Assembly (NCBI GenBank): GCA_017615125.1
Contig: JAGAAS010000018.1
Location: forward strand, 1-39,928
Source of the DNA: Bacteroidaceae bacterium
Lineage (GTDB): Bacteria; Bacteroidota; Bacteroidia; Bacteroidales; Bacteroidaceae
Length of the DNA stretch: 39,928 bases
Reading direction: 5' to 3'
The position numbers and the translations under genes were made by a program. Shown piece after piece: positions 1-39,928 of this stretch (position 1 is the stretch's first letter; the number at the start of each line of letters is the position of its first letter). A model generated the notes under the pieces. It was not told the DNA's origin. It did not search any database and was given only the letters and a program-made list of their open reading frames with translations.

Positions 1-2320
1 CGATCTTATCGGCAGAGACCTCAAGCACAAGTACTGTCGAATGATCCTGTATGGGTCGTACATTTGTCCTTGATGGCGTCAGCACGACTCTCGAGGCATC
101 ATTTCCAATAGAAGCATCTACCATGTAGCCAGAACCTTCAAGAGGTGTCTTGACAGTTTTCAAACTCAACCCTTTGGGTAGGTGGATGTCGCACTGAAAG
201 GCATGATACCTGTCATCTTCTGTTTTCTCACACGACAATAGAATCGGAATATCCATACTCTGACCAAGTTCCACTTCAAAAGAATCTGCCAGGAAACGAG
301 TCGAAGGACTATAATATCCATAAGGTGTGACAGAAGAAGCACTATCTTCCTGTTGGATAATACGATGGACGATGCAGCCAACATCGCCTATATCAACAGA
401 GCCGTCGTAGTTGACATCAGCCAGAAACAAGTCTATCCCGGGAGCAGAACCAGTCTGGATATAATCAAACGTCAGCAAGGCATCAGTAACGGTGAGTTCT
501 CCATCTCTGTTCACATCGCCTTCTAAGCGACTCTCAAATTCGGTTAAATCACAGACAGTCAAATTGCTGACAATATACTTGGCCCTGTCATCCAGCCATT
601 TCTGAGCCTTTTGCGCAAGTGCTTGATAGGATACCTTTCGCCCCCACTTCTCCATATCATGTTCAAAGGACAGACGGGCAAAGTCATAGTAGTCTTGGAC
701 ATATTCCTTCAACTCGTCGATATTTCTGTTATATATAAAATCCATCCAAACTTTATAATAATATCGCTTCACAATGCCCAGTTCCATCAGATCATGAAAA
801 AAATAGTTTCCGACGGAACCATCGAGAGGGCGGAGCCACGCTGCTTTTTGATCCGTATCAAAATAGGTATTTGTTCTAGCGAATCCGTAACTCCAGTCAA
901 AATCCCATATAGGTCCAAAAATATATTTCGTGTCTTCCGATTCAAAATTCTCCTTGAACAGGAAGGTACTTTTAGGATGATTCAGCTCCACATTGTTGCT
1001 TAAATCATTCACAAGCAAAAACCTGGCACAAGCATCTATATCCAACAAATCACTTACTTCGTCAGATTGCAGAAGTATTGCCTTCGCCAGATGGTTGAAA
1101 CTCTGTTTGATTCGTTCCGTCTGCCCATCTATATCTGTGGAATAATAATAGGTAAGATCGGGTTCTTTTATGTTTACGGGAAGATTGTATGGATCAGAAC
1201 GGAATCGGTATTGTTCATCATACTCTCTACTAAGTTCGAGCAAGCAGTCAGACTTATCGTCAGCATCTAAACTGTTGTTTCCAAAGCCGACCTTTTCGGT
1301 AAACATATAATTGCCTTGATACGCACCATTCATATACAGTTCCACTGGAACGATGTGGTTACATGCAGCAACGCCCGCCAGCTGCCCGCTTTTCAAAGCC
1401 AGGGCATTGACGAATAATGAACCTGCCAGATAGTTCGACAAGAGCACCCAGTTCTTTCCCCCCGACAATCCAAAAGGACGCACTTTTTCATCGAACTTCA
1501 GGCGATAGGGTTTTTTGGGCCATCCCCAGCTTGTGTTTCCACGTCCTTTAATCCACACGTCACATAAAGGGAAATCGTCATAAACGCCATTACCCTGGAT
1601 GCTAAATGAAGCTTTCATATACACATCCTTGCTGGTCACCATACTACCCCCATCGATGTTGATGTCAATACGAGGCACGTTCATCGGATTGTCTGTCAGC
1701 CAATCCACATGTACCAAATAAGAATGCCCGAGAGGAACACTTTGTATTATTCCTTCTTCGTCGATTATCCATCGCAAGCAACCCGGACTTGCTACAGTAA
1801 AGACAATGTCGTGATCAAATCGATAACGTGACACCTTGCTTTTGGCTAATTCTCCCTCTGCGTACACCAGAGCATCTGGTTCACTTGTCCTGAAACTAGG
1901 CGTAAGTCTCTTACCAATCGAATTAGCGGCTATCCTAATGGTATCTAGTGTGTTAAGCTGTTGTTTCTCGTTACTGGGCAAACAATCCACAACTATATCT
2001 TGATGCAACGACGGATTATATTTGTTGTTAAACTTAAAAGAAGAAAAATAAGGAAGACTGGGGGCTTCCAAGCTCCACTTGCTGTACTCTGTCCCGGTAA
2101 ACGAAAAAAGATGTCCATCGTGGGACATGACACAAAGAGAACCATCTGGCAGTGTTTGAGGGACGGCAAAATAGTTGGACGAAAAGGCTTCCACTCCACC
2201 CCCTCTTAAATACACATAATACATGTCTTCCGCAGAGGCAGAAAAGGTTCCTTCTATAAGCAGAAACACAAGAATGATATGATATAAGTTATGATTTGCT
2301 CTTTTCATATCATGATTCAT
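1..2320 (-). CDS. CotH-kinase family secreted protein with dockerin-type repeats (partial, C-terminus outside window)
   Basis: The minus strand is open from ATG 2320 to the window edge, about 773 residues; an in-frame ATG at 2308 (MKRANHN...) is an equally good start. Residues 5-32 form a Sec signal peptide ending SASA. Residues about 220-480 carry CotH-kinase hallmarks: GRGNTSWGWPKKPYRLKF (259-276), a KNWVLLSNY segment, and GPIWDFDWSYG (from 469), whose acidic residues correspond to the metal-binding motif of CotH kinases. Two dockerin type I-like calcium motifs follow, DVNRDGELTVTDA (from 602) and DVNYDGSVDIGDV (from 635). The last 110 or so residues look like a cohesin-fold beta module. 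CotH proteins are atypical protein kinases known from spore coats; in Bacteroidetes they are exported and their targets are unknown. The gene is visibly more AT-rich than the operon upstream of it and is probably a separate unit. CotH assignment is firm; the cohesin-like call is tentative. Confidence 0.88.
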   Translation of the reverse strand, partial: MNHDMKRANHNLYHIILVFLLIEGTFSASAEDMYYVYLRGGGVEAFSSNYFAVPQTLPDGSLCVMSHDGHLFSFTGTEYSKWSLEAPSLPYFSSFKFNNKYNPSLHQDIVVDCLPSNEKQQLNTLDTIRIAANSIGKRLTPSFRTSEPDALVYAEGELAKSKVSRYRFDHDIVFTVASPGCLRWIIDEEGIIQSVPLGHSYLVHVDWLTDNPMNVPRIDINIDGGSMVTSKDVYMKASFSIQGNGVYDDFPLCDVWIKGRGNTSWGWPKKPYRLKFDEKVRPFGLSGGKNWVLLSNYLAGSLFVNALALKSGQLAGVAACNHIVPVELYMNGAYQGNYMFTEKVGFGNNSLDADDKSDCLLELSREYDEQYRFRSDPYNLPVNIKEPDLTYYYSTDIDGQTERIKQSFNHLAKAILLQSDEVSDLLDIDACARFLLVNDLSNNVELNHPKSTFLFKENFESEDTKYIFGPIWDFDWSYGFARTNTYFDTDQKAAWLRPLDGSVGNYFFHDLMELGIVKRYYYKVWMDFIYNRNIDELKEYVQDYYDFARLSFEHDMEKWGRKVSYQALAQKAQKWLDDRAKYIVSNLTVCDLTEFESRLEGDVNRDGELTVTDALLTFDYIQTGSAPGIDLFLADVNYDGSVDIGDVGCIVHRIIQQEDSASSVTPYGYYSPSTRFLADSFEVELGQSMDIPILLSCEKTEDDRYHAFQCDIHLPKGLSLKTVKTPLEGSGYMVDASIGNDASRVVLTPSRTNVRPIQDHSTVLVLEVSADKI

Positions 2321-2376
2321 TGCCAAATTGGATATATCATTTTTTTTGGGGGTGTAACAACATAGGAGCTAACACA

Positions 2377-2384
2377 CAAAACTA
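2377..2384 (-). promoter_or_regulatory. Possible -7 element for the CotH gene
   Basis: TAGTTTTG on the minus strand fits the Bacteroidetes TAnnTTTG element and lies about 57 nt before the start codon. No TTG is found at the usual 19-21 nt upstream; the nearest is 25 nt away. The call is weak. Confidence 0.25.
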
Positions 2385-2455
2385 TGGCAAATTGTTTTTA
2401 AGGAAGTAACAAAAAGAATCTATTGAGACGTTAGGTTTTATAGGAAGTTATTGGA

Positions 2456-4183
2456 TTATTCGTGATGGATGTACCAGTGGGAGGGGTTGCTGAGGAGCGT
2501 GCGCAGCGACTCGTCGGCAGGCTCCTGGGCGCCTTTCCTTCGGGCTACCCTGCCGGCAAGGTACGAGGGGTCGTCGCGGCGCAGGGCCACGCGCATGAGG
2601 TCGTAGAAGCGGTGTCCCTCGAAGGCGGTCTCGAGAGCCATCTCGTCGACGATGAGGTCCTCGACATACTGCTGCACCTCGGCAGGGGTGTACTGTGTGG
2701 CGGTGAGGGAGTCGGTGAGGTCGGGGATGGCGTACATGTCGTTGCCGAAGGAGCGCCCGCAGCCGCGCGCGTGGAGCCCGGCGAAGCGTGCCAGCGCCTC
2801 GGTGGTGTTGGCAAACGTGAAGGCGAGCGAGTCGCCCACCAGGCGGACGCTGCAGCCGTTCTTCAGGATACCGAAGGCCTCGTCGTAGCGTCCCAGGCAG
2901 TTGAGGGCTTCAGCCAGGCGCAGCCACACAGTGCCCGTCCTGTAGACGAAGACGTGCCCGCTCTGGTACTTCATGTTGATGAGGCGGTCCTTCTCCTCCT
3001 CCTTGTATGACGGACGTCCCTGCTGCGCCTGCTGCTCGTCGAACAGCGCGGGGAAGACGGCATAGCGCCGCATGTCGCCGCAGGTGAGGTGCTTGGTGGT
3101 CTTGGCATTCACCACATAGGCGTAGTCCTGCGCCTCGCAGAGCTCGCCGTAGGCTGCCGAGGGGCTGATGCGGTAGTGATAGTCGTTCTCCTCGGTGCTG
3201 CTGAAGACATTACTCAGCTCGCTCTTCGTCCCCTGCAGCTTCGTCGAAGCCATAGGGATGAGCGAGATAACCTCCTCGCCGCTGGGATTGTTGAACGTCC
3301 CCAGCCACGACGACGTGAAGCCCAGCAGCTCGTCGTTGGCGTTGATGCCCGACACGACAGCATTCTGCGTGCCCGTCGTCAGCTGCTCCTTAGCGAGGAA
3401 CGTGGCATACATACGAGCTGCCTGCTCGTAGTCGTGCTGCCAGAGGTACATGTCGGCGAGCACGAGCCTGACAGGGAAGAAGAACTTCGCCGAGGGGATG
3501 CCGTAGATGGTGCCGTAGGAGGGCTGCTCGGTATCGGTGAGCGGCAGCAGCTGCGGGATGAAGTAGTCGCAGATCTGCGCCAGCGTATAGCGCGGATAGT
3601 CCTTCTCGGCATCGGCAACCGTGAGGATGGGCTCGGTGTAGAAGGGCACCTCGCCGTAGATGAGCGCCAGCTGCATGTACGTCCATGCCCTCACAGCCGT
3701 CACCACAGCAAACTCCTTTGCCATCGCCCTGCGCCCCCCGACGAGCACCGTGGTGTCGGCGCGCGAGAGGAAATAGTTGCAGTTGTTGATGATGGCGTAG
3801 AAGTCGCTATAGTTCACGAGGCTGTTGTCGGCAGCCACGTTGTTCTGCACCAGCTGGCGCAGCTCGGTGGAGGTGTACTCGTTCTCGTCCACCAGATCGG
3901 CACGCAGCTCGCCCATCAGCACCACCTTGTCGGCTACCTTCTGCACGGAACCCAGGATGCCCATCACCGAGTAGACGGTGTCGGCAGCCTGCGAGAGGGT
4001 GTGCCCCTCTTCGGTGACATACTGCGACGAGGGCAGATCGAGCAGATCGGCACAGGCGCTCAAGGACAACAGGCCTGCGAGGGCCAAGGAGCCAAGGGCT
4101 ATATGGCTAAGTGAGAGCCTACAGCTTTTCAGGGCTAAGGGGCCAAGGGTTAAGAGGCTAAGTATATTATGAAATCGTTTCAT
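2456..4183 (-). CDS. SusD/RagB-family outer-membrane lipoprotein (second pair)
   Basis: This is the surface lid lipoprotein that partners the SusC-type transporter immediately upstream (4197-7373, a few bases apart). From ATG 4183 it has 575 residues, normal for SusD. An in-frame ATG at 4189 and GTG at 4192 are alternative starts. The lipobox LSAC puts the lipidated Cys at residue 44, after an unusually long leader built from near-repeats such as LGPLAL and LGSLALAG. The mature part has SusD character: an early DLLDLPSSQYV-type segment, helical TPR-like stretches, and a C-terminal region with EMALETAFEGHRFYDLMR, the conserved signature of RagB/SusD proteins. It is the last gene of the seven-gene FAS1/SusCD operon. 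The ligand cannot be inferred; no carbohydrate-active enzyme is encoded with it. Confidence 0.93.
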   Translation of the reverse strand: MKRFHNILSLLTLGPLALKSCRLSLSHIALGSLALAGLLSLSACADLLDLPSSQYVTEEGHTLSQAADTVYSVMGILGSVQKVADKVVLMGELRADLVDENEYTSTELRQLVQNNVAADNSLVNYSDFYAIINNCNYFLSRADTTVLVGGRRAMAKEFAVVTAVRAWTYMQLALIYGEVPFYTEPILTVADAEKDYPRYTLAQICDYFIPQLLPLTDTEQPSYGTIYGIPSAKFFFPVRLVLADMYLWQHDYEQAARMYATFLAKEQLTTGTQNAVVSGINANDELLGFTSSWLGTFNNPSGEEVISLIPMASTKLQGTKSELSNVFSSTEENDYHYRISPSAAYGELCEAQDYAYVVNAKTTKHLTCGDMRRYAVFPALFDEQQAQQGRPSYKEEEKDRLINMKYQSGHVFVYRTGTVWLRLAEALNCLGRYDEAFGILKNGCSVRLVGDSLAFTFANTTEALARFAGLHARGCGRSFGNDMYAIPDLTDSLTATQYTPAEVQQYVEDLIVDEMALETAFEGHRFYDLMRVALRRDDPSYLAGRVARRKGAQEPADESLRTLLSNPSHWYIHHE

Positions 4184-4196
4184 TTCCATCACGTCG

Positions 4197-7100
4197 TTAA
4201 AGGTTCAACTTCACACCCATGAGCAGGCTGCGTCCCTGGGGCACCAGGCCTGCATCGATTCCCTGCGACAACACGCTGTTGCCCACCGACGACTCGGGGT
4301 CGGGCCCGAGGTACCGAGTGAGCGTAAACAGGTTGTTGCCCGTGAGCCACACCGTCAGGCCCTGCATCCAGATGCTGTTGACAGGCAGCTTGTAGCTGAG
4401 CGTTGCGCGGCGCAGGCGCAGGTAGGAGCCGTCCTCGATCCAGCGATCGGAGAAGCGGGCGTTGCCCATCGGGTCGCCGAAGGTGGCCCGAGGAATATCC
4501 GTCTGTTGCCCTTCAGCTATCCAGCGGCGGTTGAGCGCCGTTGTCTGGTTGAAGAAGTTGCTGCCAGCCTCGAGCTGCGAGCGCAGGTAGTTGTAGACAT
4601 CGTTGCCCCACGAATAGCCCATCTGCACATCCAGCGACAGCCGCTTCCAGCGCAGCGAGCTGAAGATGTTGCCATAGGCATCGGGGTTGGGGTCTCCGAT
4701 CACAGTCTTGTCGGCATCGTTGATCTCGGAGTTGGAGTCCTGATCGACAAATATCATGTCGCCGGCACCGAAGTACTCGCGAGCCCCTGTTGTGAGCCGC
4801 TGATAGAGCCCTGCCTGCTGAGCCTCCTCGGTGGTAGCGAAGACGCCAGCCGTCTGATAGCCATAGAAGACGCCTGCGGGGTGCCCTACCGCCGTCAGCA
4901 CCTCAGCGCCGTAGAGGGCGGTGGTGAAGTCGCCGTCGGGCAGCTCGGTGATGGTGTTGCGGTAGTGCCCTACGGAGAAGCCTGCCTCCCACTCCCAGTG
5001 GCGCGAAGCAATCAGCTTTGAGGCGACAGCGACGTCGAAGCCGGTGTTCTCGAGCCGTCCCCCATTGCTCCAGTAGCTGCCCATGCCCGAGATCTCGGGG
5101 AGGCTCTTCAGCGTCAGCAGATGGGAGGTGAAGCTCTTGAAGACATTGGCGTTGACCTTCAGGCGGTTGCCGAAGGCAAGGACATCGGCTCCCCCGCTCA
5201 CGCGGCGTGTCGTCTCCCACTGGATGGTGTTATTACCTATCCCACTAAGTGTCAACCCTATGGAGTTGTCAAGATATTTGCGCGACGTGAAGCTCGTCTG
5301 CGCAGCGCTGATGCCTATGTCGTCATTTCCCGTGACGTCGTACCCAGCGCGCAGCTTCAGGAAGTCGATGCCGGGAACCGCAGCCATGAAGGGCTCCGAC
5401 GACATCAGCCACGCTGCCTGGAGCGAGGGGAACAGCCCCCACTTGACGCCTGCCAGCCCGAGCCCCTCCTTGGCGTTCGTGCCGAAGCGCGACGTCGTCT
5501 CCATCGTCACGGAGCCCTCGAGGAAGTACTTCTGCTGCAGGCTGTAGTCGGCGATGCCGTACCAGGCGAAGGAGCGCCAACGGTCGTCCTCGCCCCCAAC
5601 CTTCTTGAAGGCAAGCGAGTTCGACAGGTTGGGCGTCTTGTCGTTGCCCGTGTTGTGTCCCTCCTGCTGGCTGCTGTCGTAGCCGCTGTCGGTGAAGCGG
5701 AAGCCTCCCGTGAGCTGCCAGCCGTGGGCGCCGCTGGTGCCGTCCCAGCGCAAGCGGGTGTCGCTGAAGAGGCTCTCCTGCTTTGCCGTGAGGTTGGAGG
5801 CAGTGTTATACGAGGTGCCCACGCCGTTGATGTAGAACACGGGCACTCCCGTCATGGGCACGAAGGAGCGCTCGTTGACGTTGGCGAGGGAGTAGCTGAA
5901 GAGCGTCGATGCCGTCAGGTGGGCAGTGATGTCGTAGCTTGGGGCGATGGTGATGGTGAACATGCTCTGCTCGAGGTAGTTCTTGTTCCTTGCCTCGCCG
6001 TATTCGTTGATGGCAACGGGGTTGGCCCACGAGCTGTTGAGCGCCAGCCCCTGGGCGAAGTCGTCGGCATCCTCCACGAACGTTGTCAGCATGCCCTGCC
6101 CGTCGTAGCGGTAGGGATGGAGGAAGGGCGCCTTGATGTATCCGAGGAAGCCGGGCGACAGGATGGTGTTCGACTCGAAGTCCTCGGGCACCCCGTCGTT
6201 GCGCAAGTCGCGAGTATTGTTGTTATACGCCACATCGAAGCGTGTCTTCATTCTCTCCGTCAGCTTAATGTCAGTATTGAATCTGAGGTTGAGACGGCTG
6301 AAGTCGTTGCAGCGAAGCGTGCTCTGCGACGCAGCGTAGCCCAGCGAGAGGTTGTAGTCGGCAACCTCGTCGCCCCCCTGGACGTTGATGCTGTAGTTCT
6401 GCGAGAGGGCTTCGCAGTAGAGGAAGTCGTTCCAGCAGGTCTCGTTGTGGTACTTCTTATAATAGTAATACTGGGGATCGTCCTTCAGAAAGCGGAACGA
6501 CGTCTGCTTCGTCTCCGTGCCCCCGATGAGCTCGGAGGCGTAGAGCCTGAAGTCGGCAGCGTTCATCATCGCCATGAGCCTGGGGGCGCTCTCCACGCCT
6601 GCCATAGCATTCACCTCGATGCGAGTTGCCATGCTCTTGCTGCGCTTGGTGTCGATGACGATGACACCGTTGGCGCCCTTGGTGCCGTAGAGGGCGGTAG
6701 CGTTTTTCAGTACCGTTATGCGCTCAATGTCTGCCACGCTGATGTTGGCAAGCATGTTACCCGCATATCCCTCGTGAAGCAGCTCACGACCATACTGTCC
6801 GTCGTAGTAGACACCATCGACGATGACGAGCGGCTGGGCGTTGGCATGCAGCGAGTTGAGTCCTCCGACAAACATCGCTGCCCCCATAGCGGGCATGCCG
6901 CTGCGGGTGACGGAATGCACGTCAGCACCCAGCGCTGCCGCTATCTCCTCCCCTGCGCTGAGGGAGGCGCTTACGGAGAAGTCGTTGATGGAATGATGGC
7001 TTCCGACAGCCAGCTCCTGAGCGTAATCGTCGGAAAACGTTTCCGGGAAGAGGAGCACCTGCCCTGCCTTGCGAGCCGCTGCGATAGGCTTCTGGATGAG

Positions 7101-7373
7101 GTTGTAGCCGGGCGCCGAGACATCGAGCAACGTGGCTCCGTCGGGCACGCTTAGCGTGTACCCTCCCATCTCGTCGGTGAGCGTGGAATGCTGCTGCCCT
7201 CCGTGTACTGCCACGCGGGCTCCAGCTATGGGTTCCTGGGTGGAGGCATCTGCCACGATACCTTTCAACACAGTATCTGCCGACAACGTCTGCGAGAGCA
7301 TCAGCAATCCCACAACTATCAGTGCCCTGACAGCTATGCGTAGAGGAAAATCTGCTTTTATCATGGTATTCAT
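4197..7373 (-). CDS. SusC/RagA-family TonB-dependent outer-membrane transporter (second pair)
   Basis: A 1058-residue TonB-dependent receptor of the SusC type, which imports ligands across the outer membrane using TonB energy and is capped by the SusD protein encoded next to it. It has a signal peptide (about 1-32), a carboxypeptidase-regulatory-like beta domain (about 33-110, with VLKGIVADASTQEPIAGARV), a plug domain (about 120-245, with PLVIVDGVYYDG and ALYGTKGANGVIVIDTK) and a 22-strand barrel to the end. The start ATG 7373 overlaps the stop of the upstream FAS1 gene as ATGA, indicating translational coupling. Base composition is GC-rich with strong third-position bias. Sequence similarity to the first SusC of this operon is visible only in the plug motifs, so the two pairs probably bind different ligands. 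Confidence 0.96.
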   Translation of the reverse strand: MNTMIKADFPLRIAVRALIVVGLLMLSQTLSADTVLKGIVADASTQEPIAGARVAVHGGQQHSTLTDEMGGYTLSVPDGATLLDVSAPGYNLIQKPIAAARKAGQVLLFPETFSDDYAQELAVGSHHSINDFSVSASLSAGEEIAAALGADVHSVTRSGMPAMGAAMFVGGLNSLHANAQPLVIVDGVYYDGQYGRELLHEGYAGNMLANISVADIERITVLKNATALYGTKGANGVIVIDTKRSKSMATRIEVNAMAGVESAPRLMAMMNAADFRLYASELIGGTETKQTSFRFLKDDPQYYYYKKYHNETCWNDFLYCEALSQNYSINVQGGDEVADYNLSLGYAASQSTLRCNDFSRLNLRFNTDIKLTERMKTRFDVAYNNNTRDLRNDGVPEDFESNTILSPGFLGYIKAPFLHPYRYDGQGMLTTFVEDADDFAQGLALNSSWANPVAINEYGEARNKNYLEQSMFTITIAPSYDITAHLTASTLFSYSLANVNERSFVPMTGVPVFYINGVGTSYNTASNLTAKQESLFSDTRLRWDGTSGAHGWQLTGGFRFTDSGYDSSQQEGHNTGNDKTPNLSNSLAFKKVGGEDDRWRSFAWYGIADYSLQQKYFLEGSVTMETTSRFGTNAKEGLGLAGVKWGLFPSLQAAWLMSSEPFMAAVPGIDFLKLRAGYDVTGNDDIGISAAQTSFTSRKYLDNSIGLTLSGIGNNTIQWETTRRVSGGADVLAFGNRLKVNANVFKSFTSHLLTLKSLPEISGMGSYWSNGGRLENTGFDVAVASKLIASRHWEWEAGFSVGHYRNTITELPDGDFTTALYGAEVLTAVGHPAGVFYGYQTAGVFATTEEAQQAGLYQRLTTGAREYFGAGDMIFVDQDSNSEINDADKTVIGDPNPDAYGNIFSSLRWKRLSLDVQMGYSWGNDVYNYLRSQLEAGSNFFNQTTALNRRWIAEGQQTDIPRATFGDPMGNARFSDRWIEDGSYLRLRRATLSYKLPVNSIWMQGLTVWLTGNNLFTLTRYLGPDPESSVGNSVLSQGIDAGLVPQGRSLLMGVKLNL

Positions 7374-8929
7374 CTTTTTACCGGTTCAAGGATGATACAG
7401 TCTATCAAGAGCGTACGCGAATAGTCAGAGCGCTCCTTGCTCAGCACCTGGCTCTGAATCTTGAGCTTAGTAGTCGTTTCCGTCTCGCCATAGTTGCAGA
7501 AGGGGAAGCGGATGTTCTCAAGCACCGTCACCGTATCTATACGTTTGGCATCGGGATAGAGGTACGACGACTTCACCGTCGCCGTCTTCCCCTTCTCGTC
7601 GACATAGCTGAGGTTGGCAAGCAGCTTGTTGGGGAGCCCCACATTCGACCTGTCGGTGCTCAGCGTCTGGGGGAGGAACACCACCTTCACGTCGTATTCT
7701 GCCGAGAGGACATTGGGCACAGAGAAGGTGATGGATGGATTTGCCGACACCGACTTGGGCATCACCTCCACATAGCTTGTCTGAGACACCTTAGAGTAAT
7801 AAGCGCTGGCAGCAGAGAGGTTCCGCTTATACAAATCGCAGTTGTCGGTGTACTCCCGTCCCCGTGTGTTCTCAGCCTCCACCTGTAGCCTCTTGTGCCA
7901 CGATTCCCAGGGTTTGAAGCGCAGCGTGTCGACGGGGAACACCATCCCGTTGCTGCATTCGATGCCGTCGCCGAAGCTTCCGTACTCGGGCAGCAGCGTC
8001 TCCAAGGGGCGGTAGAAGGTATCGTTCGTTGTCGACACGATGGAATCGAGCGGAGAAGGCTGCCACGGCTGGCTGAATACCAGGTCGTTGACGATGGCGA
8101 GCTGCGCATAATGACGCTGCAGGGAGTCGCGCTCCGCGTTCTTCTCGTTGTAGCAATAGTACCCGCTCACCCTCTCGTAGGCCTTTTCCCAGGCATCGTT
8201 TGTCGGGAGAATCATCCAGTAGAGGCTGTCTTCATCATTAAGCTTTCCCAAACGATATAGCATTTCGTTGTAGTTGATGACAACGGAGTCGACATACGTT
8301 ATCTGCCCATCGACGACAGCTCCAGGCACGCTTGCCTCCTCGTCGAGTACCAACTCGTTGAAGGAATAGAGATAGTCGCACACCTTCGTGTAATCGGTGC
8401 CTTTCGACATATACTCCCACACGTTGCAGAAGAACGGCAGCTGCCCCTCGACGATGTGTAGTATGCCGTTGCGGCATCTTATATTCGTTTCCGTCAGCCT
8501 CTTCCCTGCCAGCTGGTAAGCTCCGCCTTCGTATTTGAGGAGCCCCCTCTTGCCGTTGAGCATGAGGATGTTCTTCGGCTCCGCCAGCAGCGGGCTGGCG
8601 CTGACGGCAAAGCGGCAGACGTGGTTCTCGATGACTTCCGTTACCTTCTCGTCAGCCGTGAGGGTGCCGTCAAGCGACAAAACTCCCGCTGGAGCAAACA
8701 CCGTCAACATCTGATCCCCGTCGAGGGTTTTGTCGTAGCCGCAGCTTTCGAGCAGTTGCCGGAAGGCGCCCAGCTCGCTGCGCGAGGCTATCTCGTCCCA
8801 GAGGGTCTTGTCCGATACGTTGTTGCCCTGCTCGTCGTAGTGGTTGTCCCACGTGTCGGCGCAAGCACTCAGGGCCAACAGGCCAACGAGGGCTAAAAGG
8901 CTACATATATACTTTCTTATCTTTCTCAT
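7370..8929 (-). CDS. Fasciclin (FAS1) domain lipoprotein with C-terminal beta-sandwich module (FAS1-C)
   Basis: The start is ATG 8929 (519 residues); the frame is open further upstream, but the signal peptide MRKIRKYICSLLALVGLL and lipobox LSAC (Cys23) fix the start. A purine-rich AGGAGG lies a few bases upstream, unusual here because Bacteroidetes rarely use Shine-Dalgarno pairing. The first FAS1 domain spans about 38-160 (QMLTVFAPAGVLSL, CRNGILHIVEGQLPF) and a second, more divergent one about 165-350 (MILPTNDAWEKAY, CSNGMVFPVDTL). Residues about 370-519 form a beta-rich module ending LLIDCIILEPVKR, resembling jelly-roll ligand-binding modules. FAS1 domains mediate adhesion or protein and glycan binding. 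The gene lies 16 nt after FAS1-B and overlaps SusC by 4 nt, so it is an operon member and probably a surface accessory lipoprotein. Confidence 0.85.
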   Translation of the reverse strand: MRKIRKYICSLLALVGLLALSACADTWDNHYDEQGNNVSDKTLWDEIASRSELGAFRQLLESCGYDKTLDGDQMLTVFAPAGVLSLDGTLTADEKVTEVIENHVCRFAVSASPLLAEPKNILMLNGKRGLLKYEGGAYQLAGKRLTETNIRCRNGILHIVEGQLPFFCNVWEYMSKGTDYTKVCDYLYSFNELVLDEEASVPGAVVDGQITYVDSVVINYNEMLYRLGKLNDEDSLYWMILPTNDAWEKAYERVSGYYCYNEKNAERDSLQRHYAQLAIVNDLVFSQPWQPSPLDSIVSTTNDTFYRPLETLLPEYGSFGDGIECSNGMVFPVDTLRFKPWESWHKRLQVEAENTRGREYTDNCDLYKRNLSAASAYYSKVSQTSYVEVMPKSVSANPSITFSVPNVLSAEYDVKVVFLPQTLSTDRSNVGLPNKLLANLSYVDEKGKTATVKSSYLYPDAKRIDTVTVLENIRFPFCNYGETETTTKLKIQSQVLSKERSDYSRTLLIDCIILEPVKR

Positions 8930-8945
8930 CGTTTTCCTCCTTTCC

Positions 8946-10805
8946 TTAATGCCTATCTTCACGCTGGTAAGGGTTGTCATACACGCTCTTGGGGCAGAGC
9001 TCAATGTAGTCGAGCATGAACTCAAGCGAGTTCTGCGTAACGGAACGGAACCGTATGTAATGGTCCTTATCGGGCGTGAGGTACTGCGTAGCCACAATCT
9101 TGCGCAGCAGGTTCTGCTGGCTGCGGGCGAGCGTCTTAGCGCTCGTGAAGCACTGACTGTCAGGCCCCTTCATATATCCGCGGTTATGCATAGCCTTGTC
9201 GTTCTTGTCGTCGGTTTCATCATCTCCTGTGTCGCGCACCCACCCAATCTTCGGATCGTTGTAAGTACCATACGTATTCACCGTCAAGTCAATGGGGATG
9301 CCTTGAGGAATGTCGTCGACATAGATTTGAGTGATTCCGCGCTGCGCCATAGGCACATAGCCGTAGCGAATCTCATACGTACCCTCAGGAACGGGAGGGA
9401 GCTTAAGCGAGAAGTCATAAAGTCCGAAGCCGATAATCTCGTCACCGTACCAGCACCAGTAGTCGGGCTGCTGATACTGATAGATAACGATGGATTCCTG
9501 ATAGAACTTCATGTTGTCGGAATACCCCTCGGGCACCCAATAGCACTGCTTCTCGTCGTTGCGGAAGATGCCGTTTGTGGCAAGCTCGGGCATCAGCGAG
9601 GCAGCATCCACACGGATGCGCGTATTGAGAACCTTCGTCTTCACATCCGTGTCGTAGACGAGAGGACGGTCTATCGTATAGTATACTCCGTTGTTTCCGT
9701 CGTTTCCGTTATTGTCGTGCACGAGGACTCCTTCGACTTGGAAGGAAGTATCCCAACGGCGGTTGATGCGGAGCCCCTTGTAGCGTGTTCCCTGCCCTTT
9801 TTCCACTTTCAGGATAGTTCCCGGGCAGAGGGTTTCGTAGAAGTCCACCGACTCGTACTGCGGCATGATGCTGATGGTTGTCGTTATCTTGCTGGCGTAG
9901 ATAGTGCGGTTGAGGAAATGGTAGGAGACAAATCGGTTGAGGGGGTTTCGCCTGTGGGTGAAGTCATCGTCGTACTTGCCGGCATCGTTGGGGAAGGAGG
10001 CGTCGTAGATCTCCTTCGCGTAGCTGATAAGCGCGGAGAGGCTTGTAATCCCCTTGCTGGCAAACGCTTCGTTCGTCTCGATGAATCCCGTAAACCCGTA
10101 CCGGCGATGCTTGGGGCGGATGCACGTCTCTCCCTGCCGCACGTAGGCGTAGGTGCTCTCGTCGTACACATACGTCTCGTCCATGAATTTCTGCAAGGAG
10201 TCGTCGATATGCGTCAGCTTCATAGCTTCGCAAAACAGGCTCACCGTAGGGTCAAGTTCCATCAGGTCAGGCAATTGTTCCGTCGAAGGAAGCAATACAT
10301 GATCGACAACGTGCACTACGCCGTTTTCCGTCTCATGATCCTTGATGAGGATTTTGGAGTCGCGGTTGACATAGTAGTCGCTCGTAAGCGAATCGATGTA
10401 AACCTGAATGAAACGATCGTTCATGTTTGCTGTGCCGACGACTCCGTTGTCAAGATCCGTTGTGAGATACTCCACCTTGATGACGTGTCCGAAGGCAATC
10501 GTGTCGCAGTCGGCATCGGAGAGCTGTTCAATGCTCGTGTAGCCCTTTTCGCTCATGTAAATCGCGAAAGCCTCGTTGGTAGGCGCGAAACAGGTGTAGG
10601 TGCCGTAGGCAGCCAGGAGCTGCTTCACTCCTGCCCTCTCGAGCACGTAGGCAAAGTCGCTGAACATCTCGGGATTGTTGTCGAGGTAGTCGCTGATCAT
10701 TTCGCCCGTGAAGGTGTAGAAGTTCTCCGTCTTTAGTTCCTCTACGCATCCCGTCAACGCGAAAAGGGAAACGGCAGCAATAAGAGAAGTTATCGTTTTT
10801 TTCAT
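8946..10805 (-). CDS. Fasciclin (FAS1) domain lipoprotein with C-terminal beta-sandwich module (FAS1-B)
   Basis: A 619-residue lipoprotein: signal peptide MKKTITSLIAAVSLFALTGC with lipidated Cys20. Residues about 35-165 are a clear FAS1 domain (GTYTCFAPTNEAFAIYMSEK; ENGVVHVVDHVLLPS). A second, degenerate FAS1 domain spans about 170-390. The C-terminal part (about 400-619) is beta-rich, with LPPVPEGTYEIRYGYVPMAQ, IYVDDIPQG and a closing LDYIELCPKSVY; this pattern is common in carbohydrate-binding-like jelly rolls, but no family can be named. It shares its layout with FAS1-C directly downstream, suggesting an old duplication. It is separated from the upstream SusD gene by 110 nt that contain a dispersed repeat, so differential expression within the operon is possible. 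Confidence 0.85.
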   Translation of the reverse strand: MKKTITSLIAAVSLFALTGCVEELKTENFYTFTGEMISDYLDNNPEMFSDFAYVLERAGVKQLLAAYGTYTCFAPTNEAFAIYMSEKGYTSIEQLSDADCDTIAFGHVIKVEYLTTDLDNGVVGTANMNDRFIQVYIDSLTSDYYVNRDSKILIKDHETENGVVHVVDHVLLPSTEQLPDLMELDPTVSLFCEAMKLTHIDDSLQKFMDETYVYDESTYAYVRQGETCIRPKHRRYGFTGFIETNEAFASKGITSLSALISYAKEIYDASFPNDAGKYDDDFTHRRNPLNRFVSYHFLNRTIYASKITTTISIMPQYESVDFYETLCPGTILKVEKGQGTRYKGLRINRRWDTSFQVEGVLVHDNNGNDGNNGVYYTIDRPLVYDTDVKTKVLNTRIRVDAASLMPELATNGIFRNDEKQCYWVPEGYSDNMKFYQESIVIYQYQQPDYWCWYGDEIIGFGLYDFSLKLPPVPEGTYEIRYGYVPMAQRGITQIYVDDIPQGIPIDLTVNTYGTYNDPKIGWVRDTGDDETDDKNDKAMHNRGYMKGPDSQCFTSAKTLARSQQNLLRKIVATQYLTPDKDHYIRFRSVTQNSLEFMLDYIELCPKSVYDNPYQREDRH

Positions 10806-10820
10806 AAAGAAGAATTATTT

Positions 10821-10903
10821 TTCAAGAAGGGAAAAATTTTTTCGAGAAGGAATCTCGCCGTATGTAGAAAGAATCTCGCCGTATGTAGAAAGAAAAATTT
10901 TCA
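10821..10903. repeat. Dispersed CTCGCCGTATG repeat inside the FAS1/SusCD operon
   Basis: Copy of a repeat seen in several intergenic regions of this window. It has a hairpin CGAGA-AGGAA-TCTCG at about 10843-10857 and two perfect tandem copies of a 21-bp unit (10851-10871 and 10872-10892), followed by AAAAATTTTC. It lies between the first SusD gene and FAS1-B, so it would be part of the operon mRNA. Confidence 0.75.
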
Positions 10904-10915
10904 TAAGAGAAAGCA

Positions 10916-12553
10916 TCAGTTTTTCTTGATTGTCTCGCCTGTGTCATATCCGGGATTCTGCTTGAGCAGCAGGTTCACCTTGAGCTCGTCTTCGTTGATG
11001 GGGAAATAGAGCATATCGGGTTTGATCCACTTGCTCTTAACAGATTCGGGGTAGGTGTATTTTCGCTTTGCCAAGTCGAGCATTGCGCTGTTGTTGCCGT
11101 CTCGTCTTGCCTTTCGCACCAGGTCGAACCAACGCTTTCCTTCAAACATCAGTTCCCGGTGACGTTCGAGCAGCACAAGGCTTGCCATCTTGGGATAAGT
11201 GTTGTAAGAATTGAACTGGAGGGTGTCCTTAGCCGTCTGGCTGACGTTAGCCCGATTATATACGGCGCTCACGAGCTCGAAAGCCTGCCGCAATTCCTTC
11301 TCCCCTGTTTCGTCGAGGAGGCTCTGCTCGGTGAGGGCTTCGGCCTCCATAAGCATGACATCCGTCAGACGGTAATAAATCCAGTTGGAAAGATGAAGGG
11401 AACGGTAGGTGGGAACATCCTGATTGCTAAAGCTTTCAACGACGTATTTACGAATGGGGAAGAAACTCGTACCCCGGGCATTGAAGTTTTCTACCGCGCG
11501 GATATCCGTCTTGGCAAAGATGTCGTTGCCGCTCGTTGCCCCGTCGGCAATGAAGTCGGCGCAGCTGATTGCACCGATATTACTTGGGGATGTTGCTGTG
11601 CCGAAGTAGCCGGGAATGATGTCGTTGGTTTGCTGATCCTTGGTGAACTGCAATTCAAAGATGCTCTCGAAGGAGCTGCCCTTACCGAAAATCTCGTTGT
11701 AAGCCTCGTGCGTCAATGCAACGCTGTTGGTTTTCTGGTTGCCGATGAGAGGATACTTCCCGTCGTACGTCATTCGCTCCTCCTCAGCTTCCTCTATCTT
11801 GGCTTCTATTACCTTATTACAATAGGTGATGCAGTTGGGATAGTCTTCCATCCACAGATAGACGTCGGCAAGGAGGGCTTGCACAGCCAGACGGGTAACC
11901 CGTCCCTTGTTGTACGATTCCTTGCTGTAGCGACGAACGGCATAGCGCTCTGCCTCAAGAAGATCTGTGACAATCTGGTTGAGAACATCGCTTTCGTCGG
12001 CAGCAGGGTGACGATACTGCTCGTTGTCGTCGATAGTAGGATTCAGCACCAGCGGTATGTCGCGGAAGGTGCGGACGAGGTAGAAATAGCATAACGAACG
12101 GATGGTGAGCACCTCGGACTTCATGGCGAGCCACTCGCTCTCGTTGAAGTCAGGGTCTTTCTGCACGACGTCAGGGCCGTAGTAGAGCACCGTGTTGCAA
12201 AGGTTGATAACGTTGTAGAAACTCGACCAACGAGTTACACTATGCGAAGGCTGGAGGTTGCCTTCCAGTATTTCCAGTTCTTCCTCGCTGGTGCCGAGCC
12301 CCCGGACGATGTTGTCGGAACGCATCTCGCCCCACACGAAAGAGAGCTTCACGAAGTCGTAGGAGGCCATAGCGCTGTAGCAGGAGGCTACAACGGCACG
12401 CACATCATCTTCGTTGGTCCAGTAGTTCTCAAGCACTATCTCGTTGAGAGGAAGAATGCCGAGGAAGTCACTGCAGCCCGTCAACAAAGCCGAGAAGACT
12501 ACAGCGCCTGCCAGTTTGCGTAAATATGTTTGTTTCTTTCTCATAGTCGTCAT
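10916..12553 (-). CDS. SusD/RagB-family outer-membrane lipoprotein (first pair)
   Basis: A 545-residue SusD protein starting one base after the stop of its SusC partner; an in-frame ATG at 12544 (MRKKQTYLRK) is an alternative start. The lipobox LLTGC places the lipidated Cys at residue 27. Family marks include DFLGILPLNEIVLENYWTNE near the N-terminus, four TPR-like helical pairs with LTIRSLCYFYLVRTFRDIPL, and the C-terminal ERHRELMFEGKRWFDLVRKA motif, all standard for SusD/RagB. It should act as the extracellular lid of the SusC encoded upstream. The ligand is unknown. Confidence 0.95.
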   Translation of the reverse strand: MTTMRKKQTYLRKLAGAVVFSALLTGCSDFLGILPLNEIVLENYWTNEDDVRAVVASCYSAMASYDFVKLSFVWGEMRSDNIVRGLGTSEEELEILEGNLQPSHSVTRWSSFYNVINLCNTVLYYGPDVVQKDPDFNESEWLAMKSEVLTIRSLCYFYLVRTFRDIPLVLNPTIDDNEQYRHPAADESDVLNQIVTDLLEAERYAVRRYSKESYNKGRVTRLAVQALLADVYLWMEDYPNCITYCNKVIEAKIEEAEEERMTYDGKYPLIGNQKTNSVALTHEAYNEIFGKGSSFESIFELQFTKDQQTNDIIPGYFGTATSPSNIGAISCADFIADGATSGNDIFAKTDIRAVENFNARGTSFFPIRKYVVESFSNQDVPTYRSLHLSNWIYYRLTDVMLMEAEALTEQSLLDETGEKELRQAFELVSAVYNRANVSQTAKDTLQFNSYNTYPKMASLVLLERHRELMFEGKRWFDLVRKARRDGNNSAMLDLAKRKYTYPESVKSKWIKPDMLYFPINEDELKVNLLLKQNPGYDTGETIKKN

Positions 12554-12554
12554 C

Positions 12555-15500
12555 TTAGAAAGTGATACTCATGCTGCAAGTGAAGTAACGGGCTCGGGGC
12601 GTCTGCGAAGCATCAGTACTGAGTCCGTACCCGCCGTAGCCGACTTCGGGATCGACGCCGGAATAGCGAGTCCAGACGGCAAGGTTGTTGCCCGAGAGGG
12701 AGACGTAGGCACTCTTCGCTCCTATGCGTTTCATCAGCTGAGGAGTGAAGTTGTAGGTGATTTGCAGGTAATTGAAGCGGCAGAAGGAGCCGTCCTCAAC
12801 AAATCGGTCGGAGCCCAGGAAATTATATCCCGTATAGTGGAGTGCTCGAGGAATGGTAGTGACGTCACCTTCGGTGCGCCAGCGCCAGTTGACTGCGAAG
12901 CTCTGATTGTTATTGGAGTACATGTTCTCCGCATTCATTTTGGCGATATTGAGGATTTTGCTTCCGTAGCGGTAGTTGAACTGTGCATTCATGGACCATC
13001 GTCCGTAATTGAGCCGGAAGCCGAAGCCTCCAGTCACCTTGGGGTTACAGTTGCCCAGGTAGACAATATCAAGCTCGTTGATGTTGCCGTCGTGATTCAC
13101 ATCGTCGTAGATAGCATCGCCTCCCTTGAAGGTGTAACGGATGTCGTCATAGTCGTACATCATGGGCAACGGCTCGCCCTCCTCGTCGACAATGACATTG
13201 CCTTGAGAGTCGTGAGCAACAGGAGCATTGGGACCACTCACCCCAGGCACCTCCTCAGCGCTATACTCAGAGTACTGATAAACACCCTTGTAGCGAAAGC
13301 CGTAGATGGAGCCGAAAGCATTAGCAACCTGCACGCGGGTAAGATAGGAGCCGTTGGCAAAGTTGAAATCGCTGTTGAGCCCCATAAGCGTCGTTTCATC
13401 CATCTCCACAATCTGGTTGACGTTGTTGCCAAGCGTCAAATTGAACCCGGCACGAAGGTCACCCAACTTTACGACTTGATTGCCATTAATGTTGAGCTCC
13501 CAGCCTTGGTTGCGCATGCTGCCGACATTCTTCCACGAAAGGGACGAGAAGCCGGTACTGGTGGGGATGCCCACATTCTGCATCAGAAGGTCGGAGGTGA
13601 GCTGGTCGTAGACGTTGATATCGGCGGTGATCATGTCGTTGAACAGCCCTATGTCGGTACCGAGATTCCACGTTGTCTTCGTCTCCCACTTGAGATCGGT
13701 AAGCCGGATGCCCGTAGGTCTAACGGAAGGAAGATCCATATACTGCGCTGCGGTTCCATAGCGGCTGAAATGGAGATACTGGGCTCCCGGCTGCTGCCCT
13801 ACCTGTCCGAATCCGGGGCGGAAAGAAAGCATTGAGAGCCAGCCGTTGGACCAGTCCATCCAAGGCTCGTCGCTGATGTTCCAGCGCCCCGAGACAGAGG
13901 GGAAAAAGCCCCAGCGGTTGTCAGCACCGAACTTGGTGGAGCCGTCAAGGCGGGCTGTGAAGAGGATGGCATACTTCGACTTGTAGCTGTAGTGGGCGCT
14001 GTAGGTGAAGTAGATGCTGCGCCACTGGCTGATGGAGGTCCAAATATTGTTGAGCTGTCCCTCAGCGGTAGACGAAGAGATGCCATTTGGAAGGCCCGAA
14101 GTGGTAGTGCCTGAATCGCTGCCGCTACCATCGGTGAGCTCTCCACGGAGCATAGTGGTGAAAAAGTTATCCTCATTGTCGAAATGAGGCGTGAAGGTAA
14201 GAGTGTGACGAGTGGTAAAAGCTCGGTTGCGGGCTCCCGACTGGGTGGAGCTGTTGACAGACGAGTTGTACCAGCTGAGCGTGGACAACTCGCGGGGGTA
14301 ATACATATCAGTATAATCGTTGAACGTGGAGAGAAGCGCCCTCCCGTTGTAACGCAGCTGATGCCCCGACTCGTCGGGACTGAGAAGATCGTATTGTAGC
14401 TCGAACTGGGCGTTGAGCGTATAGGAACGGTACTTGTTGGTTGCCAGCCGAGCTACAGCCACAGGATTGGGGAGGGAGCGCTGATCGGAGAGCTCGCTCG
14501 ACATGCTCTGCAACGTATAGTAATAGTTGTCGGTAAGGGTGCCGTCAGCATTCTCGGCATAAATACCGAGGTTGGGCATTTTCTTGTAGGCTATGCCGAG
14601 CATACCGATATCGCGGTTGCCCTCGCGATAGGGATAGTTCTTATCGTTGTCGGTATAGGTGAGCGAGAAGTCGCTACTTATCTTGATACGATCGCTCACG
14701 TAGTAATCGAGGTTCACACGAGTAGAAAGCCTATCAAGCTGCTGCCCGATGATGGAGCCCGTCTCGTTGTCGTAGCCGCCGCTGACGCGGAAGGTTGCCT
14801 TGTCGCCTCCACCGGTGAGGGAGAGGAAGTGGGAGTGCTTGACACCTGTCTGCTGGACGGCGCGCACCCAATCAGTGTTGTTGTTGAACTGCTGGTATTC
14901 GGAGAAGGAGGGATCGTAGTTGAGCTCCACGATATTAGAAGTCCTATCGCTCTGCTGGGGATTAAAGTAGGCCTCCTTGAGCAGCATGGTGTAGTCGTCG
15001 CCATTGAGCATGCGGATACCCTCGGGCTGGTGGGTGAGGTTGAGGCGGTAGCTATAGGTGACACGCGTCTTTCCCTGACTGCCTCGCTTCGTTTTAATCT
15101 GGATGACGCCATTGGCTCCCTGCGAGCCCCAGGCTGCGGTGGCCGCAGCATCCTTCAGGACGTCTATCTTCTCGATGTCGTCGGGATTGACGCAAAGCAG
15201 CTCGGCAAACTTCTCCTCGTCGGCATTGGCATAGTCGAAATTGTCGTTTCCGGTAGTCTCAAACACATTGCCGTCGACGACAATGAGGGGCTCGGAGTTG
15301 CCGTTGATGGAGCTGACGCCACGCAGACGCATGGTGGTGCCGGAGCCGAGGTTGCCGGAGTTCATCACGATGTCGAGTCCGGCAATACGTCCCTGCAGGG
15401 CTTCGTCAACAGATGTGAAGCCGAGCCCCTCGAATTCGCTCATGCTGAGCGACTGGGCGGCAACGGACATCTCGCGCTGGGGAATGTCGAGTCCTCCGGC

Positions 15501-15854
15501 ATTGCTCTTGCGAACTTCCTGGATGACGACCTCCTCGAGCTGGAGTTCGTCCTTCATTGTGATGTTGAAAACCTTCCTGTCGCCGATGGGCAGGGTAATG
15601 GTGGTATAGCCGATGTAGGAGAACTGCAGCTTGTCGCGGGTGTTCTTGACACGAAGCGAGAATTGTCCGTTGAGGTCGGTTGTGGTAGCCTCAACGATAC
15701 GGTCTGTCTCGTCAATCTCGACAACGTTGACCATCATGAGAGGCTCGACGTCGTCGGAAACCGTTCCGCTGACGATGGTCTGAGCCGAAAGGGGAATGGC
15801 GACGGAGGAAAACGCCAGCAGAAGGATATATGAGAGAATATGTTTTGTCTTCAT
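12555..15854 (-). CDS. SusC/RagA-family TonB-dependent outer-membrane transporter (first pair)
   Basis: A 1099-residue SusC-type receptor. It has a signal peptide ending in LSAQ (about 1-25), a carboxypeptidase-regulatory-like domain (about 26-105), a plug domain (about 130-245; EPLIVVDGNVFE, AAWGSQGANGVIQIKTKRG) and a barrel ending in aromatic SMSITF, as expected for Bam-recognised outer-membrane proteins. It lies 12 nt after the four-FAS1 lipoprotein gene and runs directly into its SusD partner, so the three form the first half of the operon. Compared with the second SusC of the locus it is longer and differs through most of the barrel, suggesting another substrate. Confidence 0.96.
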   Translation of the reverse strand: MKTKHILSYILLLAFSSVAIPLSAQTIVSGTVSDDVEPLMMVNVVEIDETDRIVEATTTDLNGQFSLRVKNTRDKLQFSYIGYTTITLPIGDRKVFNITMKDELQLEEVVIQEVRKSNAGGLDIPQREMSVAAQSLSMSEFEGLGFTSVDEALQGRIAGLDIVMNSGNLGSGTTMRLRGVSSINGNSEPLIVVDGNVFETTGNDNFDYANADEEKFAELLCVNPDDIEKIDVLKDAAATAAWGSQGANGVIQIKTKRGSQGKTRVTYSYRLNLTHQPEGIRMLNGDDYTMLLKEAYFNPQQSDRTSNIVELNYDPSFSEYQQFNNNTDWVRAVQQTGVKHSHFLSLTGGGDKATFRVSGGYDNETGSIIGQQLDRLSTRVNLDYYVSDRIKISSDFSLTYTDNDKNYPYREGNRDIGMLGIAYKKMPNLGIYAENADGTLTDNYYYTLQSMSSELSDQRSLPNPVAVARLATNKYRSYTLNAQFELQYDLLSPDESGHQLRYNGRALLSTFNDYTDMYYPRELSTLSWYNSSVNSSTQSGARNRAFTTRHTLTFTPHFDNEDNFFTTMLRGELTDGSGSDSGTTTSGLPNGISSSTAEGQLNNIWTSISQWRSIYFTYSAHYSYKSKYAILFTARLDGSTKFGADNRWGFFPSVSGRWNISDEPWMDWSNGWLSMLSFRPGFGQVGQQPGAQYLHFSRYGTAAQYMDLPSVRPTGIRLTDLKWETKTTWNLGTDIGLFNDMITADINVYDQLTSDLLMQNVGIPTSTGFSSLSWKNVGSMRNQGWELNINGNQVVKLGDLRAGFNLTLGNNVNQIVEMDETTLMGLNSDFNFANGSYLTRVQVANAFGSIYGFRYKGVYQYSEYSAEEVPGVSGPNAPVAHDSQGNVIVDEEGEPLPMMYDYDDIRYTFKGGDAIYDDVNHDGNINELDIVYLGNCNPKVTGGFGFRLNYGRWSMNAQFNYRYGSKILNIAKMNAENMYSNNNQSFAVNWRWRTEGDVTTIPRALHYTGYNFLGSDRFVEDGSFCRFNYLQITYNFTPQLMKRIGAKSAYVSLSGNNLAVWTRYSGVDPEVGYGGYGLSTDASQTPRARYFTCSMSITF

Positions 15855-15866
15855 GGCTACACGGGT

Positions 15867-18461
15867 TTATTCGAAACGGAGCACGCCGTCGATGGCGTGT
15901 ATGACTGCAAAGGAGGAAGTCTCTATCTGCGTTGACGTGCTGACATCCTTGGTGTTGAACAAATAGTCACGCGCCAGGATGTTGTAAAGAGAAGGATCTT
16001 CCGTCAGCACATGATGACGGACTCCGATAGCATCGGTAACCGAAATCTGGCTGTTATCAGCCTGAACATTCAAGCGGTAGAAATAGAGCGGGATCACCTT
16101 GTCTCCTTCATAGCTCACCTTCATGGCTGCCGTTTCGTAGGAGCCTGAGTTGCTTCCTCCGCCCACATAGACGGAGTTGTCCTGAATGTGGTATTGGACG
16201 AACTTGGTAATGACGGTTGAGAGGGAGTCAATATAATTCTCTTTGACGAACGACTCGTCGAGAAGCCCAAGAGCATCCAGCGAGTCGAGGCGTGCTGCCT
16301 CGCTCTCCACATAGTGCCAGTCGGGCAGGCCTGCGGCGATAGCATCGCGGACAGACTGGTTGTCGGGGACATACACCGTGTAGTGATAGGTATTGAAGGG
16401 CTTCACGGCATAGTCCGTTGTCGAATAGTCCTCGTCGCGGTAGAAGACATTCTCGCTCCCAGCCATCAGACGGAAGAACTCGTAGAAGGGACCCGGGTTC
16501 TCGTCGGTACCGGCATGTTCCCTTATGGCAGCATACACCGACTTTTGCGGAGCCAGCATGAGGATGTCGGTAACGTAGGTCTTGCCGTTGCCCTCCAGCG
16601 AATAGTCGTAGATGTCATCGGCAGGAATAGCGACTCCGCGACGGTTCTCGTACTGATAGCCTCCGAAGAAGTCGAAGCCCCCAACCCCGTCGTCGGGCTG
16701 CACCATGATGGTGCCTTTGCCTTTGGTTAGGTAGAACGTCTTGCCCGTCTTGCAGTTTTCAACCGTGTCGACGATGATGTGATAGTCCATGATGTCGTCG
16801 AGACGGTCTTCTATGATAGCATTTCCGGGAGCAATCTCGCGTTTCTGGTTGCGCCGGAATCCGCCCTCCACATCATATTCATAGACATGAGCACCCACTT
16901 TCCCCGACTTCATGTCGTAGTAGAACTCCCACTCCTCCGGCTCGCCTTGAGCGAAGGAGATGGGGTCAAGGTAGTGCGCAAAGGCCTCGTCGGTGGGTAG
17001 TATGAAGCTGTAGTAGGAGTCCATTGAGCGAAGGTAGGCATAGAAGTTCAGCTGCTCTATGGCCCAGTCGGCAATCTTCATGTTGTCGTTGACTAACGTC
17101 GGGGCGCTGACGGAAATGTAGGCAACTGGGGGATAAACCCTATCGGTGAAATAGACTAAGCCGTTGTTGCAGAGCTGCGTTCCCAGCACGTTGCGCATAT
17201 CCACTCCCATATCTACCTGCCCGTCATTCTTCACCTGATAGAACTTACTGGGCACGCTGGCATCGAAAGACTGCTTCATATGGTTGGAAATCAGGTCGTC
17301 GAGCACTCGGTCGGGCACATTTTCCCAAGTGCCGTAGCGCTCTTTCAGGAACCGCCCGCCGCCTTCGTTCCAGTACAAGTCGAGAACCTCGTTGGTAGGC
17401 ACGAACATAACGCCCATATCCTCTTCCATATCCGTCTGATTGTCGGCTTCGTAGCGGTTCCACCCTGGGTCGAAGCTGAGCAAGCCAAGCGCGAGTGTAT
17501 CGGCAGGCGTATACAAGAACTCCAAGTTGTTCTGCCCTCTTCCGGTGAAGTAGCGCTTCACGAATACCGAGTCGTCGGAGCCTGGGTGAAGGCGCTGATA
17601 GTCAAGCGTTGCCTGCTCGTTGTAGTAAGGGGCGCAGAAACGGTCCATGAGTCTTGCGAACTCGCTCGAAGCCGCATTCTTGTTTACCGCCTCAGCCATA
17701 TTCACAAGGGGCACCGTCAGTTTCTCCAAGCGGTGCACAACACCGTTCTTGCATTTGTTGTTGGCTGAAACGATGCGTACTCCGTTGACAAACACCTCGT
17801 CCTTCGACAGGCGCCGCTGCCCATTGTGGATAACGGCGAAGTCCTCCTCGGTGATGCTGTTGTACCGCATGAACTTGTTGGTAAAGTGCACCATAGGGGA
17901 AGCCGTGTTGTCCTTCATCAGCAGGATGTGTCCCTTTGCCCTCGCATCGTCCCAGAAGTCTGTTGCGGGCATCTCGGAAGGAGTAACCCACGCCACAGAG
18001 TCTTGAACGCTCAGCGCCGTAGTTCGGCGGAGGCATTTGCCTTCGACAGGGCCTTCCACTCGACCGAGCATATCGGTATAGTACACGTTGTTCAGCATGT
18101 TGGAGTTGAGCAACAGCTTCTTCTGAGCCACAGACAGGTCTTCGTACCTTCTGACGTTCCACTCGTTGGACTTGTAAAACTCGCCGAATGCCGAGTCGTT
18201 GACGACGAACAGCGTCTTGCTACCCGTCTTTCTCAGCACCTCGGCATAGTCAAGGTCTTCAATCAGCCGGATGAACTGCGTATAGCAGCCCTCCTCCTGC
18301 AGGTAGTCGTAGATGCTGTTCCCTAGCCACTCGGGTTCCTGTTCGTCCAGAATGTAGTCTTCGTGACAGGCTGTCAGCAGGCTTGTCGCTGCCACACAGA
18401 AGGTCATTGCCCACAGGCTCGTCTGGACTTTCCTCAGTCTTCCTTTCATTGGATTAAGCAA
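15867..18461 (-). CDS. Large fasciclin lipoprotein with about four FAS1 domains (FAS1-A), first gene of operon
   Basis: An 864-residue lipoprotein (alternative start ATG 18449, MKGRLRK). The lipobox LLTAC gives lipidated Cys32. Four FAS1-like units can be followed through the recurring pattern of an N-terminal helix, a late (F/Y)xxP(T/N)(D/N) strand and a closing NG-x-V(H/Y) strand: about 45-255 (TLFVVNDSAFGEFY; CKNGVVHRLEKL), 255-460 (MFVPTNEVLDLYW; CNNGLVYFTDRV), 465-645 (FILPTDEAFAHYL; YVTDILMLAPQK) and 645-864 (YTVYVPDNQSVRDAI; SFAVIHAIDGVLRFE). A promoter stands about 55 nt upstream, so this gene opens the operon. By analogy with other FAS1 proteins it probably binds a surface ligand or matrix component; this is inference. 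Confidence 0.87.
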   Translation of the reverse strand: MLNPMKGRLRKVQTSLWAMTFCVAATSLLTACHEDYILDEQEPEWLGNSIYDYLQEEGCYTQFIRLIEDLDYAEVLRKTGSKTLFVVNDSAFGEFYKSNEWNVRRYEDLSVAQKKLLLNSNMLNNVYYTDMLGRVEGPVEGKCLRRTTALSVQDSVAWVTPSEMPATDFWDDARAKGHILLMKDNTASPMVHFTNKFMRYNSITEEDFAVIHNGQRRLSKDEVFVNGVRIVSANNKCKNGVVHRLEKLTVPLVNMAEAVNKNAASSEFARLMDRFCAPYYNEQATLDYQRLHPGSDDSVFVKRYFTGRGQNNLEFLYTPADTLALGLLSFDPGWNRYEADNQTDMEEDMGVMFVPTNEVLDLYWNEGGGRFLKERYGTWENVPDRVLDDLISNHMKQSFDASVPSKFYQVKNDGQVDMGVDMRNVLGTQLCNNGLVYFTDRVYPPVAYISVSAPTLVNDNMKIADWAIEQLNFYAYLRSMDSYYSFILPTDEAFAHYLDPISFAQGEPEEWEFYYDMKSGKVGAHVYEYDVEGGFRRNQKREIAPGNAIIEDRLDDIMDYHIIVDTVENCKTGKTFYLTKGKGTIMVQPDDGVGGFDFFGGYQYENRRGVAIPADDIYDYSLEGNGKTYVTDILMLAPQKSVYAAIREHAGTDENPGPFYEFFRLMAGSENVFYRDEDYSTTDYAVKPFNTYHYTVYVPDNQSVRDAIAAGLPDWHYVESEAARLDSLDALGLLDESFVKENYIDSLSTVITKFVQYHIQDNSVYVGGGSNSGSYETAAMKVSYEGDKVIPLYFYRLNVQADNSQISVTDAIGVRHHVLTEDPSLYNILARDYLFNTKDVSTSTQIETSSFAVIHAIDGVLRFE

Positions 18462-18514
18462 AAGTATTTTTCTGGTGATTAAATGCTCTTATTCCTTTTT
18501 AAATATAAGGTCTA

Positions 18515-18545
18515 CAAAGGTAATGCTTTCTGCGCGCTTTTGCAA
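18515..18545 (-). promoter_or_regulatory. Promoter of the FAS1/SusCD operon
   Basis: On the minus strand TTG (18543-18545), a 20-nt spacer and TACCTTTG (18515-18522) match the Bacteroidetes sigma-ABfr consensus exactly. Transcription would begin near 18507, giving a leader of 45-60 nt before FAS1-A. No second promoter of this quality was found inside the operon. Confidence 0.75.
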
Positions 18546-18649
18546 CTTTTAACACAGAAAAGTGCAAAAGCCTTTTCGCTTCGGTATTCGTCATCGAAAA
18601 AGAGCCTTCTTGCCGTCATTCGAGAACAGGTTCTGAGCGGGGAAAATTA

Positions 18650-18725
18650 TGAAGAAAGAATCTCGCCGTATGAAGAAAGAAAAAAAATTTTTCCCTTCTC
18701 GAAAAAAATTTTTGGAGAAAGAAAA
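18650..18725. repeat. Dispersed CTCGCCGTATG repeat with AT-rich inverted repeat
   Basis: Contains ATGAAGAAAGAA twice around TCTCGCCGT, followed by an imperfect inverted repeat GAAGAAAGAAAAA / TTTTTCCCTTC (about 18672-18698) and a second A/T-rich fold. It lies in the 472-bp gap 18462-18933 between the FAS1 operon promoter and the lipoprotein gene. Apart from this copy, the promoter, a weak hairpin at 18757-18773 and the terminator at 18864-18896, nothing is seen in that gap. Confidence 0.7.
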
Positions 18726-18863
18726 ATTTCTTCTGCTCAAAGGAAAATGGGACGGGAAGGAAATCATTTCCTTTTTTTGTTTTCCGGAATAGTTGAACCG
18801 CCAAGAAAAAACGGCTTCTGCAAGCTGAAGCAGACAGCATGGATGCCTTCGGGATTTTTCACG

Positions 18864-18896
18864 CAAAAAAAGAAGAGAGCCTCAACGACTCTCTTC
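18864..18896 (-). terminator. Rho-independent terminator of the small lipoprotein gene
   Basis: On the minus strand an 8-bp stem GAAGAGAG / CTCTCTTC with a 9-nt loop is followed by a run of seven T. It lies 38 nt past the stop of the gene at 18934-19392. Confidence 0.85.
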
Positions 18897-18933
18897 TGCT
18901 TCTATTCGGAAAAACCTTTCGGCTGCCACTTCC

Positions 18934-19392
18934 CTATCGCACTTTGAAGGTAGCAGTCACAATTCTCGACTCTCCGAAAATCTGCCCTGTGGCTTTCTGT
19001 GCCGAGTAGGAGTATTTTTCCTTGAAGGTAACCTTATAGACGCCCGGTTCCATAGGAGCTTTGAACGACCAGAAGGGCTCCTTGCCTGCGGCTCCGACTA
19101 CGAGCTTCGTGTCTTTAATCACCCCCTTGTTCGTATCGGAAGTCAACAGCCACGTTTGCTCGGCACGCATGATGTATTTACCCTCTCCGCCTGCGGCAAA
19201 GGCAACGCCCACATACACTTTTTGCCCGGCGTCGAACGCTACCTTTGTGGCAATAGGACTTTTGAAATCGATGCTGTCGGCAGAGAAGAACATCGTGTCG
19301 TAAACAGGGTCTTCGGCATACTCTTGTTCCTGCTGGCAGGCATACGCCATCAGGGCAACGGGGATTATAAGAAGGAAATGTCTAAGCTTCAT
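18934..19392 (-). CDS. Small lipoprotein of unknown function
   Basis: 152 residues: signal peptide MKLRHFLLIIPVALMAYAC with the lipidated Cys at 19. The mature part is mostly predicted beta strand with regular spacing and no catalytic motif; ending in RIVTATFKVR, it resembles a small immunoglobulin- or transthyretin-like fold. I do not recognise the family. It has its own promoter (19421-19451) and its own terminator, so it is a single-gene unit, divergent from the lipid kinase gene. Confidence 0.8.
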   Translation of the reverse strand: MKLRHFLLIIPVALMAYACQQEQEYAEDPVYDTMFFSADSIDFKSPIATKVAFDAGQKVYVGVAFAAGGEGKYIMRAEQTWLLTSDTNKGVIKDTKLVVGAAGKEPFWSFKAPMEPGVYKVTFKEKYSYSAQKATGQIFGESRIVTATFKVR

Positions 19393-19420
19393 AACTCTTT
19401 TCTGGCTATATATTTCGGTG

Positions 19421-19451
19421 CGAAGATAAAGAGATTATTCGAGACAGCCAA
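19421..19451 (-). promoter_or_regulatory. Promoter of the small lipoprotein gene
   Basis: On the minus strand TTG (19449-19451), a 20-nt spacer and TATCTTCG (19421-19428), one mismatch from TAnnTTTG. The expected leader is about 20 nt. Confidence 0.6.
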
Positions 19452-19530
19452 TTCATTGCCCATAATTAACATTTCGGAGCGGAAAGCAGAAAAAAAGGCG
19501 CTTTCCGCGCGGGATTTGGAAAGAAATGCG

Positions 19531-19538
19531 TACCTTCG
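19531..19538 (+). promoter_or_regulatory. -7 element for the lipid kinase gene
   Basis: TACCTTCG is one mismatch from TAnnTTTG and lies 30 nt before ATG 19568. No TTG stands at the usual distance upstream. It falls inside the first codons of a longer open frame (ATG 19526), which argues for the downstream start. Confidence 0.4.
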
Positions 19539-19567
19539 CAACTCGGAAAGTCCAAATGCCCGAAACT

Positions 19568-20485
19568 ATGAAACACATCTTCATCGTAAACCCGCATGCC
19601 GGTAAGGAATCGTGCGAGGAGACAGTAAGAGAAGCCCTCAACCGCCTTCAGGAACCCATCGACTATACTATCTACGTCAAGCAGCACCGAGGAGACAGCT
19701 TCGAAGTCGTCAGCCGTTTCCGAGCCGACTTTCCGGAAGAGCCGCTTCGCTTCTATGCTTGCGGGGGCGACGGAACGCTGCGCGAAGTGGCAGCCAGCAC
19801 CGTAGGAGTGGAAAACACAACCTTCACGGCTTTTGCTCAAGGCAGCGGCAACGACTACGTGAAATACTACGGAGGAAAAGAGAATTTCCAGGATGTAGAA
19901 CGCCTCGTGCACGGAACAGCTGTCCCCATCGACATCATGCGAATCAACGGGGAGTCGTACGCGCTGAATGCCACACACTTCGGGCTCGACTCCAGCGTGG
20001 CGAAAACGATGGACCACATTCGGAGGATTCCCCTCATCGGGGGCCCTCTCGCCTATCCCTGCGGGGTAGCCTGGGCGCTGCTGACAGCTATGAAGACGCG
20101 CTGTACGGTTTGGGCAGACGGGGAAAGGCTGAACGAAAACCACATTCTCCTTTGCACAGCAGCCAACGGTACACATGTAGGGGGCTCGTATCGTTGTGCT
20201 CCACGCAGCATCAACAACGACGGGCTGATGGAAGTCTGTCTTGTGCGCCCCGTTTCGCGCCTGACATTCGTCAGCCTAATGGGTAAATACCAGCGAGGAG
20301 AGCATCTCGACGATCATCGCTTCGACAATTATATCCGCTACAAAAGGGCGCACACCTTAACGATTGAGGCGCCCGAGGGTTTCTGTGTGTCACTCGACGG
20401 GGAGCTTTACTTCAGCAGCCACATCGAAGTGGAAAACCTTCATCAGGCAGCAAACTTCGTCGTTCCAAGAGAGGAAAACGCCTGA
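19568..20485 (+). CDS. Diacylglycerol kinase-family lipid kinase (DagK/YegS type)
   Basis: 305 residues from ATG 19568; in-frame ATGs at 19556 and 19526 exist, but the promoter element and family alignment of MKHIFIVNPHAGK favour 19568. The motifs are those of the DagK/YegS fold: an N-terminal NPHAGK, the nucleotide-binding CGGDGTLREV, AQGSGNDYVKYY, and a C-terminal beta domain with NDGLMEVCLV and SLDGEL. The enzyme phosphorylates a lipid such as diacylglycerol or a sphingolipid using ATP, on the cytoplasmic side of the membrane. In Bacteroidetes, which make sphingolipids, the exact substrate is open. It converges on the 5'-nucleotidase gene and shares a bidirectional terminator with it. Confidence 0.9.
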   Translation: MKHIFIVNPHAGKESCEETVREALNRLQEPIDYTIYVKQHRGDSFEVVSRFRADFPEEPLRFYACGGDGTLREVAASTVGVENTTFTAFAQGSGNDYVKYYGGKENFQDVERLVHGTAVPIDIMRINGESYALNATHFGLDSSVAKTMDHIRRIPLIGGPLAYPCGVAWALLTAMKTRCTVWADGERLNENHILLCTAANGTHVGGSYRCAPRSINNDGLMEVCLVRPVSRLTFVSLMGKYQRGEHLDDHRFDNYIRYKRAHTLTIEAPEGFCVSLDGELYFSSHIEVENLHQAANFVVPREENA

Positions 20486-20552
20486 TTCCTAACAGAAAGG
20501 AACCGATTACTCTCAACGAGAAACCGATTCCTTACGACAAATATCCATTCAA

Positions 20553-20594
20553 TAAAACATCCGTCATCGCCGAAAAGCGATGACGGGTTTTCTT
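20553..20594. terminator. Bidirectional terminator between lipid kinase and 5'-nucleotidase genes
   Basis: A perfect 10-bp stem CCGTCATCGC / GCGATGACGG closes a CGAAAA loop (20561-20586). It is followed by GTTTTCTT on the plus strand and by GTTTTATT on the minus strand, so it can serve both converging genes. Confidence 0.88.
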
Positions 20595-22419
20595 ACTCTC
20601 CAAAGAGCAACTGGTAGTCTCTCTTCCCGGCAGGAATAGTCCATTTTTCGGGAACGAACTTCCATTCGTTGAGGCAAACAGGAGTAATGGTATCCTTCAT
20701 TTCTATTCTGCTGAGCATGTAGTAACGAAGATCTGCCGAAGTGCTGTAAAGAATACGACTCGACAACTCCTCTTGCGGTATGCCTGCTCCTCGCGTCAGC
20801 AACTCTCCTCCTCCGTTACCCCTATAGCTGTTGACAGCAACGCGATAGATATGATCCAACTCAAAAGGACGTCCGTCTGCCATACGAAGAATCTTCACAC
20901 GCTGCCCTTCAGGCTTGGTGACATCGACTTCGTAGATAACCCCTGCGGCAGAGTCGAAATTATAGTAGATATTCTTGAAGCGAGGGCGACGGCTTTTGTT
21001 GTCTCCGCCGTTTTTATCCACGCTACCGACATCGTTGTCATCATCGTTGAAGAGAAGCAGATGATCCTCGGGCGATTTCATCTGATTCGTCCACATATCG
21101 TATGACATCTCAAGATGTCCCAGAATCTCACGCCCCGAAAGATTCATCAGGTAAAGCGTATTCTCGAACTTATAGAGATTAAACATATCCCTGACATATA
21201 CATCGCCCGAATCTATGGTAGCGACATAGGACAAAGGCGCTGCGAGCGAAACCTCCGCATTGGAAATCTCAAGCTGCATCTGATGGACAAAATCCATAAA
21301 GGCAGACGGTCCGAAGTAGGCATCCTTTGTGCTGATGGAACGCGTAATGGTACCTATGCGCTTGGAAACATAGTCCTTCACCGTCTGGAACTGCTCCTCG
21401 AACGTCTTCAGGAAATCCTCGTCGGGCTCTACGTCAGCCATCGGAACGAGCTTTCCCTCCACAGCCCAGTATTCTTTGTTTTTCTTGTGCCACGTATACT
21501 TGAGAAAGCCGAGACGAAGACTAAAGCTTGAGTGGCCTACCGCCTTCTTGCGCAGAGTAAGTTCAGCTACGTTGTTTGCACCATTTGCAGGATTTACGAG
21601 CATAACTTTTTCCCCCTCTACATTTCGTATGGAATCGCAATAAGCCCGATGATCGTGCCCGAAGATAACAGCATCAAAGCCCGGCACTTCGCGCGCTACC
21701 TGCAGAGAAGCATTCTCGGCATACTGAGGAGTGACGATTCCCCCCTCAAGCCCCGAATGGAAAATGCCGATAATGACATCGGGCTGTTCCTTTTCCTTCA
21801 CATACTGCACCCATTTCTTAGCGGTACCAACCATTTCGTCAAACCGCAGTTCACGCCACAGCTCCTTGGGAAGCCAATTAGGAATAGCCGGAGTGAGCAT
21901 ACCGATGAAAGCAATCTTCGTTTTGTTCCGGGTTACAATCGTATAAGGAGGAACAAACGTTTTATCCATATCCTCAAATAGGATATTCGCGCCCAAAATA
22001 GGGAAATGGGCATCACGAATATATCGCTGATATGTAGGGCCTCCCGGCTCTATGTCGTGATTGCCCAACGTGCCTACCTCACATCCCATATAATTGAGCA
22101 CTTCAGCAGCAAGGTGAGGCTTATCTACTGCTACCGTATTGTAATAGTAGCTAGTAGGCTGCCCTTGCAGGATATCGCCGTTATCTACATAGATTACCCT
22201 GTCGCCCAAAGCCTTGCGCTGCTCCTTCAAATAGGTGCTGACTCGCGAAAGGCTGCCTTTGGCAGGACGGTCGTTAATAAAATCATAAGGAAAGAAATTA
22301 CCGTGAACATCACTTGTAGCAATAATCTTCAGTTCGGAATCCTTCTCGTTTGCACATCCAGCAAAGAGGAAAAGCAACAGAGCAAACGACACAGTAGAAT
22401 AAAAAAGGTGCTTCTTCAT
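20593..22419 (-). CDS. 5'-nucleotidase/2',3'-cyclic phosphodiesterase-type lipoprotein
   Basis: 608 residues from ATG 22419; the frame is open 120 nt further, but MKKHLFYSTV and the lipobox LFAGC (Cys22) fix the start, and a promoter element lies between. The N-terminal metallophosphatase domain (about 30-310) shows all dimetal motifs: ATSDVHGNF, DNGDILQG, TLGNHDIEPGG, IIGIFHSG and FGHDHRAY. The C-terminal 5'-nucleotidase domain (about 370-580) includes NVxEL-type and NSYRGNGGGELLTRG segments, the latter contributing the nucleotide pocket. It should act outside the cytoplasm, anchored by lipid, releasing phosphate from nucleotides or related phosphoesters. It is divergently transcribed from the NudC-type gene with overlapping promoter regions. 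Confidence 0.93.
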   Translation of the reverse strand: MKKHLFYSTVSFALLLFLFAGCANEKDSELKIIATSDVHGNFFPYDFINDRPAKGSLSRVSTYLKEQRKALGDRVIYVDNGDILQGQPTSYYYNTVAVDKPHLAAEVLNYMGCEVGTLGNHDIEPGGPTYQRYIRDAHFPILGANILFEDMDKTFVPPYTIVTRNKTKIAFIGMLTPAIPNWLPKELWRELRFDEMVGTAKKWVQYVKEKEQPDVIIGIFHSGLEGGIVTPQYAENASLQVAREVPGFDAVIFGHDHRAYCDSIRNVEGEKVMLVNPANGANNVAELTLRKKAVGHSSFSLRLGFLKYTWHKKNKEYWAVEGKLVPMADVEPDEDFLKTFEEQFQTVKDYVSKRIGTITRSISTKDAYFGPSAFMDFVHQMQLEISNAEVSLAAPLSYVATIDSGDVYVRDMFNLYKFENTLYLMNLSGREILGHLEMSYDMWTNQMKSPEDHLLLFNDDDNDVGSVDKNGGDNKSRRPRFKNIYYNFDSAAGVIYEVDVTKPEGQRVKILRMADGRPFELDHIYRVAVNSYRGNGGGELLTRGAGIPQEELSSRILYSTSADLRYYMLSRIEMKDTITPVCLNEWKFVPEKWTIPAGKRDYQLLFGE

Positions 22420-22441
22420 AGGAATAAAAATCTTTTCGAGA

Positions 22442-22449
22442 CAAAAATA
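22442..22449 (-). promoter_or_regulatory. -7 element for the 5'-nucleotidase gene
   Basis: TATTTTTG on the minus strand, 23 nt before the start codon; a TTC stands 21 nt upstream in place of TTG. It lies 12 bp from the -7 element of the divergent nudC promoter, so the two promoters overlap. Confidence 0.5.
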
Positions 22450-22461
22450 CGGAAAAAAACG

Positions 22462-22469
22462 TATCTTTG
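22462..22469 (+). promoter_or_regulatory. -7 element for the nudC-type gene
   Basis: TATCTTTG matches TAnnTTTG and stands 20 nt before ATG 22489, which decides this start over upstream in-frame codons. No good TTG at about 20 nt upstream. Confidence 0.55.
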
Positions 22470-22488
22470 CGAAACAAAGACAAGGAAA

Positions 22489-23268
22489 ATGAAGACTTGG
22501 GTACTTTTTAACGAAAAAGACGAGCTGCTGATAAAGCACGAGAACGAAACTTACAGGCTTCCTACCGACAACGATTGGAATCCTGACAACTCTTCAGTAA
22601 ATGAGCAAGGTGATTCTCCACATCATATTCAGAAAGACGACTGGGTGCTGCGCGTCGTGGATGCTGATATTCCTTCCTCTTTCGTGCGTAGTTCGTTGCG
22701 TCAGAGTTGGAATCTGCTGAGCTCCGATGAATACCTGCGTGCCGGAAAAGCGTGGGAGCTGCTTTACTGGAGCGAAGAGACTCGTTTCTGCAGCCGATGC
22801 GGAAAGCCCATGAACTGGAATTCAGACATCAGCTTGCTTTGCAGTAGCTGCGGAAGAGAGATATGGCCTCAGCTCAACATAGCCATTATTGTCCTCGTTC
22901 AAAAAGGGCACGAAGCGCTGCTGGTGAAGGCAAAAACCTTCCGCAGGGATTTCTTCGGGCTGGTAGCCGGCTTTGTGGAAACGGGGGAATCGCTCGAGGA
23001 GTGCGTCGCACGGGAAGTGTTTGAGGAGACTTCGTTACGAATCACCAACATCCGCTACTTCTCCAGCCAGCCTTGGCCCTACCCTCTTGGCTTGATGGTA
23101 GGTTTCCACGCCGATTACTTGAGTGGAGAGATAGCCTTTGCCGACGGGGAGCTGAAGGAAGGACACTTCTTCCGTGCCGACAACCTGCCGACTATTCCAG
23201 AAGGGCTGAGTATGGCGCGAATGCTCATCGACGACTGGGTAGCCAAAGAAAGGAAAGAACAGGAATAA
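22489..23268 (+). CDS. nudC: NAD+/NADH pyrophosphatase (NudC type Nudix hydrolase)
   Basis: 259 residues from ATG 22489. The order is that of NudC: a variable N-terminal domain (1-95), a zinc ribbon with CSRCGKPMNW and CSSCGREIWP, then the Nudix domain. The Nudix box GX5EX7REUXEEXGU is present as GFVETGESLEECVAREVFEE. The NAD-specific motif SQPWPFPxS appears as SQPWPYPLG, with Tyr for Phe and Leu for Ser. NudC cleaves NAD(H) to NMN(H) and AMP and removes NAD caps from RNA 5' ends in the cytoplasm. The divergent 5'-nucleotidase could act on nucleotides outside, but a joint pathway is speculation. Substituted motif positions leave some doubt about substrate preference. Confidence 0.9.
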   Translation: MKTWVLFNEKDELLIKHENETYRLPTDNDWNPDNSSVNEQGDSPHHIQKDDWVLRVVDADIPSSFVRSSLRQSWNLLSSDEYLRAGKAWELLYWSEETRFCSRCGKPMNWNSDISLLCSSCGREIWPQLNIAIIVLVQKGHEALLVKAKTFRRDFFGLVAGFVETGESLEECVAREVFEETSLRITNIRYFSSQPWPYPLGLMVGFHADYLSGEIAFADGELKEGHFFRADNLPTIPEGLSMARMLIDDWVAKERKEQE

Positions 23269-23279
23269 AGAAGTACCGC

Positions 23280-24803
23280 CTATAGTACTACCTTAACCTG
23301 CGCTGCTGCTGACTCGTTCTGCAGACGATCAAGAGCCGTAACGAGAAAAACATAATTCGTCTTCCCTTGTTCGGGCTGAAGGGAGAAATACGTATTCGTA
23401 GTCAGCCCTACAATGTGCTGCGGATTTTCTAGATTCACCTTTTCGCCTTTTCTGAAACGATAGACAACATACCGCACAGGGCGGTTCAGCTCATCCTTGA
23501 AGAATGGAGCTTCCCAGAAAAGCACAGGACCGTCGTCGGTTTTCAGGAAGACAAGATTCTTTACTGCTCCGGGAGCTTTCTTGTCCAACCAAGGCATGAG
23601 AGGCTGCAAAGCCAGCGTCTGGTTTCCTTTTGAGGCACGCTGCGCTGCCGGAACGGCTTGGCGGACAGCCTCAGCGTACCACCAGCAATAACCCTGCACA
23701 GCGGGAAGACGGTTCATCAGCATGAATTTCTTGTCCAAGTCAGCGTATTTCAAGGAACGCTCCAAGTCTTGCCCTATGATAAGAGGACGCTCTCCTGCAT
23801 TCTCTGCCCACCATTTGACAAGCGTTGCATAGTCGGCAGCCTTGTTGCCGATTTCCCAGTAGAGCTGCGGAACGGTATAGTCAACCCAACCCTTTTTCAC
23901 CCAGAGGAGTACGTCGGCATAAAGGTCGTCGTAGTTTTGCAGCCCGCTGGTAGCGCTTCCGGGGATGCCGTCGTTGGATGCGTTGTGATAAATGCCGAAT
24001 GGGCTCACTCCGAACTTCACCCAAGGCTTGAGACGATGGATCTTATTAGAGAGCTGCTCGATGAGCAAATCCACATTATGCCTGCGCCAATCGGCACGAC
24101 TGGAAAAACCCCTTCCGTAAAGAGAAAACGACTTTGCATCGCCGAATTCCTTGCCCCCAGCAGGATACGGGTAGAAATAGTCATCGACATGCACTCCGTC
24201 CACATCGTATCGGCAGACGATATCGGACACTATCTGACAGATATAGTCGCGACACTCCTGCAGCGCAGGATCGAAGAGAAGGAGCCCGTCGTATTCAATG
24301 AACCACGAGGGATGTTTGGTAAAGGGATGCCGCGTGCTGAGCTGCGAGTTCTTCATGCCCTTCATCCTTGCACGATAGGGGTTTATCCACGCATGCAGCT
24401 CCATTCCCCGCGCGTGACAGGCGTCAATCATGAACTGAAGCGGGTCCCAGCTCTTGTCGGGCGCCCTTCCCTGCTGCCCCGTGAGGAAATGGCTCCACGG
24501 CTCATAATTAGATAAGTAGAGCGCATCGGCTGCTGGGCGCACCTGGAAGAAAACAGCGTTAACCCCCACATCCTGCAAGGCATCGAGCTGCTCCGTCAGC
24601 CGCTGCTGCTGTTGAGCAGATGTCATTCCCTGATATTGCCCATTCACCACCTGCATCCACGCTCCGCGGAACTCGCGCTTGGGAGCGTTCCACGCAGACG
24701 AAGACGGCTGGATGGTTCCCTTGCGCGACACACAGGAATCCAGCGAAAGCGCCAGCGCCAAAGCCAATGCTATCAGCGCAAACAAATAAGCCCTACGTCT
24801 CAT
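23280..24803 (-). CDS. GHL10/DUF187-type glycoside hydrolase-like lipoprotein
   Basis: 507 residues. The leader MRRRAYLFALIALALALAL ends in LDSC, a plausible lipobox with Cys24. Residues about 43-400 form a TIM-barrel-like domain of the GHL10 (YngK/YddW) family: FRGAWMQVVN at strand 1, GVNAVFFQVRPAADALY, WINPYRARM, and VDGVHVDDYFYPYP, which holds the acidic residues expected at the active site. The last 90 residues form an FnIII-like beta module (PVRYVVYRFRKGE). Relatives include E. coli DigH, reported to cut peptidoglycan strands lacking stem peptides, so cell-wall turnover is a reasonable hypothesis. It converges on the nudC gene, with the two stops about 11 nt apart. Confidence 0.88.
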   Translation of the reverse strand: MRRRAYLFALIALALALALSLDSCVSRKGTIQPSSSAWNAPKREFRGAWMQVVNGQYQGMTSAQQQQRLTEQLDALQDVGVNAVFFQVRPAADALYLSNYEPWSHFLTGQQGRAPDKSWDPLQFMIDACHARGMELHAWINPYRARMKGMKNSQLSTRHPFTKHPSWFIEYDGLLLFDPALQECRDYICQIVSDIVCRYDVDGVHVDDYFYPYPAGGKEFGDAKSFSLYGRGFSSRADWRRHNVDLLIEQLSNKIHRLKPWVKFGVSPFGIYHNASNDGIPGSATSGLQNYDDLYADVLLWVKKGWVDYTVPQLYWEIGNKAADYATLVKWWAENAGERPLIIGQDLERSLKYADLDKKFMLMNRLPAVQGYCWWYAEAVRQAVPAAQRASKGNQTLALQPLMPWLDKKAPGAVKNLVFLKTDDGPVLFWEAPFFKDELNRPVRYVVYRFRKGEKVNLENPQHIVGLTTNTYFSLQPEQGKTNYVFLVTALDRLQNESAAAQVKVVL

Positions 24804-24996
24804 AAACTTTCCTACTTCTTACCGTTTGATTTCTTTTCTCATAGAAACCCTCTTTACAATTTAGAGTATAACAACCGCTCCAAACTAATTCTATTCCACA
24901 ACTGATGTTTTTGAGATTTCTAATATTCTGCGATAAACATCTAGAGGTATTAAAGTGACTAACATTCGTAATTTGAAGATGTTTCTTAATCTTTCA

Positions 24997-26295
24997 CTAT
25001 TGTAATTGAGGAGTAATTACCCAAGTCGTGCAATTTAATAGTCCTCCTTTCTGTGCAACATCGTTATAATTAATCGTTTCAACGACCTTATCAGGGAATG
25101 CTTTTCGTATAACATCAACCGCCTGCTTGTCTTCTTCATCTCTTCCAAAAACAGGCAGAACAATCAAATTGTTGACTTCAAGATAATTCACATATACACC
25201 AATAGCACTTTCTGGGTGTTTACTATCTTTTGGCTCAAAGAACGGCATGTCAATATATTTCAATCCATATTGTTCGATAACTTTTTGCATTCCTTTCTGA
25301 ATGTATTGGTATTCATTAGACAATTTGTTTCCAACAATTACGTTCCTATTTACAAATCGAACCATACCATCTGCATGTCCAGTAAAATCTTCTTCTTTAG
25401 ATTTGAGGGCGGGAATTATAATAATCTCACATTCCAACAACTTACTTAATTCGTTTACAAGTTCCTCTTTACCCTTATTTGGGTTTTCCGAAAAGATTCT
25501 ATCAGTAAGAATTGCCCGCCCGTCACATATCAGTACATTGCCACCGTCAAGATTGATGTCTGAGCGCTGGGCGATAATATTGTTCAGCCTGCAAGCCTCG
25601 TCAACATCGGTGCGAGAATCCTCCCATTCTTTATTCCCTTTTAAATAACTTGGATCATACTTAAATTGAATGAACTTTCCCGATTCAGTTTGTATTGGCA
25701 TATAGTCGCGGCACCAAATATCCTTTGTTCCTTTTAAAAAAGCGTATTTGACATTATGTTTGTCTAGTATTCGAATGAGGTTTTCACACGTTTGAGGATA
25801 CCTCACTTTCAATAATTCAGACATATATACCATCTGTTCTCCTTTTTGATTGGGTGCCTTTTTTGTTTCGTTCAATTCATGGAGTAAGACTGGTTCTGCA
25901 GATGATTGCTCATTATTATTCTGCCTCTTTTCTTGATACTTTTTCCTTAGTGACGGCATAGAAGCTTTTAGTATGCTTTTGCAAATATCGTCTGTCGGCT
26001 CGATGTTATTACTATCACAAATATCAAACAACACTGTTTCAGGTCCTCGGTTCAATAATTCGAATTTTTGAATATAATCTTCCTTTATTCTATTATTAAT
26101 CAAAGGAGTTTTGTTTAGCCTCTTTAGAATTTTCCTGCGAAATGCATCTGACGTCTTTTTATCCATTAATTTGCTAAATAATTCGTCTGCAGGAAGTTTT
26201 TTGAATTTATTTCTTAACCAACAGACACGAGCCATCACAAAAGTAGCGATACCAATTAAACCGCTTGTAATTCCGATAATAGATTCTGCACTCAT
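24997..26295 (-). CDS. Membrane-tethered arginine/agmatine deiminase-fold protein with novel N-terminal region
   Basis: 432 residues. Residues about 5-27 form one transmembrane helix followed by RNKFKK, which by the positive-inside rule would leave the rest in the cytoplasm. Residues 33-125 are a charged helical region I cannot assign. Residues about 150-432 match the peptidyl-arginine deiminase/agmatine deiminase fold (PAD_porph): KDIWCRDYMP, NLDGGNV, the catalytic His and Asp in FTGHADGMVRF, and the nucleophile Cys in GGLLNCTTW. The catalytic set is complete, so an enzyme acting on a guanidino group is expected; the substrate is unknown. Codon use and base composition are clearly more AT-rich than both neighbours, suggesting horizontal acquisition. 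No partner gene is adjacent. A role in defence or stress signalling is only an idea. Confidence 0.85.
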   Translation of the reverse strand: MSAESIIGITSGLIGIATFVMARVCWLRNKFKKLPADELFSKLMDKKTSDAFRRKILKRLNKTPLINNRIKEDYIQKFELLNRGPETVLFDICDSNNIEPTDDICKSILKASMPSLRKKYQEKRQNNNEQSSAEPVLLHELNETKKAPNQKGEQMVYMSELLKVRYPQTCENLIRILDKHNVKYAFLKGTKDIWCRDYMPIQTESGKFIQFKYDPSYLKGNKEWEDSRTDVDEACRLNNIIAQRSDINLDGGNVLICDGRAILTDRIFSENPNKGKEELVNELSKLLECEIIIIPALKSKEEDFTGHADGMVRFVNRNVIVGNKLSNEYQYIQKGMQKVIEQYGLKYIDMPFFEPKDSKHPESAIGVYVNYLEVNNLIVLPVFGRDEEDKQAVDVIRKAFPDKVVETINYNDVAQKGGLLNCTTWVITPQLQ

Positions 26296-26381
26296 TTTTT
26301 TAAATATTTAGTTTTTTGAAATCTGTTCTCTTAATAAGAGATAAGCCTTTCTATATTCTGAGGTATATTGAACTCCGCATG

Positions 26382-26389
26382 CAAAGATA
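26382..26389 (-). promoter_or_regulatory. -7 element for the deiminase-fold gene
   Basis: TATCTTTG on the minus strand, about 87 nt before the start codon. No TTG at the usual distance. It lies back to back with the uvrA promoter. Confidence 0.45.
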
Positions 26390-26400
26390 AGAAAAATCAT

Positions 26401-26431
26401 TTGGTTTATTTCACGATTCGCATTATTTTTG
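26401..26431 (+). promoter_or_regulatory. Promoter of uvrA
   Basis: TTG (26401-26403), a 20-nt spacer and TATTTTTG (26424-26431) match the Bacteroidetes consensus. It implies a long 5' leader of about 215 nt that holds two repeat elements (26442-26624). Confidence 0.65.
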
Positions 26432-26441
26432 CCGTTTGAAT

Positions 26442-26470
26442 ATGAAGAAGGGAAAAAAATTTTTCGAGAA
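26442..26470. repeat. Short copy of the dispersed AT-rich repeat
   Basis: Begins ATGAAGAAGGGAAAAAAA and runs through TTTTTCGAGAA, matching half of the dispersed family. It sits in the predicted uvrA leader. Confidence 0.55.
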
Positions 26471-26475
26471 CCGAT

Positions 26476-26550
26476 GGAGCAGCGAAGCCAGAGCTGTGCT
26501 TGCACAAGCTGTGGTGAGTCGCGACGGAGGAAGAGCATATGAAAATATGC
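26476..26550. repeat. REP-like hairpin element, copy A, plus adjoining GAAA hairpin
   Basis: GGAGCAGCGA and GAGTCGCGA flank a hairpin with AGCTGTGC-TT-GCACAAGCT and outer GCCA/TGGT pairs. A second hairpin AGCATAT-GAAA-ATATGCT follows at 26533-26550. Copy B with the same flanks and a different stem is at 38722-38773. Confidence 0.7.
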
Positions 26551-26553
26551 TCA

Positions 26554-26624
26554 AAGAATAAAAAATTTTTCTTTCTTCATCTCGCCGTATGAAGAAGGGA
26601 AAAAAATTTTTTCTTTCTTCATAT
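26554..26624. repeat. Dispersed CTCGCCGTATG repeat, full-length copy before uvrA
   Basis: Alternating inverted repeats: AAAAATTTTTCTTTCTTCAT, the loop CTCGCCGT, then ATGAAGAAGGGAAAAA, which pairs both with the preceding arm and with TTTTTTCTTTCTTCAT that follows. The same arrangement is found at 39667-39732. Confidence 0.75.
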
Positions 26625-26654
26625 TGAAACACGGGAAAAAGAGCAACAGAAAGG

Positions 26655-29453
26655 ATGGAGGAAAAATACATATCCGTCAAGGGAGCCAACGTCAACAACC
26701 TGAAAAACGTCTCCGTCGACATACCGCGCAACAAGCTGGTAGTCATCACCGGGCTCAGCGGTTCGGGCAAAAGCTCGCTTGCCTTCGACACGCTCTACGC
26801 TGAAGGACAACGCCGCTACGTCGAGAGCCTTTCGTCGTATGCACGCCAGTTCCTCGGGCGCATGAAAAAGCCCGAGTGCGACTTCATCAAAGGGCTCCCG
26901 CCCTCCATCGCTATCGAGCAGAAGGTAAACAGCCGCAATCCGCGCTCGACAGTTGGCACCTCTACTGAGATCTACGACTTCCTGCGCCTGCTCTACAGCC
27001 GCATCGGCAAGACCTACTCCCCCGTTAGCGGGCAGCTTGTCAAGAAGCACACGCCCGAGGACCTTGTGCAATGCATGTTAGCATACGGCAAGGGCACACG
27101 CTTCACCGTGCTGGCGCCCATCGTCCGACACGCGGGGCGCACGCTGAAAGAGCAGCTGGCCGTTGACCTCCAGCAGGGATTTGCCCGCATCGAAGTCAAC
27201 GGAGAGATACAGCGCATCGAGGATTGGCTCATCGCACATCCCGACAACGACGATACCGAAGCGAAAGGAACCCCTAAGCCCACCATCCACCTTCTCGTCG
27301 ACAGACTTGCCGTCGACGACAGCCGCGAGACAATCAACCGTCTGCTCGACTCTGCCGAGACAGCCTTCTTCGAGGGAGACGGCACCTGCATGCTTCGCTT
27401 CTATCCAGCCGAAATCCTCCACACGTTCAGCACACGCTTCGAGGCCGACGGCATCACTTTCGAGGAGCTCTCCGACCAGCTCTTCTCGTTCAACTCCCCT
27501 ATCGGCGCCTGCCCCACGTGCGAGGGCTTCGGGCGCATCATCGGGATTGACGAGAAGCTCGTTGTCCCCGACAGCTCGCTGAGCGTCTACGACGGAGCTG
27601 TCGTTTGCTGGCGAGGCGAGAAGATGAGCGCCTGGCGCGACGAGTTCATCCTCCACGCCTCCGAAGCCGACTTCCCCATCTTCGAACCTTATTATAATCT
27701 GACGCAGGCGCAGAAAGACTACCTGTGGCACGGTCCCCGCAGCAAGGCGTGCATCGATTCCTTCTTCAAGATGCTCGAAGAGAATCAGTACAAGATTCAA
27801 TACCGCGTGATGCTTTCGCGATACAGAGGAAAAACCCTGTGTCCTACGTGTCACGGAACACGTCTGAAGAAAGAAGCTTCTTACGTAAAAGTAGGCGGAA
27901 GGAGCATCTGCGAGCTTGTGGAGATGCCCGTTGTGAGGTTGAAAGAGTTCTTCGACGAAATCCAGCTCGACGAGCACGACACGCAAGTCGCCAGCCGTCT
28001 GCTCATCGAAATCAAGAGCCGCCTCCAGTTCCTCGTCGACGTCGGGCTTGGGTACCTCACGCTAAACCGCCTCAGCAACACGCTCTCGGGAGGCGAGAGC
28101 CAGCGAATCAATCTCGTCACCTCGCTGGGAAGTCCGCTCGTGGGCTCACTTTACATTCTCGACGAGCCAAGCATAGGGCTCCACAGCCGCGATACAGACA
28201 GACTTATCGCCGTACTCCGCAAGCTGCAGCAGGAGGGCAACACCGTCGTCGTTGTCGAGCACGACGAGGAGATTATCCGTTCTTCCGACTACATCATCGA
28301 CATAGGACCCAAAGCAGGCAGGCTGGGAGGCAACATTGTCTATCAAGGAGATATGAGCGACCTGAAGCCAGGCTCCGACAGCTATACGGTACGCTATCTG
28401 CTGCACGAGGAATCCATACCCGTTCCCCCAAGCCGGCGTCCCTGGAACAACTATATCGACATCAAGGGAGCCCGGCACAACAACCTGAAGGGAATAGACG
28501 TACGTTTCCCCTTGAACGTGCTGACGGTAGTTACGGGAGTCAGCGGCTCGGGCAAGAGTTCGCTCGTGCGCGATATCCTTTTCAAGGCGCTGCAGCGCGA
28601 ATACGGAGAGGGAGGCGAACGTCCGGGAGAGTTCACGCACCTGGAAGGCGATTTGAAGATGCTTTCCGATGTGCTGTTCATCGATCAGAACCCCATCGGG
28701 AAGTCAAGCCGAAGCAATCCTGTCACCTACATCAAGGCCTACGACGAAATACGCCGGCTGTATGCCTCTCAGCCGCTTTCCAAACAAATGGGCTACACAG
28801 CAGGTTTCTTCTCGTTCAACAGCGAAGGAGGACGCTGCGAGGAATGTAAAGGGGAGGGAACCATTACCGTTGAAATGCAGTTCATGAGTGACCTTGTGCT
28901 TGAGTGTGAAGCCTGTCACGGGAAGCGCTTCAAAAGCGACACGCTGCTGGTGAAGTATCACGAGAAGAGCATCTTCGACATCCTGGAGATGACGGTTAAC
29001 CAAGCTATCGAATTCTTTTCCGAGCACGAAGAGAAGACGATTGCAGCGCGTCTGAAACCCCTTCAGGACGTCGGGCTGGGCTACATAAAGCTGGGACAGC
29101 CTTCGTCAACGCTCTCGGGAGGCGAGAACCAGCGCGTCAAACTCGCCTATTACCTCGGGCAGGAGAACGCTCGCCCCACGCTCTTCATCTTCGACGAGCC
29201 CACCACAGGACTTCACTTCCACGACATCAAGAAACTCTTCGATTCGTTCAACGCTCTCATCACCCGGGGACACACCATCGTCATCATCGAGCACAACCTC
29301 GAGGTGATTAAGTGCGCTGACTACATCATCGACTTGGGCCCCGAGGGCGGCGACAAGGGAGGAAACCTGATTGCCTGCGGAACGCCCGAGGAGATAGCAG
29401 CCTGCCCGCAGTCCGTCACAGGGAAGTTCCTCAAGGAAAAACTCTCGTTGTAA
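26655..29453 (+). CDS. uvrA: Excinuclease ABC subunit A
   Basis: 932 residues, normal for UvrA, the damage-sensing ABC ATPase that loads UvrB in nucleotide excision repair. It carries two ABC modules: Walker [10 protein letters not shown] at 33-41 and GVSGSGKSS in the second half; ABC signatures LSGGESQRI and LSGGENQRV; Walker B regions [10 protein letters not shown] and [10 protein letters not shown]. The zinc modules CPTCHGTRL and CEECKGEGT...CEACHGKRF are intact. The first zinc module is incomplete: ACPTCEGFG is present, but the preceding CxxC pair of E. coli UvrA is replaced by [11 protein letters not shown], which I believe is common in Bacteroidetes. No uvrB or uvrC is nearby. It is expressed from its own promoter with a long repeat-containing leader. 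Confidence 0.97.
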
Positions 29454-29551
29454 AAAAAAGTTTGCCTTCACGTGCAGTATTTCTCATCTGCATGCATTTA
29501 GTAAACGAAAGCAACTTTTTCAGAACGATTCATTCACAAAAAACAACGAGT

Positions 29552-30235
29552 ATGAAGCAACGTCTTTCTCTCCTCATCGGGTTCCTTCTTGCCGCAGCTA
29601 CGGCAAGCGCACAGCCTGAAGTGGGCTCTCTTTTCCTCACTCCTCACGTGGGCTTTAACGCTTCAACCCTTTTGGGGGATGCCGACGTGCGAGTCCAATA
29701 TGTGTGGGACGACGGAATGGGTGCTGCCGTCACTTCCCGAACCTTACCCAAACTCGGATTCAACGGAGGACTCGACCTGGAATATCAGCTTCGACACAAA
29801 TGGGCCATTTCAGTCGGAGTAGATGTCAACGAGCTGGGTGTTCGGTTCAAGGATTTCACTCTTGAAGACCACACTATAAGCAACGCTTTCATCCGGCTTT
29901 GCTACATCAACGTACCCGTTCTTTGGAAATACTACGTCAACGACTGGCTTGCGCTGGGTGTGGGATTGCAGCCTGGATATATGCTAAGCAAAAACGCGTA
30001 TGCTGACTTCTCGCGCGGTGGGGGATATACCGTTTCTTCTTCGGCTGATGATTTCCAGCATTTCGATTTGTCTCTGCCCCTGAGTGCTTCCGTCTTCTCG
30101 GCAGAGCGATTGTTCTACGAGCTGAGGTGCAATCTGGGAATCAGCAATCTTATTCAGGGCTACTGGATACCTTTTCCTCTTTCCTGCTACAACGAAAGCC
30201 TCACCTTTGCAATCGGCTATAGGTTCCAACTCTGA
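29552..30235 (+). CDS. Outer-membrane beta-barrel protein, PorT-like family
   Basis: 227 residues from ATG 29552. The frame is open 90 nt upstream, but MKQRLSLLIGFLLAAATASA, a signal peptide ending in ASAQ, fixes the start. The mature part is eight or so amphipathic strands with alternating aromatic residues (GFNGGLDLEYQL, LALGVGLQPGYML, SLTFAIGYRFQL) and a terminal Leu after Phe-Gln, typical of the OMP_b-brl_2/PorT-like family. The role is unknown. It lies 98 nt after uvrA and ends at a bidirectional terminator shared with the converging plug-domain gene. Confidence 0.85.
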   Translation: MKQRLSLLIGFLLAAATASAQPEVGSLFLTPHVGFNASTLLGDADVRVQYVWDDGMGAAVTSRTLPKLGFNGGLDLEYQLRHKWAISVGVDVNELGVRFKDFTLEDHTISNAFIRLCYINVPVLWKYYVNDWLALGVGLQPGYMLSKNAYADFSRGGGYTVSSSADDFQHFDLSLPLSASVFSAERLFYELRCNLGISNLIQGYWIPFPLSCYNESLTFAIGYRFQL

Positions 30236-30254
30236 CAGACATACATAAGGAAAA

Positions 30255-30300
30255 GAAAAAGCGGGCTCTCGACTGCATCGGGAACCCGCTTGCTTTTATA
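30255..30300. terminator. Bidirectional terminator
   Basis: A long interrupted stem AAGCGGGcTCtCGA / TCGgGAaCCCGCTT (30261-30293) with A-rich sequence on one side and CTTTTAT on the other serves the converging genes ending at 30235 and 30311. Confidence 0.85.
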
Positions 30301-30310
30301 CAGCAACAAG

Positions 30311-31243
30311 CTATCGTTTCTGCTTTTTTGCAGCCTTACGAGCTTCTTTGGCTGCTTTGCGTGCCGCTTTCTCCTCTGCACGGCGCTGGATTTCGGCTTC
30401 ATGGGCATTGTGCGCAGCTTTCGTGGTGATAAGAATGACGCCAGCAACTCCGCGGAAACCGTAAATTGCAGCAGAAGCATCGCGCACCGCCTCGACGGAA
30501 TAGACGTCGATAGGGTTGATGCCGTCGAGAGAGCTTACCTGTATGCCGTCAACCACATAGAGAGGATGCTCCACATTGCTGTTGATGCTGATTGGTCCTC
30601 GCATCGCATCGGGCACATGTGCTCGGATGTACGCATAGATATCGGTATAGTTGCTATTGTCTCGTTCGCTCAGCTCGTGACGTGAGGTGGAAGCCGTTTC
30701 ATCTCCCACAGGCGACAGCGCATTGGCGCGCTCAACGACGATGTCCTTCTCCACGATGTCTCCCTTCTGGGGCCCGAGCACCAAGTCCTCGAGTTCCGCA
30801 AGGGGCATTGTGGCGCCGAGTGCGACAAGAACCATCTGCGCCGGAGTGTTAGAATAGAGCAGGAAGTGCGTTGCCGAGTCGCCGTTCTCAACCACATACA
30901 TAGCAGCCGACTCTCCCTCCTCGTCGTTATGCCGAAGCAGCTGATAGCCCCCGTCAACGAGCAGGCGGGCAATGTCGGCATCCAGGCTGACGTTGACAGC
31001 CGAGTCGGTACTCGTCAGCAGGTAGTAGCTGCTGAAGTCCTCCACCAGCGGAGCCAGGTCAAGCGGCCCGTCTGCTGTAGAAATGACGGGGAGCTTGTGC
31101 GTTTTCTCAAACTTTGCGGGCGAAACACCCACAACCTTCACCCCTTCGCTGGCAACGTATTTGCTGCAGAGCGACGTAGCGTCCTGAGCCCATACGGCAA
31201 GCGGAAGAAGCAAGGTAACGACGGAAAGCAATATCTTTTGCAT
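30311..31243 (-). CDS. Secreted DUF4252-like protein fused to a lone TonB-receptor plug domain
   Basis: 310 residues with a signal peptide ending in VWAQ (about 1-20). Residues about 20-160 resemble DUF4252: a start SKYVASEGVKVVGVSPAKF, a segment on a hidden or stored score LLTSTDSAVNVSLDADIARLL, and an NGDSATHFLLYSNTPAQMVLV core. Residues about 195-280 are a canonical plug-domain half: PLYVVDGIQVSSLDGINPID, VEAVRDASAAIYGFRGVAGV and ILITTK. There is no barrel after it; instead the protein ends in a 30-residue basic, Ala/Lys/Arg-rich helix (EEKAARKAAKEARKAAKKQK). Such a plug without a barrel cannot be a transporter and may bind TonB-system or periplasmic partners. The gene is monocistronic or read through from the SIMPL gene past a hairpin repeat. 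Confidence 0.8.
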   Translation of the reverse strand: MQKILLSVVTLLLPLAVWAQDATSLCSKYVASEGVKVVGVSPAKFEKTHKLPVISTADGPLDLAPLVEDFSSYYLLTSTDSAVNVSLDADIARLLVDGGYQLLRHNDEEGESAAMYVVENGDSATHFLLYSNTPAQMVLVALGATMPLAELEDLVLGPQKGDIVEKDIVVERANALSPVGDETASTSRHELSERDNSNYTDIYAYIRAHVPDAMRGPISINSNVEHPLYVVDGIQVSSLDGINPIDVYSVEAVRDASAAIYGFRGVAGVILITTKAAHNAHEAEIQRRAEEKAARKAAKEARKAAKKQKR

Positions 31244-31279
31244 AGGATGAACGAAGAGAAAAATGCGATTTGAATAAAA

Positions 31280-31386
31280 CTTTTTTTCGAGAAGGAATCT
31301 CGCGAGATGTAGAAAGAATAATTCTTTTTCAAGAAGGAAAAAATCCGTATGAAGAAAGAAAAAAAGTTTTTCCCTTCTCCATACGG
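31280..31386. repeat. Dispersed repeat with a 19-bp interrupted inverted repeat, downstream of the SIMPL gene
   Basis: Contains CGAGA-AGGAA-TCTCG, the palindrome TCTCGCGAGA, and an inverted repeat starting CCGTATG and ending CATACGG (31345-31386) with an A/T-rich centre. The inverted repeat begins 11 nt after the stop of the SIMPL gene and may act as its terminator or as a 3' stabiliser. Confidence 0.7.
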
Positions 31387-31396
31387 AAACGTTCCT

Positions 31397-32092
31397 TTAG
31401 TCCTTCAGGTAGAAGTCGACGTAGGTGACAACGCGCACGTTCTTGATGTAAGGCGTGTTGCTGTCGCGGTCCTCGATGGAGAACTGTCCCTGCGTGGCGT
31501 TCTTGATCTTGCCCAGCTTGCTGTCGCTGTCGGCAGCGAACTTCTCGGCTGCTGCGCGGGCGTTCTTCGTGGCTTCCTCTATCATGCTGGGCTTGATCTC
31601 GTTGAGCCCATTGTAGAGGTAGGAGGTTCTGTATTCCCATCCCGAAAGGGCGGCTATGCCCTTGTCCATCAGCTTGCTCTGATCGTTGCGAAGCTTGATG
31701 ACGGCATCCACCTTCGGGGTGCCTACGGTGATGACGCTGGTAACCTGGAAGTTGTATCCGCTTCGGTCGTCCCAAGAGCGTCGGTCGGTAAACTCGGGTG
31801 TGGCGATGGTGATCTCGGAGTCCTCGATGCCTTCCGACTTCAGGAAGTCCACCACGATTTCGTTGTAGCGCTTCACGTCCTGATACATCGCCTTCATGTC
31901 GTTTCCGAGCATCGAGTAGCCGAAGGGAGCGATAGCGTAGTCGGCCTTCACCTCCTTGGTTGCCAAACCGCGCACGGAGACGGTACGGTCGTACTGTTTC
32001 AGTTTGTTCACGGGCATCTTCAGAGCCCAACCCAGCACAAATGCGGCTATTATCAAGGCTGCCGCAAGGAGCCAGTTCGTTGACTTTTTCAT
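31397..32092 (-). CDS. SIMPL-domain (DUF541) periplasmic protein
   Basis: 231 residues. An N-terminal membrane segment (about 8-25, WLLAAALIIAAFVLGWAL) is probably an uncleaved anchor. The SIMPL/DUF541 domain follows: YDRTVSVRGLATKEVKADYA, FLKSEGIEDSEITIA, a central beta region, and EATKNARAAAEKFA before a closing strand VVTYVDFYL. The founding members, E. coli YggE and mouse SIMPL, are linked to oxidative stress and signalling, but the biochemical role is not settled. The gene starts 15 nt after the stop of the rRNA methyltransferase gene, so both are likely in one transcript. Confidence 0.9.
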   Translation of the reverse strand: MKKSTNWLLAAALIIAAFVLGWALKMPVNKLKQYDRTVSVRGLATKEVKADYAIAPFGYSMLGNDMKAMYQDVKRYNEIVVDFLKSEGIEDSEITIATPEFTDRRSWDDRSGYNFQVTSVITVGTPKVDAVIKLRNDQSKLMDKGIAALSGWEYRTSYLYNGLNEIKPSMIEEATKNARAAAEKFAADSDSKLGKIKNATQGQFSIEDRDSNTPYIKNVRVVTYVDFYLKD

Positions 32093-32107
32093 TGTTAGGT
32101 ACGTTTA

Positions 32108-33637
32108 CTATTTGGTTAATAATACTACATTCTCAACATGTTGCGTATGCGGGAACATATCTACGGGCTGCACGGCAACAACCTTGTACTTCTCGCCAAG
32201 CAGCTGCAGGTCGCGTGCCTGGCTGGCAGGATTGCAGCTGACGTAGACGATGCGCTCGGGCTCTGCATTCAGTATCACCTGCACCACATCGGCGTGCATG
32301 CCTGCGCGGGGAGGGTCGGTGACGATGACATCGGGACGTCCGTGAGTGCGAATGAACTCGGCGGTAAGGATATCCTTCATGTCGCCTGCGTAGAACAGCG
32401 TGTTCGACAGGCCGTTGAGCGCGGCGTTCTCCTCAGCATCCTCAATAGCTTCGGGAACGTACTCGATGCCGATGACCTTGCCGCACGAGCGAGCCACGAA
32501 GTTGGCGATAGTTCCCGTGCCCGTATAAAGGTCGTAGACAAGCTCGCTGCCTGTCAGCCCGGCAAACGTGCGTGCAACCTTATACAGATTGTATGCCTGC
32601 TGGCTGTTTGTCTGGTAGAACGACTTGGGACCTACCTTGAACTGCAGCCCTTCCATTTCCTCCATGATGTAGGGCGTTCCCTTGACGACGTGCACCTCCA
32701 GGTCGCCTATCGTGTCGTTGGCCTTGTTGTTGACGACGTAGAGCAGGGAGGTAATCTCGGGGAAGGTCTCCCCTATCCACGCCATCAGCTCCCCTGTCTG
32801 CCGTCCCAAAGGGGTGTCGGGAGCAGAAGGAATCTCGCGGTAGAGGGGACGGCCTTTGGCGTCCGTCTGTCCTGTCAGTTCGTTGGTGCAGAGCTGCAGG
32901 AGGAGCATCACTTCGGAGGTGCCGTCGGTATGTTCCGACGTGCGTATCATCATGTTTCGCAACAGCCCCGTCTGCATGCGCAAGTCGAAGAAGGTGAGCC
33001 CCTTCGCGCAGGCGTAGTCGCGGATGCCGTTGCGGATGCGGTTGTTCACGTCGTCCATGAGGAAGCACTCGTCGATGGCGAGCACCTTGTCGAAGCAGTC
33101 GGGAATGTGGAATCCTACGGCGTTCATGTTGTCGTACACGACATTCTGGCTTATCTCCTCGAAGGTGAGCCAGCGCTTGTTGCTGAAGGTGAATTCGAGC
33201 TTATTGCGGTAGGCGCGCGTGCGCTCCGAGCCGAGTATGGGATGGAATCCTCCCGTGCTGCCCTCCAGCGCGTTGTGAGCCACAGCGGGAGGAAGGTCTA
33301 TCTTGCCGATGCGCGTGAGGTTGTCGAGCACCTGCTTCTGCTTGGCGCGCAGCTGCTCTTCGTACCGCAGGCATTGCCACTTGCACCCTCCGCACACGCC
33401 AAAATGGCGACAGAAGGGTTCCTCGCGCAGCGGGGAGCGCTCGTAGAACTTCACGGCTGTAGCCTCAGCGTAGGAGTGTTTCTTGCGCCTTACCTGCAGG
33501 TCGACGACGTCGCCGGGCACGACGAAGGGGACGAACACCACCAGGTCGTCCACCCGCGCCAGCGCCTTTCCTTCGGCAGCCACGTCGGTAATCGTCACAC
33601 GCTCCAGCAGAGGGAGCGGCTTGTCTTTGCGGCTCAT
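32108..33637 (-). CDS. rlmD: 23S rRNA (uracil-5-)-methyltransferase, RlmD/RumA family
   Basis: 509 residues from ATG 33637 (MSRKDKPLPLL); the frame is open 228 nt further, but a promoter at 33750-33781 lies in that stretch. An N-terminal TRAM domain (about 10-65) is followed by the iron-sulfur motif FCRHFGVCGGCKWQC, then the SAM-dependent methyltransferase domain with motif I LVYDLYTGTGTIANF, the motif DPPRAGM, and the catalytic Cys in YVSCNPASQARDL. The enzyme methylates C5 of a uridine in 23S rRNA. The family includes RlmC and RlmCD with other target positions, so RlmD is the most likely but not the only reading. It precedes the SIMPL gene in an apparent two-gene operon. Confidence 0.92.
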   Translation of the reverse strand: MSRKDKPLPLLERVTITDVAAEGKALARVDDLVVFVPFVVPGDVVDLQVRRKKHSYAEATAVKFYERSPLREEPFCRHFGVCGGCKWQCLRYEEQLRAKQKQVLDNLTRIGKIDLPPAVAHNALEGSTGGFHPILGSERTRAYRNKLEFTFSNKRWLTFEEISQNVVYDNMNAVGFHIPDCFDKVLAIDECFLMDDVNNRIRNGIRDYACAKGLTFFDLRMQTGLLRNMMIRTSEHTDGTSEVMLLLQLCTNELTGQTDAKGRPLYREIPSAPDTPLGRQTGELMAWIGETFPEITSLLYVVNNKANDTIGDLEVHVVKGTPYIMEEMEGLQFKVGPKSFYQTNSQQAYNLYKVARTFAGLTGSELVYDLYTGTGTIANFVARSCGKVIGIEYVPEAIEDAEENAALNGLSNTLFYAGDMKDILTAEFIRTHGRPDVIVTDPPRAGMHADVVQVILNAEPERIVYVSCNPASQARDLQLLGEKYKVVAVQPVDMFPHTQHVENVVLLTK

Positions 33638-33749
33638 ATCGCTCTTATCAACTTCATTCACAACGCTGTACCTTCTCCGCTGGAACGCCAGCCTTCGCAC
33701 GGGGAAGGCCTGCTTTTGCCAACGAGTCGGATGCGTTGCTAACTCCCTA

Positions 33750-33781
33750 CAAAGATAGGCATTTTTCTCCAATCCAAGCAA
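33750..33781 (-). promoter_or_regulatory. Promoter of rlmD
   Basis: On the minus strand TTG (33779-33781), 21 nt, TATCTTTG (33750-33757). An alternative TTG gives 17 nt. The transcript would carry a leader of about 105 nt. Confidence 0.6.
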
Positions 33782-33865
33782 CGCGACAAGATTTTTTAAC
33801 ACGAAAACGCCCACTTCCCCTCTTCTCCCCTCATTTTCCTTTGCCCATTTTGTTTGTACCTTCAC

Positions 33866-33929
33866 GAAGGAACACGTGTTCCTTCATGAAGGCGAACGTG
33901 TTCCTTCATGAAGGCGAACGTTCGCCTTC
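33866..33929. repeat. Three tandem 20-bp palindromes with interchangeable arms
   Basis: GAAGGAACACGTGTTCCTTC (33866-33885), GAAGGCGAACGTGTTCCTTC (33888-33907) and GAAGGCGAACGTTCGCCTTC (33910-33929), each separated by AT. The first and third are perfect palindromes; the middle one joins an arm of each kind. The array is flanked by CAC and GTG. It lies about 85 bp upstream of the rlmD -33 element, in the 506-bp gap 33638-34143, which otherwise holds the rlmD promoter, a short repeat remnant (33945-33970) and a terminator. Confidence 0.85.
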
Positions 33930-33984
33930 GTGATGGTATAAACAATTTCGAGAAGGAAAAAATCCCGAAAGTCCTACCAACGTG

Positions 33985-34022
33985 AAAAAAAAAGCGGAGC
34001 CGACATTCGTTGTCAGCTCCGC
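33985..34022 (-). terminator. Terminator of the barrel-protein gene
   Basis: On the minus strand GCGGAGC / GCTCCGC pairs with an inner GACA/TGTC stem, followed by nine T. It lies about 120 nt past the stop at 34144. Confidence 0.85.
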
Positions 34023-34143
34023 GCTATGGAAAAAAAGAAACAAGAATTGCCTTCGAGCCTGGAATGGATTACTCTTTCTTTGTCGCGTTTATGAAACGGT
34101 TATGAAAATGCCTGAATAGCAGCCCCGCCTCCGGGATTGTCTT

Positions 34144-34869
34144 TTAGAAACTCAGCGCAGTCAAGCACAATGCCACATTCCACATGTCGATGAAGCGTTT
34201 CTTGCCGTCTGGTTGCACAGGATTATTGAAGGTATAGGCTCGTCCTTGAATGCCTACGGCAATACTATTGGTAATTCGGTAGCTGTAGCAGAGGCTAACG
34301 CTTTCACCCATAGTTCGTACCGCTCCCAGGTCGAAGCCCTCAGTTTTTCCTCCTACTGCTACTGCACCGACACTAAGCTCTCCATCGAAGAAATGATGTT
34401 TTCCGACAACCTTGCACATACCAATCATTGGGCCGGAGTAGTCAACCTGATTTCTTTCCCAAGGACTGTCTGCATCTGCTGTGGAGGCTATCTTGTGAAA
34501 GTTTGACGTCGCTGTGAGACCTAGATAGAGCGGTGTCTTTGAAACACGCCATAGGAATTCAAGACCAGTCACTATGTTGTCAGGTCCTACAGGTCTTCCT
34601 TCTGTTATTTTCTGGGAAGGAAATATTTGTCCGTAGCCAACCCCATAGTGGAAGAAGAGTTTGGGCAATTCTGTTTTTGTGATGGTGTTTTTATGTGGAT
34701 ATTCCGACAACAGAAAATGCATCTGTTTTTCAATGACTGCCTTGCTTGTAGGTTTACCGTCATCCTTTCCACTTCCGTAACCACATGAACGGTTGTAGAA
34801 ATACACTCTGTTCTGTTTGGCATCTGCTACGACGCATTCCAATTCTGTGATGTTACCATTGGATTCCAT
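34144..34869 (-). CDS. Beta-barrel-like protein, probably the 3' part of an interrupted gene
   Basis: 241 residues from ATG 34869, without a signal peptide. The upper part reads like a continuation of the lipoprotein frame just upstream: the same frame runs without another stop from the UAG at 34933-34935 through NGFEPHPDL, RKRYTGNKWAMESNG and ELECVVADAKQNRVYFYN. From about residue 70 there are regular amphipathic strands (LFFHYGVGYGQIF, PLYLGLTATSNF, GELSVGAVAVGG, SVSLCYSYRI, MWNVALCLTALSF) suggesting an outer-membrane barrel. A barrel with no export signal is unlikely to work alone, so either translation reads through the UAG or this is a pseudogene half. I do not recognise the family with certainty. 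Confidence 0.55.
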   Translation of the reverse strand: MESNGNITELECVVADAKQNRVYFYNRSCGYGSGKDDGKPTSKAVIEKQMHFLLSEYPHKNTITKTELPKLFFHYGVGYGQIFPSQKITEGRPVGPDNIVTGLEFLWRVSKTPLYLGLTATSNFHKIASTADADSPWERNQVDYSGPMIGMCKVVGKHHFFDGELSVGAVAVGGKTEGFDLGAVRTMGESVSLCYSYRITNSIAVGIQGRAYTFNNPVQPDGKKRFIDMWNVALCLTALSF

Positions 34870-34932
34870 AGCCCATTTATTTCCTGTATACCTTTTTCTA
34901 TAGGGCAGATCAGGGTGCGGTTCGAATCCGTT

Positions 34933-35391
34933 CTACAACAGAATCATTACATATGGCTTCCCCTCCTTGTTCATGAAGTCGAGCAAGGATACCGGCAAGG
35001 TGGCGCTTGCCAGCTTTTGCTTGTCGGCTGGCAACAGAGAAGCCTCTGGTAGGTTATAGTTGCCTTGACAGGACTCCAGCAGGGCAAAGATATCCATGCG
35101 GATAGCTTCGTATTCCGACGCATCGGAAAGAATCAGTACATCGCCCAAATTCCAAGAATCGTTTTCACCAAGTACTTCCATCATGGCTTTGTGTGCAAGC
35201 GCCGTAAGGGAGTCGCTATGTTCCCGTTCTGTATAATGAGTCTTGAAGACTCCTAGGTCGGTAAAGGGCTCAATGACAGGAATGTCTGAACACGGCATGC
35301 CGCTTTTGCCTTCTGCATAGTACGTAAGAGAAGTACAACTGCTGAATGCCACGCACAGCAGGCATACGAGGAGTAAAAGTGTCTTTTTCAT
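34933..35391 (-). CDS. Small lipoprotein, probably the 5' part of an interrupted gene
   Basis: 152 residues: MKKTLLLLVCLLCVAFSSC with lipidated Cys19. The body has FTDLGVFKTHYTEREH, ALAHKAMMEVLGEN, LGDVLILSDASEYEAIR and ends SLLDFMNKEGKPYVMILL before UAG. Bacteroidales lipoproteins of this sort, as I recall them, continue past that point with a Gln, NGF and a segment like the one encoded after this UAG; a CAG to UAG change would explain it. The downstream frame (34144-34869) is in the same register. An intrinsic-terminator-like hairpin ends 10 nt before the start codon, preceded by a strongly folded leader. Confidence 0.65.
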   Translation of the reverse strand: MKKTLLLLVCLLCVAFSSCTSLTYYAEGKSGMPCSDIPVIEPFTDLGVFKTHYTEREHSDSLTALAHKAMMEVLGENDSWNLGDVLILSDASEYEAIRMDIFALLESCQGNYNLPEASLLPADKQKLASATLPVSLLDFMNKEGKPYVMILL

Positions 35392-35400
35392 AGTTCAATT

Positions 35401-35423
35401 AAAAAAAGCCCCAGTTCTTGGGC
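35401..35423 (-). terminator. Terminator-like hairpin directly before the lipoprotein start
   Basis: On the minus strand AGCCC-AAGAACTG-GGGCT is followed by TTTTTAATT; the start codon of the gene at 35391 follows 10 nt later. As placed, it could be an attenuator for that gene or the end of an upstream small RNA. Confidence 0.6.
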
Positions 35424-35462
35424 TATTATTAAAAGGAAAGCGCGGAACTGAATGCCGATTCC

Positions 35463-35586
35463 GTCGCTGAGGTGTCAGGAAAAAACCCGCTAAACAAAAA
35501 AGAACAAACAGTCCGCGCCGAATATGGCGCAGAACCGTTATGTCACTCTTGTTTAGGCTTGAATAGTTTTCCTGACTTTCAGCGAC
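35463..35586. repeat. 124-bp nested inverted-repeat element
   Basis: Outer arms GTCGCTGA...GTCAGGAAAA (35463-35483) and their near-perfect complement (35567-35586), a middle stem GCTAAACAA / TTGTTTAG(g)C (35489-35497 with 35549-35558) and an inner hairpin GCGCC-GAATAT-GGCGC (35515-35530). It could be a miniature transposable element or a folded RNA leader. The gap 35392-35862 holds nothing else except the terminator-like hairpin and the ppdK promoter. Confidence 0.75.
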
Positions 35587-35773
35587 AAGAATGAAGCACA
35601 ACGCTTCTACATTATTCAATCAAATGGGGATTTCCGCATGAAATCCGACGACAAAGAAAAGAAGAAAAAACATAATCCGCAACAAATCAACATTTAAAAA
35701 AATGAAAAAACTTGGCTCCCTTCTCGATTTGCCGGGAAAAGGAAGCTTTATTCCTATATTTTAAATGAAATTG

Positions 35774-35804
35774 TTGCATTTTTCCGAAAAAGGCGCTACC
35801 TTTG
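35774..35804 (+). promoter_or_regulatory. Promoter of ppdK
   Basis: TTG (35774-35776), 20 nt, TACCTTTG (35797-35804): an exact match to the Bacteroidetes consensus. The leader would be about 50 nt. Confidence 0.8.
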
Positions 35805-35862
35805 CACGCCAAAATCATAGAAAGGGAATTATCGTATTATTTTACCAAATAAAAACAATCCT

Positions 35863-38589
35863 ATGGACAAAAAAAGAGTTTATCTGTTCGGCAACGGAAA
35901 GGCCGAAGGAAACGCATCAATGCGTGAGCAGCTGGGCGGCAAGGGTGCCAACCTGGCAGAAATGAACCTCGTGGGAATCCCCGTTCCTCCCGGTTTCACT
36001 ATCACCACCGACGTTTGCAACGAGTACTACGAGGTAGGTCAGGAGAAGATCACCGCCCTCCTTCGCGACGAGGTGAATGCTGCCGTTGACCACATCGAGA
36101 AACTGATGAACTGCAAGTTCGGCTCGGTGGAGAACCCTCTGCTCGTTTCCGTACGCTCCGGAGCCCGCGCCTCTATGCCCGGCATGATGGATACCATCCT
36201 GAACCTTGGTCTCAACGATGCTGTGGCTGAGGGTATGGTGAAGAAGACTGGCAATCCTCACTTCGTATACGACTCGTACCGCCGCTTCGTACAGATGTAC
36301 GGCGACGTAGTGCTCGGCATGAAGCCCGTGAACAAGGAAGACATCGACCCCTTTGAGGCTATCATCGAGGACGTGAAGGCCGTACGCGGCGTGAAGCTCG
36401 ACAAAGACCTCAGCGTTGAGGAGCTCAAGACCCTCGTAGCCCGCTTCAAGAAGGCTATCAAGGAGCAGACGAAGCAGGACTTCCCCGAAGATCCCATCGT
36501 TCAGCTCTGGGGCGCCATCTGCGCTGTATTCCGCAGCTGGATGAACGAGCGCGCCATCCTCTATCGTAAGATGGAAGGAATACCCGACGAGTGGGGAACG
36601 GCCGTTAGCGTTATGGCTATGGTATTCGGCAACATGGGCGACACCAGCGCCACAGGCGTATGCTTCAGCCGCGATGCTGCCACAGGCGAGAACCTCTTCA
36701 ACGGAGAGTATCTCGTCAACGCTCAGGGCGAGGACGTCGTAGCAGGCATCCGCACCCCGCAGCAGATCACCAAGATCGGCAGCCAGCGCTGGGCAGAGCG
36801 CGCAGGCATCAGCGAGGAAGAGCGCGTAGCTAAGTATCCCTCGATGGAAGAGGCTATGCCCGAGATCTACGCCGAGCTGAACGCTATCCAGGACAAGCTT
36901 GAGCACCACTACCGCGACATGCAGGATATGGAGTTCACCGTACAGGAAGGCAAGCTCTGGTTCCTCCAGACACGTAACGGCAAGCGCACAGGTACCGCTA
37001 TGGTGAAGATCGCTATGGACCTCCTCCGCGAAGGCCTCATCGACGAGAAGACCGCCATCATGCGCTGCGAGCCCCAGAAGCTCGACGAGCTGCTCCACCC
37101 CGTCTTCGACAAGGACGAGCTGAAGAAGGCAAAGGTCATCACCCAGGGCCTCCCCGCAAGCCCCGGCGCAGCATGCGGACAGATCGTGTTCCACGCTGAC
37201 GACGCACAGGCTTGGCACAAGGACGGACACAAGGTTATTATGGTACGTCTCGAGACTTCTCCCGAAGACCTCGCAGGTATGGCCAGCGCAGAGGGTATCC
37301 TTACCGCACGCGGAGGTATGACCTCTCACGCAGCTGTTGTAGCACGCGGTATGGGCAAGTGCTGCGTCAGCGGCGCAGGAGCCATCAACGTGAACTACAA
37401 GACCAAGACCGTCGAGATCGAAGGCGTCACCTACAAGGAAGGCGACTACATCTCGCTGAACGGTTCTACCGGACAGGTCTACGCAGGCAAGGTGCCCACG
37501 AAGGCTGCCGAGCTGAGCGGCGACTTCAAGGCCCTCATGGACCTCTGCGACAAGTACACCAAGCTGCAGGTTCGCACCAACGCCGACACTCCCCACGATG
37601 CTCAGGTAGCACGTGCCTTCGGCGCCAAGGGTATCGGCCTCACCCGCACCGAGCACATGTTCTTCGAGGACAAGAAGATCATCGCCATGCGTGAGATGAT
37701 TCTCGCCGACTCCGTTGAAGGACGCGAGAAAGCCCTCGCCAAGCTGCTCCCCTACCAGAAGGCCGACTTCAAGGGCATCCTCGAAGCTATGGACGGCTGC
37801 CCCGTTAACATCCGCCTCCTCGATCCTCCTCTCCACGAGTTCGTACCCCACGATATCGCAGGACAGCAGACGATGGCCGACGAGATGGGCGTCTCCATCG
37901 AGACCATCCAGAAGCGCGTAGCCAGCCTCGCTGAGAACAACCCCATGCTGGGACATCGCGGCTGCCGTTTGGGCATCACCTTCCCCGAAATCACCGCTAT
38001 GCAGACACGCGCCATCCTTAGCGCAGCCTGCGAGCTGAAGAAGGAAGGCAAGAACCCCATGCCCGAAATCATGGTGCCCCTCATCGGTATCCTCTACGAG
38101 CTCAAGCAGCAGAAGGAGATCATCAACAAGGTAGCAAAGGAAGTCTTCGCCGAGTACGGCGTGGAGGTAGAGTTCGAGATCGGCACGATGATCGAGATTC
38201 CGCGTGCAGCCCTCACCGCCGACCGCATCGCTACTGAGGCTCAGTACTTCAGCTTCGGCACCAACGACCTCACGCAGATGACCTTCGGCTACAGCCGCGA
38301 CGACATCGCCTCCTTCCTCCCCGTCTATCTGGAGAAGAAGATCCTCAAGGTCGACCCGTTCCAGGTACTCGACCAGAAGGGCGTTGGCAAGCTCATCAAG
38401 TACGCCATCCGCAAGGGCCGCGAGGTACGTCCCGACCTACGCACCGGTATCTGCGGCGAGCACGGCGGCGAGCCCAGCTCCGTGAAGTTCTGCGCCAAGA
38501 TCGGTATGAACTACGCCAGCTGCTCACCCTTCCGCGTGCCCATCGCACGTCTGGCAGCCGCCCAGGCAGCCGTTGAGGAGGAAGCTTAA
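35863..38589 (+). CDS. ppdK: Pyruvate, phosphate dikinase
   Basis: 908 residues, close to the usual 870-910. The enzyme interconverts pyruvate, ATP and phosphate with phosphoenolpyruvate, AMP and pyrophosphate in the cytoplasm, serving glycolysis or gluconeogenesis in anaerobes. The N-terminal nucleotide-binding domain begins VYLFGNGKAEGNASMREQL and contains GGKGANLAEMN and SVRSGARASMPGMMDT. The swivelling domain has the phosphorylated His in GGMTSHAAVVARGMG (His489). The C-terminal PEP-binding barrel has LTRTEHMFF, GTNDLTQMTFGYSRDD and the catalytic Cys in GICGEHGGEPSS (Cys864). Codon use is strongly biased, as for a highly expressed gene. It has its own promoter and terminator. Confidence 0.98.
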   Translation: MDKKRVYLFGNGKAEGNASMREQLGGKGANLAEMNLVGIPVPPGFTITTDVCNEYYEVGQEKITALLRDEVNAAVDHIEKLMNCKFGSVENPLLVSVRSGARASMPGMMDTILNLGLNDAVAEGMVKKTGNPHFVYDSYRRFVQMYGDVVLGMKPVNKEDIDPFEAIIEDVKAVRGVKLDKDLSVEELKTLVARFKKAIKEQTKQDFPEDPIVQLWGAICAVFRSWMNERAILYRKMEGIPDEWGTAVSVMAMVFGNMGDTSATGVCFSRDAATGENLFNGEYLVNAQGEDVVAGIRTPQQITKIGSQRWAERAGISEEERVAKYPSMEEAMPEIYAELNAIQDKLEHHYRDMQDMEFTVQEGKLWFLQTRNGKRTGTAMVKIAMDLLREGLIDEKTAIMRCEPQKLDELLHPVFDKDELKKAKVITQGLPASPGAACGQIVFHADDAQAWHKDGHKVIMVRLETSPEDLAGMASAEGILTARGGMTSHAAVVARGMGKCCVSGAGAINVNYKTKTVEIEGVTYKEGDYISLNGSTGQVYAGKVPTKAAELSGDFKALMDLCDKYTKLQVRTNADTPHDAQVARAFGAKGIGLTRTEHMFFEDKKIIAMREMILADSVEGREKALAKLLPYQKADFKGILEAMDGCPVNIRLLDPPLHEFVPHDIAGQQTMADEMGVSIETIQKRVASLAENNPMLGHRGCRLGITFPEITAMQTRAILSAACELKKEGKNPMPEIMVPLIGILYELKQQKEIINKVAKEVFAEYGVEVEFEIGTMIEIPRAALTADRIATEAQYFSFGTNDLTQMTFGYSRDDIASFLPVYLEKKILKVDPFQVLDQKGVGKLIKYAIRKGREVRPDLRTGICGEHGGEPSSVKFCAKIGMNYASCSPFRVPIARLAAAQAAVEEEA

Positions 38590-38620
38590 ACACCTCTCCT
38601 CCCTTCCGCAAAGGAACAGA

Positions 38621-38663
38621 AACAGGCGAGGCTCCACAGAGGGGCTTCGCCTGTTGTTTTTTT
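38621..38663 (+). terminator. Terminator of ppdK
   Basis: A strong stem ACAGGCGA-GCTCC / GGGgCTTCGCCTGT followed by TGTTTTTTT, 32 nt past the ppdK stop. Confidence 0.92.
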
Positions 38664-38721
38664 GCCTGTTTCCTTCAAGAATCTGACCCTCAGCCTGATA
38701 AATAAAGTGGGGAAAACTGAA

Positions 38722-38773
38722 GGAGCAGCGAGAGCCAACAAACTTGTTTGAATGGCCGAGTCGCGAAAGAAGA
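38722..38773. repeat. REP-like hairpin element, copy B
   Basis: GGAGCAGCGA and GAGTCGCGA flank GCCAACAAAC-TT-GTTTGAATGGC. Compared with copy A (26476-26533) the flanks, the GCCA/TGG outer pairs and the TT loop are kept, while the inner stem is replaced on both sides. Confidence 0.7.
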
Positions 38774-38820
38774 AAAGCCACGAAGTGGGTTAACTAATGG
38801 GAAAAAAGTCCGTTTTTTGC

Positions 38821-38851
38821 TTGGAGGAACAGATATTTTTGACTACCTTTG
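38821..38851 (+). promoter_or_regulatory. Promoter of a candidate small RNA
   Basis: TTG (38821-38823), 20 nt, TACCTTTG (38844-38851): an exact match to the consensus, with no recognised gene behind it. Confidence 0.65.
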
Positions 38852-38857
38852 CAGAAG

Positions 38858-39060
38858 TCCAGTGGGACTAAATTGGCTTCATCCCTCGCGACTTGGGATG
38901 GCTGAAAGAAGAAGGTAAAAAGACCTGCCCCCGTAGGGCTATCAGCTCCGAAACGGAAGGGTGGTACAGAGGCAAGCGAGTAGAGAGGCTGGTGCGCCAG
39001 ACGGGCAACATAGCGCAGAAGGTGCTCAAGAAGGTCATCTTCGCTAACGAGAAATAAGTC
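38858..39060 (+). ncRNA. Candidate small structured RNA
   Basis: Starts at the expected start site of the promoter just upstream. It contains several short hairpins: AGTCC-AGT-GGGACT, CATCCC...GGGATG, TCCG-AAA-CGGA and CTGG-TGCG-CCAG. No ATG-led frame longer than a few codons is present on the plus strand; one frame is open without a start for about 60 codons. It does not match RNase P, tmRNA or SRP RNA motifs that I can recall. The 3' end is not marked by a clear terminator. Confidence 0.35.
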
Positions 39061-39126
39061 TGTCACGCGTGATGATAGCCTTGTAGGAAAATAAGACATT
39101 GACAAACAAACGATTACGAGCTAAGC

Positions 39127-39295
39127 GTTACAGTTGTTACAGTTACAGTTAGGAAAAAAGAGGGTATGCAAAAAGCGAAAAAGCCTCCTTTTTATTTTAT
39201 AAATTATTAATAATTAATATATTATATATAGAATATATAAAAAGGAGGAGTTAGATACCCCCTTAAAAAATAACTGTAACAACTGTAACTGTAAC
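39127..39295. repeat. Nested inverted repeat with an A/T-only core
   Basis: Outer 25-nt arms (39127-39151 and 39271-39295) are made of GTTACAG / CTGTAAC units; inner arms CCTCCTTTTTAT / ATAAAAAGGAGG (39184-39195 and 39237-39248) enclose 41 bp that are all A or T but for one G. It could be a miniature element, a protein-binding array with an unwinding region, or a large terminator. Confidence 0.8.
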
Positions 39296-39666
39296 AAAAA
39301 CCTTTCTTAAAAGGCTGTAAAACAACGCAATACGTTGCCTGTAATTACTCAGCAACCCCGAAAAAGCCTTCAAAAAGGACAAATGAGGCTCCAAAAACGG
39401 CCTTTTTGGCATCAAATTCAGGCAGGACATCCTCGTTTTAACACTTTTTTCCCTCCGTTTCGTGCATCTGGGGCCTACTAACGTTTCGCAATTTTTCTCT
39501 CAAAAGCAAGTTTTTTGCAGGAAAAGAGGGCTTTCTGTTGTCGAAAGTGGCAGGAAACAGGAACGAAAAGGTCATTTACTGCATCGTATGTATGCGTTTT
39601 TTCTCGAAAGCTGGAATTCTCTCCTCGCCAATTTATGCTAGGAAAAAAAAGAATTATGCTAGGAGA

Positions 39667-39732
39667 AAAAAGTTTTTTTCTTTCTACATTTCGCCGTATG
39701 AAGAAAGAAAAAAAATTTTTCCCTTCTTCATA
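39667..39732. repeat. Dispersed CTCGCCGTATG repeat, full-length copy
   Basis: Same alternating inverted-repeat layout as 26554-26624, with TTCGCCGT as the central loop and arms TTTCTACAT, ATGAAGAAAG and CTTCTTCAT. Confidence 0.75.
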
Positions 39733-39844
39733 TCATTTCCTTCTTTGGCTTTTAGTCTCTGCGCGCTAATCGGCATTTTAAGTTATACTGTATCGCAAAT
39801 GGTGCAGAGAACTTTTGAATAATTCTGACGCTCGATATTAAAGA

Positions 39845-39928
39845 TCATCTCCACCCCTTCCGGTATTCCTTCGGGCTCATGCCGTTAATGCGTAAGAAGA
39901 ACTTGCTGAAGGAAGGTGTGTCGGCGAA
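39845..39928 (-). CDS. AraC-family transcriptional regulator, C-terminal fragment
   Basis: The last 27 codons of a minus-strand gene entering from the right edge. FADTPSFSKFF and GMSPKEYRK are the second helix-turn-helix and closing signature of AraC-type DNA-binding domains. Whether this is a plain AraC regulator or the end of a hybrid two-component sensor, common in Bacteroidetes, cannot be seen here. Confidence 0.85.
   Translation of the reverse strand, partial: FADTPSFSKFFLRINGMSPKEYRKGWR

Follow-up and report, generated by a model that had tools for sequence, protein, structure and literature searches.

A FAS1-bearing seven-gene cassette with two SusC/SusD pairs in Bacteroidaceae, a candidate importer of plant cell-wall glycans

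The stretch of DNA analysed here (the window; 39,928 nt) is the whole of contig C80 of the Bacteroidaceae genome G000 (3.03 Mb, 87% complete). Seven intact, co-directional genes run on its minus strand, a location absent from the original prediction for this DNA, from the ATG at 18449 to the stop codon at 2456. In the order of transcription, they encode FAS1x4, SusC, SusD, FAS1x2, FAS1x2, SusC and SusD:

18515..18545, minus strand: promoter-like site TTG-N20-TACCTTTG (pattern match; -7 box at 18522-18515)
15867..18449, minus strand: gene 1, four-FAS1 lipoprotein (PF02469, 2.5e-12; longest ORF from TTG 18461)
12555..15854, minus strand: gene 2, SusC-like TonB-dependent importer, first type (TIGR04056, 675 bits against a cut-off of 368)
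10916..12553, minus strand: gene 3, SusD-like lipoprotein, first pair (PF07980, 4.1e-25, 89.5 bits against a cut-off of 23.1; PF14322, 1.3e-13)
8946..10805, minus strand: gene 4, lipoprotein with two FAS1 units and a C-terminal CBM-like beta-sandwich (PF02469; predicted fold)
7370..8929, minus strand: gene 5, lipoprotein with two FAS1 units and a C-terminal domain of ~180 residues (PF02469, 1.7e-09; hhalign)
4197..7373, minus strand: gene 6, SusC-like importer, second type (TIGR04056, 570 bits, same cut-off)
2456..4192, minus strand: gene 7, SusD-like lipoprotein, second pair (PF07980, 4.4e-11, 43.4 bits, same cut-off)

Both the gene set and its operon-like order are as the original prediction had claimed, with the family profiles above their cut-offs. 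Reckoned with the starts of genes 1 and 5 at ATG 18449 and ATG 8929 rather than with the longest ORFs, the intergenic gaps are 12, 1, 110, 16, -4 and 4 nt in transcription order, matching the predicted range from a 4-nt overlap to 110 nt. The single promoter proposed ahead of the set was likewise recovered, as a promoter-like site of the Bacteroidetes type: its motif is the sole TAYYTTTG on that strand across the operon, with no further occurrence between 18449 and 2456, and a stricter pattern requiring TTTG at -33 did not match the site before gene 1. Nine upstream regions were compared, and apart from the window only its closest ortholog (G255) shows this promoter layout, kept there although the DNA has diverged. 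A search of the whole window against Rfam at gathering scores gave no match. At their N-termini, genes 1, 3, 4, 5 and 7 carry lipoprotein signals in the sequence.

PF02469 exceeded its gathering score in genes 1, 4 and 5, which also gave profile matches to solved FAS1 structures. Profile-profile comparison of the repeats (hhalign) resolved four, two and two units, the weakest being a repeat of gene 1 (Prob 78) and the second copy in gene 5 (Prob 84), and the predicted structures of genes 1 and 4 are consistent with these counts, so that the claim of at least eight FAS1 units on three lipoproteins holds. The predicted fold of gene 1 matches TGFBIp and periostin over ~845 columns (E 1e-21), as a row of four FAS1 domains aligned over nearly all of the protein; these are, however, animal matrix proteins with 13-14% identity to gene 1, and the likeness is one of fold only. 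Gene 4 combines a SusE-type position and a lipobox with a predicted structure in which the FAS1 pair (about 34-385) is followed by the CBM-like sandwich (about 394-611). Structure matches assign this sandwich the fold common to xanthan lyase, MiXBM and CBM35, and it may be a sugar-binding domain as judged from the model; Cry toxins and receptor kinases appear in the same match list, the fold being widespread. The C-terminal part of the window protein had no match in Pfam, while DUF5108 was found in that of 4/30 relatives. For the C-terminal domain of gene 5, a sequence profile found no PDB match.

Each SusD directly adjoins its SusC (gaps of 1 nt in the first pair and 4 nt in the second), and the closest solved relatives of gene 3 are the SusD homologs 9sje and 9sjj. 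Elsewhere in the window (30311-31243, minus strand), a secreted protein of 310 aa matches our own iterated SusC profile (E about 1e-50); it is too short for a receptor, and the match probably reflects profile drift. A relative of this protein in G255 is 83% identical.

Besides the window copy, the seven-gene order is found four more times in G000, making five cassettes in this genome:

C40, 45772-61395: order as in the window
C24, 10999-26844: order as in the window
C88, 23185-39836: order as in the window
C100, 14717-36749: order as in the window, with the gene-4 type tripled

Pfam gives 17 SusD matches for the genome, of which seven sit in these five cassettes; it overlooked the second SusD in each of C40, C24 and C88, which our own profile recovered. 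The genome also carries lone gene-4-type FAS1 lipoproteins without adjoining SusCD (C40 76553-78613, C32 19339-21444 and C98 20081-24532).

Relatives' loci were collected by a contig scan with gene-4 relatives, of which the best 80 of 476 were kept. The full order is present in 29 of these 80, a figure that is no frequency because only the best 80 of 476 were kept; in nine of the 29 (L034, L042, L048, L049, L050, L052, L056, L082, L086), gene 5 was assigned by place and length, without a FAS1 label. Seven of the best 80 are partial, mostly by a contig end, and L046 has an uncalled second SusD though no contig ends there. The other 44 of the best 80 are without the cassette and consist mostly of lone FAS1 genes, with a SusC or SusD label in 2/44. 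According to record titles, the seven-gene order occurs in MAGs named as Bacteroidaceae, Prevotellaceae and Paludibacter, while two of the 29 loci belong to marine Flavobacteriaceae, Mariniflexile fucanivorans and Leeuwenhoekiella nanhaiensis. The herbivore gut is the source of many fetched relatives. Six further genomes read directly hold the full order, as does a seventh, G233, with gene 3 hidden in the gene calls. Recurrence in 29 of the best 80 of 476 loci and in five copies of one genome argues that the arrangement is not due to chance. The neighbourhood search suggested at the outset thus shows the order recurring in both Bacteroidales and Flavobacteriaceae, and the belief that FAS1 genes lie beside SusC/D in other Bacteroidetes was right. 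A profile of gene 1 matches 213 of 301 sampled family genomes (window genome included), which measures the presence of gene 1 and not of full cassettes, as gene 1 alone was sought with at most three candidates scored per genome, a few of the matches being weak (8.8e-12). Across the taxonomic order, the same profile matches 15/198 genomes, again with the window genome included, and in a set of 30 genomes it gave 1 to 8 matches per genome, some of them fragments of one gene.

All seven genes give concordant distance matrices across 33 cassettes (r 0.76 to 0.95), and those of SusC1 and SusC2 correlate at r 0.952, a value reached by 0/999 permutations. Such congruence by itself could stem from host ancestry. 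In a tree of the 66 SusCs of these cassettes and three non-cassette SusCs, all 33 second SusCs, including gene 6, form one clade with a support of 100. The first SusCs, gene 2 included, fall outside that clade and require two changes in the tree, because the three non-cassette sequences, on long branches, lie among or beside them; the separateness is therefore that of the second SusCs as one clade, the first SusCs not being one shown clade. Sub-groups within the two halves of the tree mirror each other, and the five copies of G000 spread over three of them, alike in both halves. With the second SusCs set apart as one clade and the sub-groups mirrored, the block seems to travel as a unit, and the distribution of one genome's five copies over three sub-groups in both halves suggests that the two SusCD pairs are ancient and separate and have not been exchanged.

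The nearest orthologs of the window cassette (in G255, G400, G372, G313 and G344; gene 1 70-85% identical) help to delimit it. Three features of the flanks matter here:

18934..19392, minus strand: small lipoprotein of 152 aa, probable accessory, with a homolog upstream of the cassette in orthologs
1..2326, minus strand: CotH kinase and dockerin protein, cut by the contig end (PF08757, 1.1e-24; PF00404, 1e-07)
23280-24803, minus strand: glycosyl hydrolase-like 10 (GHL10) lipoprotein (PF02638)

The small lipoprotein has no Pfam match and is 44-68% identical in 6/6 window-type orthologs (L236, L238, L239, L241, L244, L246); in G400 and G372, which do not show the promoter layout of the window, only 34 and 14 nt, respectively, separate its gene from gene 1, and it is probably part of the operon. 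The CotH gene, which starts 129 nt downstream of gene 7, was considered as an eighth operon member and rejected, as a gene for a 513-aa protein (with DUF4301 in the one scanned) replaces it in the five orthologs read; it is probably not a fixed member, and the presence of another gene there in orthologous cassettes makes an assembly join near the end of the window contig possible. Relatives of the CotH-dockerin gene lie at C40 72870-75494 and C32 16400-19315 of the same genome; on C32, a lone FAS1 gene precedes it by 23 nt. The GHL10 gene is about 5 kb upstream of the operon with other genes between, and a relative (77% identical) lies upstream of the G255 cassette as well. The window further holds, at 24997-26295 on the minus strand, a gene of the Porphyromonas-type peptidyl-arginine deiminase family (PF04371, 2.3e-30).

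The operon had been described as enzyme-free. This stands for the window copy, next to which Pfam found no CAZyme, and for 5/5 congeneric orthologs (those named above), where none was recognised when the neighbours were classed by their identity to window genes and with our own profiles, and one of them by Pfam. The Pfam scan, which covered part of the window ORFs, showed no HTCS or ECF regulator, and a Xyn10C-type GH10 is absent downstream of the operon, where the CotH-dockerin gene lies. In the absence of an adjoining CAZyme, we file the window copy as a SusCD import cassette and not as a complete PUL. As a property of the class, however, the description was ruled out: enzymes accompany the same cassette elsewhere, namely PL11 and PL1-type lyases adjoining its paralogs, a finding that had been named in advance as speaking against it.

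L031 and L032, two cassettes of the next sister group to the window type, each have a gene for an RG-I lyase of family PL11, bearing PATR repeats, immediately upstream (218 and 240 nt away). In a third sister cassette (G358), the upstream protein is a candidate PL11 by virtue of its equal length and a tail 71% identical to that of the PL11 protein. A "PL1" label on L031 and L032 (L111, L117) and on G358 is an artefact of the shared PATR tail, and the L111 and L117 lyases are PL11. The tail of the L111 protein (511-5049) also resembles that of a pectate-lyase-like protein of G000 (C40 61404-64937), and two different pectin lyases may share a tail for display. The occurrence of PL11 in sister cassettes where the window group has only the small lipoprotein could be taken as a sign of a decayed PUL that has lost its enzymes, and gene 2 of G255 is indeed split into two ORFs, through either decay or assembly error. 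Yet none of the seven ORFs is interrupted in the window or in 4/5 orthologs read whole (G400, G372, G313, G344; 58-90% identical), and G255 keeps its promoter layout, which makes decay extremely unlikely.

Among cassettes like C40, C24 and C88 of the same genome (the divergent type), a PL1-type pectate lyase is encoded 8-118 nt upstream on the same strand in five of the nine read whole (C40, 8 nt; C24, 118; G401, 29; G374, 10; G233, 19). It is absent directly upstream in the remaining four (C88, G387, G481, G345), and also in G008:C22, G008:C19, G004:C90 and G009:C66, whose flanks alone were read. The C24 lyase matches a pectate lyase of solved structure (3.6e-70) and that of G374 matches PF00544, while the calls for C40, G401 and G233 rest on our own profile, the G233 protein giving no lyase match in Pfam. 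C24 is in addition flanked by CE8 and GH28.

Flank enrichment was computed in 30 genomes for most cassettes from gene-1 matches, with ORF fragments merged and below-cut-off rows dropped. PL11 ORFs are enriched (7/92, at six cassettes; 1.28 expected, P 3.6e-4) against an expectation that is uniform over the genome, whereas CAZymes cluster, and GH13 is absent from the flanks (0/109, 1.51 expected). The count for PL1 (3/40, P 0.019) is biased by two own-genome lyases known beforehand. Neither CE8 (2/49, both at C24 of G000, P 0.15) nor GH28 (3/75, P 0.09) showed significant enrichment, and homogalacturonan as the target of all copies was rejected on these grounds. PL11, CE8 and GH28 genes do occur in G000, at other loci.

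Other copies adjoin GH43, GH98, GH2, GH67, GH115, GH95, a fucosidase, GH3 or a sulfatase, with GH3 and sulfatase near the two marine flavobacterial copies, and some cassettes sit among housekeeping genes. The neighbour tally considered the four nearest ORFs and took from them the first (upstream) or first two (downstream) that were co-directional and at least 150 aa long, which need not be the immediate neighbours; it comprised 49 upstream and 76 downstream proteins. In an opposite-strand control (50 of 196 ORFs), GH2 occurred in 2/50, and no other glycosidase family was seen among families with at least two proteins. No peptidase family was among the top-25 neighbour families (top 25 of 85 upstream and of 151 downstream). 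Since neighbours such as GH2, fucosidase, GH3, sulfatase, GH67 and housekeeping genes vary from copy to copy, pectin is not universal to the cassettes. The same machine might hence serve as a generic importer of plant or algal glycans with copy-by-copy specificity, the window copy taking a non-pectin glycan such as arabinan, xylan side chains or arabinogalactan. This alternative, favoured by the varied neighbours including those of the marine copies, is conceivable but rather doubtful, given that the nearest cassettes outside the ortholog group (gene 1 51-54%) adjoin an RG-I lyase and that PL11 is the only tested family with a clear flank excess independent of known positions.

The original prediction had favoured a proteinaceous or matrix ligand, a suggestion that found no support. 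By analogy with FAS1 adhesins and with RagAB, whose type of SusCD imports peptides, a protein or host-matrix ligand would suit the periostin/TGFBIp-like fold of gene 1 and the lack of a glycosidase beside the window copy. It is nevertheless unlikely in view of the CBM-like domain of gene 4, the lyases and glycosidases adjoining related cassettes, the herbivore guts from which many fetched relatives came, and the peptidase-free top-25 neighbour lists.

A second recurrent enzyme-free neighbourhood surrounds C100 and the flanks L115, L116, L123, L124, L220 and L221, as read from gene lengths and tallies of neighbour families: in several genomes, a PD40 lipoprotein and DUF6057 lie on one side and an amidase and MlaD on the other. 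Together with the fixed non-CAZyme neighbour DUF4301 of the enzyme-free orthologs, these neighbours would fit an enzyme-free cassette for a non-polymer cargo (metal chelate, siderophore or vitamin); still, glycans would suit a cassette that has two SusD pairs and an SGBP candidate with a CBM-like domain, and lyases accompany related copies, so that we regard such a cargo as very unlikely.

Our preferred reading, held with moderate confidence, is that the cassette works in the manner of Sus, capturing and importing a complex glycan of plant cell walls that is most likely pectic (RG-I or related). Building on gene content, order and conservation, the SusC split, the enzyme neighbours of relatives and the CBM-like fold, as seen in sequence or model, we infer a surface complex, a glycan ligand, pectin as its source and enzymes acting in trans; as no CAZyme lies beside the window copy or its five orthologs, the ligand of the window copy rests on its relatives. 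Gene 1 would form a long four-FAS1 scaffold at the cell surface, built like periostin/TGFBIp. Genes 4 and 5, in SusE/SGBP position, would hold the polymer, with their FAS1 pairs as stalk or contact modules and the C-terminal CBM-like sandwich of gene 4 binding sugar. The polymer would be cut outside the cell, for the window copy by enzymes from other loci and for sister or paralogous copies by the pectate lyase, RG-I lyase or other CAZyme of the adjoining gene. SusCD systems are established importers; here, SusD1 and SusD2 would pass the cleaved products to SusC1 and SusC2, which would take them up with TonB energy, and the two long-diverged, non-interchanging pairs may import two kinds of product. 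A surface capture complex with two transporters, as originally proposed, appears likely. More speculatively, and possible rather than likely, all seven proteins might make up one obligate double-barrel outer-membrane complex, in which two SusCD importers are held by periostin-type FAS1 scaffolds and a single polymer runs from a binding platform to importers of different specificity, its gene order having been fixed before the Bacteroidales/Flavobacteriales split or spread as a unit.

As in Sus (SusCDEF), SusC and SusD of the window are followed by lipoproteins at the SusE/F position, one with a CBM-like domain. SGBPs usually carry N-terminal modules other than FAS1, whereas FAS1 replaces them in the window, which moreover has a second SusCD pair and a four-FAS1 first gene. 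Double SusCD pairs as such are already known, in the excerpts available, from pectin PULs of B. thetaiotaomicron (PMC8002723) and from Prevotella xus (PMC7848910). In the excerpted account of the B. thetaiotaomicron RG-I PUL BT4145-BT4183, the pairs BT4164/65 and BT4168/69 have the SGBP BT4167 between them (PMC8002723); the two SusC/SusD pairs, their C-D-x-x-C-D spacing (by gene number alone) and the pectic target recall the window, while the lyases and HTCS regulators described there have no counterpart adjoining the window copy. The xylan system xusA-xusB-xusC-xusD-xusE of Prevotella, which occurs in rumen and human gut, shares a tandem double SusC/SusD with further outer-membrane proteins; in the part of the text seen, however, its pairs are adjacent and followed by one xusE and the GH10 Xyn10C, and FAS1 is unmentioned (PMC7848910). 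Only two printed links between FAS1 and PULs were found, both in partial text. In the legend of a Gramella figure, 'FAS, FAS1 domain protein' appears next to SusD, FAS1 being a figure label there and the PUL cellulose/hemicellulose-like (PMC4891872). The other link is a mussel symbiont that has a FAS1 gene in its 20 most abundant transcripts and carries two SusCD pairs on one contig; in the passages available, FAS1 is read as adhesion, untied to SusCD, and the PUL genes serve mostly murein metabolism (PMC10199937). Among the matches listed in open-access literature, in the portions available, we found no published account of a FAS1-double-SusCD cassette, so that its seven-gene form appears undescribed there.

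Because the enzymes can be elsewhere, such loci may be scored as orphan SusCD pairs. If the genes of the BT4163-BT4169 region prove homologous, the cassette would be a pared-down and widely distributed version of an RG-I uptake core that has already been studied. If our reading is true, an undescribed double-transporter cassette for plant fibre would be present in one or several copies in a large share of the family, the share referring to the gene-1 match in 213/301 sampled genomes. FAS1 domains, treated as adhesion modules in the literature found, as far as its excerpts go, would then gain a role in nutrient capture, and the question of why two SusCD pairs stay together would become testable.
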